A stretch of DNA of 64,000 nt. Source: Rhizobiales bacterium SYSU XM002 (lineage in GTDB: Bacteria > Pseudomonadota > Alphaproteobacteria > Rhizobiales > Beijerinckiaceae). Below are positions 1 to 64,000 of the stretch, in pieces (within the stretch, counting starts at the first letter, position 1; the number at the start of each line of letters is the position of its first letter). Where the stretch lies: the NCBI GenBank assembly GCA_009846685.1, contig VWVY01000002.1, positions 186,001 to 250,000 of the forward strand, given 5' to 3'. The translations under genes were made by a program, and so were the position numbers. The notes under the pieces are model-generated. The model worked only from the letters and a program-made list of their open reading frames with translations. It searched no databases and was not told the origin of the DNA.

Positions 1-815
1 GCGCAATGCCGTGGTGTCGAGCTTGAGTTCGGGCGAACGCTCGCGCCGCTTGATCAGGAGATCGACCATCGAGCCGGAATCGCCACCACCGGCCAAGTGG
101 TCGTTGATGACCTTCTCGACAACCGAGTGCACCATTTTGACGGCGCGCTTTTTTACCGGACCATGCAGGATGGGCCAGCCCTCGTCCCAACCCAGAAAAT
201 AGCCGAGATTGAAGCTGTCGATCGACTTCTGGTAGCTCGTGAAGCCGTCGATGACCTGCTGCGCCGCCGAGCTGCCGAGGTTTCGTCCGAACACGGTCTG
301 TGCGATGATTTCGGCGGTCAGTTCCGCCATCGCGGCCGTAAGTTCGAATTCCTTGCCGGCTCTCTCCGCCCAGCCTTCCGCGAAAGCACAGGTCACCTGC
401 TCCATGGTCAGTCCGAAAGAGGGCACGCGGTTCTTGTGGACGATATCGGCCACAAGCGGCCGGCGCTGCTTCCAGGTCTCGCCCTCCGAAATGAACAGCC
501 CGTCGCCCAGTAACACCTCGAGCGCGCGGCGCATCTGCGGGCTCTTGCGTTCGAAATTCTGGTGTCGGGTGACCATTACGTATTTGATCAACTCCGGCGC
601 ATTCACAATCAGAAGCTGACGGCCGAGAATACGGTGCTGATCGAGCCCTGAGCGGTAGCTCCCCTCCATCCAGTCGCCAATCAGGCTGTAGCGCGCCCCA
701 AGCAGGATTTCGATCAGGTTCGGCAGATCACGGCGTGGCTCCGGATGGGGCGCGACGAAATAATCGGCACCACGCTCCTCGATCACCGGAGCCGGAGTGT
801 AGAGACCAAGGGCCA
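1..815 (-). CDS. Cytochrome P450, N-terminal part (cut by the left edge)
   Basis: About 271 codons are visible, reading leftward from an ATG at 813-815 and running off the window. The protein shows the P450 N-terminal half: a region around FERKSPQMRRALEVLLGDG, then GLFISEGETWKQRRPLV, the helix-C W-x-x-x-R heme-propionate motif, and a following helix with AEIIAQTVFG. The helix-I oxygen-binding motif and the heme-binding cysteine lie beyond the edge, so catalytic competence cannot be judged. P450s are heme monooxygenases that need a redox partner, and none is visible here. The substrate is unknown. The start is preceded only by a weak purine run (GGGACGGAC). Confidence 0.85.
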
Positions 816-942
816 TGAGCTTGTCCGTCCCAGCCGATGCCCGCCGTGCGGGCGACGGGGTTTATTCGCTCCGTGGGCACGGCAGGTCAAGTCAGGTCGC
901 GGGGCGGGGCGACCGTTTTTCAGTCAAGAGGCCCGTGCAGCA

Positions 943-2127
943 TCAGGCGATGGCCGCCCGATCGGTCACGCGTCGCCAGACAGCGCCATCCGAGAAGGCC
1001 AGAACGGCGCCGCCGACTTCGTTCGAGACATAGATGATGGCCCCGGCACCGCTGGACGACGCCGAGGGGGCGGTCGCGACGGAATAGCTGCCGACGCGGG
1101 CAGGGCCGTTGACGTGTAGGGTGGTGCTCGGCGCATCGATGCCGACGCCAACCTTGCCGCTGGCGGTGATGCGTAGGCGTTCGAGACGTCCGGCGCTGCC
1201 TGTGGGCGTTGTGTCGAAGCGAATGTAGCTCGGATGGGAGGTGCCGACCGTCCATGCCGCTTCGGCGTGGGCTGAGAAGCCGGCTGAATTGACCCCACTA
1301 GGCGAACTGCCGCTCGTGAGAGAGCCGAAAAGAATTTGCCCGAACCGGTCACCGGCCGCTACGGGCGTCGCGTAGGTATAGGTCAGAATACCGGCACCCC
1401 CACCGGCGCCTCCGGCGCCGCCGTTGACGAAACGCGCCGTCCCGCCATCGGGCGATTCAACCGCAAGCCGGGTCGTAGCGGTTGTAACAGCCAAACCGAT
1501 TCCGAGGTTTGCAGTAGCCGGGTCAACAACGAACGCCTGCGCCCAGTTCTGGCCGTCCTGGCTGGTCTTGAAGGCGAGGCGGTTGTCGCCACACAGACCG
1601 ATCTCCGCCCGGCCAGAAAAGCCGGCCTGAAGGAGCAGGCTGGCGGTATCGCCGGTCGCAGCCTTGTTAAGCTTCAGCTGATGCCCCTGTCCCTGATGGC
1701 TCAACAAGGTTGCGGGCGCAGAGACGGACAGGCGGTTGGTGGTATCGGCCGTCGCGTTGACCCCGAGCATCGGCAGGTTCTGGTAGTCGGCGCTGACATG
1801 TTGCCAGACGACGCCGTCGTAGGCGAACAGGGCGCTTTCATCCTCGACATAGGCAAGCCAACCCGTTTGCGGAGGGTAGAAAATCCAGCCGCCGTCCTGC
1901 CAAGCGACGAGCGCATTGGCATGGGTTGACCATGACCCCGTCGCGCCGGAAGGGACAAGATGGCGCTGTCCCTCGAAGGGCGCGGTGGGCGGCGTCGCGA
2001 GCGTCCGGGTTTTCACCGAGAGCTGCACCAATGCGTCTAGGCGGCGGAGCGCTTCGTTGACCGTCACATGCTTCTGTGCCTGCCCGGCGGCAAGGTAAGC
2101 AAGTTCGAGATTGGGAGTGCTCGTCAT
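943..2127 (-). CDS. DUF2793 domain protein, phage tail-fibre-like
   Basis: This 394-residue protein has no signal peptide. Residues about 8-110 match the DUF2793 pattern: an AGQAQKHVTVNEALRRLD segment, then GWIFYPPQTGWLAYVEDE and the A-YDG-VW motif. The rest is low-complexity beta-rich sequence with gene-tail features such as GKVGVGIDAPSTTLHVNG. It ends in a GAIIYVS...AVLAFSDGAVWRRVTD motif shared by DUF2793 proteins and phage fibre tips. The family occurs in prophages and also as isolated chromosomal genes, and its function is not established. No other phage gene is nearby. It is transcribed away from manC with a 193-bp gap. Virion or surface-fibre identity is inference. Confidence 0.75.
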   Translation of the reverse strand: MTSTPNLELAYLAAGQAQKHVTVNEALRRLDALVQLSVKTRTLATPPTAPFEGQRHLVPSGATGSWSTHANALVAWQDGGWIFYPPQTGWLAYVEDESALFAYDGVVWQHVSADYQNLPMLGVNATADTTNRLSVSAPATLLSHQGQGHQLKLNKAATGDTASLLLQAGFSGRAEIGLCGDNRLAFKTSQDGQNWAQAFVVDPATANLGIGLAVTTATTRLAVESPDGGTARFVNGGAGGAGGGAGILTYTYATPVAAGDRFGQILFGSLTSGSSPSGVNSAGFSAHAEAAWTVGTSHPSYIRFDTTPTGSAGRLERLRITASGKVGVGIDAPSTTLHVNGPARVGSYSVATAPSASSSGAGAIIYVSNEVGGAVLAFSDGAVWRRVTDRAAIA

Positions 2128-2320
2128 CGGATCCTCGAAAGAATGGCATTTACAGCACCAATCTACTGCAACCCGCTGGCGCGGGGATTATTCCGGCGAG
2201 CGGGGAGACAGGCTCCACGACGCAGGCCCGGCCTTTGATGCGTCGCGTTTAGGCTTGCATTCCCGGGGGCATTGGTGTTCTACGGACGCCACCGAAAGCT
2301 GCCCGCAAGAGACTTTTGTG

Positions 2321-3742
2321 ATGCAATTTCCCAAGATCCCTGTCCGTCCTGTTATCCTGTGCGGCGGGTCCGGAACGAGGCTTTGGCCGGTTTCGCGGGA
2401 GACTTTCCCCAAGCAGTTCGCTCCCCTTCTGGGAGAGCGTTCCACCTTTCAGGAAACGCTGCTGCGCGTGCAACAGAAGGGGCTGTTCGGCCGTCCCTTG
2501 GTGGTGACATCCGAGAAGCATCGCTTCCTCGCCGAGCGTCAAATGGCCGAAATCGGCGTGGAGGGTGACCTCCTGCTCGAGCCTGTCGCGCGTGATTCCG
2601 GTCCGGCGATCCTCGCAGCCAGTCTGTTCATCCAGCAGCACTCGCCCGACGCGCTGGCGCTGATCCTTGCGGCCGACCACCTTGTGCTGAAGCCCGAAGC
2701 GTTCCGCAAGGCTGTCGCGGATGGATGTGCGGCAGCGCAGGACGGCGCTATCGTCACATTTGGCATCGTCCCAACGTCGCCCGCAACTGGTTATGGCTAT
2801 ATCGAGCAGGGCGAGGCGATTGACAGCGCAGTGCACAAGGTTGCGCGCTTCGTCGAGAAGCCCGATGCGGCGACGGCTGTTCAGTATATCGCCAAGGGCT
2901 ACCTGTGGAATTCCGGCAACTTTCTCTTCAGACCGGATATTATCGTTGATGAGTACGTGGGCTCGGATGCCGCGAGTGTCGAGGCTGTCCGCGCAGCACT
3001 CGAAGGTGCACGGAGCAATCTCGGCGTGCCGGTGCTCGATCAGACCTGCTTCCTCGACGCAACCAAACGCTCGTTTGACTTTGCCGTCATGGAGGGCACC
3101 CGTCGGGCTGCCGTTATCCCCGGCGATTTCGGTTGGTCGGACATCGGCGGCTGGGATGCGCTCTGGGAGATGGGCGACAAGGACGAGGGCAACAACGTTG
3201 CGCTCGGCGATGTTACCTTCCATGCGACGACCAACACCTATGCGTCCGCCGACGATCAGCTCGTTGCGACGCTGGGCGTCGATAATCTTGTCGTGGTGGC
3301 CACCCGCGATGTCGTGCTGGTCGCCGACAAGGGGCGTGTCGCGGACGTGAAAGGCGTCGTCGAGAATCTGAAACGCAAGGAGCGCGCTGAGGCCGTTCAC
3401 CATGCTCGCGTCTATCGGCCGTGGGGCTGGTATCAGACGCTGGAGCTTCAGGATCGCTTTCAGGTAAAACGGATCGTGGTCTATCCCGGCGGCAAACTCT
3501 CGCTCCAGAAGCATTTCCATCGCTCCGAGCACTGGGTCGTTGTCAAGGGGACGGCCCGGGTTACGGTGCAAGACAAGGTGACCGACCTGAGCGAGAACCA
3601 ATCCACCTTCGTGCCACTCGGAGCCGTTCATCGGCTTGAGAACCCCGGCAAGATCGATGTCGAGATGATCGAGGTGCAGACCGGGGCGTATCTCGGCGAG
3701 GACGATATCGTCCGCCTTGAGGACGTCTACGCCCGCGCTTGA
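2321..3742 (+). CDS. manC: Mannose-1-phosphate guanylyltransferase / mannose-6-phosphate isomerase (bifunctional)
   Basis: The enzyme makes GDP-mannose from mannose-1-phosphate and GTP, and its C-terminal cupin isomerises fructose-6-P and mannose-6-P. The protein is 473 residues, normal for the type II fused enzyme. The nucleotide-binding signature GGSGTRLWPVSR lies near residue 13. The sugar-binding FVEKPD and WNSGNFLF motifs follow. The C-terminal cupin carries HFHRSEHWVVVKG and QSTFVPLGAVHRLENPG. The reading frame stays open upstream to 2111, but ATG 2321 starts the conserved protein and follows AAGAGA. GDP-mannose is the precursor for both gmd genes in the window. It is also called cpsB, algA or xanB. 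Confidence 0.93.
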   Translation: MQFPKIPVRPVILCGGSGTRLWPVSRETFPKQFAPLLGERSTFQETLLRVQQKGLFGRPLVVTSEKHRFLAERQMAEIGVEGDLLLEPVARDSGPAILAASLFIQQHSPDALALILAADHLVLKPEAFRKAVADGCAAAQDGAIVTFGIVPTSPATGYGYIEQGEAIDSAVHKVARFVEKPDAATAVQYIAKGYLWNSGNFLFRPDIIVDEYVGSDAASVEAVRAALEGARSNLGVPVLDQTCFLDATKRSFDFAVMEGTRRAAVIPGDFGWSDIGGWDALWEMGDKDEGNNVALGDVTFHATTNTYASADDQLVATLGVDNLVVVATRDVVLVADKGRVADVKGVVENLKRKERAEAVHHARVYRPWGWYQTLELQDRFQVKRIVVYPGGKLSLQKHFHRSEHWVVVKGTARVTVQDKVTDLSENQSTFVPLGAVHRLENPGKIDVEMIEVQTGAYLGEDDIVRLEDVYARA

Positions 3743-3825
3743 CGTCACTGCGATGTCACCCGCGCGAAGGCCCGCGCGGAATTGCGCTTGTCAGGCAGCC
3801 CCACAGCATGCTTGAGCTTTCCCTT

Positions 3826-3998
3826 GCATCCGGTGCCCTTCTTTTGAAGGGTTAAACGGGAACGTCGTATGGCCTCCGCGCCGGATCGGCGGCTGCCCCC
3901 GCAACTGTGAACGGCAAGCTTTTTCCAAGCCACTGACCTCCACGGTCGGGAAGGAGGATCGAGCGCTCGAGCCGTGAGCCAGGAGACCGGCCGGATGT
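3826..3998 (+). promoter_or_regulatory. Cobalamin (B12) riboswitch
   Basis: The conserved core is present in order: GGTGCC, AGGGTTAAACGGGAA, the GCCCCCGCAACTGT junction (about 3893-3908), AGCCACTG (3928-3935), GGGAAGG (3948-3954) and GAGCCAGGAGACCGGCC (3976-3992). GCATCCGG (3826-3833) pairs with CCGGATGT (3991-3998) as the closing P1 stem. It sits 51 bp before btuC and so should repress that operon when adenosylcobalamin is plentiful. The 307-bp gap 3743-4049 is otherwise only the manC trailer, with a GC hairpin at 3760-3779 lacking a T-tract. Confidence 0.95.
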
Positions 3999-4049
3999 CG
4001 GGCGCTCATCGCGCACGCAATGCTGCGCCGTCTCGGAGGGAGACCAACC

Positions 4050-5087
4050 ATGAGTGATCAAGCTGCCGTTCCGGCGGCAACCTCCAAACCCAGACGCGGG
4101 CTCGTGCCCGGCCTCGCGGGGGTGATGGTGTTACTCTTCGTCATGTCGCTCGCGATTGGCCCTGTCCAGCTCGGCTTCGCCGATGTGCTGCATGCTCTTG
4201 CAGGGCTCGGCGCCGAGGAGAATCTCATCATTGTGCGGGAAATTCGCTTGCCGCGCGCACTCCTTGCCGTGGCGATCGGCGGCATGCTCGGTCTTTCCGG
4301 CGCGGCGATGCAAGGACTGCTGCGCAACCCGCTCGCGGCGCCCTCCCTGTTCGGAGCGCCTCAAGCCGCGGCCTTTGCCGCCGTCAGTGTGCTCGCTCTG
4401 GGCTGGAGCGATGCTCTGGGCTGGTCCCTGCCGTTTGCTGCAATTGCCGGCGCCTTCCTCTCGGTTTTTCTGCTGCTCGCCGTCGCGGGGCGAAACGCGT
4501 CGCTCTTGCTTCTGATCCTCTCGGGGTTGGCGATCTCGGCGCTTGCCGGAGCTGGCACGGCGCTGGCGATGAACCTCGCGCCCAATCCCTTTGCCGCACT
4601 TGAGATCGCATTCTGGCTCCTCGGCTCGCTGGAAGATCGCAGCATGCGGCATGTCCTGCTCGCGGTGCCCTTTATCGCTGTTGCGACCGTATTGCTGGTC
4701 GCCCCACGTGCCGCATTTCGGGCGCTGGCGCTTGGCGAGGAGGCCGCCGAGAGCCTGGGCGTAAATGTCGCGCGGCTGCGGCTGTTGGTCATCACAGGCG
4801 TCGCACTCGGCGTCGGGGCGTCTGTTGCGGTGGCCGGAACAATTGCGTTCATTGGGCTTGTTGCGCCGCATCTCGTTCGACCGCTCGTCGCGCATGATCC
4901 CGCGCGACTGCTCGCACCGGCGGCACTTGCGGGCGCCTGCCTTCTGCTCGCAGCGGACATCGCCGTGCGGGTCATCCCGGCGACGAGCGATATCAAGGTC
5001 GGTGTGCTGACTTCGATCATCGGCGTACCGTTCTTCCTGTTCCTGATCCTGAAGCAGCGTTTCAGTCTGGCGGGAGAGGAAGCATGA
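4050..5087 (+). CDS. btuC: Cobalamin-type ABC importer permease (FecCD family)
   Basis: This is the inner-membrane permease of a BtuCDF/FecCD-type importer, 345 residues with about 9-10 hydrophobic segments. Family motifs include REIRLPRALLAVAIGGMLGL near the N-terminus and the GLVAPHLVR loop that contacts the ATPase. IGVPFFLFLILKQR closes the protein, as is usual. ATG 4050 has a strong GGAGG ten bases upstream (4035-4039), so it is preferred over the in-frame ATG at 4020. It is the first gene of a three-gene operon under the B12 riboswitch and overlaps the ATPase gene by ATGA. Cobalamin or cobinamide as substrate is inferred from the riboswitch. Confidence 0.88.
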   Translation: MSDQAAVPAATSKPRRGLVPGLAGVMVLLFVMSLAIGPVQLGFADVLHALAGLGAEENLIIVREIRLPRALLAVAIGGMLGLSGAAMQGLLRNPLAAPSLFGAPQAAAFAAVSVLALGWSDALGWSLPFAAIAGAFLSVFLLLAVAGRNASLLLLILSGLAISALAGAGTALAMNLAPNPFAALEIAFWLLGSLEDRSMRHVLLAVPFIAVATVLLVAPRAAFRALALGEEAAESLGVNVARLRLLVITGVALGVGASVAVAGTIAFIGLVAPHLVRPLVAHDPARLLAPAALAGACLLLAADIAVRVIPATSDIKVGVLTSIIGVPFFLFLILKQRFSLAGEEA

Positions 5088-5860
5088 CCTCGGCGCTCTC
5101 CCTTGCGAATGTCATGGTAGCGCGCGGAGCCCGTGACATCGTCCTCGATGCAACGGCGACCTTCTCGTCGGGGCGGCTTGTCGCGCTTCTCGGCCCGAAC
5201 GGTGCCGGAAAATCCACACTGATCCGGGCGATCGCCGGTCTTATCCCGGCTCGCGGTGAGATCGACATTGGCGGGATACCGCTCGCGACGCTGGACCGGA
5301 AGCACCGGGCCCGTACAATCGCCTATCTGCCACAAGGTCACCATATCCATTGGCCGCTCAGCGTGCGCGATGTCGTCGCACTCGGGCGCTATCCGCACGG
5401 GGTCAACGACCCGGCCCGCATGAGTGCCGAGAACGAAAGGATCGTCGACGAAGCCTTGACGCGAATGGACATCGCGGCACTGGCTGGCCGCACCGTGACG
5501 ACCCTGTCGGGCGGCGAACGGGCAAGGGCGATGCTGGCCCGCGTGCTGGCGACGAAGGCGCCGGTGTTGCTCGCGGACGAGCCGACCGCTTCGCTCGACC
5601 CGCGCCACCAGATCGCCGTCATGCAGGAACTGAAGGCCGAGAGCCGGCGCGGGACACTCGTCATCGCGGTAACCCACGATCTGACGCTCGCGAGCCGTCT
5701 CGCGGACGAGATTGTGCTGATGGACAAGGGGAGCATCGTCGCGCACGGGACGGCGGCCGAAGTGCTGACCGATGAAAGCTTCGCGGCTGTCTACGGAGTC
5801 AAGGTTCTCCGTAAGCGTGTGGGCGAGGAGACGCTGATTGCGCCCTGGGGACTGGCATGA
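5084..5860 (+). CDS. btuD: Cobalamin-type ABC importer ATP-binding protein
   Basis: This cytoplasmic ATPase drives the permease encoded just upstream; the two genes overlap by four bases. The 258-residue protein has Walker A GPNGAGKST, a Q-loop in AYLPQGHHIHWPLSVRDVV, the signature LSGGERARAML, Walker B VLLADEPTASLDP and the switch histidine in AVTHDLTLA. The block LGRYPH is typical of the siderophore/B12 importer ATPases (FecE, BtuD, HmuV). No extra domain is present. Heme or siderophore import would be possible by family alone. The upstream riboswitch argues for a corrinoid. Confidence 0.9.
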   Translation: MTSALSLANVMVARGARDIVLDATATFSSGRLVALLGPNGAGKSTLIRAIAGLIPARGEIDIGGIPLATLDRKHRARTIAYLPQGHHIHWPLSVRDVVALGRYPHGVNDPARMSAENERIVDEALTRMDIAALAGRTVTTLSGGERARAMLARVLATKAPVLLADEPTASLDPRHQIAVMQELKAESRRGTLVIAVTHDLTLASRLADEIVLMDKGSIVAHGTAAEVLTDESFAAVYGVKVLRKRVGEETLIAPWGLA

Positions 5861-6693
5861 AGCAGTTCGTCGTCGTGTTGTCAGCGTTGGTGTTGGGCAC
5901 AGTATTGGCCTTCGCTGGCGAAAAGCCCGGTCGCATCCTGTCACTTAACATGTGCACAGACCAGTTATTGCTCGATCTTGCCGAGCCGGATCAGATCGCA
6001 GGGTTGAGCCCATACGCTGCGGATGCAAGGCGATCCTATTTTGCTGCGAGAGCCAGGTTGCACCCCGTGCTTTTGGGAACCGCAGAAGAAGTCATGGTCC
6101 GTCGCCCCGATCTTGTCGTTGCCAGTCGATTTGGCCGACAGGAAACGCTCGCTCTTATTGAAGGGCGTCAGATCGCAGTCGAGCGTTTCGAAGTGGCGCT
6201 CACCGTCGCGCAAACGCGCCAGCAGATCCTTCGGTTTGGCGAGATTACCGGCAATGGAGAAAAAGCACGAGCACGCGTTGCGGAGATTGATGCCGCGCTG
6301 TCACGCCTGCGTGCTTCGGCGTCCACTATCCGGTTGCGCATTCTGCCGCTCTCGCGGCGAGCCTGGGTTTCGGGACGTGAATCCCTGCTTTCCGACATGC
6401 TCGCACAAGCCGGTCTTGCAAATGCGGCTGGTGAACTCGGATTTCGTCACGGCGGCTTTGCTTCTCTTGAGGCTATCGTCCGGCTCAAGCCAGATGCGAT
6501 CCTGCTCGCGCGTGAACCCCTCGGACCGGAAGATCAGGGGGAAGCCATGTTGGTGCATCCGGTCTTGGCGCATCTCTTTCCGCCGGAGCGCCGCCTCGTC
6601 ATACCCGAGAGCCTGACAGTCTGCGGAGGGCCGATGGTCGTCGACGCAATGGATCGGCTTGCCAAACAGTTACGCGCGCTCAAACCACGCTGA
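5857..6693 (+). CDS. btuF: Cobalamin-type ABC importer periplasmic binding protein
   Basis: The 278-residue protein begins with a cleavable signal peptide (MKQFVVVLSALVLGTVLAFA) and has no lipobox, so it should be a soluble periplasmic protein. The RILSLNMCTDQLLLDLA stretch is typical of the cluster-A binding proteins for B12 and iron chelates. Further family features are the RPDLVVAS segment and a helix joining two Rossmann-like lobes. It overlaps btuD by ATGA and completes a BtuCDF set. Its end overlaps the convergent glycosyltransferase gene by 14 bp. No TonB-dependent BtuB receptor is encoded in the window, so the outer-membrane step must be elsewhere. Confidence 0.85.
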   Translation: MKQFVVVLSALVLGTVLAFAGEKPGRILSLNMCTDQLLLDLAEPDQIAGLSPYAADARRSYFAARARLHPVLLGTAEEVMVRRPDLVVASRFGRQETLALIEGRQIAVERFEVALTVAQTRQQILRFGEITGNGEKARARVAEIDAALSRLRASASTIRLRILPLSRRAWVSGRESLLSDMLAQAGLANAAGELGFRHGGFASLEAIVRLKPDAILLAREPLGPEDQGEAMLVHPVLAHLFPPERRLVIPESLTVCGGPMVVDAMDRLAKQLRALKPR

Positions 6694-7975
6694 CGGCACT
6701 GTCGAGGACGGCTGATACCTCAGCGAAATAGTCGTTCCAGTTGCGCTTGACGAAGCGCGCAGCGTCCGACCGCGCCTGTGCCAACGCCAAGTCACCGTCG
6801 CCAAGCGCAAGGATCGCTTGCTTCCAGCCCAAGCCATCGAGCGGATCGACAAGGCGGGCGCACCCTTGGCTCACTTCCCGGAAAACCGGAATGTCCGAGG
6901 CGATGACCGGGGTTCCCAGGGACAACGCCTCGGCAATCGGTAGTCCAAATCCCTCTGCGAAAGAGGGCATCAGCAAGGCTTGGGCATGGCGCACGAGGTG
7001 CTTCATTTCGACAGTCGAGAGATCAGACACTTCAAGCACATGACCGCCCAGCGATGGCGAACGCTCGATGAGGTCAATGACCTGCTCGTTCTTCCAGCCG
7101 CGGTTGCCAATCACGAGCAGTTTGGGCACGCTCCTCCCTGTGTCGACGCATTCCTGGGCCATTTCGCGCCACAGATTGAGCAAGAGCACGTGGTTCTTGC
7201 GCGGTTCAATGGTCCCGCACATCACAAAATAAGGCGGCAACGTGCGTTCGAGCGGGAGAGTTGGGGCAGCAAGAAAACTGGGCGCCGGCGGCAGAGGGAT
7301 GTTGTGAATCACAAGGTCATGACGGCCGTGTTCGCGGGCATAGGCGTCAAGCCTTTCAGCGACAGCCGTAGCTGTTACGAAGACGATCTTCGCGTATCGC
7401 AGAATTGTCGCGATCTGTTCAGGAAAGGCCGAGTCGTGCCCATCCCAGAAATACTCGGGAAAATCGATCGGGATTAGGTCAAAGACCATGAAAACGGGCT
7501 TGATATCAGGGCGTTTGTCCAGCCAGCTGAATTTTTCCAGACGACTGGTATTAGCATAGGCCGTATTCAGATAGATGGCGTTTTTGGGAATGCGAACGAG
7601 GGCGTTGTGCCAGGGCCAACCGGTCGCAAGTTTCCAGATGTTACTTCTGAAACGCTTCTTCGGGTGGGATGTTGCGCGTATCCGGCGGACGTCTGGAGAG
7701 GGGGAGTGGAGCCAGCGCTCGACGTCGCGCACCAGCCCGCCGCGGTAACTTTCATCCCAGTTGTGATCGACCGTTGCAATCAGCCGCCGCAAGGTCGAGA
7801 GAGAAAATACGGTCTTGATGCCGAAATGATCATGAATTCCCGCTGCAAAGCGCTCGGGGTTATCGGTCAGAAAATGCGCGTAGGCGAGGTCCACGGTTGC
7901 GATGCCGGAGGGCGTCGGCTGGAACAGAAAATCGATGTATTTTGAAAAATCGTAGACGATCCGGGCCTTGCTCAC
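6680..7975 (-). CDS. Glycosyltransferase family 4 (GT-B)
   Basis: A 431-residue cytoplasmic GT-B glycosyltransferase. The C-terminal half has the GT4 nucleotide-sugar site: YFVMCGTIEPRKNHVLLL (about 245-265), LLVIGNRGWKN, and the EX7E motif in FAEGFGLPIAEALSLGTPVI. The N-terminal acceptor domain is less conserved. The gene begins with GTG at 7975, 44 bp after rmd, and is last in the gmd-rmd-GT group. It may therefore transfer D-rhamnose (or mannose) from a GDP-sugar to the growing polysaccharide. Donor and acceptor are inference. No membrane anchor or signal peptide is seen. Confidence 0.85.
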   Translation of the reverse strand: MSKARIVYDFSKYIDFLFQPTPSGIATVDLAYAHFLTDNPERFAAGIHDHFGIKTVFSLSTLRRLIATVDHNWDESYRGGLVRDVERWLHSPSPDVRRIRATSHPKKRFRSNIWKLATGWPWHNALVRIPKNAIYLNTAYANTSRLEKFSWLDKRPDIKPVFMVFDLIPIDFPEYFWDGHDSAFPEQIATILRYAKIVFVTATAVAERLDAYAREHGRHDLVIHNIPLPPAPSFLAAPTLPLERTLPPYFVMCGTIEPRKNHVLLLNLWREMAQECVDTGRSVPKLLVIGNRGWKNEQVIDLIERSPSLGGHVLEVSDLSTVEMKHLVRHAQALLMPSFAEGFGLPIAEALSLGTPVIASDIPVFREVSQGCARLVDPLDGLGWKQAILALGDGDLALAQARSDAARFVKRNWNDYFAEVSAVLDSAVSVV

Positions 7976-8019
7976 ACCAGTGTCCTGTTCCCGTAATCCC
8001 GTCAGAAACGCCCGCTGGC

Positions 8020-9005
8020 TCAGATGGCGCCGGCCAGCTTGCGGCGTTGTTCATCGAGAACCGCGCCAAGTGTCTCCTCAATCCGGTGGCAGGGTTTCCA
8101 GTCGAGACAAGCGCTTGCTTTCGACGAATCGCCCGCAAGGCGCGCAATCTCATTCGGGCGCCAGCGCGCGCTGTCCACATGTACTTCGATGTCGATGCCA
8201 GAAAGCCTGATCAGTGTGTCCAGAATGTTTCGCATCACGGTAGCGTTGCCCGAAGCAACATTAAGAACGGTGCCCGGATCGATTGATTCTGCACGAACAA
8301 GAGCCAGAGCATAGGCCCGGGCAACATCGCGAACATCAAGGAAGTCGCGCGCGGCTTCAAGATTTCCAACCGAGATCTTTGGAGCTTGCCGTTTCTGTTC
8401 GATCAGGGCGATCTGCGCCGCGAAACTCGGAATGGCGAATGCGGTGCTTTGCCCCGGACCGATATGATTGAACGGCCGGAAACGAATTGTCCTTAGACCT
8501 CGCGCCGCGAGGTAACCCAGTGCGAGATCTGCTGCAGCTTTAGTCGCGCCGTATTCGCTGATCGGCGAGAGCAGATGATCTTCGTTCAACAGCCCAGGTA
8601 AATTGGCGCTCGCGCCGTATACTTGGCAAGAACCGGCAAAAATGAATGTCGAACCTGGCGAATGGGTGTGCAGAGCGCGGGCAAAATTGAGCGTGCCCTC
8701 GACGTTGACCCGCCACGCCGCGGCGGGATCGGCTTGGCATGCCGCAAGATCGGAAATGCCGGCCAAATGCAGGATAGCATCGGGGCGGAGGTCCGCAACA
8801 AGGGCAGAAACGCTTTCTGTATCCGTAATATCGAGTGCAACAAGTTGGCCGACACCGGGGGCAAACCCCGCCTCGCGCCCTGTTGCGAGCACGTCGCAAG
8901 GGCGAGTTGAAACTGCTGCAAGAGCCTCGACGAAGTACGGCGCGACGAACCCGCCGCCGCCTGTCAGCAGCACGCGTCGAGGGCCGGTTGCGGCCGTCGT
9001 TGCCA

Positions 9006-9006
<1 letters not shown>
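8020..9006 (-). CDS. rmd: GDP-6-deoxy-D-lyxo-4-hexulose reductase (SDR family), GDP-D-rhamnose forming
   Basis: This extended SDR has an N-terminal LLTGGGGFVAPYFVEAL nucleotide-binding motif and a catalytic SEYGATK (YxxxK). RPFNHIGPGQ is typical of Rmd/RmlD-like reductases, and RDFLDVRDVARAY follows. It is about 328 residues. It directly follows gmd: ATG 9006 overlaps the gmd stop (TGATG), and a GTG at 9009 is the alternative start. Paired with Gmd it should reduce GDP-4-keto-6-deoxy-mannose to GDP-D-rhamnose. A GDP-6-deoxy-talose reductase or an epimerase cannot be excluded by eye. Confidence 0.78.
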
Positions 9007-10277
<1,271 letters not shown>

Positions 10278-11072
10278 CTAGAGGGAGTTGTAAATATCCA
10301 ACGCTAAATCGAGATCCTCGAAAACCTTGCCACGTCCAGCCTTGAGCACTAGCGCCTTGTCACAATAGCGACGGATGATCCCGACGTCATGACTGACAAG
10401 GATCATCGCGCAGTGCTTGCGTTTCACGAACAGTTCCTCATGACACTTGCGTTGGAAGCGCTGGTCGCCAACCGAGATGACCTCATCGATCAGGAAACAT
10501 TCAAAATCTACGGCGAGGGTCAACCCGAACGCGAGACGCGCGCGCATTCCAGACGAGTAGGTCCGCACTGGGAGCAGGAGGTGTTTGCCAAGTTCGGCGA
10601 AATCATCCACCAGTGCGATCGTCTCCTTGATCGGCACGCCGTAGGTACGTGCGATGAAGCGGATATTGTCCACGCCGCTCATCGAGACTTCAAAGCCTCC
10701 TGCAAAGGCAATCGGCCAGGACATAAACAATCCGCGGTGGATGGTGCCTGAAGTCGCCGGCTCGACGCCACCGATGATCTTCACCAGAGTCGACTTGCCC
10801 GCACCGTTCCGGCCAAGCACAGCGATTTTCTGGCCGGCGGAGATGTCAAACGAGACGTTATTGAGCACCCGGCGAATGCCGATGGGCGTATGGTAGTCTT
10901 TAACGATCCCGTCCAGGCGGATCGAACGCTGTTTCGTGCGGGGCGAAACAAAGCCGCCGGATGTCGTATATTCAACCGGCAGGCCAGCGATAGAGGCTTC
11001 CGCATGCCCGCCAACTCCGGGAATGACCGCTGGAACGTTTGATTGTCCGCCCGCTTGTCCGCCTGTGCTCAC
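10278..11072 (-). CDS. kpsT: Capsule export ABC transporter ATP-binding protein (KpsT/Wzt type)
   Basis: The cytoplasmic ATPase of a Kps-type capsular polysaccharide exporter. Walker A GRNGAGKST, signature YSSGMRARLAF, Walker B FECFLIDEV and the switch region LVSHDVGIIRRYCD are visible. The block FMSWPIAFAGGFEVSMSG is characteristic of the KpsT/CtrD/RkpT group. The most likely start is GTG at 11072, which overlaps the kpsE2 stop (GTGA), giving 264 residues. An ATG at 11126 would overlap kpsE2 by about 58 bp and adds unconserved residues. About 45 residues precede the conserved domain, longer than in KpsT. Confidence 0.9.
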   Translation of the reverse strand: MSTGGQAGGQSNVPAVIPGVGGHAEASIAGLPVEYTTSGGFVSPRTKQRSIRLDGIVKDYHTPIGIRRVLNNVSFDISAGQKIAVLGRNGAGKSTLVKIIGGVEPATSGTIHRGLFMSWPIAFAGGFEVSMSGVDNIRFIARTYGVPIKETIALVDDFAELGKHLLLPVRTYSSGMRARLAFGLTLAVDFECFLIDEVISVGDQRFQRKCHEELFVKRKHCAMILVSHDVGIIRRYCDKALVLKAGRGKVFEDLDLALDIYNSL

Positions 11073-12331
11073 GCTTGATGCTCCAGGACAATGTCGATCA
11101 GACTCTTGACGATCCAGTAGAAGCACAGGCTCAGAACGAGTACCGCGATGATGCTCAGCAAGCGACGCGGGCGGGTTGGCAGATCCGCAAAGTTGGGTTC
11201 AACAATCGTCTGGAGATAGATCCGTTGCGTTTGAGCGAACTGCCGCGAGCGCTCAAGTTCGATAATTGCGGCAGCCAGTCCTTTGGCTGCCAGCTCTCGC
11301 TCCAGTGTCAAGCGCTCGAACCCCTCAAGTTTCGAAGCAATCGAGTTCGCGCCGCCTGCGATGCTTTGGCGCTGTTTCTCGAGTTCAACCCTGAATGACT
11401 TGATCTTCTCGCGCATCGGCGTGATTGCAGGGCTGTCTGGTGTCTGCGCGAGTTGCTGCGCAAGGGCCGCCTCGAGACGCGAAATTTCGGTTGAGAGCTT
11501 CGCCAGAATCTCCATGGACGCTCCCGATTCCTTCTCGGGATTGAGGATCATCTCTTTGTCGCGGTATTGGGCGAGGCGTCGCTCAACATCCGCCAGGCGC
11601 GCGTTGCTTTCCTTGACGAGTGCTTCCGCGTAGGCAATCGAGTCGTTATGCGCGCGCACATTCAGCGTGTTGATGAATTCGTCGCTGTAGGCGATGACCT
11701 GCTTTGCGAGTGCCAAAGCATCCTCGGGTCGGTAGGCGCGTGTCATGAGCGTGCTGATGCCGGTCGAGGTGTCGACATCAATATCCACCAGCTTGAGATA
11801 CGCCTTATAGAGTTGTTCGGTATTGTCGCGCGAATGAAAATTCGGAAACCTGTTGAAGATGTCGGCTTCTGGGCGCGACATCAGGTCCCGCAAACCATTG
11901 TTCTTCTCAAGCTTTGCAGTGATATCGCGGGACGTCATGAATGCGCTCACCGCATAGGTCTCGTCCACCGCGCGTGACAAACCGGGTGTATGGAGAAGCG
12001 AAGAGAGCGTTGTGTCAGCTCCGGAAGACGCAGAGCGCACGATAAATTTGGTTTCGGAGACGTAGAGACCCGACGCGAGGATACCAAAATAGAGAATGCC
12101 CGCGAGCACGGGGAGTATGACCATGCCGATAAAGAGCCCGAACCGCTTGTAGAACGGTGCGACAGGCTCATCTTCGAAGTCGAAATCGGTTATATTGTCG
12201 CCAACTACCGCGCGACCGTCGACGCCCACAGGCGTGAGAAACATGCGCGTCGGCATCGGCGCGACGATGTCGTCGTCCCTCGCTTCCTGTTTGGCATGTC
12301 CAACTTCATTCGCCAAAGGTGTTGGCCTCAT
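11069..12331 (-). CDS. kpsE: Capsule export inner-membrane protein, KpsE/CtrB/RkpR family (copy 2)
   Basis: A polysaccharide co-polymerase type protein of the ABC-dependent capsule pathway, linking the inner-membrane transporter to the outer-membrane channel. The 420-residue protein starts at ATG 12331 (ATGA overlap with kpsM); an open frame up to 12958 merely overlaps kpsM. A cytoplasmic tail of about 65 residues, with an acidic FDFEDEP, precedes TM1 (LFIGMVILPVLAGILYFGI). A periplasmic region with YVSETKFIVRS and long coiled coil (about 200-370) follows, then TM2 near the C-terminus. It is clearly paralogous to copy 1 at 13158-14357, and its N-terminal tail is longer. Confidence 0.88.
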   Translation of the reverse strand: MRPTPLANEVGHAKQEARDDDIVAPMPTRMFLTPVGVDGRAVVGDNITDFDFEDEPVAPFYKRFGLFIGMVILPVLAGILYFGILASGLYVSETKFIVRSASSGADTTLSSLLHTPGLSRAVDETYAVSAFMTSRDITAKLEKNNGLRDLMSRPEADIFNRFPNFHSRDNTEQLYKAYLKLVDIDVDTSTGISTLMTRAYRPEDALALAKQVIAYSDEFINTLNVRAHNDSIAYAEALVKESNARLADVERRLAQYRDKEMILNPEKESGASMEILAKLSTEISRLEAALAQQLAQTPDSPAITPMREKIKSFRVELEKQRQSIAGGANSIASKLEGFERLTLERELAAKGLAAAIIELERSRQFAQTQRIYLQTIVEPNFADLPTRPRRLLSIIAVLVLSLCFYWIVKSLIDIVLEHQA

Positions 12332-13161
12332 CCCATTTTCACGTGCTGCTGGGCCTTGCGGATCAAGGGAAGCCCCAGAGCTGTCACCAGAACGCAGTTC
12401 ATCAGTACATAATTCAGATCCCAGACCGTCGCGAGCTTCGGCCCGAACAGACCGGCCCGGAACATCTCGAAAATATTGACCAGCACCGACCAGGTCACAA
12501 GTTTCTGTGCCGTTTCCGGCAGCCAGGTCACCATGTAGAAAGCACCGGTGATAGGGATGGAAATATACATGATCGGGCTGACGAAACGCTCTGCTGCTTC
12601 CGACAGTTCGGTAATGCCGGCGAGCAGCAGCCCGAACCCGAATGCGTACCAGGTCATCAGGAACCAGGCGCCGATCAACAGCAGCGGATCGTCCATGGGG
12701 TCGAACACGCCGAGCAGCGTCAACGGGAGGTAGGCGACGAAAAAGGCGGCAAGCCCACCGAGGCTCTCGAGCGCTGCGCGCGAGATCAGAATATCGAGAA
12801 AACGGACATTGCGATGGAACAACAGCCCGACATTCTGCCGCATCGCATGCACCGAGCGTATCACGCAGTGGCGCCACAGTGTGAGCATCGAATATCCGGT
12901 CAGCACAAAGGGAATGAGGCCAATATCCTTGCTGTGCGAGCCGCCTGTCATCGACCACATAATCATGACGCCGACGGTCAAAACTAACGGCTCGCCCATG
13001 ATCCAGAAGAATCCGAGGTTCTCGTGGCCGTAACGGGTCATGGCTTCGCGGATCATCAATGCTGAGATGATGCGGATCTGTACCGCCCCAGCCTCACGGA
13101 GACCACGTCGTCCACCGGTATAAGGGGAAGGCGGCGGCGGATGTTGCTCGGCGCCGCTCAT
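12328..13161 (-). CDS. kpsM: Capsule export ABC transporter permease (KpsM type, ABC-2 family)
   Basis: The permease subunit for capsular polysaccharide export, 277 residues with about six membrane segments. It matches KpsM/CtrC/RkpS: a cytoplasmic start, then MIREAMTRYGHENLGFFW, then TM segments with LRHxVxR-like RHCVIRSVHAMRQN. ISIPITGAFYMVTWLP and NIFEMFRAGLFG are near the C-terminus. It overlaps the kpsE copies on both sides by ATGA, so it is translationally coupled between them. An N-terminal Pro-rich stretch of about 20 residues is not conserved. It should pair with KpsT at 10278-11072. Confidence 0.9.
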   Translation of the reverse strand: MSGAEQHPPPPSPYTGGRRGLREAGAVQIRIISALMIREAMTRYGHENLGFFWIMGEPLVLTVGVMIMWSMTGGSHSKDIGLIPFVLTGYSMLTLWRHCVIRSVHAMRQNVGLLFHRNVRFLDILISRAALESLGGLAAFFVAYLPLTLLGVFDPMDDPLLLIGAWFLMTWYAFGFGLLLAGITELSEAAERFVSPIMYISIPITGAFYMVTWLPETAQKLVTWSVLVNIFEMFRAGLFGPKLATVWDLNYVLMNCVLVTALGLPLIRKAQQHVKMG

Positions 13162-14357
13162 TGGGCGTGTTCTCCGGCACCGACAGACAGGATCCAGATG
13201 ACTGCGAAAACCGCAAATCCCAGCACAAACACCGTAAAGATGCCGCGCAGCCGACGCGGCTCGGTCGCTTCGTCCGTGAGATGGGCTGCAACCACCTGCT
13301 CGATGTAGATGTGTTGGCGCCGTGCTTCCTGGCGCGCCACATCCAGCGACTTGAGTGCCGAGGCGAGGCTCTTCTCCGTCAGTTCACGTTTCAACGCCAG
13401 TTGTTCGTAAATCGCCATTTTACCCGAAAGAGAACTGTCCCCGCCAGCCAGTTTGGTTCGCTCTTCCTTAACCTTGTCCTCGAGAGTCGTGATTTTCGCC
13501 ACCATCGATGGAATTGCGGGATTGGCCGGCGAGTTAATCCTGAGCTCCTTGAGTTGGGCCGACGTAAAAGCGATTTCAGAGGAAAGTGTTGCGATGGTTT
13601 CGATAATGCCCAGCGATGATTTCGAGGGATCGATCATCAGCTCGCGATTTCGAAAAGCCGTCAATGCGGCTTGAGCCTCAATGATATTGCTCTCGGCCTG
13701 CCGGAGCTCTTTTTCAGCGACATCGATGACGTCGCGCTGGGCGCGGGCGTTCATCCGGTTGACCATTTCTTCGGCAAGCTTGATGAGCGCGCTTGCCACA
13801 TCGCGGGCGGAAACCGGATCGAATGAGGCAACCTTGAGCAAGGTAATGCCCTTGACGGAGTCTTCCGTAACGCTCACGCGATCAAGAAAGTAGTCGTACC
13901 GAGCTTCGACGGAATCCTTGCGCCAGAACCTCGGGTAGCGCGAGAGGAAATCAGCACTGGGGTGTCCGAAAATTTTCTCGATGGAGTAGCCGCGCTCCTC
14001 AAGCGCCCGGACCACATCGCGCGACTGAATATATTTCTGAACCGCATAGGCATCGTCGACAGTTCTCGACAGCCCGAAAGTGCGAAACAACATTTCAAGC
14101 CCGTTGGCCCGTTGGCTCGATACGCTCCTCACAATGAACTGCGCCTCGGAGGTATAGCGCGGTGCCGCGACCAGCCCATAGAAGATCGTTGCCAAGATGA
14201 CGGGCACAATCACCAGTGCGAGGAAGGACAGCCGCGTCAGGCTACTGCGGAACCGAAGCGCATTGACGTACGTTTCCGAGGCATCATAGGCGCCCCGCAC
14301 CACCTTCCTCGATGATGGAAGAAGACGCAGAAGTGCGGGCAGTAGCGGCGAACCCAT
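13158..14357 (-). CDS. kpsE: Capsule export inner-membrane protein, KpsE/CtrB/RkpR family (copy 1)
   Basis: A 399-residue KpsE-like protein with TM1 near residues 42-65 (LSFLALVIVPVILATIFYGL). It then has YTSEAQFIVRSVSS, LSRTVDDAYAVQKYIQSRD, a long heptad-rich periplasmic region (about 190-350) and TM2 at the C-terminus. Copy 2 shares the same landmarks (FIVRS, GLSR-VD--YAV, SRD, MI-P-K). The two are therefore paralogues flanking kpsM, possibly specialised or forming a mixed complex. It is the first gene of the kpsE-M-E-T set, starts at ATG 14357, and lies 180 bp after the protease stop. Confidence 0.87.
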   Translation of the reverse strand: MGSPLLPALLRLLPSSRKVVRGAYDASETYVNALRFRSSLTRLSFLALVIVPVILATIFYGLVAAPRYTSEAQFIVRSVSSQRANGLEMLFRTFGLSRTVDDAYAVQKYIQSRDVVRALEERGYSIEKIFGHPSADFLSRYPRFWRKDSVEARYDYFLDRVSVTEDSVKGITLLKVASFDPVSARDVASALIKLAEEMVNRMNARAQRDVIDVAEKELRQAESNIIEAQAALTAFRNRELMIDPSKSSLGIIETIATLSSEIAFTSAQLKELRINSPANPAIPSMVAKITTLEDKVKEERTKLAGGDSSLSGKMAIYEQLALKRELTEKSLASALKSLDVARQEARRQHIYIEQVVAAHLTDEATEPRRLRGIFTVFVLGFAVFAVIWILSVGAGEHAQ

Positions 14358-14537
14358 TCAATCAGCCTTCTTAACACCTAGCGACAGGTGTCCCAAGCAC
14401 CGGCTGTGCGTCAAGGTAAAAATGTCCGGTCCGGCGCAAGCGCCGAACCACCAAATGTCATGTTTGGCACCCGCTTGCGGCCCGAATATGACCACTTTGC
14501 CATTTCAGGGTTGGACGGTGGTCTTGTTCGCCGTCGC

Positions 14538-16769
14538 TCAGACAAAGATCCAGCCGCTGTTGGACATGTTCTGCAATGTGGAGAGCTGAGTGTCGTGGAA
14601 TGTGATGGTATTTCCGGACATTGTGAAAACAACGTCCGAGCCCTGTTGAACCATATGACCCAGCGCGTCGCCTGCAGTTGAAAATCCAAAACCAAGGAGT
14701 CGCAAGGAATCGAAGCCTTCGAAACCGTAGACATGATCAGCGCTGACGTCCGTCGCGTTAAAGACGAACATATCGGATCCACGACCGCCAGTGAGCGTGT
14801 CGTTTGCAGTGCCCCCCGTCAGTATGTCTTTCCACGTCGTCATCGTATTGCGCATGAAGTTGTCGAAGCTCGTGGCCATCAGATTGATGTGCTCCTGCGA
14901 CTCCGAAAAGCTCATGAACACATCCGCGCGCGATGTGCCGGATGAAAGTGCGCTAAGCCAGGAACTCAAGCCACCGGAATCAGGCGCACGGTTGAGGACA
15001 TTGTTGTAGAGCAGGGTGACGAACTGCGTGTCCGTCAAGGAATTGATGGAGCCGTAGGTATTTGTGAATTCAGCGGAATTCATGAAGGCATTGACCAGAT
15101 CCTTCATCTTGGCGCCGCCGTAGAAGGCATTGACCCAGTTCTCGAAACCGCCCGCATCGGCCTGCCTGTTGAACGCCGAATCATACATCCGGTAAACTTG
15201 ACCTGGGTGGACACGGATATCGCTGGCGTTCTTGAATTCCAGGCTCTCGGAAAATCCAAGAACGACCGCTTCGCGTGAAGTTCCGCTGTCCAGCATCGAA
15301 ACCCAGGATGCCAGACCGGAGGAGTCCGGAGCGCGTCCGAGAACGTTCTGGTAGAGAGTCGTGACGAACTGGGTGTTGTTCAAAGGACCATAGACGTTGC
15401 TGAACTCGGTGCTATTGATGAACCCGGTCGCGATCGATTGCAGAGATTGTCCGCCAGCAAGGCTCGCTTGCCAGTTCTGGTGCCCAGTATCATCGGGCGC
15501 GCGATTGAGCGTTGCGATGTAAAGACGTCGGACAGATTCGGCGTTGGTGTCCCACGTAACAGGGCCGTCGCCGATCAGGATGTCGATGCCGGAGCCGCCA
15601 TTCAGCGTATCCGCGCCCAAGCCACCCAGAAGCGTGTCGCTGCCGTTGTTGCCGTTCAGGACATTGTCAGCGGCATTGCCAGTGATTCTGTCGTTGCCGG
15701 AACCGCCATTCGCGTTCTCGATCAGCGAGCGCACGTCGCCGTTGTATTGCAGGGCGTTGAAGATGTTACCCGGTGCAAAGTGGCCGCTACCGAGGTTTGC
15801 GAGTTGCGTCGACGAGGTAATGGAGAAAGACCCGGGGTTCAGATTGACCGTGAGATTGGTGGTGTAGTTCGAGAAATCGTAGGTATCGACCCCGTTTCCA
15901 TCCCAGATCGTCATGAAGATGCGATTGCCACCAGGCGCACCCTGGCCAACGCCATTGATGAACATTTCGCCGGTCGTCGGGCTCCACGTGTAGGTGGTAT
16001 TGCCCGAATTGGTGTTGAAGTTCGCGCCATACATCGTCTGCAACGCCGCGATGTCATACATCATGAAGGTCTGGGCGTAGCCGTTGGTCTCGTTGGTGTA
16101 TCCCGTGGTCGGACCATTCTCGTAGCTTTTGTACGTCATGATGGAATAGGCCATCTGATCGTACTGCGACTGGAGCGCCGTGTTACCCGGCCCACCCGTT
16201 TCATGGCCATGCTTTAGACCGAGCGCATGACCCAGTTCGTGGATCGTCGTCGCCCAAGCATACTGGCCTTTGATCGGGTTCTGGTAGACTGTGTAGTCAG
16301 TGCCGTACCAGATGTCGCCGCCGCGGGTGCTGTTCGAGGGATAGTAGGCATAAGCCGTTGGATTGGCCTCAGCGGAGAAGGCCACACGCACGTCAGCCGT
16401 CGTCGTCGCGGGATCGACCTCCGTCGTGACCATGTTGGTGTATTGCGACAGCATGTTCATGGCTGCGCGGATCGCCGTTTTCACTGCTTCCGGCGCGGGG
16501 CTGAAGCCGTTTGTGGTCTCGTTGCCGTAGCCGCTCTCGTACTGCGAGGCCAGGGACGGGAAGGAATAGGTCAGGGTCGAGCCGGACCATTTGCTGCCCG
16601 AAAGGACACCATTGATGTTGACATTGCTGGTCGAACCCTGCGAGCCCCAACTGTTCGCACCGCCACCGCCATATTGCGGTACTTCATACGACGCGCCCGT
16701 TTCTGAGGCGGCGGAAACAGCGCCTGTGATCGGATAGGCGAGGGCGTTCTTAGCACAGATCTGGCACAT
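14538..16769 (-). CDS. Serralysin-like zinc metalloprotease (M10) with RTX repeats and DUF4214 domains
   Basis: A 743-residue secreted protease candidate. The zinc site is HELGHALGLKHGH (His177, Glu178, His181, His187), with the Met-turn YSIMTY at 209-213: the serralysin signature. A short RTX block (GGSGND, GGLGADTL, GGSGIDIL) spans about 355-400. Two or three DUF4214 units (RAPDxxG...W) fill about 408-640. A final RTX-like block (GGTANDTL, GGRGSDMFVF) and a hydrophobic C-terminus are as expected for type I export. There is no Sec signal; it begins MCQICAKN. It sits between the oxoamine synthase and kpsE1, and the PrtDE-like exporter at 28349-31526 probably secretes it. Confidence 0.9.
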   Translation of the reverse strand: MCQICAKNALAYPITGAVSAASETGASYEVPQYGGGGANSWGSQGSTSNVNINGVLSGSKWSGSTLTYSFPSLASQYESGYGNETTNGFSPAPEAVKTAIRAAMNMLSQYTNMVTTEVDPATTTADVRVAFSAEANPTAYAYYPSNSTRGGDIWYGTDYTVYQNPIKGQYAWATTIHELGHALGLKHGHETGGPGNTALQSQYDQMAYSIMTYKSYENGPTTGYTNETNGYAQTFMMYDIAALQTMYGANFNTNSGNTTYTWSPTTGEMFINGVGQGAPGGNRIFMTIWDGNGVDTYDFSNYTTNLTVNLNPGSFSITSSTQLANLGSGHFAPGNIFNALQYNGDVRSLIENANGGSGNDRITGNAADNVLNGNNGSDTLLGGLGADTLNGGSGIDILIGDGPVTWDTNAESVRRLYIATLNRAPDDTGHQNWQASLAGGQSLQSIATGFINSTEFSNVYGPLNNTQFVTTLYQNVLGRAPDSSGLASWVSMLDSGTSREAVVLGFSESLEFKNASDIRVHPGQVYRMYDSAFNRQADAGGFENWVNAFYGGAKMKDLVNAFMNSAEFTNTYGSINSLTDTQFVTLLYNNVLNRAPDSGGLSSWLSALSSGTSRADVFMSFSESQEHINLMATSFDNFMRNTMTTWKDILTGGTANDTLTGGRGSDMFVFNATDVSADHVYGFEGFDSLRLLGFGFSTAGDALGHMVQQGSDVVFTMSGNTITFHDTQLSTLQNMSNSGWIFV

Positions 16770-16797
16770 CGTGGGGTTCCGGTTATCGAATGGGACG

Positions 16798-17076
16798 TCA
16801 ACGGGAAGGTGACTGGTTGCGGAGACGGCCTAATGCGGTCTCCGCTTCGGCACGGTAACGGCTGTTCGGGTGGCGCTCGATGAAGAGTTCGAGCGCTGCG
16901 GCCGTGCCGGCAGCCAAAGCGGCATCAAGCTCTTCCCGCTCCGCTATGTGGCCCGGACGCGCTGGCGCCGCTGTTGCTTCAATTGGTTTGCCGAAGGCCT
17001 CTTCCATTCCGCGCAGGCGGTCGGGAGCAACAATCACAAGTTCTTCTTGAGGAAAGTAAGCGCCCATTCTGGCCAT
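16798..17076 (-). CDS. Small unknown protein upstream of the protease
   Basis: A 92-residue protein that I do not recognise. It has no signal peptide or membrane segment. The C-terminal third (ALELFIERHPNSRYRAEAET) looks like a single helical TPR-type repeat. ATG 17076 has no good Shine-Dalgarno. A second frame starting upstream (ATG at 17112) reads 22 codons and stops just where this frame becomes more protein-like, so a frameshifted or remnant longer gene is possible. It lies 28 bp before the protease on the same strand and could be co-expressed with it. Being a partner or inhibitor is speculation. Confidence 0.5.
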   Translation of the reverse strand: MARMGAYFPQEELVIVAPDRLRGMEEAFGKPIEATAAPARPGHIAEREELDAALAAGTAAALELFIERHPNSRYRAEAETALGRLRNQSPSR

Positions 17077-17175
17077 CCAGGGGAGTTGGCTGCATCAAGC
17101 ATCGCGACGTTACGCCGAAATGGTTGACCAAATACAACTTGTTCTTTGCTACGAGCTCAATATCCGGCGAAGTCG

Positions 17176-18525
17176 TCAGGCTTTGCCGAGTCCGGCTCCC
17201 GCCAACAGGCTGCGCGCACTGACATCCTTCACGTCGTCCATGATCTCTGCCACGGCATCTACCACGGCATCTATCTGTTCATCGCTGTGTGTCGCATTGA
17301 TGAAGAAGCGCAGTCGAGCCGATTTTTCCGGCACGCCCGGTGGCAGGATCGGGAAAGCATTGAAGCCGCGAGCCCGCAGCCGCTCCGAAAGCACCAGCGT
17401 GCGGACGGTCTCGCCGACAATGACCGGAATGACCGCATAGCCCCACGCATCGCCGGTATCGAGACCCTTGGCCTTGGCACGGGCAAGAAACCGCTGGCTC
17501 TGCCGCTGGAGCCGCGCGACGCGCTCCGGCTCGGCGTTCATAATCTCGAGCGCCTTGGCGGAGGCAGCGGCGACCGAAGCCGGCATGCCGACGCTATAGA
17601 CGAAGCCCGGCGCGTGGCACTTGAGCAGATCGACGAGCACCGCACTGCCCGCGACATAGCCGCCACAACCGACGAGGGTTTTGGAGAGCGTGCCGAACCA
17701 CAGGTCGACCTCGCCGGGCGCCACGCCCTGATGCTCGAACAGGCCTCGCCCGCGCGTCCCGAGCACGCCGAGGGCATGGGCATCGTCCATCAGCAGCCAG
17801 GCGCCATATTTCTTCTTGATCGCGACGAGCCGTGCGAGATCGGGGCCGTCTCCGTCCATGGAGAAGAGTCCCTCGGTGGCGATGAGGCAGCGTTCGAATC
17901 GTCCACGCTCCGCTTCGAGCAGCCTTTCGAGGGCATCGAGATCATTGTGCGGGTACAACCGACGCGCTGCGCCCGACAGCTGGGCCCCCACGACGATGCA
18001 GTTATGGATCAGCGCGTCGTGGACGATAAGGTCTTTCGGCCCAACCAGTGTGGCAACCGTCGAAACGCCGGCCGCATGCCCAGAATTGAAGGCGACGCAA
18101 TCCTCTGCCTCGTAGTTATGGGCAAGGCCGGTCTCGAGATCGCGATGCACCCTACGCTCTCCGGCGCTGATCCGGGATGCCGCGACGGAGGTGCCGAAGT
18201 CCCGCAGCGCGGCGCCGGCCGCTTCGAGCACGGCAGGATGGCCGTTGAGCCCGAGATAGTCGTAGGAAGCAAAATTGGTGAGCGTCCGGCCACCGATCAG
18301 CGCCTCGGCGCCTGATCTGCCCTCGTGCAGCCGGTAGTACGGCACGTCGAGGTCAGCGAAGCGGGCGAATTCGCGCTGGAATCGGATCTGCTGGTACTGC
18401 GGCAGGGTCTCGAAGGCGGTGTCGTAGCTGCGTTGCGGCGTGGCAACTCGGGCAGGAGCCTTGCCTGGCATTTGCTTCATCAGGGAGAGGATCTTGTCGA
18501 CATCCTTTCCGCTTCCGCTGCTCAC
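17176..18525 (-). CDS. rkpG: Alpha-oxoamine synthase, RkpG type (AONS/KBL/SPT family)
   Basis: A PLP enzyme of the family that condenses an acyl thioester with an amino acid, losing CO2, to give an alpha-amino ketone. The 449-residue protein has an N-terminal extension of about 65 residues, then NFASYDYLGLNGHP, AFNSGHAAG, LLMDDAHALGVLG (Asp/His near 247-250) and the PLP lysine Lys282 in GTLSKTLVGCGGY. It overlaps the PKS gene by ATGA. In the Sinorhizobium meliloti rkp-1 region, rkpG likewise follows rkpA and is required for K-antigen. Biotin synthesis (BioF) is unlikely, as no other bio gene is present. The amino-acid partner is unknown. Confidence 0.82.
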   Translation of the reverse strand: MSSGSGKDVDKILSLMKQMPGKAPARVATPQRSYDTAFETLPQYQQIRFQREFARFADLDVPYYRLHEGRSGAEALIGGRTLTNFASYDYLGLNGHPAVLEAAGAALRDFGTSVAASRISAGERRVHRDLETGLAHNYEAEDCVAFNSGHAAGVSTVATLVGPKDLIVHDALIHNCIVVGAQLSGAARRLYPHNDLDALERLLEAERGRFERCLIATEGLFSMDGDGPDLARLVAIKKKYGAWLLMDDAHALGVLGTRGRGLFEHQGVAPGEVDLWFGTLSKTLVGCGGYVAGSAVLVDLLKCHAPGFVYSVGMPASVAAASAKALEIMNAEPERVARLQRQSQRFLARAKAKGLDTGDAWGYAVIPVIVGETVRTLVLSERLRARGFNAFPILPPGVPEKSARLRFFINATHSDEQIDAVVDAVAEIMDDVKDVSARSLLAGAGLGKA

Positions 18526-21500
18526 CCGTGTTTTCTCCCGCTGACCTTGAGATTCTCGCCGATCGCTTGCGCTTCTTCGACGCTGAACTCCCCGCCACCA
18601 TGCATGCCCGACACGGCCATAACAAGGCCCGTGTCGGCGTTGTTGTCGCTATCCTCGCTCCGGCCGTCCGGCACCAGAGACGACAGGATCAGCCCTGCGA
18701 TGTCACCCAGTCGACGGTCGCTGGCACCGACCAGCGGTACATCGGTGCCGGCAAGGCGTTCGATCGAGAGCTGGAGTTCGAGCGCCATCAGCGAATCCAA
18801 GCCCAGTTCTCCAAGCGGACGCGAGGTATCGATCTGGTCTTCGGCCATGCGAAGGATATGCGAAATCTCGCGCTTGAGCGCCAGCACGATGAGCGCGATG
18901 GCATCGGGATGGCTCTTGCCCTCGATCGCCGAGAGGAGATCACCACCCTGATCGCCCTCGTCTTCGCGTCGGGCGAGTCCCAGACCGGCGAAGGCCGCGC
19001 TGTTGATGAGCCGGAGCTTTTCCGCCGCCGCGCCGGGGGAGATATTGGTGTAGAACTGCATTGGCCCGACGTCGTTGCCCGAGGCAAGCAGCCGCCCCAG
19101 ATGCGCAAGTGATTCGGTCGAGGAGATTCCGACGACGCCGGTCGTGCGGCGCAATCGGCGGCCAAGTTGCTTGTCGCGCGCGATGATGCCGACATCCGAG
19201 ATCGCACCCCACCCGATCGCGAGCGCCGGTTTGCCTTGCGCACGCCGCTCGCGGGCAAAGCCCTCAAGCCAGGCGTTCGCGGCAACGTAGGCTCCCTGTC
19301 CTGGGCTGCCGATGACCGTGGTGGCTGACGAATAGACCACAAAGTAGTCGAGCGGTTGGTCCGCACAGGCGGCATCGAGATTGAGCGCGCCGCGCAGTTT
19401 CGGAGCGAGTACAGCTCGCAGCCGGTCTGGCTCGAGACTGGAGATCATGCCGTCTTCCAGCAGAACCGCAGCATGGATGACGCCGCGCACCGGACCGTGC
19501 TCGCGCGCGAGGCGTTCGACGAGCGCTTGGACCGCTGCCGCATCGGAAACATCCAGCGCTTCGATGAGCACTCGCGCGCCGGAAGCGCGCAACGCTTCGA
19601 TCTCGCTCTCGAGGCCCTCCTCGACCCTTCCCCGCCGCGAGGCCAATACGACCGTGCCCGCGCCCTTCCGCGCGAGCCATGCGCCGGACGCGAACCCGAG
19701 ACCGGACGTGCCGCCGATGACGATGTGCACACCGTCACGCGGCTTGAATTCGAGCGCGGAGGCATCCCGCGACGCGAGTCGCGCGGGGCGGATAACGATC
19801 TTGCCCACATGCTCCGAGGCCTGCATGAGCCGGAAGGCCGCGCCGATCTCATGGGCCTCGAACACGCGATGGGGCAGGGGCTTGAGTTCGCCCCGGGCGA
19901 ACTGTTCCGAGATGTGCTGCATCATCTGCTCGACCAGCTTGCGGTCGTGGGCGAGCAGCTCGTCGAGATCGATGCCGAAATAGGCGATGTTGCGCACGAA
20001 GGGGCGCAGACCGAGCTGGGTGTTGTCAAGATAATCGCGCTTACCCAGTTCCGCGAACCGCCCGAAGGGCTTCACCAGCCGGAAGCTCGCCTCCATCGCC
20101 GCACCGGCGAGGGAATTGAGAACGACATCGACGCCCCCAAGTTCGTTGCGGATCGCCTCGGCGAAACGCTCCTGGCGCGAATCGTAGGTCAGATCCGCGC
20201 CCATCGCGCGCGCAATCGTGCGGCGTTCGTCGCTGCTCGCGGTAGCAATCGCTCGCGCCCCCGCAAGCTTGGTGAACTGGATCGCGGCCAGTCCGACAGC
20301 GCCCGCGCCGCCGTGGATCAGCACATCGTCGCCCGGCCCGATCTGCGCGCGCTTGACGAGCGCGAACCAGGCGGTCGCGAAGGCGACGGGGATCGTCGCG
20401 GCAGCCTCGAGGCTCACCCCTTCCGGCACCTTGAAGAAATGCCAGCCCGGCGAGACGAGGTGCGAGGCGAAGGTATCGGCGGCAAAGCCCATTACCCTGT
20501 CGCCCGGCGCAAGATGCGTCACGCCCGTGCCAACACGGGTGACGGTGCCCGAGCACTCGAAACCGAGAGCGGCGGCCGTGAGGCCTGCGCCGAGAAGATC
20601 GTCGTCGAGAATGCCGAGGCCGACGAGAATATCCCGGAAATTGAGGCCGACAGCCGCAACCTCGATTTCGATCTCGCCGTCATCGGGCGCGCGGCGCGGT
20701 GCCTTGACCCAGGCGAAACTGTCGAGGCGTCCGGCCTGCTCGAACCGCAGCACCGCGCGTTCTTCCGCGCCGATGGGCGCGGGCGGGAACAGATTGCGAC
20801 GCATGCGGTAGGCTGAAACGCCCTCCCGGTCGACGAACAGTTCGAGTTCCATGCCGCCATAGCCGAGCAGCGATTCAATCGCCGCACGCGCGGCACCGTC
20901 ATCGAGAGCGCTTGCAACCTCGACAAGACGGAAATCGACGTTCGGCATCTCGTTGATCGCGACACGCAGGAAGCCCCAGACGCCGCTCGCGACCGATGAG
21001 GGATGAAGGTCGTCGTCGTGGCCGCCGCGCACGCAGACCTGAACACGCGTGGTGCTGCCTGCCGCGTCGAGTGCCTCGCCGATCGCCTTGATCGCCTCGA
21101 CATGGCGCGCCAGGGCTTCGAGCGTCTCCATGCCGGTCCGTGCGACCGGATAGACGATATGGGCAGGAAGCTGTCCCGCCGCAATCACTCGCGCGAGTGC
21201 CGCCGCAAGATCGGCGTCCGCCGGAAGCTGCGCGAGCGCGCCGTCCTTCAGCGCCTTGCCCCAAGCCTGGTCTTCTCCGCCGATAAGAAGGTATCCCGCT
21301 TCCGGGGAGGGGGCTTCGGCAGCCTGTTCCGGTTCGATGACCGGGGCTGCGAATTCTGCCGCCAGCAACGCGCCAAGGCCATCGGCAGCGCGGCGAGACG
21401 TAACCTCTTGGGCGCCAAAACGTTCAATCGCTTCGATCGTCGCGGATTCGGCGGGAATGCTGGCGATTCCCTGTTCTCCCGTTCGCGGTTCGCCGAACCA

Positions 21501-24500
21501 GCCAGCCCACCAGCCTAGCAGGAAATCGAGTGTCGCATCCGCACCCGGTTGTGCGACGAAAAGCTGCGCCTTTTCGCGCAACAGGCCACGCAGCGCTTCG
21601 GGGATATCGCCAGCCCCGCCGATCGGCGCAGTGGCCATCGCGACCAGTGCGTCAAAATGCAGGGGCGACGCAAGCGACACGGCAGATTCGAGATCAAGGT
21701 ACTCAATCTCGGGGTCTAGCCGGCCTTGAGCGCGCGCTGTGTCTATCGATTTGCGATCGGGCATCGCGAGCGTAAGTTCAACGGTGCCCGCCTGCACGAG
21801 TGGCGTCAGTGCCTTGAGCAGCCCGGCGCTCCAAGGCTGGACGGCGACAATACGCGGTTTGCGCCCGACAGCATGCGCCAGCGTCGATATCGCCTCGCGC
21901 AGGGCTTCAACAGCGCCGCGCGTGAGCATGCCATTCGCTTCGATCTGGTCGGCGAAGGAAGCGGGTACGTTGAGCCTTCCCCCGCTCGCCAGCAGACGAG
22001 GGGCATGGCTGAGTGCGCTCGCTGCGAGGCGAATTTCGAGATTTGCCTCGGGGAAACCGTTCGTCAGTGCAGCGAGAATTTCTTCCGGCGCGGGCAATGG
22101 GCAATCCGGTACGACATGGTTGTCCTGAACGAGTTCGACCCCGTCGAGAACGACCAGCGCCGCTTCCAACGGCGCGCGAGAGTTCGCGGCAATCATTCCG
22201 GACGCAATCGCGCCATCGATGTCGATCTGTGCCGTGCCGAAAACACCTCCAAGCAGGCGATGTGCGAGCGAAACCGAGAACGCGCGCGTCACCATCCACG
22301 CCGGGGGGATTTCGGCGTCCGGCGCGGCCTTCAGAAAAGCTTGAATCGCGGGAGCGAGCGTCGGGGCCGTCGGCGGTGAAAGCGGGAAGGTTTCGAGCCG
22401 GAACGTCCGATCGGCAAGGGTAGCCTTGCCGAGATAGAGTGCACGCAGGACGGCCGCTTCCACCGTTGCGACGATCTGGTCATCGGCGTCGAATAGATTG
22501 ATCGCAACCGTCTTGAACCGATCGGTTTCATGGGTCAGCAGCGTAATCGAGCTGCGGACGGTCGCGCCGGGGCGCCAGACGCAGACCTTGCGGAAACGCG
22601 TTGGCAGATGTGCCTTGCGTTCGCCTTCCTTCTGCGGTCGTGAGATGAAAAGCCCGTGGAAGGCCGCATCGAGCGAAATTGGGTTGAGGATGTGAAGATC
22701 GGCAAACGCGCCGAGGCCTTCCGGGTCAGGAGTCGCGAGTTGCGAATGAGCCGTCACGTCGTCGCGCGCGTTCGCGGTCACGAGTTGGAACATCGGACCA
22801 TAGTCGAGACCGGCAAGCGTCGCTTGCTCGTACACCTGTCGCGGTGTGTCGTTCACGGTGCATTCGGGCACAGGCGGCGCGAGCGGCGCCGGGGGCTGGC
22901 CGGTTGCGATACCGATCTTGCCACGGGCATGCAGCAGCCATTCGCTCGCGGAGAACCGCTTGCGGCTCCAGATCTCGATGGTGTCAGTGCTCTCGGCGAA
23001 GCGGGTCGAGAGCTCCCGGATCTCGTCCTGGGCGATTGCGAGTGCCTTGAGGACATCGAAATCGTCCAGTTCGAACGGCTTGTCGCCGAACAGGTCGCGC
23101 GCGGCGGCAAGCGCGATCTCGATCAGTCCCGCTGCCGGAACAATCACACCGCCATCGACGCGATGGTCGTCAAGATACGGCACAATGACCGGATCAATGA
23201 GGTTGCGCCATTCAGGCGAACCGTCGGCCATGCGGGCGCCGAGCAGGGGATGGCGCCGCGCCGAAAGATTGAGCTTGCCAAAGGCATTGAGCGCTTCCGG
23301 CGTGTCCGGCAGGGCGAAGCTCTGCCGCTGGAACGGATAGCCCGGCAGGTCGACGCCCTCGACGGCTTCGCCACAGACCACCTCACGGTCGAAATCCGCA
23401 CCGTGCGCAATGAGACGGGCAATCGTCAGACCAACGGGATCCGCAGTTTCCTTCTGGGAAAGCGAAGGGAGGGTCGTGCCTTCGACGCCCTTATCACGCA
23501 GGTTTTCGGCGATAGGACCGGTGAGGATCGCGCGTGGGCTGATCTCGACATAGATCTTGCCGCTGGCATCCGCAACGGTCTCAAGCGCCTGCTGGAACCG
23601 CACGGGTTCGCGAATGTTGCGCCACCAGTACTCCGCCTCCAGGCTCTCGCCCGGCACCTTCTCGCCGGTCACCGCCGAATAATAGGGCACGGTGCCGGGG
23701 CTCGCCTTGAGGAAGGCGAGGTCGGCCAGCATCGCTTCGCGCAACGGATCGAGCTTCGAGCAGTGGAACGGATAATCGATGTCGAGCGCGATGGTTGCGA
23801 CACGCGCCTTGCGGCAATGGCGGGCGAAGGCTTTGAGGGTTTCCGCCTCGCCCGAGAGCGTCGTCGAGGTCGCGCTGTTGGTGGCGGCGATCTCGATTCC
23901 CGGTTCGCCGAAACCGGCCAGCAACTGCTCGACCTGCGTGCTGTCGGTCGCGACGACCATCATCCGTCCGAGACCTCGGACACCTTCTTGGTGTTTCGAT
24001 CGCAGATAGATGAGCCGCACAGCATCAGCGCGGCTCAGGATACCACTCGCCTCGGCGGCTGCGACTTCGCCCACCGAATGGCCGATCGTCGCGGCAGGCC
24101 GGATGCCAACCTCGGCAAGGCAGCCGACGAGAGCCGACTGGATGGCGTAGATCAGCGGCTGCGAAACCGAGGTCTTCTGCAATTCCTCCGCCTCGATCGG
24201 TGCGCGGAGCTTGTCGATGATCGACCACCCGGCGAGCGGCTCGAAAAGGGCGTCGATTGCCGCGATCTGGGCGCGGAATCCCGCGTCGCCTGCGTAGGCT
24301 GAATGCCCCATCTCGGAGAACTGGCTGCCATTGCCCGAAAACACGAAAACAACCGGACTGGCACCGTTTCTCGCGACGCCGGCGGCAAAGGTCTCGCCCT
24401 CATGTTCGCCTGCGGCAAGCGCCTCGACCGCCGTCGAGAGGTGTTCGCGGCCCGACATGGGAACAACAAAACGATGGGGCAGCAGATCGCGGCCGTGGCC

Positions 24501-25976
24501 GAGTGCGGCGCTAATCGCGTTTGGCGATACGCCTGAGGCGACAGCATCACGCACCGCTCCAGCGAGTTGCGTCAGTGCGCCAGAATCGGCGGCAGAAACC
24601 ACGAGATGCCGAGCCTTCCGGCGCTGCAACTGCTGCTCCGGGCGTTTCCGCGCCGCGCGCACGAGGACATGCGCGTTGGTGCCGCCAAACCCGTAGTTGC
24701 AGATGCCGGCGTAATCTCCGTCCCGCGCAAGATCGAGCGGAAGAGAAGCGTCGTTTGGCTTCAGATTCAGGGCGGAGAAGTCGATGGCGTCGTTGGTCTC
24801 TTCAAGAAAGAGGGACTTCGGCAACTCCCGATGTTCGAGCGCCATCAACGACTTGAGTAGACCTGCCAGCCCGGAGGCGGCCTCGAGATGGCCGATGTTG
24901 GACTTGATCGAACCGATCGGTAGCGGTTTGCTGCGCTTCTGCCCGAGCGCATGGCCGATCGCGGTCGCCTCGATGGGGTCGCCGACTTTTGTGCCGGTCC
25001 CGTGGGCTTCGACGAAAGCGAGATCATCCGGCGAAATGCCGGCGCCTGCGTAAAATCGTTCCAGAAGCGCTTTCTGCCCCTCCAGCGAGGGGAGGGAGAT
25101 CCCGGTGGTGCGACCGTCAGAGTTCACCGAGGCGCCGACGACATAACCTCTTACGCGCCGCCCCAGCGAATCCGCCTCCGCGCTGCGTTGAAGCACGAGC
25201 ACAACCGCACCTTCGGAACGGACATACCCATCTGCCTTGGCGGAAAACGGGCGCGAGAGCCCGGTCGGCGACAGCATCCGCGCTTGCGAAAAGCCGATGA
25301 ACGGCACGGGAGAAAGCAGCAGGTTGACCCCGCCGACGACGGCCAGCTCGATCCGCCCTTCAGCGAGCGCGTCGATTGCCTGCTTGAGGCCGACGAAGGA
25401 CGACGAGCAGGCGGAATCGACCGTGAAGCTCGGACCCTTGAAATCAAAGACGTAGGAAATGCGGTTCGACAGGATCGACAATGAATTGCCGGTCATGAAG
25501 TGGCTTTCCATGACAGCCGGGTCGTGGGATGCCGTGCCCTGATAGTCGACCATCGAGGCGCCGACATAGACGCCGACATTGCGACCGGCCAGCGTCGAGG
25601 GCGGAATGCCGGCATCCTCGAGCGCTTCCCAGGTCACTTCCAGCAGAAGGCGCTGCTGCGGGTCCATCTGCTGCGCCTCGCGCGGCGAAATGCCGAAGGG
25701 CGCGGGATCGAAGGCGAGGGGATTGTCGAGATAGCCACCGGCGAAGGTATAGGCAAAACCGGGTTCGGGATTCCCCGGCCGCAGGAAACGCTCGATGCTC
25801 CACCGCCCGCGCGGGCGGGCGCTCACACTGTTGCGGCCCTCGGTGAGCAATTGCCAGAGTTCACGTGCGCTGTTGGCCCCCGGCAGACGGCAAGCGGCGC
25901 CGATAACGGCGGCTCCGGCTTCCGGTTCGGGCGCAGTAAAACTCGTCTTCATCTCAACAATTTCGAACTTCTGCAT
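18522..25976 (-). CDS. rkpA: Fully reducing type I polyketide/fatty-acid synthase, RkpA type
   Basis: A single-module synthase of 2484 residues, close to S. meliloti RkpA. Domains in order: KS (about 20-440; Cys190 in DSACSSS, His325, His363); AT (about 540-840; Ser634 in GHSVGE, His738); DH (about 905-1185; His938 in HxxxGxxxxP, Asp1103); a central region without a clear methyltransferase motif (1200-1740); ER (about 1745-2065; GGAGAVG); KR (about 2080-2300; GGTSGLG, Ser2217, Tyr2230); and ACP (Ser2395 in LGLDSL). There is no thioesterase, so release probably uses the oxoamine synthase. The start is ATG 25976 or 25952 (MKTSF). Products of this class are probably saturated chains for the capsule lipid. 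Confidence 0.9.
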   Translation of the reverse strand: MQKFEIVEMKTSFTAPEPEAGAAVIGAACRLPGANSARELWQLLTEGRNSVSARPRGRWSIERFLRPGNPEPGFAYTFAGGYLDNPLAFDPAPFGISPREAQQMDPQQRLLLEVTWEALEDAGIPPSTLAGRNVGVYVGASMVDYQGTASHDPAVMESHFMTGNSLSILSNRISYVFDFKGPSFTVDSACSSSFVGLKQAIDALAEGRIELAVVGGVNLLLSPVPFIGFSQARMLSPTGLSRPFSAKADGYVRSEGAVVLVLQRSAEADSLGRRVRGYVVGASVNSDGRTTGISLPSLEGQKALLERFYAGAGISPDDLAFVEAHGTGTKVGDPIEATAIGHALGQKRSKPLPIGSIKSNIGHLEAASGLAGLLKSLMALEHRELPKSLFLEETNDAIDFSALNLKPNDASLPLDLARDGDYAGICNYGFGGTNAHVLVRAARKRPEQQLQRRKARHLVVSAADSGALTQLAGAVRDAVASGVSPNAISAALGHGRDLLPHRFVVPMSGREHLSTAVEALAAGEHEGETFAAGVARNGASPVVFVFSGNGSQFSEMGHSAYAGDAGFRAQIAAIDALFEPLAGWSIIDKLRAPIEAEELQKTSVSQPLIYAIQSALVGCLAEVGIRPAATIGHSVGEVAAAEASGILSRADAVRLIYLRSKHQEGVRGLGRMMVVATDSTQVEQLLAGFGEPGIEIAATNSATSTTLSGEAETLKAFARHCRKARVATIALDIDYPFHCSKLDPLREAMLADLAFLKASPGTVPYYSAVTGEKVPGESLEAEYWWRNIREPVRFQQALETVADASGKIYVEISPRAILTGPIAENLRDKGVEGTTLPSLSQKETADPVGLTIARLIAHGADFDREVVCGEAVEGVDLPGYPFQRQSFALPDTPEALNAFGKLNLSARRHPLLGARMADGSPEWRNLIDPVIVPYLDDHRVDGGVIVPAAGLIEIALAAARDLFGDKPFELDDFDVLKALAIAQDEIRELSTRFAESTDTIEIWSRKRFSASEWLLHARGKIGIATGQPPAPLAPPVPECTVNDTPRQVYEQATLAGLDYGPMFQLVTANARDDVTAHSQLATPDPEGLGAFADLHILNPISLDAAFHGLFISRPQKEGERKAHLPTRFRKVCVWRPGATVRSSITLLTHETDRFKTVAINLFDADDQIVATVEAAVLRALYLGKATLADRTFRLETFPLSPPTAPTLAPAIQAFLKAAPDAEIPPAWMVTRAFSVSLAHRLLGGVFGTAQIDIDGAIASGMIAANSRAPLEAALVVLDGVELVQDNHVVPDCPLPAPEEILAALTNGFPEANLEIRLAASALSHAPRLLASGGRLNVPASFADQIEANGMLTRGAVEALREAISTLAHAVGRKPRIVAVQPWSAGLLKALTPLVQAGTVELTLAMPDRKSIDTARAQGRLDPEIEYLDLESAVSLASPLHFDALVAMATAPIGGAGDIPEALRGLLREKAQLFVAQPGADATLDFLLGWWAGWFGEPRTGEQGIASIPAESATIEAIERFGAQEVTSRRAADGLGALLAAEFAAPVIEPEQAAEAPSPEAGYLLIGGEDQAWGKALKDGALAQLPADADLAAALARVIAAGQLPAHIVYPVARTGMETLEALARHVEAIKAIGEALDAAGSTTRVQVCVRGGHDDDLHPSSVASGVWGFLRVAINEMPNVDFRLVEVASALDDGAARAAIESLLGYGGMELELFVDREGVSAYRMRRNLFPPAPIGAEERAVLRFEQAGRLDSFAWVKAPRRAPDDGEIEIEVAAVGLNFRDILVGLGILDDDLLGAGLTAAALGFECSGTVTRVGTGVTHLAPGDRVMGFAADTFASHLVSPGWHFFKVPEGVSLEAAATIPVAFATAWFALVKRAQIGPGDDVLIHGGAGAVGLAAIQFTKLAGARAIATASSDERRTIARAMGADLTYDSRQERFAEAIRNELGGVDVVLNSLAGAAMEASFRLVKPFGRFAELGKRDYLDNTQLGLRPFVRNIAYFGIDLDELLAHDRKLVEQMMQHISEQFARGELKPLPHRVFEAHEIGAAFRLMQASEHVGKIVIRPARLASRDASALEFKPRDGVHIVIGGTSGLGFASGAWLARKGAGTVVLASRRGRVEEGLESEIEALRASGARVLIEALDVSDAAAVQALVERLAREHGPVRGVIHAAVLLEDGMISSLEPDRLRAVLAPKLRGALNLDAACADQPLDYFVVYSSATTVIGSPGQGAYVAANAWLEGFARERRAQGKPALAIGWGAISDVGIIARDKQLGRRLRRTTGVVGISSTESLAHLGRLLASGNDVGPMQFYTNISPGAAAEKLRLINSAAFAGLGLARREDEGDQGGDLLSAIEGKSHPDAIALIVLALKREISHILRMAEDQIDTSRPLGELGLDSLMALELQLSIERLAGTDVPLVGASDRRLGDIAGLILSSLVPDGRSEDSDNNADTGLVMAVSGMHGGGEFSVEEAQAIGENLKVSGRKHG

Positions 25977-26257
25977 TCAGGAAAACCGTGGTGTCGCCTT
26001 TCGGAAGGGCGACCCGTTACCCCTACACGAAAACCGAATCCCCACTTTCGTCGATTGATGTATCTTCCCTTGCGGGATCGAGTGTCTAGCCCCTATGCAA
26101 TTTCAACACCGGAAAGAAGGCCAACGGGGGGCATAACTGCATGTCTTGCAAAAGACAATCTCGCGTCATCAACAGACTATGGAGAGCGTGCGAGCAGTGT
26201 GACGAATATCACAAGTGTTGGCTGGCTTCCTGAGGCTGATGGCGAAGGCGAGGCGAT
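25977..26257. other. Divergent promoter region between rkpA and gmd copy 2
   Basis: This 281-bp gap holds no credible gene. It must carry promoters for the leftward rkpA-to-kps arm and the rightward gmd-fcl arm. The only sharp element I see is the CRP-like palindrome at 26198-26213. Sigma-70 boxes are not clear enough to place. Confidence 0.6.
26198..26213. promoter_or_regulatory. CRP/FNR-family-like operator (TGTGA-N6-TCACA)
   Basis: The site reads TGTGACGAATATCACA, a perfect match to the enterobacterial CRP half-site pair. It lies 45 bp before the gmd ATG and about 220 bp before rkpA. Alphaproteobacterial CRP/FNR-family regulators can use closely related half-sites. Which regulator binds, and whether it activates or represses, is not visible. 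Confidence 0.5.
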
Positions 26258-27334
26258 ATGACCAAGACGGCGTTGATCACAGGCGTAACCGGACAGGACG
26301 GGGCGTATCTCGCGGAATTGCTGCTCGCCAAGGGGTACCGTGTGCACGGTATCAAGCGCCGGGCCTCCTCGTTCAACACCGGGCGGATCGACCATCTCTA
26401 CCGGGATCCGCATGAAGGGGGTTCACGGTTCATGCTGCACTATGGTGACATGACCGACTCGACCAGCCTGACCCGCATCGTGCAGGAGACCCGCCCCGAC
26501 GAGATTTACAATCTGGCTGCCCAGAGCCATGTCCAGGTCTCGTTCGAGACGGCGGAATATACCGCCAATGCCGATGCCGTCGGTGCGTTGCGTCTTCTCG
26601 AAGCGATTCGCCTGCTCGGCCTTGAACGGTCAACCCGCTTCTATCAGGCCTCGACCTCGGAGCTTTATGGCAAGGTGCGCGAAGTTCCCCAGAGCGAGAC
26701 GACGCCTTTCTACCCGCGCTCGCCCTACGCGGCGGCGAAAATCTACGCCTACTGGATCACGGTGAACTATCGAGAGGCCTACAATATCCACGCCTCGAAC
26801 GGCATTCTGTTCAATCATGAAAGCCCGCTGCGAGGCGAGACGTTCGTCACCCGCAAAATTACCCGCGCGGCGGCTGCGATTGCACTCGGTTCTGATCAGA
26901 AGCTCTATCTTGGAAACCTCGACGCTCGACGCGATTGGGGGCACGCGCGGGACTATGTGGAAGGAATGTGGCGTATGCTCCAGCAGCCGGAAGGCGACGA
27001 TTACGTGCTGGCAACCGGCGAATGTCATTCAGTCCGCGAGTTCGCCGAACGCGCCTTTGCCGCCGCTGGGATCACGCTGGATTGGACGGGGACCGGGCTG
27101 GACGAGAAAGGTATCGATACGGCTTCCGGGCGGGTTCTGATCGCGATAGACCCGCGCTATTTCCGTCCGACGGAGGTTGATTTGCTGATCGGCGATCCGT
27201 CGAAGGCAGCGCGCGTGCTGGGCTGGAAAAGCACCACCTCTTTCGAGGACCTTGTATCCCAGATGGTTGCTTCCGATATGGAACTGATTAAACAGGGCGC
27301 GCAATTGCGGCCCGCCGGACGGATGGATGAATGA
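26258..27334 (+). CDS. gmd: GDP-mannose 4,6-dehydratase, copy 2
   Basis: The second Gmd in the window, 358 residues, of the longer classical form found with fcl. It has [55 protein letters not shown] (YxxxK) and [14 protein letters not shown]. Its product feeds GDP-fucose synthase, whose gene overlaps by ATGA. Sequence and length differ from copy 1, and that one is paired with rmd. The start ATG 26258 follows GGCGAGGCGAT, a weak ribosome site. Confidence 0.95.
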
Positions 27335-28284
27335 ACAAGCTTTACGATCTGGCCGGGCGGAAGATTTTCGTCGCTGGTCATCGCGGCATGGTGGGGGCGG
27401 CCCTTGTTCGAACGCTTGAGGCGCGCGGCATCTCGCCGCTGGTAGCCACCCGGGAGGAACTCGATCTCGAGCGACAGGAGCAGACGGAGCGCTGGTTTGC
27501 CAACCATAGGCCGCAGGCCGTGATCATTGCGGCCGCGCAGGTCGGGGGCATTCACGCCAACAACAGCTTCCCGCGCGATTTCCTTTACCGAAATATGATG
27601 ATTGCCGCGAACCTGATCGAATGCGCGCACCGCAACAACGTCGAAAAACTGCTCTATCTCGGCTCGTCCTGCATTTATCCGCGCAATGCGCCGCAACCGA
27701 TCACCGAGGAGTCGCTGCTGACCGGCAAGCTCGAACCCACCAACGAGTGGTATGCGATCGCCAAGATCGCCGGAATCAAGCTAACGCAGGCCTATCGGCG
27801 CCAGTTCGGGTGCGACTACATCTCGCTGATGCCGACCAACCTCTACGGCCTCGGCGACAACTACCATCCCGAGCACGGCCATGTGATCGCCGGGCTGCTT
27901 CGCCGCTTCCATGAGGCGAAGCTCGCCGGTGCGCCGAGCGTTGCGATCTGGGGAACGGGCACGCCGCGCCGAGAATTCCTGTTCGTCGATGACTTCGCCG
28001 AGGGCGCGCTGCACGCGATGGAGCACTATACCGGTGCCGACTTCATGAATGTCGGGTGCGGCGAGGATATCACGATTGCCGAGCTCGCACGCGAGATCGC
28101 GACGGTTGTGGGGTTCAAGGGAGAGCTCGCCTTCGATACCTCCAAGCCGGACGGCACGCCACGCAAGTTGCTTGATGTGAGCCGAATGAACGCGCTGGGT
28201 TGGCGTGCGAAAACGCCCCTTCGGGCAGGGCTCAAAGCCGCTTACGCCGATTTTCTCGCCGGAGGCGGGCGGCGCTACGACTAG
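27331..28284 (+). CDS. fcl: GDP-L-fucose synthase (epimerase/reductase)
   Basis: Fcl (WcaG) epimerises and reduces GDP-4-keto-6-deoxy-mannose to GDP-L-fucose. The 317-residue protein shows [14 protein letters not shown] (NADP site), [39 protein letters not shown] (Tyr/Lys) and [19 protein letters not shown], all classical for the family. [12 protein letters not shown] follows. It is translationally coupled to gmd copy 2. L-fucose in the exported polysaccharide is therefore likely. Confidence 0.96.
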
Positions 28285-28348
28285 CACCGGGCGTGTTGGG
28301 CGGAAGGCGGCAGCAACTCAATCGCGGCTGTGCTAACGATGCTGGAAG

Positions 28349-30202
28349 ATGGCGATTCCTCACCCGACCACCCGCGATCCCATTCGTGATCTTGCGCAAC
28401 GTTCCCGCGGCGCCGTGCTGGCGGTCGCCTTGTTTTCGGCAGTGGTCAATATTCTCGGATTGACCGGCTCGTTCTACATGCTGCAGGTCTATGACCGGGT
28501 GCTCGCCAGCCGGTCGGTCGAGACCCTTCTCGCCATTTCGATGCTGGCGCTTGGCCTTTTTGCCCTGCAAGGTTTCATCGAGATTATCCGCGGGCAGGTT
28601 ATGGCGCGCGTCGGCCTCGGGATCGAACGCGATCTTCTGCGCCCTGTCCACGATCTCCTGTTGCATTTGCCGCGCTTCGGATACCCACCCGCGGAGGTGA
28701 CGCAGCCGCTCCGGGATGTCGAAACGATCCGTTCCTTCACAACGTCCCCGGCACCGCTCGCGTTCAATGATCTGCCGTGGGCGCCATTCTATCTGCTGTT
28801 TGTCTTCGTCCTGCATCCGTGGCTTGGTTTTCTGGCGCTGGGCGGCATGGTGGTGCTGGCGATGCTTGCTCTTTATTCCGAGGCCTGGCTCAGCCGGCGC
28901 AACCCGGAACTCGCGCGCGCCTCGGCGAGGCGTTTCGAAGCTGCGGAATCGACGCGGCGGCATGTTGAGGTGCTCCACGCGATGGGCTTTTCTGCCCGGG
29001 CAGCGTCGCGGTTCTATCGCGCGTCCGGAGAGCTGTTCGAAGCCAGCCGTGCGATCTCGGACATGTCCACGACGCTGGCCTCGATCTCGCGGGCCATCCG
29101 CACGATCCTGCAGTCGGCAATCCTTGGCCTGGGTGCCTATCTCGTGATCCGTGACCAGATGAGTGGTGGTGCAATCATTGCCGCCTCTATCCTCGCCGGA
29201 CGTGCATTGCAGCCGGTCGACCTCGTGATTGCCCACTGGAAGACCTTCGTGGCGGCGCGACAGGCTCGTGCGCGGCTCGCACGGCTGTTGGTGTCCCTGC
29301 CGCATGAAACGGAGCGGCTCGATCTTCCGTTGGCGAGCACCAGGGTCACGGTTGAGGATCTCGCCGTTGGTGCGCCGGGCTCGCGTGTTCCGATCATTCA
29401 GGGCATCCGGTTTGAACTGAAAGCCGGAGATGCCGTTGCGATCGTTGGGGCGAGCGGGGCCGGAAAATCGACGCTCGCGCGGGCGCTGTGCGGCGCGGCT
29501 CCGGTGCTCGGCGGCAAGGTGCGGCTGGATGGCGCGCCGCTCGAACAGTGGCCGGCAGCCAGCATTTCGAAGCTGATCGGCTATCTGCCGCAGGAAGTGA
29601 CGCTGTTCGAGGGGACTATCGCCGAAAACATCGCGCGGCTCGACCCCGAGGCGGGGGACGAGGAGGTTATCGCTGCGGCACAGGCCGCAAATGTCCATGA
29701 TCTGGTCCTGCGCCTTCCCTCGGGTTATTCGACGCCGCTGGACGCCGGCGGAACCTCGCTTTCCGTTGGACAACGTCAGCGGATCGGGCTCGCGCGGGCC
29801 GTCTATGGCGCACCGTTCTTTGTCGTGCTGGACGAACCCGACGCCCACCTCGACACGGAAGGCGAACGGGCGCTCGCCCTCGCGTTGCGCCGGATCCGGG
29901 AGCGCGGCGGCATCGTCGCCGTTGTCTCGCATCGCCCGGAGGTTCTCGCGAACGTCAATCTGGTTGCCGTGATGGTGGAGGGGCGTCTCGCCGCTTTCGG
30001 CGAGCGTGATCGGGTGCTCCGGCCCCGGCAGGCGGAAGCGGGACCGGGCGCCAAGGGGCCTGCCGCGCCGATCGTGCCGGCATCGGCGCCAGCGGAGCCT
30101 GACCGTCCGATGTCGCTGAGCGTGCGGCAGGTTCTGAAGGCAACGCCGCGAGCCGCTTCGATCGAAGGTCCCGGCAGTGAACCGGCCAAGGGCGGGAGCT
30201 GA
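28349..30202 (+). CDS. Type I secretion ABC transporter (PrtD family)
   Basis: A 617-residue inner-membrane ABC exporter with fused membrane and ATPase domains. The N-terminal half has about six TM segments, starting with LAVALFSAVVNILGLTGSFY and the MLQVYDRVLASRSVETL motif of PrtD/AprD proteins. The ATPase has Walker A GASGAGKST (from residue 367), signature LSVGQRQRIGLA and Walker B FFVVLDEPDAHLD. There is no C39 peptidase or C39-like domain, consistent with RTX protease export. A C-terminal tail of about 60 residues is Pro/Ala-rich. It is followed immediately by its adaptor gene. The best candidate substrate in view is the serralysin at 14538-16769. Confidence 0.9.
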   Translation: MAIPHPTTRDPIRDLAQRSRGAVLAVALFSAVVNILGLTGSFYMLQVYDRVLASRSVETLLAISMLALGLFALQGFIEIIRGQVMARVGLGIERDLLRPVHDLLLHLPRFGYPPAEVTQPLRDVETIRSFTTSPAPLAFNDLPWAPFYLLFVFVLHPWLGFLALGGMVVLAMLALYSEAWLSRRNPELARASARRFEAAESTRRHVEVLHAMGFSARAASRFYRASGELFEASRAISDMSTTLASISRAIRTILQSAILGLGAYLVIRDQMSGGAIIAASILAGRALQPVDLVIAHWKTFVAARQARARLARLLVSLPHETERLDLPLASTRVTVEDLAVGAPGSRVPIIQGIRFELKAGDAVAIVGASGAGKSTLARALCGAAPVLGGKVRLDGAPLEQWPAASISKLIGYLPQEVTLFEGTIAENIARLDPEAGDEEVIAAAQAANVHDLVLRLPSGYSTPLDAGGTSLSVGQRQRIGLARAVYGAPFFVVLDEPDAHLDTEGERALALALRRIRERGGIVAVVSHRPEVLANVNLVAVMVEGRLAAFGERDRVLRPRQAEAGPGAKGPAAPIVPASAPAEPDRPMSLSVRQVLKATPRAASIEGPGSEPAKGGS

Positions 30203-30203
30203 C

Positions 30204-31526
30204 ATGGCCGGGTTGCCGCTCCTGCCAGGCAGAGACGATCTACCCGCTCCGCCGCCGACGCGCGGCAAGATCTGGCTCGGCATCATCGTCGGGTTGGGCG
30301 GTTTCCTCATCGTCGCGATTTGGCTTGCGGTCGCGCAGCTCAACGGCGCGGTGGTCGCTCAGGGGCTTGTCGTGGTCGAGGATGAGCCGAAAAAGGTGCA
30401 GCATCTGCAGGGCGGCACGGTCGGCGAATTGCTGGTGCGCGAGGGCGAACGCGTTGTGCTCGATCAGATCTTACTGCGGCTCGATGTCACGGTTCCGCGA
30501 TCGACGTTGGCGCAGATCAACTCGCAGCTTGCGCAACTTGGCGGCCGACGTGCGCGGCTGGAGGCCGAGCGAGACGGGCGGGACGAGGTTGCCTTTCCCG
30601 CCGGCTTCGAGAACGGCTCTGACGAGGAACGCCAGGTCGCCGCACGCGAGCGCCTTTACTTGCGGGAAAGCCGCGAAACCCGCCGGCAGCAAGCGGAACA
30701 ATTGAACGAGCGCATCGGTCAGTATGAGCGCGAGGTGGAAGGGACGATCGCACAGATCACGGCCAAAGCGAAGGAAATCCAGTTGATCGGTGTCGAACTC
30801 ACCGGCGTCGAGACACTGTTTCGACAAAACCTCATCCCGATCTCGCGCGTTACCGTCTTGCAGCGCGAAGTCGCGCGGCTTGGCGGCGAAAAGGGGGCAC
30901 TTGAGGCCTCGGTGGCCAAGGCGCGCGGGCAAGTTGCAGAGATCAGGGTGCAACTTCTGTCGCTCGAACAGCGCGTGAAGACCGATGCCGTCAAGGAACT
31001 TGGCGATGTCGAAGCCTCAATCGCCCAACTCGTCGAGAAAAAGGTGACGGCGGAAGACGTGCTCCGCCGGGTCGAGATCCGTGCAGTTCAATCCGGCGTG
31101 GTTCATCAGTTGAAGGTGCATCACGTTGGGGCGGTGATCGCGCCCGGCGAGACGGTGATGCTGATCGTGCCGGATCGGGAGCGGCTCGTCGCCGAATTCA
31201 GGATCTCGCCGATCGAAATTGATCAAATCCGCCTCGGCCAGGCCGCCAGACTACGGTTTTCCGCGTTCAACACGCGGACAACGCCCGAAGTCGAAGGGCG
31301 TATCATCCGCGTCGCTCCTGACATTACACGGGACCCCGCAACGGGCGCGACCTATTTCGTCGCGCGGGCGGGCGTGGATCAGGCCGAACTGGCCCGGCTC
31401 GACGGGCATGTCATTACACCGGGGATGCCGGTGGAGGTCTACGCCGAAACGGGGCGGCGCACAGCGCTCAACTACATCGCCAAGCCGTTGATGGACTCGC
31501 TGGATCGCGCTTTCCGCGAACGCTAG
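30204..31526 (+). CDS. Type I secretion membrane fusion protein (HlyD/PrtE family)
   Basis: The periplasmic adaptor of the type I system, 440 residues. One TM near the N-terminus (IIVGLGGFLIVAIWLAVAQ) is followed by VVAQGLVVVEDEPKKVQHLQ and the half-lipoyl motif GGTVGELLVREGERV. A long coiled coil spans about 110-290. The second lipoyl half is RAVQSGVVHQLKVHHVGAVI, and the C-terminal beta domain ends in FRER. ATG 30204 lies just after the ABC stop and has GGCGGGAG before it. An upstream ATG at 30177 would overlap by 26 bp. The TolC-like outer-membrane partner is not in the window. Confidence 0.92.
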   Translation: MAGLPLLPGRDDLPAPPPTRGKIWLGIIVGLGGFLIVAIWLAVAQLNGAVVAQGLVVVEDEPKKVQHLQGGTVGELLVREGERVVLDQILLRLDVTVPRSTLAQINSQLAQLGGRRARLEAERDGRDEVAFPAGFENGSDEERQVAARERLYLRESRETRRQQAEQLNERIGQYEREVEGTIAQITAKAKEIQLIGVELTGVETLFRQNLIPISRVTVLQREVARLGGEKGALEASVAKARGQVAEIRVQLLSLEQRVKTDAVKELGDVEASIAQLVEKKVTAEDVLRRVEIRAVQSGVVHQLKVHHVGAVIAPGETVMLIVPDRERLVAEFRISPIEIDQIRLGQAARLRFSAFNTRTTPEVEGRIIRVAPDITRDPATGATYFVARAGVDQAELARLDGHVITPGMPVEVYAETGRRTALNYIAKPLMDSLDRAFRER

Positions 31527-31698
31527 GCCTGCGGAAACGCTGTCCGGCTCGGTATTTGTCAGAGCCGAACCCTAACCTATTCCATTGTTGTTCATTTTTT
31601 TGCTGGCATAGAGAGCCGGCGTGAATGGTCGCGCAATTGAAGTGTGGATTCCCGGAGGAATACCCGCTTCGTCTGGCTTCCTGTCGAGACAAGATCCG

Positions 31699-32574
31699 AT
31701 GAACACAAAGCGTATTCGCAAGGCCGTCTTCCCCGTCGCAGGTCTGGGAACCCGGTTTCTGCCCGCGACTCGGGCGATCCCCAAGGAGATGCTGACGGTC
31801 GTCGACCGGCCTGTCATCCAGCACGTCGTCGACGAGGCGCGCGCCGCAGGGATCGAGCATTTCGTGTTCATCACCGGCCGCAACAAGCACGTGATCGAGG
31901 ATCACTTCGACCGCCAGTTCGAGCTTGAAGCCACGCTGCGTGGACGTGGCAAGGAAAAGGAACTTGCGATTCTGGATGCGGATACGCCTGCTGCCGGCGC
32001 GACGAGCTTCACCCGCCAGCAGGTGCCGCTCGGTCTCGGCCACGCGGTCTGGTGTGCGCGCGACATCATCGGTGACGAACCTTTTGCGTTGCTGTTGCCG
32101 GACATGCTCCACCTTGGCGCGAAGCCCTGCCTCGCGGAGATGATGGAGGCCTACAACCAGAAGGGCGGCAACCACATCGGTGTCTATCCCGTTGCCGAGG
32201 ACGAGACAAACCAGTACGGCATCGTCGATATCTCCGGTTCGAAGGAGAAGGTCGCACCGATCGCGCGGATGGTTGAGAAGCCCGCGAAAGGGACCGCGCC
32301 CTCGAACCTCGCTATTTCCGGCCGCTATATTCTGCAGCCAGCCATCTTTGACCTGCTGGCCAAGCAGGAGCGCGGTGCGGGCGGTGAAATCCAACTCACC
32401 GATTCCATGGTGACTCTCGCCAAATCCGAGCCGTTCTATTCCGTGCGCTTCGACGGCAAGGTCTATGATACCGGTTCCAAGCTCGGTTTTCTTGCTGCGA
32501 ACGTGGCGTACGGTCTTGCCAACAAGGATCTCGCCGGCGATTTCCGCGCCATTATCGACGCACACCTCGGTTAA
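31699..32574 (+). CDS. galU: UTP-glucose-1-phosphate uridylyltransferase
   Basis: GalU makes UDP-glucose from glucose-1-phosphate and UTP, feeding Ugd (37002-38306) and glycosyltransferases. The 291-residue protein carries FPVAGLGTRFLPATRAIPKEM, LPDMLH, MVEKPAKG, GRYILQPAIFD and TDSMVTLAK. The conserved protein starts at ATG 31699; the open frame upstream to 31621 is not conserved. A 172-bp gap separates it from the secretion adaptor, so it may have its own promoter. Confidence 0.95.
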   Translation: MNTKRIRKAVFPVAGLGTRFLPATRAIPKEMLTVVDRPVIQHVVDEARAAGIEHFVFITGRNKHVIEDHFDRQFELEATLRGRGKEKELAILDADTPAAGATSFTRQQVPLGLGHAVWCARDIIGDEPFALLLPDMLHLGAKPCLAEMMEAYNQKGGNHIGVYPVAEDETNQYGIVDISGSKEKVAPIARMVEKPAKGTAPSNLAISGRYILQPAIFDLLAKQERGAGGEIQLTDSMVTLAKSEPFYSVRFDGKVYDTGSKLGFLAANVAYGLANKDLAGDFRAIIDAHLG

Positions 32575-32580
32575 TCGAGG

Positions 32581-33615
32581 CTAGCCCGGATAGCGGTGCC
32601 AGGTGCCGACAGGGTCGCGAATTTCAATTTCGTCGAGTGGCGAAATACGTAAGTAATTCGCATTGATCGGCACCTTGCCAAGTCCGCCCGGCAGGTCGAG
32701 CACATAGGTCGGGATCGCATGGCCTGGCAGCTTGCCGCGCAGTGCGGCATGGAGCGCCTGCCCTTCAGTGATCGGCAGGCGGAAATGTGCCGTGCCGGGC
32801 GCGAGATCGGGGTGGTGGAGATAGGCCGGTGTGACGCGGTTCGCCACCATTTCGAGAAACAATTCCCGGAGGGCTTCCGGGTTGTCGTTCACACCGCGCA
32901 GCAGCACGCTCTGCCCGAGAAGCGCGATGCCAGCCTCCGCAAGGCGGGCCAAAGCCGCACCCCCTTGTTCGGAGAACTCCCGCGCGTGATTGGCGTGCAG
33001 CGTGACGTAATTCGCCTTGCCGGGAAACTTGAGCGATGAAATCAGCGCCTTCGTGATGCGCTCGGGCGCAACCAGCGGCACGCGGGAATGCCAACGGACA
33101 AGGCGGACATGAGGAATATGAGCGAGCCGCTTGCCGAGTTCGACGACGCGCCGCGGCGAAAGCATGAGTGGGTCGCCACCAGTGAAGATCACCTCGACGA
33201 TTTCGGGGTTCACCGCGATATAGGCGAAGACAGCTTCGAGTTCAGGGGGCGTGAGATTGCCGTCGCCTGAAGGGCCGACCATTTCGCGCCGGAAGCAGAA
33301 CCGGCAATAGATCGGACAGGTGTGGGTGAGCTTAACCAGCACCCGGTCCGGATAACGGTGGACCAGCCCCTTGACCGGTGTATGGGCATGATCGCCGATG
33401 GGGTCCGGGCTTTCCGCCGGGCTCGACGCCAGTTCGGCTGCCGACGGCACGAACTGCCGGGCGATGGGATCGTCGGGTTTGGCGATTTGCGCCCGCATCG
33501 TCGGCGTGACCGCGACGGCATAGCGCGCTGCGACGGCGCGCAGCGCCGGATCTTCCGCGTCGGCGATCAGTCCCGCCCCTTCGAGCGCATCCAGAGTGGC
33601 GAGCGGCTTTGTCAC
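32581..33615 (-). CDS. epmB: EF-P lysine 2,3-aminomutase-like radical SAM enzyme
   Basis: EpmB converts (S)-alpha-lysine to (R)-beta-lysine, the donor for EF-P modification. The 344-residue protein has the radical-SAM motif CPIYCRFCFRRE (CxxxCxxC), TGGDPLML and VKLTHTCP. The C-terminal PLP-lysine region lies near LPGGLGKVPI. It is shorter than catabolic KamA, which fits the EpmB group. It overlaps epmA by ATGA, so the two are one operon diverging from efp 1.2 kb away. It is convergent with galU, with a six-base gap. Confidence 0.9.
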   Translation of the reverse strand: MTKPLATLDALEGAGLIADAEDPALRAVAARYAVAVTPTMRAQIAKPDDPIARQFVPSAAELASSPAESPDPIGDHAHTPVKGLVHRYPDRVLVKLTHTCPIYCRFCFRREMVGPSGDGNLTPPELEAVFAYIAVNPEIVEVIFTGGDPLMLSPRRVVELGKRLAHIPHVRLVRWHSRVPLVAPERITKALISSLKFPGKANYVTLHANHAREFSEQGGAALARLAEAGIALLGQSVLLRGVNDNPEALRELFLEMVANRVTPAYLHHPDLAPGTAHFRLPITEGQALHAALRGKLPGHAIPTYVLDLPGGLGKVPINANYLRISPLDEIEIRDPVGTWHRYPG

Positions 33616-34655
33616 GGGCGATCTCGATCAAAAGGCCAAGGCGTGAAGATCACGTCTTCAACGCGTTCCGTCCCCGCCGCCAGCATCGCCAGCCGGTCGA
33701 AGCCCAGCGCGATGCCGGAAGCGGGCGGCATATAGGGCAGGGCGCTGAGAAAATCCTCGTCGAGTGGGTACTGTTCGCCGTAGAGGCGCTCCTTCTCGGC
33801 CATGTCGGCCACGAAACGCGCGCGCTGTTCGCCAGCATCCGTAAGTTCCCCGAAGGCGTTGCCCAACTCGATGCCACAAACATAAAGCTCGAAACGCTCG
33901 GCGAAGCGCGGATCATCCGGGCAGGGGCGGGCAAGCGCCGCCTCAGAAATCGGGTATCGGTCGAGGATAGTTGCGCGACCCATGCCCAGATGTGGCTCGA
34001 TCCTTTCCGAAAGGATGCGCGAGAAAATGTCGGTCCAGGTGTCGTCCGGCGCGATGCGCAGGCCGATGCGGATGGCCTCGCTCGCCAGTCCGGCACGGTC
34101 TTCAAGGACGGCATCAAGATCGATCCCCACATGACGGCGGATAGCCTCGACGACGCTCAGTCGTTCCGGCTCGGCGAAGGCATCGCACATACGGTCCCGG
34201 AACCGGAATTCGCGTCGCACGCCGACCTCCGCAGCAAGGCGGAGCATTGCAACGCAATCGTCCATCAGCGCGGTGTAATCCTCGTCGGTGCGATACCACT
34301 CCAGCATTGAGAACTCACCGGCGTGGAGCGGTGATGCCTCCCGGGCACGGAATACCGGCGCGAACTGGAAGATGCGTGTCTCGCCTGCTGTGATCAGCTT
34401 CTTCATCGCGAATTCGGGTGAAGTGTGGAGATAGCCAGATAGCTGCTCCTCGCCAAAGGCGGTCCATTCGCAGCGCATCGCGTGGAGATGCGTTTCATTG
34501 CCTGGCGAGACCTGAAGAATGCCGGTCTCGACCTCCCAGAAATCGCGTGCCTCGAACCAGCCACGGATCGCCGATTTCAATCGGGTGCGCGTCATCAGGC
34601 CCGGCCGGCGTGCGGCATGGCGATGGCAGTTCCAGAAGGGCGTGGCGGCGGACAA
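33612..34655 (-). CDS. epmA: EF-P (R)-beta-lysine ligase (LysRS-like, GenX/PoxA)
   Basis: EpmA attaches beta-lysine to EF-P Lys34 using ATP. It is a truncated class II lysyl-tRNA synthetase with no anticodon-binding domain. The 347 residues show [19 protein letters not shown] (motif 1 region), [26 protein letters not shown] (motif 2), and a C-terminal motif 3 around [15 protein letters not shown]. The gene starts at ATG 34655, 133 bp from the divergent efp. Confidence 0.93.
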
Positions 34656-34788
34656 GGGGTTTCCGGTTCCTTGGGTTGGCGCGCTGAAGCGATGTTTCAG
34701 CTTGGCGTTTCAAGGCCAAGCGTTTAAGGGAGCGCCTCGGATTTCATTTCAAAACGCCGCTTTAAAGCAGGAACAACCGGGGTTCAAC

Positions 34789-35358
34789 GTGGTCAAGGTC
34801 ATCGCCTCCTCCATCCGCAAGGGCAACATCATCGAGCTCGACGACAAGCTCTATTCGGTCATCACCGCCGAGAGCTTCTTCCCGGGCAAGGGCACGCCGA
34901 CGACGCAGATCGACGCGCGCCGCCTTTCGGACGGCGTCAAGACCACGGTCCGCTATCGCACGACCGAGCAGGTCGAGAAGGCCTTCGTCGAGGAGAAGGA
35001 CTACACCTATCTCTACGGCGACGATGACGGCTTCACCTTCATGGATCAGGAGAACTTCGAGCAGATCGTCGTGCCGAAGGACGTGATCGGCGATGGCGTT
35101 CCCTACCTGCAGGAGAACATGGCCTGCCAGATCGGCGTCTACAACGATGTGCCGGTGACGATCAGCCTGCCGCAGCGCGTGATCCTCGAAATCGTCGAGA
35201 CCGAACCGGTCACCAAGGGGCAGACGGCCTCCTCGTCCTACAAGCCGGCGATCCTCTCGAACGGCGTGCGCACCTCGATCCCGCCGCATGTCACCGCCGG
35301 CACGCGCGTGGTCATCAACACGGAAGACGGCTCCTACGTGGAGCGCGCGAAGGATTGA
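34789..35358 (+). CDS. efp: Translation elongation factor P
   Basis: EF-P relieves ribosome stalling at polyproline. The protein is 189 residues if started at GTG 34789, which places the modified lysine exactly at Lys34 in [11 protein letters not shown]; a CGGGG run lies just upstream. The three-beta-barrel layout and end ([16 protein letters not shown]) are usual. The upstream open frame to 34519 overlaps the divergent epmA and is not conserved. EpmA and EpmB lie next door, so it is likely beta-lysylated. EpmC is not in the window. Confidence 0.95.
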
Positions 35359-35383
35359 TCTTCGGCTTGATCGAATCTTTCGG

Positions 35384-35408
35384 AAGGCCGCCAACGGTGG
35401 CCTTTTTT
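35384..35408 (+). terminator. Intrinsic terminator after efp
   Basis: The stem AAGGCCGCC pairs with GGTGGCCTT (one G-U pair) around a three-base loop. A run of six T follows. It is 26 bp after the efp stop. Confidence 0.85.
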
Positions 35409-35414
35409 GTGTCC

Positions 35415-35900
35415 TTACGCGGCCGGTATTATTGGCCGGACTTCAATCTCGATCCGAGTGATTGTGGCGCGGATAATGCCGTGAGCTCCGGCGATCGGCT
35501 CGATCTCGATTTCGTGGTAGGGACGACCAAACCCCAAACCGACAGGTGCAGGATGCACGGGCGTTTCACTGACCCGTCGGAAGTAAAGCGCATTGATGAC
35601 ATTGGGCCCCGCTACCCCATCCCGCACAAGAATACCCTCCAGATGGATGTCGACGAGATCTGAAAAAACGAATCGAACGATCCCCTCTTCATCCAATGGG
35701 GGCGTTCGGTCACGCCAATAGCGATCCACCTTCAAGGTCAGACCGCTTTCCCCACCTTGCGTGACTGATAGCGAAACGATTTCGGAATCGCCAAACTCGG
35801 GCGGAAACCCGCCATAGTTGAGATCGAGCCAATCAAGCAGGCGTTGCCCGCCCGGAATGGTCTGAAGAACCGCAATTGTCTCGTCGCGGGCTTCGCTCAT
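35415..35900 (-). CDS. Unknown protein coupled to the sugar kinase
   Basis: A 161-residue protein I do not recognise with confidence. It has no signal or membrane segment and is rich in beta-type sequence. PPEFGDSEIVSLSV and LTLKVDRYW faintly recall the Imm50-type fold (a guess). ATG 35900 overlaps the PfkB-kinase stop (ATGA), so the two are translated together. An open frame to 36185 lies inside the kinase gene and is not used. No toxin partner is visible, so an immunity role has no support from context. Confidence 0.6.
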   Translation of the reverse strand: MSEARDETIAVLQTIPGGQRLLDWLDLNYGGFPPEFGDSEIVSLSVTQGGESGLTLKVDRYWRDRTPPLDEEGIVRFVFSDLVDIHLEGILVRDGVAGPNVINALYFRRVSETPVHPAPVGLGFGRPYHEIEIEPIAGAHGIIRATITRIEIEVRPIIPAA

Positions 35901-36838
35901 CCCATCGCCTTCCGCACCATCTCCGCCCGCGGTATCGGCGCCACCGCGCCATAACCTTCCGTCGAGAGCGCGGCGGCAACGGCGGCATAGCGCCCGGCCG
36001 CCTCGATCGAATCGCCTGCGACGAGCCGCGCGATGAAACTTCCGCCGAAGCAATCGCCCGCGCCGGTCGCATCGACCGGCTGGCAGGGGTGCGGCGGAAT
36101 GCGGTGGCGCGATTTTCCATCCGCCACCAGCGCACCCTCGGAGCCGAGCTTCAGCGCGACGATCTTCGCGCCCTTCGTGAGGCACCAGTCGGCGAGCGCG
36201 TCCGGCTCCGTGATGCCGGTGATGGCGACGATATCGTCATAGCTCGGCAGCAGCACGTCCGAGAGTGCGATGACGTCGCTCATGATCGCGCGGGCACGGT
36301 CCTTCGACCACAGCTTGAGGCGCAGGTTGGTGTCGAACGAGACCAGCGTTCCGCCCTCGCGTGCGACATGGATCGCGGCGTAGCAGGCGTCGCAGGCGCT
36401 CGCGGAAATCGCCAGCGATATGCCGGAAAGATGGATCGCCTTCGCCGCCTTGATCGCCGTGACCGGCACATCCGCCGGAGCATAGAGGCTGGCGGCGGAA
36501 CCCGCACGGGCAAAGGTGAACTCGTGCCCCGCCGGTCCATGCGTCACGAAATACATGCCGGTCGGTGCCTTGGAATTTTCGATCACGAGGGAATGATCGA
36601 CCCCTTCCTCGTCCCAGAGTTTGCGGAACATCGCGCCGTTGGCGTCGGCGCCGAGCGCGGAGAGATAGCCCGTCGCTGCGCCTTGCCGTGCCGCCGCGAT
36701 GATGAAATTCGAGGTGTCGCCCCCGAAGCCTTGCAGGAAGTTGCGACCATCGCCTTCCTTGACCTGATTGTATTCGATCATCGGCTCGCCGACAGCGAGA
36801 ATTTCCGGTGCGAGAATTTCGGGGGCGGGCTTTGGCAT
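35897..36838 (-). CDS. PfkB-family sugar kinase, 2-keto-3-deoxygluconate kinase-like
   Basis: A ribokinase-fold enzyme that phosphorylates a sugar, most likely 2-keto-3-deoxygluconate by similarity. Motifs: VGEPMIEYN at the N-terminus, GGDTSNFIIAAARQGA (PfkB signature 1), NLRLKLW, and the catalytic DATGAGDCFGGSF (signature 2). ATG 36838 gives 313 residues; an ATG at 36874 adds 12 unconserved residues. It is followed by the unknown protein gene with an ATGA overlap. No dehydratase or aldolase of the Entner-Doudoroff route is adjacent, so the substrate stays provisional. Confidence 0.82.
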   Translation of the reverse strand: MPKPAPEILAPEILAVGEPMIEYNQVKEGDGRNFLQGFGGDTSNFIIAAARQGAATGYLSALGADANGAMFRKLWDEEGVDHSLVIENSKAPTGMYFVTHGPAGHEFTFARAGSAASLYAPADVPVTAIKAAKAIHLSGISLAISASACDACYAAIHVAREGGTLVSFDTNLRLKLWSKDRARAIMSDVIALSDVLLPSYDDIVAITGITEPDALADWCLTKGAKIVALKLGSEGALVADGKSRHRIPPHPCQPVDATGAGDCFGGSFIARLVAGDSIEAAGRYAAVAAALSTEGYGAVAPIPRAEMVRKAMG

Positions 36839-37001
36839 GGCGCGTTCCGTTTCGGGTGAGGCGGATGCCTGCATTTAGCCGCAAAACCCGCGTCGTCAAA
36901 GTGGTATGGCAGAGTATGCCAGATCGAGGCGCGATCGAGATAGTTGGTCTTGCCCGCCGGACCTGCTAAGCCCCTGCGCGAAGATCCGATGGAGTTTCCC
37001 G

Positions 37002-38306
37002 ATGAAGATCGTGATGGTTGGCGCCGGCTATGTCGGGCTGGTCTCCGGTGCCTGTTTCGCCGATTTCGGCCATTCCGTTGTGTGCGTCGACAAGGACCCC
37101 GGCCGCGTCGCCATGCTGCGCGAGGGGCGGATTCCGATTTTCGAGCCGGGCCTCGCCGATCTCGTCGCCAAGAATGTCCGCGACGGGCGACTCTCGTTCA
37201 CCGATGCGCTCGGTCCGTCGATCGCAGGCGCGGATGCGATCTTCATCGCCGTGGGCACACCCTCGCGCCGCGGCGACGGCCACGCCGATCTAACCTATGT
37301 CTTCGATGCCGCGCGCGAGATCGCGGCGGCGCTCGACGGCCCCTGCGTCATCGTCACGAAATCGACCGTCCCGGTCGGCACCGGCGATGAGATCGAACGC
37401 ATTATCCACGAGGCGCGCCCGGATGCGGATATCTCGGTGGCCTCCAACCCCGAATTCCTGCGCGAAGGTGCGGCGATCAGCGATTTCAAGCGCCCCGACC
37501 GCATCGTTGTCGGTGTCGAGGACGAGCGCGGCCGGGCGGTGATGAGCGAGGTCTATCGCCCGCTCTATCTCAACCAGGCGCCGCTCCTGTTCACCGGGCG
37601 CCGCACCTCCGAACTCATCAAATACGCCGCGAACGCATTCCTTGCGACCAAGATCACCTTTATCAACGAGATGGCGGATCTCTGCGAGGCGGTGGGCGCC
37701 AATGTGCAAGAAGTCGCGCGCGGCATCGGTCTCGATAACCGCATCGGCTCGAAGTTCCTGCACGCCGGGCCCGGCTACGGCGGTTCCTGCTTCCCGAAGG
37801 ACACGCTCGCGCTGATCCGCACCGCGAGCGATCATGACGTGCCGGTCAGCATCGTTGAATCTGTGGTCAACGCGAACGACAAGCGCAAGCGTGCGATGGC
37901 GCGACGGATCATCGCAGCCTGCGGCGGCGACGTGCGCGGCAAGACGATCGCGCTCCTCGGGCTTACCTTCAAGCCCAACACCGACGACATGCGCGACGCA
38001 CCCTCGATCGCCATCGTCCGCGCGCTTCAGGATGCCGGCGCGCAGGTCCGCGCCTATGACCCCGAGGGCGTCGAGCAGGCGAAACTCGTGCTGGAAAACG
38101 TCGAATACGCGCCGGGCGTCTACGAGTGCGCGGCCGGGGCCGATGCGCTCTGCATCGTCACCGAATGGGATATGTTCCGCTCACTCGATTTCGCGCGGAT
38201 CAAGGCGACACTCCGGGCCCCGGTGCTGGTGGATCTGCGCAACATCTACCGGCCCGAGGAATTGCGCGCGCTCGGCTTTTCCTATGTCAGCGTCGGTCGC
38301 CCGTAA
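37002..38306 (+). CDS. ugd: UDP-glucose 6-dehydrogenase
   Basis: Ugd oxidises UDP-glucose to UDP-glucuronate with two NAD+. The 434-residue protein has the N-terminal Rossmann motif MVGAGYVGLVSGACF, AVGTPS, STVPVGTGDEI, SNPEFLREG, the catalytic-cysteine region GPGYGGSCFPKDT, and the C-terminal LGLTFKPNTDDMRDAPS. ATG 37002 starts the conserved protein; the open frame upstream to 36906 is not conserved. It may serve the polysaccharide locus 5 kb away, since GalU supplies its substrate. Confidence 0.95.
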   Translation: MKIVMVGAGYVGLVSGACFADFGHSVVCVDKDPGRVAMLREGRIPIFEPGLADLVAKNVRDGRLSFTDALGPSIAGADAIFIAVGTPSRRGDGHADLTYVFDAAREIAAALDGPCVIVTKSTVPVGTGDEIERIIHEARPDADISVASNPEFLREGAAISDFKRPDRIVVGVEDERGRAVMSEVYRPLYLNQAPLLFTGRRTSELIKYAANAFLATKITFINEMADLCEAVGANVQEVARGIGLDNRIGSKFLHAGPGYGGSCFPKDTLALIRTASDHDVPVSIVESVVNANDKRKRAMARRIIAACGGDVRGKTIALLGLTFKPNTDDMRDAPSIAIVRALQDAGAQVRAYDPEGVEQAKLVLENVEYAPGVYECAAGADALCIVTEWDMFRSLDFARIKATLRAPVLVDLRNIYRPEELRALGFSYVSVGRP

Positions 38307-38325
38307 GCGTCAGAGGGATTTCAGC

Positions 38326-39333
38326 ATGTCCGATCCGATTCTGGTCGAGATCACGCGTGGCGGTATCGTCGAGAGCTTCCATCACGGCGCTGTGGCGGTT
38401 GTGGATGCCGACGGCGGTTCCGTGCTCGCGCTCGGCGACATCGACCGGCCTATCTTTCCGCGCTCGGCCGTCAAGGGCTTCCAGGCCCTGCCGCTGATCG
38501 AGAGCGGTGCGGCAGACCGCTTCCATCTGACGGATGCCGAGATCGCGCTCGCCTGTGCTTCCCATTCGGGAGAGCCGCGTCATGTCGGCGCTGCAGCGTC
38601 GATGCTCGGCAAGGCCGGTCTCGATCTTCATTGCCTCGAATGCGGCGCGCATTGGCCGATGGGCGACAAGGCAGCGCGCGCGCTTGCAGGCGAAGGCAAG
38701 AGCCCACTGCCGCTTCACAACAACTGCTCGGGCAAGCACGCGGGCTTCATCTGCGTTGCGGTGCAGGAGAAGATCGACCCGAATGGATATATCCAGCCGG
38801 ACCACCCGCTGATGCGCGAGATCAGCGCCGCACTTGGCGCGATGACTGCTTTCGATCTTTCGAAAACCGCGCGCGGTGTCGATGGTTGCTCGATCCCGAC
38901 CTACGCGATCCCGCTGCGCAATATCGCACATGGTTTTGCGAAATTCGCGACCGGGCAGGGGCTTGCTCCGGAACGGGCCAAAGCGGCGACCCGCCTGCGC
39001 AAGGCGGTGGCGGCCGAGCCCTTCATGGTCGCAGGGACGGACAGGTTCGATACTGTGGTGATGGAAGCGCTGAGGGAGCGCGCGTTCATCAAGACCGGCG
39101 CCGAAGGCGTCTATTGCGCGGCCTTGCCGGAAGCTGGCCTCGGCATCGCGCTCAAGATCGAGGACGGCGCGGGGCGGGCTGCGGAAACCGTGATGGCAGC
39201 CTTGCTGCGCCGTTTCCTGAAGCTCGATGGCGACGCAGCAGCGGTGATTGCTGCCCGCACCGATCATGCCATGAAGAACTGGAATGGCATCGAGGTGGGC
39301 CGCATGCGCGCGGGGGCGCTTCTCAACGGTTGA
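38326..39333 (+). CDS. L-asparaginase II family protein (Rhizobium type)
   Basis: This hydrolyses L-asparagine to aspartate and ammonia, and belongs to the class unrelated to E. coli AnsA/B. The 335-residue protein has RGGIVESFHHGAVAVVD at the start, ACASHSGEPRHV, and the NNCSGKHAGF motif with the Cys and Lys used by this family. DGCSIPTYAIPL and AGTDRFDT follow. There is no signal peptide, so it is cytoplasmic. ATG 38326 follows AGAGGGATTT and lies 19 bp after ugd. Its end overlaps the convergent pyroglutamyl peptidase gene by 11 bp. Confidence 0.85.
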   Translation: MSDPILVEITRGGIVESFHHGAVAVVDADGGSVLALGDIDRPIFPRSAVKGFQALPLIESGAADRFHLTDAEIALACASHSGEPRHVGAAASMLGKAGLDLHCLECGAHWPMGDKAARALAGEGKSPLPLHNNCSGKHAGFICVAVQEKIDPNGYIQPDHPLMREISAALGAMTAFDLSKTARGVDGCSIPTYAIPLRNIAHGFAKFATGQGLAPERAKAATRLRKAVAAEPFMVAGTDRFDTVVMEALRERAFIKTGAEGVYCAALPEAGLGIALKIEDGAGRAAETVMAALLRRFLKLDGDAAAVIAARTDHAMKNWNGIEVGRMRAGALLNG

Positions 39334-39949
39334 TCCGCGCCCGGCGGATCATCGCATCGACCAGTGCCACGAGCGCATGCTCCATCGCGGCAAGGGTCGG
39401 GCGGGGGTCGCGTTTGAGTATCCCGGCGCGCGCGGGCATAGGAATATGCACGAAAACGATTTCGGTGCTGGACGGCATCGCGCCAAGCATCTGCCAATAG
39501 GCCGCATTGCAGACGTAGCGCCCGGTATCGCGCGAGAGCCGTGCGGGAACCTGTCGCGCCCGCAGCGTCGAAACCAGGAACGCACCGGGATGCCGCCCGA
39601 GACGGGTAACGGCAGGGCTGTGCTCAAGCTGGAACGTTGCGGGCCGGTTGCCGGCGGCGTCGCGATGATGGATCGACACCCGGTTCTTCGCCCGCAACTC
39701 GACGCGCAGCCATTTCGTCCGCGCCGCGACACCGAGCATTACAACGAAAGCGGGTCGCTGCCCGGCCTCGGCATGTTCCGCGATCATGCGCGAGACAACC
39801 GAATAGCCGGTCGGAAAGAGAACGCCGTTGATGTTCCAGCCGAGGCGATGCCAGCGCGGCGTGCTGGCCAATCGGCGCATCAGAACACCGCTGGGGTTGC
39901 GGGGAACGCCGGGAAAAGGGCCGAAGCCGGTGATTAGCGCGCACGGCAT
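39323..39949 (-). CDS. Pyroglutamyl-peptidase I-like protein (peptidase C15)
   Basis: A 208-residue cytoplasmic protein of the C15 fold, which removes N-terminal pyroglutamate. TGFGPFPGVPRNPSG opens it. The catalytic cysteine lies in SRDTGRYVCNAAYW and the catalytic histidine in VFVHIPMP. The Glu of the triad is less clear around KWLRVELRAKNR, so activity on pGlu is not certain. Its neighbour is a convergent asparaginase, and the two could share amino-acid salvage (inference). Confidence 0.78.
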   Translation of the reverse strand: MPCALITGFGPFPGVPRNPSGVLMRRLASTPRWHRLGWNINGVLFPTGYSVVSRMIAEHAEAGQRPAFVVMLGVAARTKWLRVELRAKNRVSIHHRDAAGNRPATFQLEHSPAVTRLGRHPGAFLVSTLRARQVPARLSRDTGRYVCNAAYWQMLGAMPSSTEIVFVHIPMPARAGILKRDPRPTLAAMEHALVALVDAMIRRARINR

Positions 39950-40078
39950 GAGGTTTTTCTATTTCCTTGATTTGGCCGGAATTCGCGGGCATTCCCGCCG
40001 AAGCATTCAGCAGGGACACTGGCAGGTTCGACGGCTTCGGTAAATCCGAGGCCGGAGAGACAGGGGTTTGACGGATCG

Positions 40079-41074
40079 ATGACGGGGCTGGCTGAGAATC
40101 CGGGTTTCTCGCGGCGGGCAATGATTGCACTGGCGCTGGGCATGCCGCTCGGCGGTTGCATCGGTTCCACGCGCACATTCAATGCGCGCGCTGCAGCCGA
40201 AGATCTCGCGGCTGACCCGACACTGCATATCATCACGACACGCAAACTGGTGAAGGGTGGCCAGAAATCGCCGTTCTTCGATTCAAGCCGCGGCGCGCTG
40301 AAATATGCCCGCGCGCGGCTCGAAGCGCCGGATGGCTCGATCTTCGGGCAGGTTAATGCCATTGTGTCGGGCGAGTTCGCGGTGAAGACCGTCGAACTGG
40401 TCGAGGGCGTGCCGGCAACGACCTTCGCCGAAGCCCTGCGCGGGCGCGACTCCCTCCTGTTCGTTCACGGCTACAACCAGACCTTCGAGGCCGCGAGCCG
40501 CGATGCAGCGCTGCTCTCGAACGGCATCGGCTTCAAGGGCAACACAGCGCTGTTCAGTTGGCCGTCGCGCGCGGGCCTCCTCGACTACGGCTATGACCGC
40601 GAGTCGGCGATGCTCGCACGTGATCCGCTGGCGGATAGCCTGGCGAGTGTCGTTCAGGATCCTTTCGGCGCACGTCTCCATCTGGTCGCCCACTCGATGG
40701 GCACGCTCGTCACGCTCGAAGCCTTGCGGATTTTCCGGGATCGTCACGGCGATGGCGGTCTTGATCGCATCGGTGCGATCGTGCTCGCCGCGCCGGACGT
40801 CGATGCCGACCTGTTTCGTGCGGCGATTGGCCATCTCGGCCCTTGGCGAAACCGGATGACGATCATCACCGCAACGAATGACCGCGCACTCGATATCTCG
40901 CGCCGCATTGCCGGCGGCGAGCGGGCCGGTGCGCTCGGGCGCGAGGCTTTCGAGGGGCTGGGGATCCGCGTGCTCGATGCGACGGAATTTTCGTCCGGCC
41001 TGATCCGACACGACGCCTTCGTCGCCAACGCTGATGTCCGCGCGGCGATCAAGCGCATCATCGACCGCACCTGA
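40079..41074 (+). CDS. DUF900 alpha/beta-hydrolase lipoprotein
   Basis: A 331-residue protein with a Tat-like RR before a hydrophobic stretch and a lipobox-like LGGC (Cys about 27). It is probably a lipoprotein facing the periplasm. The hydrolase core has LLFVHGYNQTFEAA, LFSWPSRAG (both typical of DUF900), the nucleophile elbow AHSMGT, and a later Asp and His (HDAFVAN). The substrate is unknown; an esterase is the reasonable guess. The gene stands alone and ends at a strong terminator. Confidence 0.8.
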   Translation: MTGLAENPGFSRRAMIALALGMPLGGCIGSTRTFNARAAAEDLAADPTLHIITTRKLVKGGQKSPFFDSSRGALKYARARLEAPDGSIFGQVNAIVSGEFAVKTVELVEGVPATTFAEALRGRDSLLFVHGYNQTFEAASRDAALLSNGIGFKGNTALFSWPSRAGLLDYGYDRESAMLARDPLADSLASVVQDPFGARLHLVAHSMGTLVTLEALRIFRDRHGDGGLDRIGAIVLAAPDVDADLFRAAIGHLGPWRNRMTIITATNDRALDISRRIAGGERAGALGREAFEGLGIRVLDATEFSSGLIRHDAFVANADVRAAIKRIIDRT

Positions 41075-41076
41075 CA

Positions 41077-41104
41077 AAAAAGCCGCCCGAAAGGCGGCTT
41101 TTCA
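41077..41104 (+). terminator. Intrinsic terminator after the DUF900 gene
   Basis: AAAGCCGCC and GGCGGCTTT form the stem around CGAAA, with a short T-run after it and an A-run before it. It may therefore act in both directions, between this gene and the convergent gene at 41129. Confidence 0.85.
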
Positions 41105-41128
41105 CATTCAGCAGATCTTGGTTCGATC

Positions 41129-41521
41129 TTAGACGAACTGGCTGAGGCCCGGAATCGCGCCGACAATGGCACCCATCGTGTCCTCGCCGACCTTCTCCTG
41201 CGCGTAGGCGAAGACTTCCTTCGACAGCGACTGGATCTGGCCCATGCCGATCCCCTCGCTCATCAGCTGCTGGCCGAGCGCCATCACGCCGCCGCCTGCG
41301 CCCATCATGTTCATGAGGCCGCCCATCAGGCCGCCGCCACCCTCGCCCGCGCCATGCGCTGCTGCCAGCTCGGCCGCGCCCGGCAGGTTCTGGAACATGG
41401 TCGAGACCTCGCCTTCCGGAGCGTTCTTCTGCAGGAAGCCGAGGATCAACCCGACAGCCTTTTCCGCGATCGCCGGATCGAGCCCGACATTCTGAACAAC
41501 CCGGTTGATGAGCTCTTCCAT
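41129..41521 (-). CDS. DUF2267-like small protein
   Basis: A 130-residue soluble protein. Residues 1-30 (MEELINRVVQNVGLDPAIAE) form a helical bundle start seen in DUF2267-like proteins. The middle is Gly/Met-rich (GAGEGGGGLMGGLMNMMG), and a C-terminal helix ends in IVGAIPGLSQFV. Function is unknown. ATG 41521 is preceded by GGAGG at a good distance. A TTG at 41533 that extends the frame would put that ribosome site inside the gene, so it is rejected. It diverges from the HerA-like ATPase across a perfect palindrome. Confidence 0.65.
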   Translation of the reverse strand: MEELINRVVQNVGLDPAIAEKAVGLILGFLQKNAPEGEVSTMFQNLPGAAELAAAHGAGEGGGGLMGGLMNMMGAGGGVMALGQQLMSEGIGMGQIQSLSKEVFAYAQEKVGEDTMGAIVGAIPGLSQFV

Positions 41522-41588
41522 CTGATCCTCCAAAGCGCGCCGCGTCCCTGCGCGCGCGTTTTCCGGTTACGCGAAGCCTGTGGCGGTT

Positions 41589-41628
41589 GCAAGACAATAA
41601 AGTTCATATGCGAACTTTATTGTCTTGC
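41589..41628. repeat. Perfect 17-bp inverted repeat between divergent genes
   Basis: GCAAGACAATAAAGTTC (41589-41605) and its exact reverse complement (41612-41628) flank six bases, ATATGC. The element lies in the 185-bp gap between the starts of the DUF2267-like gene and the HerA-like ATPase gene. It is AT-rich inside GC-rich DNA. There is no T-tract, so an operator is more likely than a terminator. Confidence 0.85.
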
Positions 41629-41706
41629 CGGCCTTCCTCCGCTGCCGGCATTCCAAGCGCCGCAAAAACCCGCTATAGGCGACTCTAACGGCCTACGGAG
41701 GGACTT

Positions 41707-43233
41707 ATGGCGGGTGAAGACGGCACGATTCTGATCGGCAAGAGCGAGACGAAGTTCGAGCGGCTGGTGCTGAAGCTGGCGAACCGGCACGGACTCGTCA
41801 CCGGTGCAACCGGCACCGGCAAGACCGTGACGCTCCAGAAGCTTGCCGAAGGTTTTTCGGCCGTCGGCGTCCCGGTCTTCACCGCGGATATCAAAGGCGA
41901 CCTCTCCGGTGTTTCCGCGATGGGCAATTCGCTGCCGCCTTTCGTCAATCGCGCCAAGGAAATCGGCGTTGAATACAGCGCCGACCAGTTTCCGGTCGTG
42001 TTCTGGGATCTTTTCGGCGAACAGGGGCATCCGGTCCGCGCCACGGTCGCGGAGATGGGGCCGCTGCTGCTTGCGCGCCTGCTCGAACTCAACGACGTGC
42101 AGGAAGGTGTGCTGAACATCCTCTTCCGATACGCCGACGAGCATGGCCTTCTGCTGCTCGATCTCAAGGATCTGCGCGCGATGCTCTCGGAACTGGGTTC
42201 CAACAAGGAGCTTCAAGGCCAGTTACAGGCGGCCTACGGCAATGTCTCTTCGGCGTCGGTCGGTGCGATCCAGCGCCAGCTTCTTGTGCTGGAGAACCAG
42301 GGCGGGGCGAAATTCTTTGGCGAGCCGGCGCTCGACATCAAGGATTTCATGCGCGTCGAGGACGGTCGCGGCTGCATCAACGTGCTGGCCGCGGACAAGC
42401 TGATGCAGTCGCCGCGCCTTTACGCAACCTTCCTGCTCTGGCTCCTCTCGGAATTGTTCGAGATCATGCCGGAGGTGGGCGATCCGGAGAAGCCCAAGCT
42501 GGTTTTCTTCTTCGACGAGGCGCATCTCCTGTTCGAAAACGCGCCGCCGGCGCTGCTGGAAAGCATCGAGCAGGTGGTGCGGTTGATCCGCTCGAAAGGC
42601 GTGGGCGTCTACTTCGTCACGCAGAACCCGCTCGACGTGCCGGACAAGGTCGGCGCCCAGCTCGGCAACCGCGTGCAGCACGCGCTGCGTGCTTTCACGC
42701 CGCGCGAGCAGAAGGCCGTGAAGGCGGCCGCGGAAACCTTCCGCCCCAACCCGAAGTTCTCCACCGCGCAGGTAATCACCAACCTCGGCGTCGGCGAGGC
42801 GCTGGTCTCGGTGCTCGAAGGCAAGGGCGCGCCCTCGATCGTCGAGCGGACGCTGATCGCGCCGCCCGGTGGTCGCGTCGGTCCGATCACGCCGGAAGAG
42901 CGCAAGGCGCTGATGCGCGAAAGCCCGTTCCGCAGCAAATATACCGAGACGGTTGACCGCGAGAGCGCGTTCGAAATGTTGGCGAAGCGTGCCGAGGAGG
43001 CTGCAAAGGCGGCGGAAGAGGCCGCCAAGGCCGAATCCGGCGGCGTCGGCGGCTGGCTCGGCGGCATTCTCGGCGGTGGCGGTTCGTCGACCGGCAAGGG
43101 CCGGCAGCCGCAGTCCATGGCAGAGAAGATCGCGACCTCGGCTGCGCGCTCCGTGGCTTCGTCCGTCGGTCGTCAGATCGGCACGGCGATCGTCCGCGGC
43201 GTGCTGGGTAGCCTGTTGGGCGGGCGGCGCTAG
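41707..43233 (+). CDS. HerA-like ATPase (DUF853, YjgR family)
   Basis: A 508-residue ATPase of the HerA/FtsK superfamily. Walker A is [10 protein letters not shown] (about residue 36), and Walker B is [11 protein letters not shown]. The DUF853 landmarks [23 protein letters not shown] and [11 protein letters not shown] are present. The C-terminus has an Ala/Glu helix, then a Gly-rich patch, and ends in [21 protein letters not shown]. No partner nuclease (NurA) or defence gene lies beside it. The biological role of this family is unsettled, so DNA pumping is inference. The start ATG 41707 follows GGAGGGACTT. Confidence 0.88.
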
Positions 43234-43242
43234 GCTCGTCGC

Positions 43243-43674
43243 TCAATATACGGTCATATCGATCTCATAGCGGCGGGCGCCACCGTCGCTGAAAACGATC
43301 AGGAAGGAGAATGTCTCCTTCCCTTTGAAGCCTTCGTTCGCGCGGTAATAGACGGTAAGCCCTTCGGTTTTCCGGGTCGCGCAGGCCTTGTAATCGGCGC
43401 TGTCACCGAAATCGGTAAAATCGGTCCGCCAGATCGCTTCGAGTTTCCCGTTCTTCGGCGGCTCGGGGATTGCCATCCGGATTTCGCCCATCGGTTCGCA
43501 GTCCGGTTTCACATGAGCGGCATGGTGGAGGCGGATTTGCTGTGTCCCGGCGGCAAAACGGGTCCACTTTCGCGTCTGGCCGGCATTCGTTTGCGCGAAT
43601 GCGGCGCTCGCCATGACGCATAGCAGCAGGGACAAAAGAGTTCGGGTGGCTGCCAGCATCGTCATCACCGCCAC
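43243..43674 (-). CDS. Secreted small Ig-like protein A
   Basis: A 143-residue exported protein with a signal peptide ending near ASAAFAQ. The mature part has two cysteines and an Ig/cadherin-like ending (VYYRANEGFKGKETFSFLI...YEIDMTVY) resembling bacterial Ig-like repeats. It is a paralogue of the gene just upstream. Its ATG 43674 overlaps that gene's end by ten bases, so the two are one operon. In-frame ATGs at codons 4 and 6 are possible starts. Function is unknown. It is convergent with the ATPase gene. Confidence 0.7.
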   Translation of the reverse strand: MAVMTMLAATRTLLSLLLCVMASAAFAQTNAGQTRKWTRFAAGTQQIRLHHAAHVKPDCEPMGEIRMAIPEPPKNGKLEAIWRTDFTDFGDSADYKACATRKTEGLTVYYRANEGFKGKETFSFLIVFSDGGARRYEIDMTVY

Positions 43675-44102
43675 ACCGTCGCCTCGACCTCGAAATGGCT
43701 CGCGGTGCCGTCGTAATAGATGATAGCAAACCTGAACCTGTCAGTTCCTTTGAAATCCTCGCGTGCCTTGTAGATCGCGAAGTTTGCAGGTGCCTTGCGC
43801 GAATTGCAGGCGTGGCGCGGGTTGTCGCGCGCGTAGTTCGGAAAGGCATCGAGCTTTTTCTCGTAAAGCGTGCCGCCGGTGGGCGGAACGATGACAACGA
43901 TCCGGTTCGGCTCCAGCAATCCGCATTCGCGATCCATCGCATAGGCACGCCGGACCTGGATTTCCTGCCCGCCGACCGCTGTGATCTTGACCAGTTCGAC
44001 TTTTTCTTTGGTCGGTGACGGTGTGCGCTTTCCCTTCGCCCAGACCGGGGCTACGAAAAGCGCTGTCATCAGGATCGCCGACAACGTGAGCTTGGTCCTC
44101 AT
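43665..44102 (-). CDS. Secreted small Ig-like protein B
   Basis: A 145-residue exported protein with a signal peptide (MRTKLTLSAILMTALFVAPVWA). The mature domain shares with its neighbour the order Cys, PP-x-G-x-L, DNPRHACNSRKAP, Y-A-EDFKG-DRFRF and a C-terminal beta strand (FEVEATVW). Two cysteines are conserved in both and may pair in the periplasm. ATG 44102 starts it. A longer open frame to 44534 runs over the divergent LysE gene and is not used. Function is unknown. Confidence 0.7.
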   Translation of the reverse strand: MRTKLTLSAILMTALFVAPVWAKGKRTPSPTKEKVELVKITAVGGQEIQVRRAYAMDRECGLLEPNRIVVIVPPTGGTLYEKKLDAFPNYARDNPRHACNSRKAPANFAIYKAREDFKGTDRFRFAIIYYDGTASHFEVEATVWR

Positions 44103-44169
44103 GCCTTCGCACTCCTTCCCGCAGGGGGAGATTGCACAGGGATGTTTGCGGCTGCAAGAGTTCAGAACC

Positions 44170-44787
44170 GTGTTTTTTTCTCCCTTCCTCTCCGGGCTCC
44201 TGATCGGCGGCGGGCTGATCGTCGCGATCGGTGCGCAGAACGCATTCGTGCTCCGGCAAGGCATCCGGCGCGAGCATGTCTTCGTGCTGGCGCTGATCTG
44301 CTCACTTTCGGATGCGCTGCTGATCATGCTGGGCGTTGCCGGGCTTGGTGCACTGATTGAGCGCTTCCCGGCGTTGCTGGCCGGAGTGACGCTGTTCGGG
44401 ATCGGATTCCTTATCTGGTATGGCTGGTTGGCGGCGCGTCGGGCAACGCATCCACAGGCGATGCGGATCGCGAATGACGGCCCGGTGCCGCTCGGCGAGG
44501 CCATCACGACCTGCCTCGCGCTCACCTTCCTCAACCCGCATGTCTATCTCGATACGGTGATCCTCGTCGGTTCGCTCGCCGCGCCCTACAGCGGGACGGC
44601 CCGCGTCGCCTACGCGCTCGGCGCGATGGCAGCCTCCTTCGCCTGGTTCTTCTCGTTGGGCTACGGCGCGCGCGTGCTGACGCCGCTTTTTGGCCGACCT
44701 ATAGCCTGGCGGATATTGGATGCATTCATCGCGGTTATCATGTTGGCGATTGCCGGAAAGCTCGGGCTCTGGTTACTTGGCCGGTGA
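44170..44787 (+). CDS. LysE/ArgO-family amino-acid exporter
   Basis: A 205-residue inner-membrane exporter with about six TM segments, of the LysE superfamily that exports basic amino acids. The start GTG 44170 gives FFSPFLSGLLIGGGLIVAIGAQNAFVL split across TM1, the normal beginning of the family; AAGAG is upstream. TCLALTFLNPHVYLD is the conserved middle motif. Frames opening earlier at 43981 or 44101 overlap the divergent secreted-protein gene. Arginine or lysine is the likely substrate, not proven. Confidence 0.85.
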   Translation: MFFSPFLSGLLIGGGLIVAIGAQNAFVLRQGIRREHVFVLALICSLSDALLIMLGVAGLGALIERFPALLAGVTLFGIGFLIWYGWLAARRATHPQAMRIANDGPVPLGEAITTCLALTFLNPHVYLDTVILVGSLAAPYSGTARVAYALGAMAASFAWFFSLGYGARVLTPLFGRPIAWRILDAFIAVIMLAIAGKLGLWLLGR

Positions 44788-44820
44788 CCCGTCCCTCTCC
44801 CCCAAATCGGAAAATTCTCC

Positions 44821-46200
44821 ATGTCGCTCGACAAGACTCTCGCTCGTATCGATTCCGATCTCGATCAGGCTATTGCCCGCCTCGCCACCTTCATCCGGTA
44901 TGAATCGGTCGGTGCGGACAGCGCCTACGACAAGCAGACGCACGCCTGCGCCGATTATGTCGTGAAGGACTTGCAATCGATGGGCTTCGAGGCCTCGTCA
45001 CGCCCGACGCCGGGCCAGCCGGTCGTCGTCGGTCATCGCCGCCGCCCCGGCAAGCCGCACGTGCTGTTCTACGGCCATTACGATGTGCAACCGGTCGATC
45101 CCCTCAACCTGTGGGAGGATTCGCCGTTCGTTTCGAAGGTCAAAGAGATCGCGCCGGGCCGTAAGGTGATCACCGGGCGCGGCGCCTGCGACGACAAGGG
45201 GCAGGTGATGACTTTCCTCGAAGCCTGCCGCGCCACCATCGCCGAAACGGGCGACCTGCCGATCTCGCTCTCGGTGATGATCGAGGGCGAGGAGGAAAGC
45301 GGCTCAGTCAATCTCCCGGCCTTCCTTGAAGCCAATGCGGCCGAGCTCAAGGCGGATATCTGCCTCGTCTGCGACACCGGCATGTGGGACCGCGAGACGC
45401 CGATGATCACATCCAGCCTGCGTGGCATGCTCTACGAGGAAATCATCGTCCGCGCCGCCGACCGGGACCTCCATTCCGGCATGTTCGGCGGTACAGCGCA
45501 GAACCCGATCCATATCCTCGGGCGCGTCGTGGCCTCGCTCCACAACGCCGAAGGACGCATCATGGTGCCCAACTTCTATGACGGCGTGCACGAGACCGGT
45601 GCCAACCGCCTTGCCGCCTGGGAGGCACTTGGGCTGACGGAGGAGGAGTTCCTCGGCCAGATTGGCCTTAAATATGCCGCCGGCGAGAAGGACCGCACGC
45701 TGATCGAGAAGATGCAGTCGCGCCCGACCTGCGACGTCAACGGTATCTGGGGTGGCTATACGGGCGAGGGGACCAAGACGGTTATTGCGGGTGAAGCGCG
45801 CGCCAAGGTCTCGTTCCGTCTCGTCGGTGATCAGGACCCCAAGGCGATCCAGAAGAATTTCCGTGAATATGTCGCAAGCCAGATCCCGCCGGACTGTTCG
45901 GTCGATTTCATCGGCTACAAGGGCAGCCGCGCCGTTCAGGTGCGGGAGGACAGCGCGGATCTCAAGAAGGCCGTCGCCGCGCTCAAGGCCGAATGGGGCA
46001 AGGAGCCCGTGGTGCTCGGCACCGGCGGTTCGATCCCCATCGTCGGCGATTTCAAGCGTGTCCTCGGCCTCGATGCGCTGCTGATCGGGTTCGGCCTTGA
46101 CGACGATCGCATCCACTCGCCGAACGAGAAATACGATCTCTCATCGTTCCACAAGGGCCAGCGTAGCTGGGCGCGGATCATCGCAGCGCTGGGGAAGTAA
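44821..46200 (+). CDS. M20-family dipeptidase (metallopeptidase)
   Basis: A 459-residue cytoplasmic peptidase of the M20 (CNDP/PepV-like) family. Metal ligands lie in FYGHYDVQPVD, GRGACDDKGQVM, MIEGEEESGS (catalytic Glu and ligand), CDTGMWD and a late HSPNEKYD. The dimerisation lid is the usual insert around 200-320, with DLHSGMFGG. It probably cleaves dipeptides or acylated amino acids. It lies 33 bp after the LysE gene on the same strand, so they may be co-transcribed, linking peptide breakdown to amino-acid export (inference). Confidence 0.88.
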   Translation: MSLDKTLARIDSDLDQAIARLATFIRYESVGADSAYDKQTHACADYVVKDLQSMGFEASSRPTPGQPVVVGHRRRPGKPHVLFYGHYDVQPVDPLNLWEDSPFVSKVKEIAPGRKVITGRGACDDKGQVMTFLEACRATIAETGDLPISLSVMIEGEEESGSVNLPAFLEANAAELKADICLVCDTGMWDRETPMITSSLRGMLYEEIIVRAADRDLHSGMFGGTAQNPIHILGRVVASLHNAEGRIMVPNFYDGVHETGANRLAAWEALGLTEEEFLGQIGLKYAAGEKDRTLIEKMQSRPTCDVNGIWGGYTGEGTKTVIAGEARAKVSFRLVGDQDPKAIQKNFREYVASQIPPDCSVDFIGYKGSRAVQVREDSADLKKAVAALKAEWGKEPVVLGTGGSIPIVGDFKRVLGLDALLIGFGLDDDRIHSPNEKYDLSSFHKGQRSWARIIAALGK

Positions 46201-46204
46201 GCGT

Positions 46205-46870
46205 TTAAACCCCGCCGAGGCCGGAGAGGTCCTGAACCACAACGACTGGGTCGAGTCCCGGATATTCCGGCGGCTGGCCCGTCCGGTTGCACCACACCGG
46301 GGTGAAGCCCATTGAGGCGGCACCGGCGACGTCCCAGCGGTTCGACGACACGAAGACTATTTCGTGCGCTGCCGGGCTGCCGACCGCCGCCCGCGCATGA
46401 TCGTAGACCGCCGGAACGGGCTTGAAGCGTTGAACCGCTTCAACCGTCACGACGTGGTCGAGCAGGGGCCGCAGGCCAGCTGCGCCAATCGCGGCATCGA
46501 CCATGCGTTGCGTGCCGTTGGTGAAGATCGCGGTGCCGTTGCGTGCGGCCTTCAGATCGGCGAGCGCAGGCGCGACATCGGCGAAGGCGTCGAGCGTGAG
46601 ATAGGCGTCGAGCAAGGCCTGTCGAAGCGGCGCATCGTTGACGCCATAGCGCGCGAAAGCGAAATCGAGCGCGCGTTCGGTCAGCACCTCGAAATTCACC
46701 GCCGCGCTCTGATCCATCATCGTCAATGTCCAGGTGTATTCGAGCTGCTTGGTGCGCCAGAGCTGCGAAATCGCATCCCGGTTTGCGCCCAAGGGCGCGC
46801 CGACCCGCGCGATGGCGGAGTGAACGTCGAACAGCGTGCCGTAGGCGTCGAACATAAAAATGCGCGGCAT
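46205..46870 (-). CDS. Haloacid dehalogenase, type II (HAD superfamily)
   Basis: A 221-residue enzyme of the L-2-haloacid dehalogenase group. The nucleophile is in FMFDAYGTLFDV, followed by IFTNGTQRMVDAA (motif II), RFKPVPAVY (Lys) and VSSNRWDVAGA, the dehalogenase-specific variant of motif IV. The cap has LEYTWTLTMMD. ATG 46870 begins the conserved protein; a longer open frame to 46990 is not used. A true haloacid substrate is not shown by context. Confidence 0.88.
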   Translation of the reverse strand: MPRIFMFDAYGTLFDVHSAIARVGAPLGANRDAISQLWRTKQLEYTWTLTMMDQSAAVNFEVLTERALDFAFARYGVNDAPLRQALLDAYLTLDAFADVAPALADLKAARNGTAIFTNGTQRMVDAAIGAAGLRPLLDHVVTVEAVQRFKPVPAVYDHARAAVGSPAAHEIVFVSSNRWDVAGAASMGFTPVWCNRTGQPPEYPGLDPVVVVQDLSGLGGV

Positions 46871-47006
46871 GGGCGTCTCCCGAACTCTTGTTTCGGCGGA
46901 GAGTAACGGGCAGAAAAATTTTCTGCCAGCACCCTCACGATCTATTGACCACCACGGGGAGACCCGGTCGAATGCCTCAAAATCCGGCATTCAAGGAGTA
47001 AAAATC

Positions 47007-47864
47007 ATGGCCTGGTCTGAAACCTGGACCTTCGTGAACGGCGAGTGGCAGGGCGGCAATCCGCCTCTTTTGGGGCCGCGCAGCCACGGCTTCTGGCAGG
47101 CGTCGAATGTGTTTGATGGCGGCCGCTATTTCGAGGGCGTCATGCCGGATATCGGGTCGCATGCCGCGCGGCTCGTGCGTTCGGCCGAGACGCTCGGGCT
47201 CAAATGTCCGGTGACGGCGGAGACCATCGTCGGGCTCGCCGAGGAAGGCGTGAAGAAATTCGCACCCGGAACCGCGATCTACGTCAAGCCGATGGTTTGG
47301 GGTGAGGGTGACAAGGGCTCGGCGATCCTCCCTGATCCCGACGACAGCCGCTTCCTGCTCTGCCTCTTCGCCGCACCGATGCCCGCGCCAGGTGGCTCGT
47401 CCTCGATCACGCTCTCGCCCTTCCGTCGCCCGACGGTGGAATGCATGCCGACGGATGCTAAGGCGGGGTGCCTGTACCCCAACAACGCGCGTGCTTTACG
47501 TGAAGCGCGCGGACGTGGTTTCGACAACGCGCTGGTGCGCGATTTCCTCGGCAATATCGCTGAGACAACGACCTCCAACATCTTCATGGCGAAGGATGGC
47601 GTCGTCTATACGCCCGTGCCGAACGGCTCGTTCCTCAACGGCGTGACGCGCCAGCGGGTGATCGGCCTCCTGCGGGCGACCGGCGCCACCGTCGTCGAGA
47701 AGAGCCTGACCTATGCGGACTTCGAGAACGCCGACGAAATCTTCCAGTCCGGCAATTACTCGAAGGTGCTGCCGATCACCCGGATCGACGGTCGCGATCT
47801 CCAGCCTGGTCCATTCTTCGCCAAGGCGCGGGAAGCCTACTGGGATTTCGCGCATTCGCGGTGA
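47007..47864 (+). CDS. ilvE: Branched-chain amino-acid aminotransferase (class IV)
   Basis: A 285-residue PLP aminotransferase of fold type IV. The PLP lysine lies in PTDAKAGCLYPNN. GPRSHGFWQASNVFDGGRYF opens the domain, and ETTTSNIFMAKDGVVYTP with GSFLNGVTRQRVI is the cofactor phosphate site. It probably moves amino groups between branched-chain amino acids and 2-oxoglutarate; a D-amino-acid or aminodeoxychorismate role is less likely. ATG 47007 follows AAGGAG. It ends at a terminator 150 bp on. Confidence 0.85.
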   Translation: MAWSETWTFVNGEWQGGNPPLLGPRSHGFWQASNVFDGGRYFEGVMPDIGSHAARLVRSAETLGLKCPVTAETIVGLAEEGVKKFAPGTAIYVKPMVWGEGDKGSAILPDPDDSRFLLCLFAAPMPAPGGSSSITLSPFRRPTVECMPTDAKAGCLYPNNARALREARGRGFDNALVRDFLGNIAETTTSNIFMAKDGVVYTPVPNGSFLNGVTRQRVIGLLRATGATVVEKSLTYADFENADEIFQSGNYSKVLPITRIDGRDLQPGPFFAKAREAYWDFAHSR

Positions 47865-48013
47865 AATTCTGTCTCAAATCCGGCAGGCTGCTCTTGCCCT
47901 GCGCTTACCGGTCCTTAATTGGCCTTGGTGTATGAACAGAACCGTGGACATCGGGCCATTCGCCCCCCGAATTGAATTCTCGGTGCCACCGAAGGTTCGA
48001 GACCCTTTGAAGG

Positions 48014-48044
48014 AAAGGCCGCGGTGAAACACCCGCGGCCTTTT
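48014..48044 (+). terminator. Intrinsic terminator after ilvE
   Basis: An 11-bp stem (AAAGGCCGCGG with CCGCGGCCTTT) closes an eight-base loop and ends in TTTT. It separates ilvE from the next gene. Confidence 0.85.
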
Positions 48045-48072
48045 CGTCGTTTTAGCTGAGAAAGCTCGCCCC

Positions 48073-49035
48073 ATGAAAACCCGCTTGACCGAGAAGCTCG
48101 CCATCGACCATCCGATTATCGCCGCGCCGATGGCAGGAACTTCCGGCGGTGCCCTGGCAGCAGCTGTCTCGAATGCCGGGGCGATGGGGCTGATCGGTGG
48201 CGGATACGGCCAGCGCGAATTCCTTGAAGCCGCGTTTCGCGATGCCGGCAACGCGCGCATCGGCTGCGGTTTCATCACCTGGTCGATGGCGAAGAACGAA
48301 GCGTTGCTCGATCTCGCGCTCTCGCACAGGCCGGCGGCGATGATGCTCTCATTCGGCGATCCGGCGCCCTTCGCCCGCAAGATCCGCGATGCCGGTGCCG
48401 TTTTCATTTGCCAGTGCCAGAACCTCGACCATGTGCGCACGGCGGTGGATTCCGGGGCGGAGATCATCGTCGCGCAAGGAACAGAGGGGGGCGGGCATGG
48501 TGCGACGCGCGGCACGATGAGCTTCGTGCCGGAAGTGGCGGATCATCTCGCGCGCAACGCGCCGGACGTGATCCCCGTCGCGGCAGGCGGAATCGCAGAT
48601 GGGCGAGGCCTGGCGGCGGCGCTGATGCTCGGCGCGGAAGGGGCATTGATCGGCACGCGCTTTTGGGCAGCGGCGGAATCGCTTGCCCCCAAGGGGCATC
48701 GTGAGGCGGGTGTTTCTGCCAGCGGTGACGACACGCTCCGCACGAATTCCATCGACGTGATCCGCCAGCTCGACTGGCCGCCAGGCTACACGATTCGTGT
48801 CGGCCGCAACGGCTTCACTGATCGCTGGCATGGCAAGGAAGAGGCGTTGCGTGGCGCGCTGGTTGTGGAAGTGCCGCGCTATCAGGCGGCGGTTGCGGCA
48901 GGCGATCCTGTCAATTCCGCACCAATCTTCGGCGAGGCCATCGGCATGGTGCATGCCATCGAGCCCGCAGGCGAGATCGTCCGCGCCATCGCGGAGGGTG
49001 CGGCGGCGGCCCTCGGCCGCCGCCGCAGGGGTTGA
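48073..49035 (+). CDS. Nitronate monooxygenase family flavoprotein (NPD/2-nitropropane dioxygenase)
   Basis: A 320-residue FMN-dependent TIM barrel. PIIAAPMAGTSGG opens the barrel. FMN contacts are seen in IIVAQGTEGGGHG, VIPVAAGGIADGRG and GAEGALIGTRFWA, the last two being the phosphate-binding loops. It oxidises alkyl nitronates to carbonyl and nitrite. The family also holds other FMN oxidoreductases, so the substrate is tentative. It is convergent with the DUF305 gene with one base between. Confidence 0.85.
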   Translation: MKTRLTEKLAIDHPIIAAPMAGTSGGALAAAVSNAGAMGLIGGGYGQREFLEAAFRDAGNARIGCGFITWSMAKNEALLDLALSHRPAAMMLSFGDPAPFARKIRDAGAVFICQCQNLDHVRTAVDSGAEIIVAQGTEGGGHGATRGTMSFVPEVADHLARNAPDVIPVAAGGIADGRGLAAALMLGAEGALIGTRFWAAAESLAPKGHREAGVSASGDDTLRTNSIDVIRQLDWPPGYTIRVGRNGFTDRWHGKEEALRGALVVEVPRYQAAVAAGDPVNSAPIFGEAIGMVHAIEPAGEIVRAIAEGAAAALGRRRRG

Positions 49036-49036
49036 G

Positions 49037-49393
49037 TTACTGGCCTTTCTTCTTCAGCCAGTCGCGCATGAAGGCGATTTCCTTCTCCTGCGCCTTGATG
49101 ATCTCCTCGGCGAGCTTCTTCGTCTCCGGATCCTTGCCGTGCTTGAGCACCACCCGAGCCATGTCGATCGCACCCTGATGGTGCGGAATCATCCCGCGAA
49201 TGAAATCGATGTCGGCGTTGCCCGAGAACTTGATGCTCATGTCCTTGTGCATGCGATCGTTCGCCGCCTGGAATTCGCGGGTGGATTCCGGAGCGTTCGC
49301 CGGTGCCGCTCCATGCGAGCCATGCGCGCTCTGGGCATGGGCAGCACTGAGGGAAAGCACGAGCGCAAGGCTCGCGAGGCCAAATTTATTCAT
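49037..49393 (-). CDS. DUF305 secreted protein, copper-linked
   Basis: A 118-residue exported protein with a signal peptide (MNKFGLASLALVLSLSAAHA). The mature part has the DUF305 core GMIPHHQGAIDMARVVLKHG and paired Met and His residues. Proteins of this family (e.g. CopM) bind copper in the periplasm. ATG 49393 has CAGGAGAAAATC before it. It lies 37 bp after a His-rich secreted protein on the same strand, so a small copper operon is likely. No copper sensor is adjacent. Confidence 0.85.
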   Translation of the reverse strand: MNKFGLASLALVLSLSAAHAQSAHGSHGAAPANAPESTREFQAANDRMHKDMSIKFSGNADIDFIRGMIPHHQGAIDMARVVLKHGKDPETKKLAEEIIKAQEKEIAFMRDWLKKKGQ

Positions 49394-49430
49394 GATTTTC
49401 TCCTGTGAATTCGATGAGGTAAGTCGAGGA

Positions 49431-49781
49431 TCAGGAGAAACGGCGCGGCGGCCGCTCGATACGGTCAGCGGCTCGGGGACTTGCGGCATTCGACGGTGGC
49501 GGCAGAAGGCGCTGGCCTTGCGGCCAATCCGGCTCGCGGAAAGTCGCGGGAACAGCCGCGAGCGTTACGCAAGCAACGGCGCAAAAATCGGGCATCGACG
49601 CAGGGTGATGCGCGGAATTCGGTGCATCATCCACCGGTTCGCCGTGATGAGTGTGATGGGCTGTGGCGAGCGTCTGGATCTTGCTTGCGCTACCGACCGC
49701 GTTCGGCCCGAAGAAACAGGCAGGAACGCCGAGGCCGGCGATCAGCAGCAACATCAAGGCAAGGGCGGGAATCCTGCGCAT
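49431..49781 (-). CDS. His-rich secreted or membrane small protein, likely copper-linked
   Basis: A 116-residue protein with an N-terminal hydrophobic segment (MRRIPALALMLLLIAGLGVP). A His cluster follows (TAHHTHHGE, AHHPASM), then MPDFCAVACVTLAAVP, and a C-terminal Pro/Arg-rich tail. The C-x3-C motif with His-rich flank is like DUF2946 proteins linked to copper. ATG 49781 is the first convincing start. The reading frame stays open for 1 kb upstream but only overlaps the convergent or antisense genes. It is probably translated with DUF305. Confidence 0.6.
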   Translation of the reverse strand: MRRIPALALMLLLIAGLGVPACFFGPNAVGSASKIQTLATAHHTHHGEPVDDAPNSAHHPASMPDFCAVACVTLAAVPATFREPDWPQGQRLLPPPSNAASPRAADRIERPPRRFS

Positions 49782-49921
49782 GGTGCAAGGGTGGCGCGCC
49801 AGCGTGGAAATTTCAAGGCAGGGTTGCCGCATCGGCGCTCCCGGTCTAGGAGCGCTTGCGACATGCTTCCGAACAGGAAATGGGTTACAACGACCCGGCT
49901 CATACAAGGATGATTCGACCG

Positions 49922-50227
49922 ATGAAGAATTCGCTTCTCGCGCTGCTCGCTGTCTCCGCCGGTCTTGCTCTCGCGCCAGCGCAGGCTTGGACGCCACCAT
50001 CCGTCGGCACGGCGTGCAAGGGGGTGCGCGGCGGCGGTCCTCAGGTCGAGCGCATTGCCGGGAACTACCTCGGCGGACGGCGGATCCGCGACGGCATTGT
50101 CGACCGCAAGTCGTTTCAGTCCTGTTTCCGGACGGTCGAGCACTGCGAAGGCTGGTTGGCCGAGAAGGCGCTACGTTATCCGCTCCAGCCCGGTTTCGCG
50201 ACCTGCACCCGCGTCGTCTTACGCTGA
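49922..50227 (+). CDS. Small secreted Cys-containing protein
   Basis: A 101-residue protein with a signal peptide (MKNSLLALLAVSAGLALAPAQA). The 79-residue mature part has four Cys (ACKG, QSCFR, EHCEG, ATCTR), so two disulfides are plausible. The Cys and Trp-rich pattern SFQSCFRTVEHCEGWL resembles small rhizobial exported proteins of unknown role. An in-frame ATG at 49910 is an alternative. It overlaps the end of the convergent murJ gene by nine bases. Confidence 0.6.
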   Translation: MKNSLLALLAVSAGLALAPAQAWTPPSVGTACKGVRGGGPQVERIAGNYLGGRRIRDGIVDRKSFQSCFRTVEHCEGWLAEKALRYPLQPGFATCTRVVLR

Positions 50228-51751
50228 GCGGCGCAGGTTCAGCGGCAACCGCAGCAGCAGAAATCCGAGCCACACCGCGCTGAAATAGAACACCGCGCCG
50301 ATCGCGCCGATGGCAACAAGGCGTGGCAGCGGGCCGAGAACACCATAGGCCCAGTTCGCAAGCATCATCACCGCGCCGAGCGCGAAGGCTGAAACGCCGA
50401 TAATCGCGGCTGCCTGCCAGAACGGACGATCCGGCGCGCATTTGCCCTGCCGATAGGCGAGCACGAACAGGATCGCGAGATTGAGGATCGCGCCGCAGGC
50501 CGTCGCGAGCGCCAACCCCGCCGCGCCGAGCGGCTGCCAGAGCAGCAGCTTGAGGCCGAGATTGAACGCGATGGCGGTCAGCGAAGCGTAGAGCGGGGTG
50601 CGCGTATCGCCGCGCGCATGGAAGCTTGCGACCACCGAACGGATCGCGACGATGGCGAATAGCCCGACAGAATAGGCCATCAACACATTGGCGGTTGAAC
50701 GCGTCGCGGCGGCATCGAAAGCTCCGCGCTGAAAAAAGGCCGCGACGATCAGGTCGGGCAGCAGCAGGAAGCCTGCAAGGAACGGCGCCGCAATCAGCCA
50801 TGAGAGGGTGATCGCCCGGTTCTGCTGGCGATGGGCGATATCGTCCTTACCCTCGGCGATCAGGCGGCTCATCTCTGGCAGCAGGACGGTGCCAGCTGCA
50901 ACCCCGATCACGCCGACAGGGAGCTGATAAAGCCGATCCGCGTAGTAGAGTGAGGAGGCGCCGCCCGAGGGGAGAAACGTCACGATGATCGTATCGGCGA
51001 GCATCGCGATCTGCACGCCGGCGGCGCCGATCACCGCCGGTCCGAACGCCTTGAAGAAGCGTTTCACCTCCGGATCGAGCGAGGGCAGGCGCAGTGGCGC
51101 GAGCAGGCCGGCGCGGCGCGCACCCCAGGCGAGCAGACCCGCCTCAAGGAACCCGGCGATCAACACGCCATAGGCGGCGGCGTGGGCGTAGGTCGCGAAC
51201 AGGCTGCCCGCGAGCAGGGCGGATATCATCGCGAAATTCAGCAGGACCGGCGCCGCTGCGCCCTCGAAGAAGCGCTTCTCGGCGTTGAGAACGCCGGACC
51301 AGAGCACGACCAGCGTGATCAGTGCGAGATAGGGAAAGGTGATGCGTGTGAGGTCGATCGCCAATGCCATCGCGTCCGGCCGGTCGGCAAAGCCGGGCGC
51401 GAGAAGGCGCACGAAGCCGGGCGTGAAGGCGAGCACCAGCGCGAGGAGCACGAGCTGGCTGCCGAGCACCATCCCGAGAATGCGCCCCTGAAAAAAATCG
51501 GAAGCCGCGGCGCCGGCACTCGTGCGGATTCGCGTGAAGGCGGGCACGAAGGCGGTGTTGAACGCGCCTTCCGCGAAAATCGCCCGGAAATGGTTTGGCA
51601 GGCGGAAGGCCACCGTGAAGGCATCCATCAGGAGCCCGACGCCGAGTGCATTCGCAAGGAGAATGTCGCGGAGGAAGCCGGTTGCGCGCGAAACCAGAGT
51701 CCAGAAGCCGACAGAGAAGAAGGCGCGCATCATGGCGGAAGGCTCCGCCAC
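50219..51751 (-). CDS. murJ: Lipid II flippase MurJ
   Basis: MurJ moves the peptidoglycan precursor lipid II across the inner membrane. The 510-residue protein is predicted to have 14 TM segments. GFWTLVSRATGFLRDILLA opens it, FNTAFVPAFTR is the family motif near residue 65, and RSVVASFHARGDTRTPLYAS lies near the late segments. ATG 51751 is followed by MMRAFF at codons 7-8, so a start at 51733 or 51730 is also possible. Seven bp separate it from the upstream GT2 gene. Confidence 0.92.
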   Translation of the reverse strand: MAEPSAMMRAFFSVGFWTLVSRATGFLRDILLANALGVGLLMDAFTVAFRLPNHFRAIFAEGAFNTAFVPAFTRIRTSAGAAASDFFQGRILGMVLGSQLVLLALVLAFTPGFVRLLAPGFADRPDAMALAIDLTRITFPYLALITLVVLWSGVLNAEKRFFEGAAAPVLLNFAMISALLAGSLFATYAHAAAYGVLIAGFLEAGLLAWGARRAGLLAPLRLPSLDPEVKRFFKAFGPAVIGAAGVQIAMLADTIIVTFLPSGGASSLYYADRLYQLPVGVIGVAAGTVLLPEMSRLIAEGKDDIAHRQQNRAITLSWLIAAPFLAGFLLLPDLIVAAFFQRGAFDAAATRSTANVLMAYSVGLFAIVAIRSVVASFHARGDTRTPLYASLTAIAFNLGLKLLLWQPLGAAGLALATACGAILNLAILFVLAYRQGKCAPDRPFWQAAAIIGVSAFALGAVMMLANWAYGVLGPLPRLVAIGAIGAVFYFSAVWLGFLLLRLPLNLRRSA

Positions 51752-51757
51752 GCGGTC

Positions 51758-52756
51758 TCAGGCATGCGGCGCGGCCTGCCGTGTCTCGCTCGCCGGAATG
51801 CCACCCGATTTCCTGCCCCCGATTTCGTCCGCCACGAGATAGAGCGGCCGTCGTTTCACTTCCGCGAAAATCCGCCCGACATATTCGCCGATCACGCCCA
51901 AGAACACGAGCTGGATGCCCGAGAAGAACATGACCGAGACGATGAGGGATGGAAAGCCTGGCACATCCGCGCCGAGAAACAACGTCCGGACCGCCATCGT
52001 GATGGCATAGGTGAAGGCAAAGATCGAGATGCCGAGCCCGATATAGGTCGCGAGCTTCAGCGGAAGCGTGGAAAAGGAGGAAAGCCCGTCAAAGGCGAAG
52101 CGGGTGAGTTGGCGGTAGCCCCATTTCGAGGTCCCGTGCAGGCGCTCCTGCACCTCGAACGGCACGCCGAGCGACTTGAAGCCGACCCAAGCATAAAGCC
52201 CCTTTGAGAACCGCGCCCGTTCTCCGAGACGGCGCAACGCATCGACCACCTTGCGATCCATCAGGCGATAATCGCCCGCGCCGGGGGGGAGGGGCGTTTC
52301 GCCAAACTTCGCGAAGAGATCGTAGAAAACCTGCGTCAGTCGTCGCCGGACCGGTCCGTCGGTCGAACGGTCGACGCGCTGGCCGTAGACCATATCGTAG
52401 CCCTCGCGCCATTTGGCCACGAAGGTGGCGATTGTTTCCGGTGGATGCTGAAGATCCGCATCGATCATCACCACGGCATGTCCGTGCGTGTGGTCGAGAC
52501 CGGCGGCGAGTGCGATCTCCTTGCCGAAATTGCGGCTGAATTGCACAGCCCTGATGCGCGGATCGGCAGCAGCGGCCCGGCGGATACGCTCGAAGGTATC
52601 GTCGCGCGAGCCGTCATCGACGAACACGATCTCGAAACTCGCAACCGTGCCTTCGAGGACGGGCACGAGTTTTGCGAGCAAAGCCTCGACGTTCTCGCCC
52701 TCGTTGAAGACCGGCACGACAACCGACAATTCGGGATGAAAATGATGCGAGGCCAT
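51758..52756 (-). CDS. Membrane glycosyltransferase family 2 (ArnC/DPM-like)
   Basis: A 332-residue GT-A glycosyltransferase with two C-terminal TM segments. The catalytic domain has VVPVFNEGENV, IVFVDDGSRDDT, VMIDADLQHPPE (DXD-like) and GDYRLMDRKVVDALR. TM segments lie around IGLGISIFAFTYAITM and LIVSVMFFSGIQLVFLGVIG. The class transfers a sugar to undecaprenyl phosphate, or to a lipid. Its neighbour is a divergent HpnK-like deacetylase, a pairing known from hopanoid and lipid-sugar loci. The substrate is unknown. Confidence 0.88.
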   Translation of the reverse strand: MASHHFHPELSVVVPVFNEGENVEALLAKLVPVLEGTVASFEIVFVDDGSRDDTFERIRRAAAADPRIRAVQFSRNFGKEIALAAGLDHTHGHAVVMIDADLQHPPETIATFVAKWREGYDMVYGQRVDRSTDGPVRRRLTQVFYDLFAKFGETPLPPGAGDYRLMDRKVVDALRRLGERARFSKGLYAWVGFKSLGVPFEVQERLHGTSKWGYRQLTRFAFDGLSSFSTLPLKLATYIGLGISIFAFTYAITMAVRTLFLGADVPGFPSLIVSVMFFSGIQLVFLGVIGEYVGRIFAEVKRRPLYLVADEIGGRKSGGIPASETRQAAPHA

Positions 52757-52894
52757 TCCTGAAACAAACTCTCGTGCGAAGGTCGATTGCTCTGGCGAAT
52801 TCTCTTGCGGCGAATGCTTGCCTTAATCCGTTGATGCGTTAAGCGCCAATTGCAACGGATTTCCAGCGTTTCGTCGCGATCTGCCATATTTACG

Positions 52895-53758
52895 ATGAAT
52901 GAGAGCCCAATGCCCGCGCTGCGCCCCTTCGTCCTCTGCGCCGACGATTACGGTATGACCCCGGCGGTTTCGCGCGGCATCCTCCGGCTGATCGAGGCCA
53001 GCCGCATCAGTGCGACCGGCGCGATGACCAACATGCCGGCGTGGAAAAGCGCGGCCCACGAGCTCTGGCCACATGACCAGAAGCTCGATTTCGGCGTTCA
53101 TCTCAATCTCACCTGTGGCAAGCCGCTCACCGGGATGAAGGCATTCGCGCCGGACGGCGAGTTCCCCCGACTGCCGGCGATCATCGCGCGCGGGCTGGCC
53201 GGAGCGTTGCCACTTCACGAGATCGAGGCGGAGTTTTCCGCCCAGTTGACCGAGTTTGAGGACAGAGTTGGCCGGATACCGGATTTTATTGACGGCCACC
53301 AGCACGTCCACGCCATGCCGGGGGTACGCCGCGCACTCGCCGCCGTGCTCTCGCGACGCTATCCCGGCGCCAAGCCCTATCTCCGCGACGCAGCTGATCG
53401 CCTCTCCGCGATCCGGGCGCGCAAGGTCCAGTCGCGCAAGGCGATGATCGTTGCTGGCCTCGCGCGGCCTTTCGCCCGTCACATCGCCACGCTCGGGTTC
53501 CGCCTCAACGTGGGTTTTTCGGGCTATTCGGCCTTCGATCCGCGCGAGGATTACGCTGCCGCCTTTCCGACATACCTCGTCGAGCCCGGCGCCAAGCCAC
53601 TGGTGATGTGTCACCCCGGCGAGATCGACGACGAGCTTCGCCGGCTCGATCCGGCGGTCGAGAGTCGTCCGCAGGAGATCGCCTATTTCCTGTCGAATGC
53701 GTTCGCCGATGCCTGCGATCGGGCGGGAATGGCACCTGCCCGCTTTTCCGCCCTCTGA
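52895..53758 (+). CDS. ChbG/HpnK-family carbohydrate deacetylase
   Basis: A 287-residue protein of the YdjC/ChbG/HpnK deacetylase group, which removes acetyl groups from sugars, including glycosylated hopanoids for HpnK. Metal ligands are likely in LCADDYGMTPAV (Asp), DFGVHLNLTCGKP (His) and FIDGHQHVHAMP (His). A late MCHPGEIDDELRR closes the site. Start ATG 52895 or 52910 cannot be told apart. It diverges from the GT2 gene and is followed closely by a DUF486 membrane protein. No hopanoid core genes are seen. Confidence 0.82.
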   Translation: MNESPMPALRPFVLCADDYGMTPAVSRGILRLIEASRISATGAMTNMPAWKSAAHELWPHDQKLDFGVHLNLTCGKPLTGMKAFAPDGEFPRLPAIIARGLAGALPLHEIEAEFSAQLTEFEDRVGRIPDFIDGHQHVHAMPGVRRALAAVLSRRYPGAKPYLRDAADRLSAIRARKVQSRKAMIVAGLARPFARHIATLGFRLNVGFSGYSAFDPREDYAAAFPTYLVEPGAKPLVMCHPGEIDDELRRLDPAVESRPQEIAYFLSNAFADACDRAGMAPARFSAL

Positions 53759-53776
53759 GCCTGCCGGAGCCCTTCC

Positions 53777-54136
53777 ATGTCGGTCACCTCGCTCACGCCC
53801 GCCCACTTCTGGCCGGTTGCGCTTCTTCTCGCTTCGAATCTTTTCATGACGCTCGCCTGGTATGGGCACCTGAAGTTCAAGGGCACGGCACTGCCGCTGG
53901 TGATCGTCGCGAGCTGGGGCATCGCCTTTATCGAATATTGCCTTGCCGTGCCGGCGAACCGCATCGGCCACGAGGTCTATTCGGCGGCGCAGTTGAAGAC
54001 CATGCAGGAGGTCATCACGCTTATGGTCTTCGCCGGCTTTTCGGTCTTCTACCTCGGCGAGAAGATCACGACGAACCACCTGATCGGCTTCTCGCTGATC
54101 TGCACCGGTGCCTGGTTCGTTTTTCAGGGTAAATGA
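53777..54136 (+). CDS. DUF486 (DMT-family) small membrane protein
   Basis: A 119-residue protein with four TM segments, of the DUF486 (drug/metabolite transporter-like) family. FMTLAWYGHLKFK, VASWGIAFIEYCLAVPANRIGH split over TM2-3, and LMVFAGFSVFYLGEK then ICTGAWFVFQGK close the chain, as in relatives. The role is unknown. It lies 18 bp after the deacetylase gene on the same strand, and membrane export of its product cannot be ruled in or out. Confidence 0.85.
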   Translation: MSVTSLTPAHFWPVALLLASNLFMTLAWYGHLKFKGTALPLVIVASWGIAFIEYCLAVPANRIGHEVYSAAQLKTMQEVITLMVFAGFSVFYLGEKITTNHLIGFSLICTGAWFVFQGK

Positions 54137-54241
54137 GGGCGAAGACCGCCCAAATCAGAAACCGATACGAAAGCGCTACCCTATCCGGCTTGACCGGTGC
54201 GGAAGGCTTGGCGATAAGCGAAGAGGAACAAGGAGGCGACG

Positions 54242-54463
54242 ATGCCGGACAAATACAACCGCCCGAAAGAAATCATCGATTACTGCCTGAAGCCGCTCGG
54301 GCTTGACCGCTCGGCGGATGCGACCGAGGAGGTCTATCGTCGCTTCGAGCACGTCATCAAGACCTACCAGTCGCAGATCCTGCGCGCCAAGCAGCCTGTC
54401 GATGTCGATTTCTCGCAGATGCGCACGCTGACCATCAACGAAGACGCACACGGACACGACTGA
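54242..54463 (+). CDS. Small conserved-looking protein (73 aa)
   Basis: A 73-residue soluble protein I cannot name. It reads as one helical domain (EVYRRFEHVIKTYQSQILRAK). The C-terminus is acidic and His-rich (NEDAHGHD). It has a good ribosome site (AGGAGGCGACG) directly before ATG 54242 and its own terminator at 54487-54532. Both support it as a real gene. No partner is visible. Confidence 0.7.
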   Translation: MPDKYNRPKEIIDYCLKPLGLDRSADATEEVYRRFEHVIKTYQSQILRAKQPVDVDFSQMRTLTINEDAHGHD

Positions 54464-54486
54464 ATTTCGCCGAATTTCGGTTCTCG

Positions 54487-54532
54487 AAGGCCTGTCGCCG
54501 GTTTTGATACCTGCGGCAGGCCTTTGTTTTTT
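54487..54532 (+). terminator. Intrinsic terminator after the 73-aa gene
   Basis: A 12-bp stem (AAGGCCTGTCGC with GCGGCAGGCCTT, one G-T pair) is followed by TGTTTTTTC. The loop is 14 bases. Confidence 0.8.
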
Positions 54533-54583
54533 CGCCGCGAATTCCGCTTTCCGGAATGGTTCAAAACTGGAGGATCCTGCAGA

Positions 54584-54598
54584 TTAGAATTGTTATAA
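54584..54598. promoter_or_regulatory. Possible Irr/ICE box upstream of FTR1
   Basis: TTAGAATTGTTATAA differs by one base from the rhizobial iron-control element TTAGAA-N3-TTCTAA. It lies 74-88 bp before the FTR1 start, in an AT-rich stretch. Iron control through Irr would fit an iron permease. Other AT-rich promoter DNA could give this by chance. Confidence 0.35.
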
Positions 54599-54671
54599 GT
54601 TATTGAAATATCATTGATTTTCTCTTTTTCATCCGGTAATCCCTTGCCATCAATCGCAAGGAACTCGACCC

Positions 54672-55481
54672 ATGCCGATGCTTTCCACGGCCGTTCAATC
54701 CGGCTCCATTCTGCTCCGTGAGGGGCTCGAAGCGCTCCTCATCATTTCCGCACTGGCGGTGTTTCTGGAGCGGGCGGGCTTCGCCGCACGCATCCGCACG
54801 CTTTACTGGGGCGGGGGCCTCGCGATCCTCGCGAGCATGATTGCTGCCTATGTCTTCGAGGCGTTCTACGGTGGCGCCCATGACGACCGGCTCGAAGCGG
54901 TGGTGATGCTGCTCGCGGCCGGGCTGATGTTCTACATGTCCGGCTGGCTGTTCCTGAAGCAGGACCCGCGCCGCTGGCAGGGCGAACTCAAGGCTGCGGC
55001 GGACCGTGCACTGGCGCAGGGCACGACCTTTTCCCTCGGGTTGATCGCCTTCATGGCCGTGTTCCGCGAGGGCGGCGAGACCGTGCTGTTCCTTCACGCC
55101 TTGTCGAAATCGACCGGCGGCTGGTCGTTCGGCTTCGTCCTCGGCCTCCTTGTCGCGACGGCGGGGCTCGTGGTTCTCTTCGTGCTGGTGCGGATTTTTG
55201 CGATGCGCCTGCCGCTGCGCCCGCTGTTCCTCGTCACCTCGGCCTTCCTGTTCGTGATGGCGCTGCGGTTCACCGCCGGCGCGATCAAGGAAGCGCAGGA
55301 AATGCAGCTCGTCGGCTTCACGCCGCTGGAGCTGCCGGGTTTCCTCACCGAACTGGGTGTGGCGGAGACGCGCGAGGCGCTGATCGTCCAGATCGCGATC
55401 GCCGGGTTGGCGATCGCCGGCACCGCGCTCGCGCATCTGCGCCAGCGGCGCGCCGCGCTGGTGGCCGCCGCCGCCGAATGA
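54672..55481 (+). CDS. FTR1-family iron permease (EfeU-like)
   Basis: A 269-residue inner-membrane permease for iron with about seven TM segments. The two RExxE metal motifs of the family are REGLE (residue 16 on) and REGGE (about 136), each inside a hydrophobic helix. The length is close to EfeU (276). No EfeO, EfeB or ferroxidase gene is adjacent, so oxidation of Fe2+ must be done elsewhere or not at all. ATG 54672 follows AAGGAA. A possible Irr box precedes it. Confidence 0.9.
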   Translation: MPMLSTAVQSGSILLREGLEALLIISALAVFLERAGFAARIRTLYWGGGLAILASMIAAYVFEAFYGGAHDDRLEAVVMLLAAGLMFYMSGWLFLKQDPRRWQGELKAAADRALAQGTTFSLGLIAFMAVFREGGETVLFLHALSKSTGGWSFGFVLGLLVATAGLVVLFVLVRIFAMRLPLRPLFLVTSAFLFVMALRFTAGAIKEAQEMQLVGFTPLELPGFLTELGVAETREALIVQIAIAGLAIAGTALAHLRQRRAALVAAAAE

Positions 55482-55583
55482 GGGCAGGCAAAAATCCATC
55501 AGCTGTCGATTCCGCGCCGACCCCGCTTGCGTCGGATCGGAGGCCGCATAAGATCAGCGCTTTCCAATCCTGGGGAGCGATCG

Positions 55584-56060
55584 ATGCGGGCGATGCGAGT
55601 CTGTGTGATGGTGATGGCGATGATGACGGGAGGCGCGGCCGTGGCCCGATCCCCCGTGGAATGGATAAACCGGACCACCGGCTCGGCACCCTCGCAGAAC
55701 CTCGTTGTCGGCGGCGACAATGGCGACGGGCATGTACTCCACGTATGCCGCGGCCAGCATCGTGGTGGCTGGCATCCGGGCAAGCTCTTTGCCGACATGT
55801 GCCATTTTGGCTGGGGCGGGAAGGAGATCGTGGTCCGGAAGTATCAGGTTCTGAGGGGCTATGGCGTCTGGCGGCGGCCCTTTGGTGATCTCCACAAGGC
55901 CTACATCGGCGGCGGTTCGGGTGGCGACAAATATCGCATCTGCCGCGCGCCGTATCGCAACGGAGTTCACCCCGGCAAGATTGTCGCCGGGCGGTGCAAC
56001 ATCGGTTGGGGCGGGCAGGAGGCCGTGGTCGACGGCTACGAGGTTCTCTACCCGAACTGA
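55584..56060 (+). CDS. Secreted DM9-repeat protein (DUF3421)
   Basis: A 158-residue exported protein with a signal peptide (MRAMRVCVMVMAMMTGGAAVA). It has two DM9 units: HPGKLFADMCHFGWGGKEI (about 68-86) and HPGKIVAGRCNIGWGGQEA (about 127-145), each ending in a Y-x-VL strand. DM9 (DUF3421) is best known in animals, where some members bind mannose. In bacteria it is uncommon. ATG 55584 follows GGGGAGCG; the open frame upstream to 55527 is not conserved. It may bind sugars at the cell surface (inference). Confidence 0.85.
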   Translation: MRAMRVCVMVMAMMTGGAAVARSPVEWINRTTGSAPSQNLVVGGDNGDGHVLHVCRGQHRGGWHPGKLFADMCHFGWGGKEIVVRKYQVLRGYGVWRRPFGDLHKAYIGGGSGGDKYRICRAPYRNGVHPGKIVAGRCNIGWGGQEAVVDGYEVLYPN

Positions 56061-56066
56061 AACAAA

Positions 56067-56090
56067 AACGCCGGGCAATGCCCGGCGTTT
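56067..56090. terminator. Bidirectional terminator between DM9 gene and sodB
   Basis: AACGCCGGGC and GCCCGGCGTT form a perfect 10-bp stem round AAT. A-rich sequence precedes it and TTT follows, so it can serve both convergent genes. Confidence 0.85.
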
Positions 56091-56111
56091 CGCACTTCAG
56101 ATAGGCGACCT

Positions 56112-56711
56112 TTACTTGATCGCTTCCTCATACATCTTCTCGACGTATTCCCAGTTCACGAGATGGTCGACAAAGGCCTTGAGGTAATCGGGGCGGCGGT
56201 TGCGATAGTCGATGTAGTAGGAGTGCTCCCACACGTCGCAGCCGAGGATCGGGGCGGCGCCGGAAACCAGCGGGCTCTCGCCGTTCGCGGTCTTCATCAC
56301 GACGATCTTGCCGTCCTTCACCGCAAGCCAGTTCCAGCCCGAGCCGAACTGCGTCACGCCGGCCTGGATGAAATCTTCCTTCATCTTCTCGACCGAGCCG
56401 AGATCCTCGATGATCTTCTTCTCGAGCTTTCCGGGAATGGCGCCGCCGCCGTTCGGCTTCATCCAGTTCCAGAAATGGATGTGGTTGTAGTGCTGGCCGG
56501 CGTTGTTGAAGAGCCCGGCATTCTTGCCGAAGGAACCCTTCACGATCTCTTCGAGGCTCTTGCCCTCGAATTCCGAGCCTTTCAGCAGATTGTTGCCGTT
56601 GTTGACATAGGCAAGGTGATGCTTGTCGTGGTGGTATTCCAGCGTCTCCTTCGACATGTAGGGCTGAAGCGCATCATAGGCGTAGGGCAGATCGGGCAGG
56701 GAGAACGACAT
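56112..56711 (-). CDS. sodB: Superoxide dismutase (Fe/Mn type)
   Basis: A 199-residue cytoplasmic Fe/Mn superoxide dismutase. Metal ligands: His in LEYHHDKHHLAYVNN, His in FNNAGQHYNHIHFW, and the Asp/His pair in CDVWEHSYYIDYRNRRPDYL split by the usual loop. The FNNAGQH form suggests the iron or cambialistic type. The conserved protein starts at ATG 56711; the open frame upstream to 56897 is not conserved. It is convergent with the DM9 gene across the shared terminator. Confidence 0.93.
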   Translation of the reverse strand: MSFSLPDLPYAYDALQPYMSKETLEYHHDKHHLAYVNNGNNLLKGSEFEGKSLEEIVKGSFGKNAGLFNNAGQHYNHIHFWNWMKPNGGGAIPGKLEKKIIEDLGSVEKMKEDFIQAGVTQFGSGWNWLAVKDGKIVVMKTANGESPLVSGAAPILGCDVWEHSYYIDYRNRRPDYLKAFVDHLVNWEYVEKMYEEAIK

Positions 56712-56939
56712 TCCGGAAATTCCTCGATGGGTGAATTGTTGGCGGACGGCATGCGCCGCCGCGCCCCTCCTAATTAGGTCGCCGACAGGGTGCTGGCAAT
56801 CGTTTCCGAGGGGGCGACGAGCTTCTGTAACGCGGCCGATTAACCAAGCCTCCCCAAAATCGGTGTTTTTTATGCCGGGTAAGATTATTTTAACCACACC
56901 CGCCGGCTGCCTGCCCGGCCGGCTGCCGAAAGGAACCTG

Positions 56940-57974
56940 ATGATCGCCGGAATTTTCATGCTCGCCGCCATGCTGGTGATCGCCGCGATCGCAAGTCTCT
57001 CCGGCGCCATCATGCTGGTCCCGACCGATCTTGGTTTCGCCTATCTTCAGGCCAGCAGCATCCTGATCGGCGCTGGCGCGATCGTCATGGCCGTGGGCTT
57101 CGCGGCGCGGGCACTGGATCGCCGTTTGGCGAGCCTCGCTTCCAATGGCCGATTGCGCCCCGAAATGGTCGAGAACCTGGCCGAGGCCGCCGAACTCGAA
57201 CCTGTCGAATTATCCAAGCCGCCCGAGGCTCCGGCCTCGTCGACCGTTGTGGCCGGGGCGGCTACGGCGGCCATCGCTGCGGCCGGCGCGACCCTGGCTG
57301 CGACCTCGCTGTTGCGCGATCGGGATGGCGAGGGCCACGCGACCGAAACGCCGCCGATTCCTGCGATTGCTGCGGATCTTCCGGAAAGCGATCCGTTCAA
57401 CGATATTCTCAAAGATGCGGCCGAGATCGTAGCGCCTTCAGGGGCGGACGCGGGCGACATCGACGGTGACAACGCTGCGCCGGTAATGGCGGATAAGACA
57501 GAGGCCTCCTCCGAACCGGAACTTGCAACGCCACAGATCGAGTTGCCGCCCGTCGATCTGCCGCTGCCGATCGATCTCGATGCCATTCGCTTGGCAGTCG
57601 ATGAGGTGATCGTCGAAGCGGCGCCTGCCGATGATGCGCAGGTACACGACATCCAGGCTCGCGACGAGGGTGATCATCCAACACGCAAGCCATCCAAGGA
57701 TGAGCCTTCAGCGGAGGAAATCGTCGATGACACGCCCGCCACGACACATTCATCGACGCCGGGGTTGATCCCTGACGCTGATCTGGCGGCGATTGCTGCG
57801 GACACAGGCCCGCCGCTCTCACCGCTCGAAACGTTGGCGCCGGTCGGCTCCTACGATTCCGGCGGCACGCGGTTCACGATGTATTCGGACGGCTCAGTCG
57901 TCGCGCAAGGACCGGAGGGCGAACGACGGTTCCGCTCGCTGGAGGAATTGCGCCGGCATATCGGCAGTGCGTGA
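56940..57974 (+). CDS. Unknown membrane-anchored protein with acidic linker
   Basis: A 344-residue protein. Two TM segments lie near the N-terminus (residues 1-25 and about 38-58), then a low-complexity Ala/Pro/Asp/Glu region of about 240 residues follows, with another hydrophobic stretch near 100-125. A compact C-terminus (GSYDSGGTRFTMYSDGSVVA, then RFRSLEELRRHI) is the only well-ordered part. This tail is typical of alphaproteobacterial membrane proteins of unknown role. The gene stands alone, convergent with ptrB with a 13-bp gap. Confidence 0.75.
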   Translation: MIAGIFMLAAMLVIAAIASLSGAIMLVPTDLGFAYLQASSILIGAGAIVMAVGFAARALDRRLASLASNGRLRPEMVENLAEAAELEPVELSKPPEAPASSTVVAGAATAAIAAAGATLAATSLLRDRDGEGHATETPPIPAIAADLPESDPFNDILKDAAEIVAPSGADAGDIDGDNAAPVMADKTEASSEPELATPQIELPPVDLPLPIDLDAIRLAVDEVIVEAAPADDAQVHDIQARDEGDHPTRKPSKDEPSAEEIVDDTPATTHSSTPGLIPDADLAAIAADTGPPLSPLETLAPVGSYDSGGTRFTMYSDGSVVAQGPEGERRFRSLEELRRHIGSA

Positions 57975-57987
57975 GCTCGATCTTGCC

Positions 57988-60123
57988 TCAGACGATTTCG
58001 GGCTCATCCCGTTCGATATCGGCCAAGCCGGCAACGACAAGCGCGAAGGCGTAGACCCGCGCCACATCATCGAGTTGCTCGAAGCGCCCCGAGGCACCGC
58101 CATGCCCTGCGCCCATGTTGGTGTGGAGCAGGATCGGCCCGCCACCCGTCATCGTCGCGCGCAGCCGGGCGACGAATTTCGCCGGTTCCCAATAGGTGAC
58201 GCGCGGATCGGTGAGACCGCCGACAACCAGCATCGGCGGGTATTCTTTCGCGGCGATGTTGTCGTAGGGCGAATAGCCGCGCATCGTCTCGAATACCGCC
58301 TTGTCCTCGATCGGGTTGCCCCATTCCACCCATTCCGGCGGCGTGAGCGGCAGCGTTGGATCGAGGATCGTATTCAGGCTGTCAACGAACGGTACCTCGG
58401 CCGCTATGCCGGCGAATTTCTCACCCGCCATGTTGGCCACGGCCCCCATCAGCATCCCGCCTGCTGAAACGCCGTTGGCGACGATCCGTTTTGGCGCGGC
58501 GTAACCCTTCTCGACCAGGAAATCCGCGACGGCGATGAAATCGAGGAAGGTGTTGATCTTCTTCTCACGCTTGCCGTCGCGATACCACTGGTAGCCCTTC
58601 TCCATGCCACCGCGCACGTGGGCAATGGCATAGACGAAACCGCGATCGACGAGAGAAAGACGGTCGGTCTCGAAATCGGCATCCATCGCGTAACCGTAGG
58701 ACCCATAGCCGTAGAGCAGGGCCGGGGCCGTGCCGTCGACCGGCGTGGATTTCAGCCGCAGGATGGTGACCGGCACCATCACGCCGTCGTGGCTCGGCGC
58801 CAGAATCCGCTCGACAACATAGCGGGAGGCATCGTGACCCGAGGGCACCTCCTGCACCTTCAGCACGGTCTCCTCGCCCGTGCGGAGGTTATGGTCGAGC
58901 GTCACATCGGGGTCGATTGGCGAGGAATACGAGAGGCGCAGGATATCGCTCTCGAATTCGAGGCCGATGGTCGCGGCGATATCGCCGATGGCGGCCCGCG
59001 GCGCGAAGTGCTGTTCCTTGCCGGTGGCCCATTCGCGCACGTGAATGCGCGGCCCTTCCTCACCAAGATCGGACCATATCAGCCAGTCCTTGAGGACATT
59101 GACGGTCTGGATCATCCGGCCCTTTGTTTCGGGGACGAGCTCCCGGGCTTTCGAAAGGTCCGTCTCGCCAACAGGCAACGAGACGATCCGGAAGTCTTTC
59201 GCGTCACCCTTGTTGGTGCGGATGATGAGATCGCCGCCGTGGTGGTCGATTTCGTATTCAACGCCCTGTTCGCGCGGAAAGATCGGTACCGGAACTTCGG
59301 CGCTGTCGCCAAGATCGAGCAGGAGGATCTCGCTCGTCTCGTGATCGTGCACCGAAATGAAGCCGTAGCGGTCGTCCTGGGTGATATCGAGGCCAACGAA
59401 CCATCCGGTGTCTGCCTCACGATAGATCTCGACATCTTGAGCCTGCTTCTCGCCGATCCGATGACGCATGACGCGATAGGGGCGTTGCGACTTGTCGAGC
59501 TCGATATAGTAGAAGAAGCGGCTGTCACGGCCCCAGATCAGCTCGCCGTTGGTGCGATGCAGCCGGTCGTGATCCTTGCCGGTTTCAAGGTCCCGCACGC
59601 GCATGACGTAGCTTTCCGAGCCGGTCGTATCCGCCGACCAGACCATCTGGCGATGGTCGGGCGAGGGTTGGGCTGACCCGAGTTCGAAGTAGTCGTGCTC
59701 GCGGGCCTCGCGCGGGCAATCAAGCAGGATCTGCTCGCGTTTGACGCCAACCGGACGTCGGCAGAAGACGGGATACTGCTGCCGTTTGCGGTAACGCTCG
59801 TAGTAGAGAAACGGGCCGTCCTTCATCGGTGGCTCGGATTCGTCCTCGCGCACGCGGCCGCGCATCTCCGCGATCAGCTGCTTCTGGAGGCTCCGTGTGG
59901 GGCGGAATGCCTCCGAGGCGTAGCTGTTCTCCTGACGGAGATAATGGCCGATCTCCTTCGGCACGGTTGCCGGGTCCTCGATCACCTGCTGCCAGTTCCG
60001 GGCGCGCAACCAGGCGAATTCGTCGCGCAGGATCACACCATGCACCTTGCGGGATCTGGGTTTGGCCGGCGCCTCGGGCGGCATTCTCGTGAGATGGGAA
60101 AACGGGCGATCGTTCTTCGGCAT
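57988..60123 (-). CDS. ptrB: Oligopeptidase B (S9A serine peptidase)
   Basis: A cytoplasmic prolyl-oligopeptidase-family enzyme that cuts short peptides after Arg or Lys. The 711-residue protein has an N-terminal beta-propeller (about 80-420) and a C-terminal hydrolase domain. The catalytic Ser is in NGVSAGGMLMGA and the Asp in GGLTDPRVTYWEP. The His lies in NMGAGHGGASGR. FETDRLSLVDRGFVYAIAHV and RGGMEKGYQWY precede the site as in OpdB. There is no signal peptide. ATG 60123 starts it. Confidence 0.93.
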   Translation of the reverse strand: MPKNDRPFSHLTRMPPEAPAKPRSRKVHGVILRDEFAWLRARNWQQVIEDPATVPKEIGHYLRQENSYASEAFRPTRSLQKQLIAEMRGRVREDESEPPMKDGPFLYYERYRKRQQYPVFCRRPVGVKREQILLDCPREAREHDYFELGSAQPSPDHRQMVWSADTTGSESYVMRVRDLETGKDHDRLHRTNGELIWGRDSRFFYYIELDKSQRPYRVMRHRIGEKQAQDVEIYREADTGWFVGLDITQDDRYGFISVHDHETSEILLLDLGDSAEVPVPIFPREQGVEYEIDHHGGDLIIRTNKGDAKDFRIVSLPVGETDLSKARELVPETKGRMIQTVNVLKDWLIWSDLGEEGPRIHVREWATGKEQHFAPRAAIGDIAATIGLEFESDILRLSYSSPIDPDVTLDHNLRTGEETVLKVQEVPSGHDASRYVVERILAPSHDGVMVPVTILRLKSTPVDGTAPALLYGYGSYGYAMDADFETDRLSLVDRGFVYAIAHVRGGMEKGYQWYRDGKREKKINTFLDFIAVADFLVEKGYAAPKRIVANGVSAGGMLMGAVANMAGEKFAGIAAEVPFVDSLNTILDPTLPLTPPEWVEWGNPIEDKAVFETMRGYSPYDNIAAKEYPPMLVVGGLTDPRVTYWEPAKFVARLRATMTGGGPILLHTNMGAGHGGASGRFEQLDDVARVYAFALVVAGLADIERDEPEIV

Positions 60124-60489
60124 CGGGAACCTTCCGGATCGGGAGACTTCCTAGCCAATATCGCGGCCGCGTTGAATTGCCGAGTTTTTTTCGGCGGAGA
60201 ATTGGTGCGCCACCGTCGCGGCTTTCAACTAAATCGATGCGGCACCAAAACTGGAATCCAGTCGATTGACTGTGTGGTATTGTTCTATAGTTGCAGAAAA
60301 GAATTGCCATTTCAGGAAAAATTGTTGGTTATGGGATGCATGAGTGAATCGGTGTCGTGCCTTTGTCGGCACGGAGCCAATGCACTTTGCAAAATGACTG
60401 TCGATTGCTTTGGTGGGTAATAAACAGGCGGGTATTGTCTCGTCGGTGATCTGGGGGAGCCCGGAGCTCTGCAATAAGAAGGAAAAAAG
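60124..60489. other. Intergenic region upstream of the MucR-family gene
   Basis: This 366-bp stretch holds no credible gene. It is AT-richer than its flanks, especially 60229-60340, which suits MucR self-regulation. An inverted repeat CGTGCC-TTTGTC-GGCACG lies at 60356-60373, 117 bp before mucR. It must carry promoters for mucR and, leftward, for ptrB. Confidence 0.6.
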
Positions 60490-60906
60490 ATGTCTACGAG
60501 TGTTGAACAGGGAGATCTGATCGAACTGGCCGCGGAAATTGTTTCGGCCTACGTCAGCAATAATTCGGTTCCCGCGGCGGATTTGCCCGCCCTCATCAAT
60601 GAAGTCTACACCGCGTTGACGCGGGTGGGGACGCCGGTTGCGGAAGTGATCAGCGAGCCGCTGAAACCGGCTGTTTCGGTCAAGAAGTCTGTCCACAACG
60701 ACTACATCATCTGTCTCGAGGACGGGAAGAAGTTCAAGTCGCTGAAGCGGCATCTCCGGACGCAGTATCAGATGTCGCCGGAGCAATACCGCGAGAAATG
60801 GGGGCTCCCGGCCGATTATCCGATGGTCGCCCCGAACTATGCGGCCGCCCGCTCCCGTCTCGCGAAGGAAATGGGCCTCGGCCAGCAGCGTCGCCGCTCT
60901 CGCTGA
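60490..60906 (+). CDS. mucR: MucR/Ros-family transcriptional regulator
   Basis: A 138-residue regulator of the MucR/Ros zinc-finger group, which binds AT-rich DNA and, in rhizobia, controls exopolysaccharide and motility genes. The domain spans about 70-128 with [21 protein letters not shown] and [16 protein letters not shown]. The second cysteine is Asp (CLED), as in MucR. The second histidine position is Gln-Tyr (HLRTQY), so two of four Ros zinc ligands are missing. ATG 60490 follows AAGGAAAAAAG. It may act on the capsule locus in this window (inference). Confidence 0.9.
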
Positions 60907-60930
60907 GCTGGCTCACGATCCGCAACAGAA

Positions 60931-60953
60931 GGCGCCGAAAGGCGCCTTTTTTG
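60931..60953 (+). terminator. Intrinsic terminator after mucR
   Basis: GGCGCC-GAAA-GGCGCC followed by six T. It lies 25 bp after the stop codon. Confidence 0.9.
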
Positions 60954-61152
60954 TTTGCAAATAATCGCATTTTATTAGAATAATCCGGGGATTATTTTAG
61001 AATTGTATCGTTAATTTTTGTAGATATTTTGCTAAAATGCAAATAACGGGGAATTTTTTATTATTAATTTGGATTTAATTCGTTTGATTATTGAACAATA
61101 ACGACGAAGAAAATAATAAATATTCATTCTTGTTGGCGCCGGAGAACGCGAA
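60954..61152. other. AT-rich island
   Basis: About 200 bp of strongly AT-rich DNA in a GC-rich chromosome, with no gene. It contains AATAATCC-GG-GGATTATT (60979-60996), a perfect 8-bp inverted repeat, and several TA/TTA steps. It lies between mucR and the DnaA-like gene and probably holds that gene's promoter. AT-rich sites of this kind are the known target type of MucR. Confidence 0.7.
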
Positions 61153-61584
61153 TTGCTGCATGTGAGTTGTTGGTGGACCCAGAATGATCCGCATTTATTG
61201 TCATCCGGGCGAAAGAAGGCGTTCGGAAGGTGTGTGATTTCCGGCCCGAGGGTCGATCTCCGGAAAGTGCTTTCCGAACGTGCGGTCGAGGCCAGTGCGG
61301 CCGCCTGGAAGAATGTGCCGCCGTGCGCTCTTCGACAGGCAACACGCTGCACCGCGCCCGTCGCCAGAGCCCGGCAGATCGCAATGTACTTCGCGCACAT
61401 CGTGTTCGCGGCGAACCTGACACGGGCAGGGGGTATATTCGGCCGGGACCGGACCACGGCGCGCCATGCCTGCTCTCAGATGGAGGACCTCCGCGACGAT
61501 CCACGTGTGGACAGGGCTTTCGATGCGATGGAACTGGCCCTGAAGTCCTGGGTCGGTGCGTTCTCGGACGAGGCCTCGATATGA
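61153..61584 (+). CDS. DnaA domain IV-like helix-turn-helix protein
   Basis: A 143-residue protein whose C-terminal half resembles only DnaA domain IV, the DnaA-box binding part: ARQIAMYFAHIVFAANLTRA then GGIFGRDRTTARHACSQMEDL (about 75-115). The AAA+ ATPase domain of DnaA is absent. The N-terminal 70 residues are basic and not recognised. The start is TTG 61153 with GGAGA eight bases upstream; GTG 61162 is possible. Its stop overlaps the next ATG (ATGA), so it is translated with the DUF6456 gene. It should bind DNA, and the target is unknown. Confidence 0.75.
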   Translation: MLHVSCWWTQNDPHLLSSGRKKAFGRCVISGPRVDLRKVLSERAVEASAAAWKNVPPCALRQATRCTAPVARARQIAMYFAHIVFAANLTRAGGIFGRDRTTARHACSQMEDLRDDPRVDRAFDAMELALKSWVGAFSDEASI

Positions 61585-62441
61585 AGAAGGGTGCCGACCG
61601 TCGGAAGGGAATGTCCACACGGGATGTCGCAGCGGAATTCCAGGCAATCGGCCGACGCATTCTCTCTCGGCTGGCCGAGCCGGGCGTCCGAGGTGAGCGG
61701 CGCGGCGAACAACTGGTCCTGATGAAAGGCGATCAAGGCATCAGTCTCGCTTCGGGCTTCCCCAGCGGGGCACTGGCGCCGCTGATCGAGGCTGGCGCGG
61801 TTCGCTGCGCGGTCATGAAAGGGCGGACCGTCTTCGTCATCACGGATGCCGGACGGGCGCGGCTTGAGCGGGAGGCGGCGGAGACCGAGCCGTTCGCTGC
61901 CCAACACCGGGAACTGGTCGAACGCGTGGTCGAGACCGAGGGCTCGAAGGAAACGATCCGCATCAACATTGCGGATGATGTGCTCGAAACTTTCCGGCGA
62001 CGGCGAATCCTGCGTTGGCTGGTGGGCGAAGCGGAACTCGAGGCGGGCGGGCGTCTTCAGCGCGATTTCGTTCTGGCCCAGACCGCGCCGCAGGTTACGG
62101 CGAACTGGTCGCGTCTTGTCGTAGACGGCGCGGGCTATCGGGCCGGCTTGTCGAAAAGCGAAGTCGCGATGGAAGCGGAAACGCGGGTCGACCGGGCGTT
62201 GCGGGCCGTCGGTCCGGATTTCTCGGGCATCCTCGTCGATGCGCTGGCCTTCTCAAAAGGCATCGAGACCATCGAGCAGGAATACGCATTGCCGGCCCGT
62301 TCCGGAAAAGTCCTGCTGGCTTTCGCCCTGCGGGGTCTTGCGCGGCACTACGGTCTTTCGGGCGAGGTGCGGGGGGGCAATACCCGTGTGATCCGCCATT
62401 GGGGAGCGGAGAACTACCGCCCTGACCTGCGGGTCGGCTGA
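61581..62441 (+). CDS. DUF6456 protein
   Basis: A 286-residue soluble protein. Its DUF6456 core spans about 145-270: GEAELEAGGRLQRDFVLAQ, a run with VTANWSRLV, ETRVDRALRAVGPDFSGILV and GIETIEQEYALPARSGKVLL, ending ARHYGL. The first 110 residues look like a winged-helix with ALAPLIEAGAVRC and FVITDAGRARLERE. The family is common in Hyphomicrobiales and has no known role. It overlaps the DnaA-IV-like gene by ATGA and so probably acts with it. The frame opens to 61230, but the real start is ATG 61581. Confidence 0.82.
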   Translation: MKKGADRRKGMSTRDVAAEFQAIGRRILSRLAEPGVRGERRGEQLVLMKGDQGISLASGFPSGALAPLIEAGAVRCAVMKGRTVFVITDAGRARLEREAAETEPFAAQHRELVERVVETEGSKETIRINIADDVLETFRRRRILRWLVGEAELEAGGRLQRDFVLAQTAPQVTANWSRLVVDGAGYRAGLSKSEVAMEAETRVDRALRAVGPDFSGILVDALAFSKGIETIEQEYALPARSGKVLLAFALRGLARHYGLSGEVRGGNTRVIRHWGAENYRPDLRVG

Positions 62442-62445
62442 ACCG

Positions 62446-62856
62446 TCAGCCAGCCTCGGCCTTGATGCGGGCGACCATGGAGGCAAGCCCGTTGGAACGC
62501 TGCTGGGTCAGATGGCTGCTGAGGCCGATCTCGTCGAAAAACGCCTTGGCGTCGATGGCGCGGATTTCGGCCGGGCTCCTTCCGTCGAACAGGGCGATTA
62601 CCAGCGCGACGAGGCCCTTGACGATCAGCGCGTCACTGTCACCACGAATGGAAAGCGTGCCGTCCACGGGGTTGCGTGCCATCAGCAGCCAAACTTGGCT
62701 CGCGCAGCCCTGAACCTTGTTGGCGTCGCTGTACGCTTCCGGCGGCATAGGGGCCATCCCCCTGCCGAGATCGATCAGATAGCGATACCGGTCATCCCAG
62801 TCGTCGAGGAACGCGAGATCGTCGCGGATGGTCTGAAGCGCGGAATCGGAACCCAT
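62446..62856 (-). CDS. sufE: SufE-family Fe-S cluster assembly protein
   Basis: SufE takes sulfur from the cysteine desulfurase SufS for Fe-S cluster building. The 136-residue protein carries the conserved Cys in NKVQGCASQVWLL (near residue 51), with DDRYRYLIDLG at the start and EIGLSSHLTQQRSNGL near the end. ATG 62856 is used; a GTG just upstream at 62859 is less likely. The suf operon itself is not here. It is convergent with the DUF6456 gene, four bases apart. Confidence 0.92.
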   Translation of the reverse strand: MGSDSALQTIRDDLAFLDDWDDRYRYLIDLGRGMAPMPPEAYSDANKVQGCASQVWLLMARNPVDGTLSIRGDSDALIVKGLVALVIALFDGRSPAEIRAIDAKAFFDEIGLSSHLTQQRSNGLASMVARIKAEAG

Positions 62857-62925
62857 CACAGCCTCTGCTCGGCGACACGACCGCCGCCTATGCCGGAGGT
62901 TGAGTGGGCGCCAGGGCCGTCGACG

Positions 62926-63222
62926 TCAAGCCTTTTTCGCAAAACTCGCGGGGCGGCGCGGCGGCAGCGGGTAAAGCCCGGCAGCAACGGGCTCGCTCTC
63001 CGCCGTGGTGATCGAATCCTTCGGCGCGGCGGGTGGCAGCAGGCCACTGGCCTTTCCGGCGAGGGCGCTGCAGGTCGCGACATTGTCGAGGCAGAGAGAC
63101 ACGGCGGCCTTCGGTACCTCGCGCTGGATGTCCTCTGCGAGGCGTGCTCCGTCCCGCGCGGAATTCTCGCTTCCGTGGACACAATAGAGCGCGAACAGCG
63201 CGACGGCGATCCGGGTGATCAT
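62926..63222 (-). CDS. Small exported DUF5330-like protein
   Basis: A 98-residue protein with an N-terminal hydrophobic segment (MITRIAVALFALYCV). AVSLCLDNVATCSALAGKA has the paired Cys seen in DUF5330 proteins of Hyphomicrobiales, followed by a Pro-rich tail. The start is ATG 63222; TTG 63237 extends it without support. It lies 69 bp before sufE on the same strand. Family assignment is tentative and function is unknown. Confidence 0.55.
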   Translation of the reverse strand: MITRIAVALFALYCVHGSENSARDGARLAEDIQREVPKAAVSLCLDNVATCSALAGKASGLLPPAAPKDSITTAESEPVAAGLYPLPPRRPASFAKKA

Positions 63223-63532
63223 GGCAGTCCCCAACAAGTTTCCCCGCTATCAGATCTACAACACGGACCTCACGGGGCCGTTTGAAAAATATCGCGCATT
63301 TTATCGATCTGCCGATTCAAACGGCCGAACTCCCGGTTTCCGTGCTGTTCTGTCGGTCGGGCCTCGAGTTTGGAGAGGGCTTGTTCACCATAGTGACGAA
63401 TACCTGCGCGCCGCGCGCCTCCCCGGCGCGAATGTCGCGCAATATCGCCCCGTTCTTAGGCCCTGTTTAAGGAGCGTCGGGCCAGTTTTCGACATCAAGG
63501 GTGGCACGACAAGAACGGGAAACCGCCGGGTG
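63223..63532. other. Intergenic region with an 11-bp inverted repeat
   Basis: This 310-bp region has no credible gene. GGCCGTTTGAA (63276-63286) and TTCAAACGGCC (63316-63326) form a perfect 11-bp inverted repeat with a 29-base spacer. There is no T-tract. It probably carries divergent promoters for the DUF5330-like gene and the membrane protein gene. Confidence 0.6.
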
Positions 63533-64000
63533 ATGCGTATCGATTGGGCCCAGACGCTGTTGGGGGACTTTGGCCCCCGGGGGCAGGCTGTCGCCGACCG
63601 TTCCGGGACGAATGCCCGGCGCGGGCAGGTGGCGCGTGCCATGCGCGGCGCGGGCCTGCTGATCGCCGCGCTGTTCATCGGCATCGCCATCGCGGCCCTT
63701 CCAGCGCGTGGTTCGACCATTTCCACCACCGATATCCTCGCCCTTTCCGGCGTGCTGCTGGCACAGGCGAGCGGCCTGTTCTTGCTAGCCCCGGAGCGCC
63801 TGCGCTTCCAGGCCGCCGCGTTCATCGCCCTGCTGGCTCTGCCGTTTGCGACCCTTGCTGGCTTCGATGCCGGGACGATCATCGCGCTGGGTCTCGTGCT
63901 CGCGCTTGATGCTGCGGCGTTGCTGCTCGAACGCCGCCTGCCGAGGCGGATTTTCTTTGGCGCGGCGGTCTTCATCGCGGCTGTTGCAATCGGGCGAGGT
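63533..64000 (+). CDS. Membrane protein N-terminus (cut by the right edge)
   Basis: 156 codons read from ATG 63533 to the edge without a stop. Residues about 38-156 hold several hydrophobic segments (AGLLIAALFIGIAIAALP; LALSGVLLAQASGLFLLAP; FIALLALPFATLAGF; IALGLVLALDAAALLLE). They are joined by short loops, as in membrane sensor domains. An Arg-rich start of about 35 residues is cytoplasmic. A PAS-type sensor histidine kinase often sits next to sufE and DUF5330 in this order, but the domains needed to say so lie outside the window. Confidence 0.7.
   Translation, partial: MRIDWAQTLLGDFGPRGQAVADRSGTNARRGQVARAMRGAGLLIAALFIGIAIAALPARGSTISTTDILALSGVLLAQASGLFLLAPERLRFQAAAFIALLALPFATLAGFDAGTIIALGLVLALDAAALLLERRLPRRIFFGAAVFIAAVAIGRG

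Follow-up and report, generated by a model that had tools for sequence, protein, structure and literature searches.

A polyketide synthase-oxoamine synthase pair in a Rhizobiales capsule locus as a candidate source of a sphingoid capsule anchor

In fumonisin synthesis (Fum1/Fum8) an oxoamine synthase releases the chain of a reducing polyketide synthase (PKS), and a PKS-independent bacterial ceramide pathway uses serine palmitoyltransferase (SPT) and ceramide synthase. The rhizobial K antigen requires the fatty-acid-synthase-like rkp-1 cluster, according to the titles of the original studies (Petrovics 1993, Kiss 1997), and the available portion of a review ascribes to rkp-1 the synthesis and modification of a particular lipid carrier used in K antigen secretion (PMC4881576); an earlier note on this DNA states that rkpA and rkpG are needed for K antigen; a settled rkp-1 product was not found in the literature searched. 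In Pseudomonas fluorescens MYb115, PfSgaA and PfSgaB make very-long-chain sphinganines from serine, for which PfSgaB has a strong preference, and 6101 homologous clusters were counted by the same authors (Peters et al. 2025, PMC12134224); the main text, in the sections available, mentions neither rkp, wcb, capsule nor polysaccharide. The sphingoid product of such pairs is thus already published and is no new discovery, the capsule connection being the addition made here. Among described starting lipids, KpsS adds Kdo to (lyso-)PG (PMC7694667, in excerpt) and the Vi capsule is anchored by an acylated N-acetylhexosamine (PMC12220298); the excerpted text of the latter, a 2025 review of capsule attachment, does not mention sphingolipid, rhizobia or polyketide, and full-text searches covering few subscription papers returned no published link between PKS-oxoamine synthase sphingoids and capsule anchoring.

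The window analysed here is a stretch of 64,000 nucleotides (C8:186001-250000) of Rhizobiales bacterium SYSU XM002, whose genome of 3.46 Mb in 15 contigs is given as 100% complete. Its genes of interest are given below with their left-hand neighbours, for which negative positions lie outside the window.

-7363..-6626, plus strand: PseF-like cytidylyltransferase, off-window, preceding the 711-aa protein
-6607..-4475 (L188:13393-15525), plus strand: 711-aa remote KpsC-like protein, off-window, same contig
-4475..-3711, plus strand: CDP-alcohol phosphotransferase, off-window, same contig
-3714..-2863, minus strand: SDR, off-window, same contig
-2844..-1681, minus strand: KpsD/Wza-like protein, off-window, same contig
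-1476..-574, minus strand: LpxL-like acyltransferase, off-window, same contig
1..816, minus strand: cytochrome P450, 5' part in the window, extending left to -602
2111..3742, plus strand: ManC-like mannose-1-phosphate guanylyltransferase/mannose-6-phosphate isomerase
6680..7975, minus strand: GT4 glycosyltransferase, of a cluster that adjoins the CDP-alcohol phosphotransferase or the PKS in several related loci
8020..9009, minus strand: NAD-dependent sugar epimerase/dehydratase (NCBIfam)
9006..9989, minus strand: GDP-mannose 4,6-dehydratase, gmd (NCBIfam)
10278..11126, minus strand: KpsT-like ABC ATPase (Pfam, NCBIfam), real start codon probably more internal
11069..12331, minus strand: second KpsE-like protein, 34% identical to the first, without Pfam match
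12328..13161, minus strand: KpsM-like ABC-2 permease (Pfam; NCBIfam score under cut-off)
13158..14357, minus strand: KpsE-like inner-membrane export protein, BexC/CtrB/KpsE family (NCBIfam score under the model cut-off)
14538..16769, minus strand: secreted M10/serralysin-like RTX protein with four DUF4214 stretches (Pfam)
17176..18525, minus strand: PLP alpha-oxoamine synthase (AOS; RkpG/SgaB-like), 449 aa, GTG start (Pfam, PDB search, alignment)
18522..25976, minus strand: iterative type I PKS (RkpA/SgaA-like), 2484 aa (Pfam, alignment)
26258-27334 and 27331-28284, plus strand: divergent GDP-mannose dehydratase and epimerase (Pfam)

The PKS-AOS pair indeed lies 5' of capsule export genes, as the earlier note had stated: KpsE-, KpsM- and KpsT-type genes follow on the same strand, with the RTX/DUF4214 protein separating the AOS from KpsE. 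Counting the off-window KpsD-type gene, all four export types expected of a group 2 (ABC-dependent) capsule locus are present, the KpsE and KpsM scores falling under their NCBIfam cut-offs, while no KpsC/KpsS beta-Kdo transferase (PF05159), the other expected component, scores over the Pfam cut-off in the window genome. Nine of ten loci examined within the genus have the RTX/DUF4214 protein or its sister cluster (clusters 19 and 33) 3' of the AOS, and a divergent ABC exporter and HlyD pair is found at 28349-31526. A description of the genome as wholly without a Kdo-type initiator is weakened by the off-window 711-aa protein, whose sole PDB matches are KpsC (E 0.009-0.08). Profile comparison relates it to KpsS with a probability of only 52 (E 1.4e-4) and to KpsC with a probability of 8.9; its homologue in relative G008 is barely over the PF05159 cut-off (23.8 bits, E 7e-6), and it occurs in 2 of 61 relatives (the window genome and G008) with a partial match in G009. 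It is possibly a divergent nonulosonate or Kdo transferase.

Pfam resolves the PKS into KS, AT, DH (PS-DH and PKS_DH_N), ER (ADH_N and zinc-binding), KR and ACP domains and detects no thioesterase in it. We aligned 84 PKSs, 81 of them distinct (the window's, 81 neighbourhood rows over 2350 aa, and those of S. meliloti and a Pseudomonas plasmid), and found KS C190/H325/H363, AT S634, DH H938/D1103, KR S2217/Y2230 and ACP S2395 unchanged in 84/84, the lone exception among the tested positions being the ER nucleotide motif, kept in 82/84. The tail following the ACP serine spans 46-104 aa across the alignment, too short for a thioesterase. The complete, catalytically intact and thioesterase-less synthase described in the earlier note is thereby borne out, and it has the single-module KS-AT-DH-ER-KR-ACP organisation that characterises RkpA-RkpG/SgaA-SgaB pairs. 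The AT carries a YPFH motif, typical of malonyl-type ATs, and the residues around 1377 resemble a degenerate methyltransferase, such decay leading us to expect an unbranched chain.

The AOS is encoded on the same strand as the PKS and shares four bases with it (GTGA). Its Lys282 aligns with the PLP lysine of SPTs and, together with His174, Asp247 and His250, is invariant in a nine-sequence alignment, in agreement with the overlapping Lys282 enzyme of the earlier note; S117, likewise invariant in the nine, aligns with the functional serine of the SPT A-G-S-R stretch. The top two PDB matches are SPTs (E 6.8e-60), followed by KBL-type enzymes (1.9e-55) and, also close behind, a cysteate acyltransferase. 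Among the SPT, BioF and KBL models of NCBIfam the AOS exceeds no cut-off shown, the top model being bioF (351.9 bits against the TIGR00858 cut-off of 426) and the best SPT equivalog score 268.6 bits against cut-offs of 500-670, and we therefore regard it as SPT-like in action without classing it as an SPT equivalog. A tree of 115 AOS rows, built by a quick method, separates with support 100 four SPT-like rows of PKS-less loci from the other 111, nearly all of which come from PKS-AOS loci and which include the AOSs of S. meliloti and the Pseudomonas plasmid, so that the adjacent, co-directional window AOS shares a clade with the AOS at the RkpG position and that of Pseudomonas. The asserted kinship to S. 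meliloti RkpA/RkpG is upheld by this clade and by identities of 36% for the PKS and 48% for the AOS; against the Pseudomonas plasmid pair the values are 33% and 51%. The closest named matches to the window AOS, among the matches listed, are Rhizobiales/Beijerinckiaceae MAG records. By analogy with PfSgaA/PfSgaB, a sphingoid product of the window pair is likely. Elsewhere, an AOS match lies within the annotated PKS of a Planktothrix plasmid (L238) and within a 1607-aa protein of a Streptomyces plasmid (L237), and natural fusions of this kind would favour direct chain hand-over; a fusion considered in relative G046 was rejected, as the PKS frame, in a long open frame, ends before the AOS match.

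The earlier note found no RkpH-like SDR adjacent and allowed that the keto group might stay or be reduced elsewhere; the left flank corrects this. A pair-associated Bosea SDR used as query retrieved C8:182307-183131 with 288 bits, other SDRs reaching at most 80, and this SDR of the pair-associated cluster sits 2.9-3.7 kb left of the window edge, so that the ketone need not remain. Its best PDB match is TSC10, with the unrelated clavulanic acid dehydrogenase just 1.3 bits behind, and RkpH and the Pseudomonas SDR have best PDB matches other than ketosphinganine reductase. The P450 at the window's left edge is the only one of the genome (PF00067), and the motifs FAVGPRICPG (P450), YAPGK (SDR), HTGNWE (acyltransferase) and DSLDGNLAR (CDP-alcohol enzyme), presumably diagnostic of these enzymes, are intact. 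Relative G015 has the same SDR-KpsD-LpxL-P450 row, but with KpsS, and a HerA-type ORF in between, at the place that the CDP-alcohol gene takes in the window genome.

Similar arrangements occur in more distant records. In S. meliloti, a divergent KpsD-type gene is followed by PKS, AOS, SDR, an unannotated gene and a PF05159 (KpsS-type) protein, an order that fits rkpU-A-G-H-I-J, gene names being assigned by order (PMC7902896, in part); the record is labelled pSymB but at 3.72 Mb could perhaps be the chromosome. The unannotated gene at the RkpI position encodes a PF00884 protein with four hydrophobic stretches whose best PDB match is a phosphoglycerol transferase (E 4e-9). Gene neighbourhoods were examined in 7 of 14 plasmid records with an AOS: the five proteobacterial ones (S. 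meliloti, Pseudomonas, Caballeronia, Paraburkholderia, Shinella) all hold PKS, AOS, SDR and capsule genes together and also carry a PF00884, LTA-synthase-family or alkaline-phosphatase-family protein, and those of Streptomyces and Planktothrix have no nearby gene annotated as capsule. In two Burkholderiaceae (L234:13913-14839, L235:13905-14819) a UDP-3-O-acyl-GlcN deacetylase (LpxC-like) is annotated between PKS and AOS. The MYb115 SDR locus number equals that of the AOS plus five steps of five (PMC12134224, in the text available); the Pseudomonas plasmid has the same PKS/AOS/SDR locus-number spacing with a capsule gene between, from which analogy we infer that the MYb115 cluster would be a capsule locus.

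A scan of AOS neighbourhoods covered at least 590 stretches and 580 relatives, from which the best 80 of at least 580 loci were analysed, a selection that biases the set to close kin and Methylobacterium and to which all counts out of 80 refer. A PKS match is present in 78/80 and absent at L091 and L135, both near contig edges. Its C-terminal part aligns and ends less than 600 bases before the AOS in 71/80; the PKS lies on the far side of the AOS in L104 and L120, just 166-278 PKS residues align in L086, L092, L107 and L160 (contig-end or partial alignments), and in L118, L128, L136, L141 and L158 only the N-terminal half aligns at the settings used, although the ORF list has a full-length PKS before the AOS, with one gene intervening in L141. 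At least one of KpsC/S, D, E, M and T accompanies the AOS in 36/80 loci, at least one of SDR, LpxL-like, P450, CDP-alcohol and GNAT-like genes in 39/80, both kinds together in 22/80 and sulfation genes in 11/80; 26/80, some with shortened flanks, have no scored capsule, lipid or sulfation neighbour. Restricting the set to the 54 loci of at least 19 kb leaves 30 with kps and 34 with lipid genes. Random 20-kb control regions (20, drawn from 8 genomes, 6 from one) held kps genes in 0/20 and a lipid gene in 1/20, a weak LpxL match. Among 61 related genomes including the window's, with AOS called at E up to 1e-100, AOS is found in 19, a KpsE-like protein in 21 and both in 16, so that KpsE-like proteins occur in 16/19 genomes with and 5/42 without AOS (p 7e-8, the genomes being related); within the genus, AOS is present in 12/17 and KpsE-like in 11/17, all 11 inside the 12. 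The kps linkage of RkpA-RkpG pairs, which the earlier note proposed to survey across genomes, thus lies above chance, both in the 80 loci against the random regions and in the genomes.

The choice of initiating enzymes appears to alternate among AOS carriers. KpsC/S is found in 14/61 genomes at E up to 1e-20 (18/61 at E up to 0.001) and the CDP-alcohol enzyme in 8/61, each of which carries an AOS linked to a PKS or else an SPT-like enzyme at E up to 1e-60 (p 2e-4, ignoring kinship). Strong KpsC/S matches occur in 11 and the CDP-alcohol enzyme in 6 of the 19 AOS genomes with no overlap (p 0.001, ignoring kinship), the corresponding figures for the AOS genomes of the genus being 8, 4 and 0 (p 0.002, likewise ignoring kinship). 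The exclusion depends on the cut, since G008 holds both a KpsC-like and a CDP-alcohol protein once weak matches at E up to 0.001 count, and it loses significance over all 61 genomes (p 0.18). In the 80 loci, KpsC/S (21) and CDP-alcohol or GT4 (18) never overlap (p 0.002, ignoring kinship), CDP-alcohol alone giving p 0.058; the AOS tree has at least seven switches between the two states over 40 labelled rows including the window's, and independent contrasts on it yield three pairs, about 1.8 opposite and 0 same, which is not significant. A GNAT-like protein, a putative ceramide synthase that matched no family model, stands beside the SPT-like AOS in four PKS-less loci of relatives and occurs in 4/80 PKS-AOS loci as well. 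In two relatives (G025, G033) that have an SPT-like enzyme with a GNAT-like neighbour, and in which no PKS-linked AOS reaches E 1e-100, genes for a CDP-alcohol phosphotransferase, KpsD and GT4 lie together (L226, L227); the capsule head-group set may work on ordinary ceramide as well.

The window genome holds a second PKS-AOS pair (C9:1-31000, L010/L012; 47% and 65% identity), whose neighbours include GT4, a 262-aa protein, an LpxL-like acyltransferase, a methyltransferase, a fatty acid hydroxylase (PF04116), a Stf0-type sulfotransferase, CysNC and CysD; Bosea loci have similar gene sets. From these genes its product is perhaps sulfated and glycosphingolipid-like. The 262-aa protein resembles a sulfotransferase by a motif in its invariant stretches, a reading for which Pfam, NCBIfam and PDB profile searches gave no support.

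We propose, with somewhat better than even confidence, that the window pair makes a sphingoid base serving as capsule lipid anchor. The PKS would iterate to a fully reduced long acyl chain on the ACP. The AOS would free this chain by decarboxylative condensation, most likely with serine as the amino acid, to a 3-ketosphinganine-like amine whose ketone the off-window SDR would reduce; the LpxL-like acyltransferase and the P450 would modify the sphingoid base, the CDP-alcohol phosphotransferase would add a phospho-head group, and a glycosyltransferase would begin the polysaccharide on this lipid. KpsM/T, KpsE and KpsD would then export the lipid-linked polysaccharide, with the sphingoid lipid as membrane anchor or primer. 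What the analysis shows are the genes, their motifs and neighbourhoods and their co-occurrence; the substrate at the window, the order of the tailoring steps and the attachment of the lipid to the polysaccharide we infer. In S. meliloti and Pseudomonas an equivalent role would be filled by the phosphoglycerol transferase with KpsS/KpsC: phosphoglycerol-sphinganine would, like lyso-PG, be a one-chain phosphoglycerol lipid and hence a plausible substitute KpsS acceptor, and in the window type the CDP-alcohol enzyme and GT4 would stand in for phosphoglycerol transferase and KpsC/S. The long-chain sphingoid-like product of the earlier note stands in part: pairs of like architecture make sphinganines in Pseudomonas (PMC12134224, in the portion available), and the amino ketone it named need not persist given the SDR. 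Against a sphingoid capsule anchor stand the AOS scores below every NCBIfam cut-off shown, with bioF on top, the 26 of 80 loci with no scored neighbour, the Streptomyces and Planktothrix records without a capsule-annotated gene nearby, the two of 80 loci in which the PKS is not 5' of the AOS, the narrow lead of TSC10 as SDR match, the different best matches of RkpH and the Pseudomonas SDR, and the five genomes with a KpsE-like gene and no pair.

That the AOS is simply an enzyme of biotin or threonine metabolism with a PKS neighbour by accident, as the top NCBIfam score of bioF might hint, is hardly credible given the PKS match at 78 of the best 80 of at least 580 loci, the four-base overlap and a Planktothrix record in which PKS and AOS are annotated as a single protein. 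Use of glycine, alanine or cysteate in place of serine, which would yield a 1-deoxy or sulfono base, is improbable rather than negligible: KBL and cysteate acyltransferase rank not far below SPT among the PDB matches and bioF is the nearest NCBIfam model, but SPTs match best, S117 is invariant in nine sequences and corresponds to the A-G-S-R serine, and the nearby phospho-head-group enzyme would require a 1-hydroxyl. The strong serine preference of PfSgaB in the available text also argues for serine (PMC12134224).

With a sphingoid base as the probable product, its role may differ from the one proposed. A free membrane sphingolipid, either an outer-membrane lipid or a secreted signal merely encoded beside and co-regulated with the capsule, is the more serious of two unlikely options. 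In MYb115 the sphinganines occurred as free lipids, to which a host effect was ascribed (PMC12134224, sections available), the second pair on C9 neighbours sulfation genes, an LpxL-like acyltransferase and glycosyltransferases with no kps-cluster gene in the stretch examined, the Streptomyces and Planktothrix records lack a nearby capsule-annotated gene, and the same tailoring genes could serve such a lipid. In Bacteroides, inositol (sphingo)lipid genes are tied to capsule expression by regulation: losing inositol lipid production changes capsule expression, which the authors, in the excerpt available, credit to inositol phosphate and not to an anchor (PMC9246714). Against this stand the linkage and co-occurrence of the pair with kps genes, the swap between head-group enzyme and KpsC/S among AOS-bearing genomes, and the need for S. 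meliloti rkp-1 genes in K antigen production (PMC4881576 in part; study titles). Somewhat less probable again is a transient carrier or primer for synthesis and export, cleaved off so that the mature capsule bears no sphingoid; it agrees with the lipid carrier for secretion that the partial review text ascribes to rkp-1 (PMC4881576), but the annotated locus genes include no recognisable dedicated cleavage enzyme, and one would hardly expect a short-lived carrier to be tailored by a P450 and an acyltransferase.

If the preferred reading of a sphingoid capsule anchor is true, it would add a further kind of lipid to capsule anchors beside lyso-PG/Kdo and Vi, and would join rkp-1 to the 2025 sphinganine chemistry by a definite predicted step for each rkp-1 gene, placing a sphingolipid at the base of the capsule. 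The prediction concerns carriers of the pair in soil and in association with plants and animals, and can be tested by mass spectrometry and by mutants of kinds already in use. More tentatively, and with rather less than even confidence, we suggest a whole Gram-negative capsule class built on PKS-made sphingolipids with two interchangeable starts; the MYb115 lipids reported to protect the host would then be anchor intermediates. In one start (S. meliloti rkp-1, Pseudomonas, Burkholderiaceae), a phosphoglycerol transferase would make a lyso-PG look-alike to which KpsS adds Kdo; in the other (the window, Bosea, some Beijerinckiaceae), the CDP-alcohol phosphotransferase and GT4 would act on an acylated, hydroxylated sphingoid.

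Compared with known systems, the fumonisin analogy drawn in the earlier note is apt as chemistry and ends there, Fum1/Fum8 making a fungal secondary metabolite without capsule context and the window being a bacterial capsule locus, so that the mechanism is analogous and the class is not shared. The PKS-independent ceramide pathway has sphingoid chemistry in common with the window pair, but the tree separates the four SPT-like rows, which come from loci without a PKS, from the clade of PKS-linked AOSs with full support; the one of the four that was scanned also scores below the SPT cut-offs. The E. coli group 2 capsule, started on (lyso-)PG by KpsS and KpsC, has KpsM/T/E/D-type export in common with the window locus; the window genome differs in having no KpsC/KpsS over the Pfam cut-off. 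PfSgaA/PfSgaB and SgaC of MYb115 are a monomodular reducing PKS, AOS and SDR as at the window (PMC12134224, text available), PfSgaA/B being taken as homologues by architecture and identities being measured against the Pseudomonas plasmid pair; that plasmid's cluster, spaced like that of MYb115, has LTA-synthase-type and capsule genes too, while the window differs from this type by its CDP-alcohol phosphotransferase, P450 and LpxL-like acyltransferase and by the absence of ordinary KpsC/S. Finally, S. meliloti rkp-1, a K-antigen locus, shares with the window locus the PKS-AOS pair, SDR and KpsD; rkp-1 has a phosphoglycerol-transferase-like gene and KpsS, neither of which is present in the stretch of the window locus examined, and the window locus has instead a CDP-alcohol enzyme and a remote KpsC-like protein.
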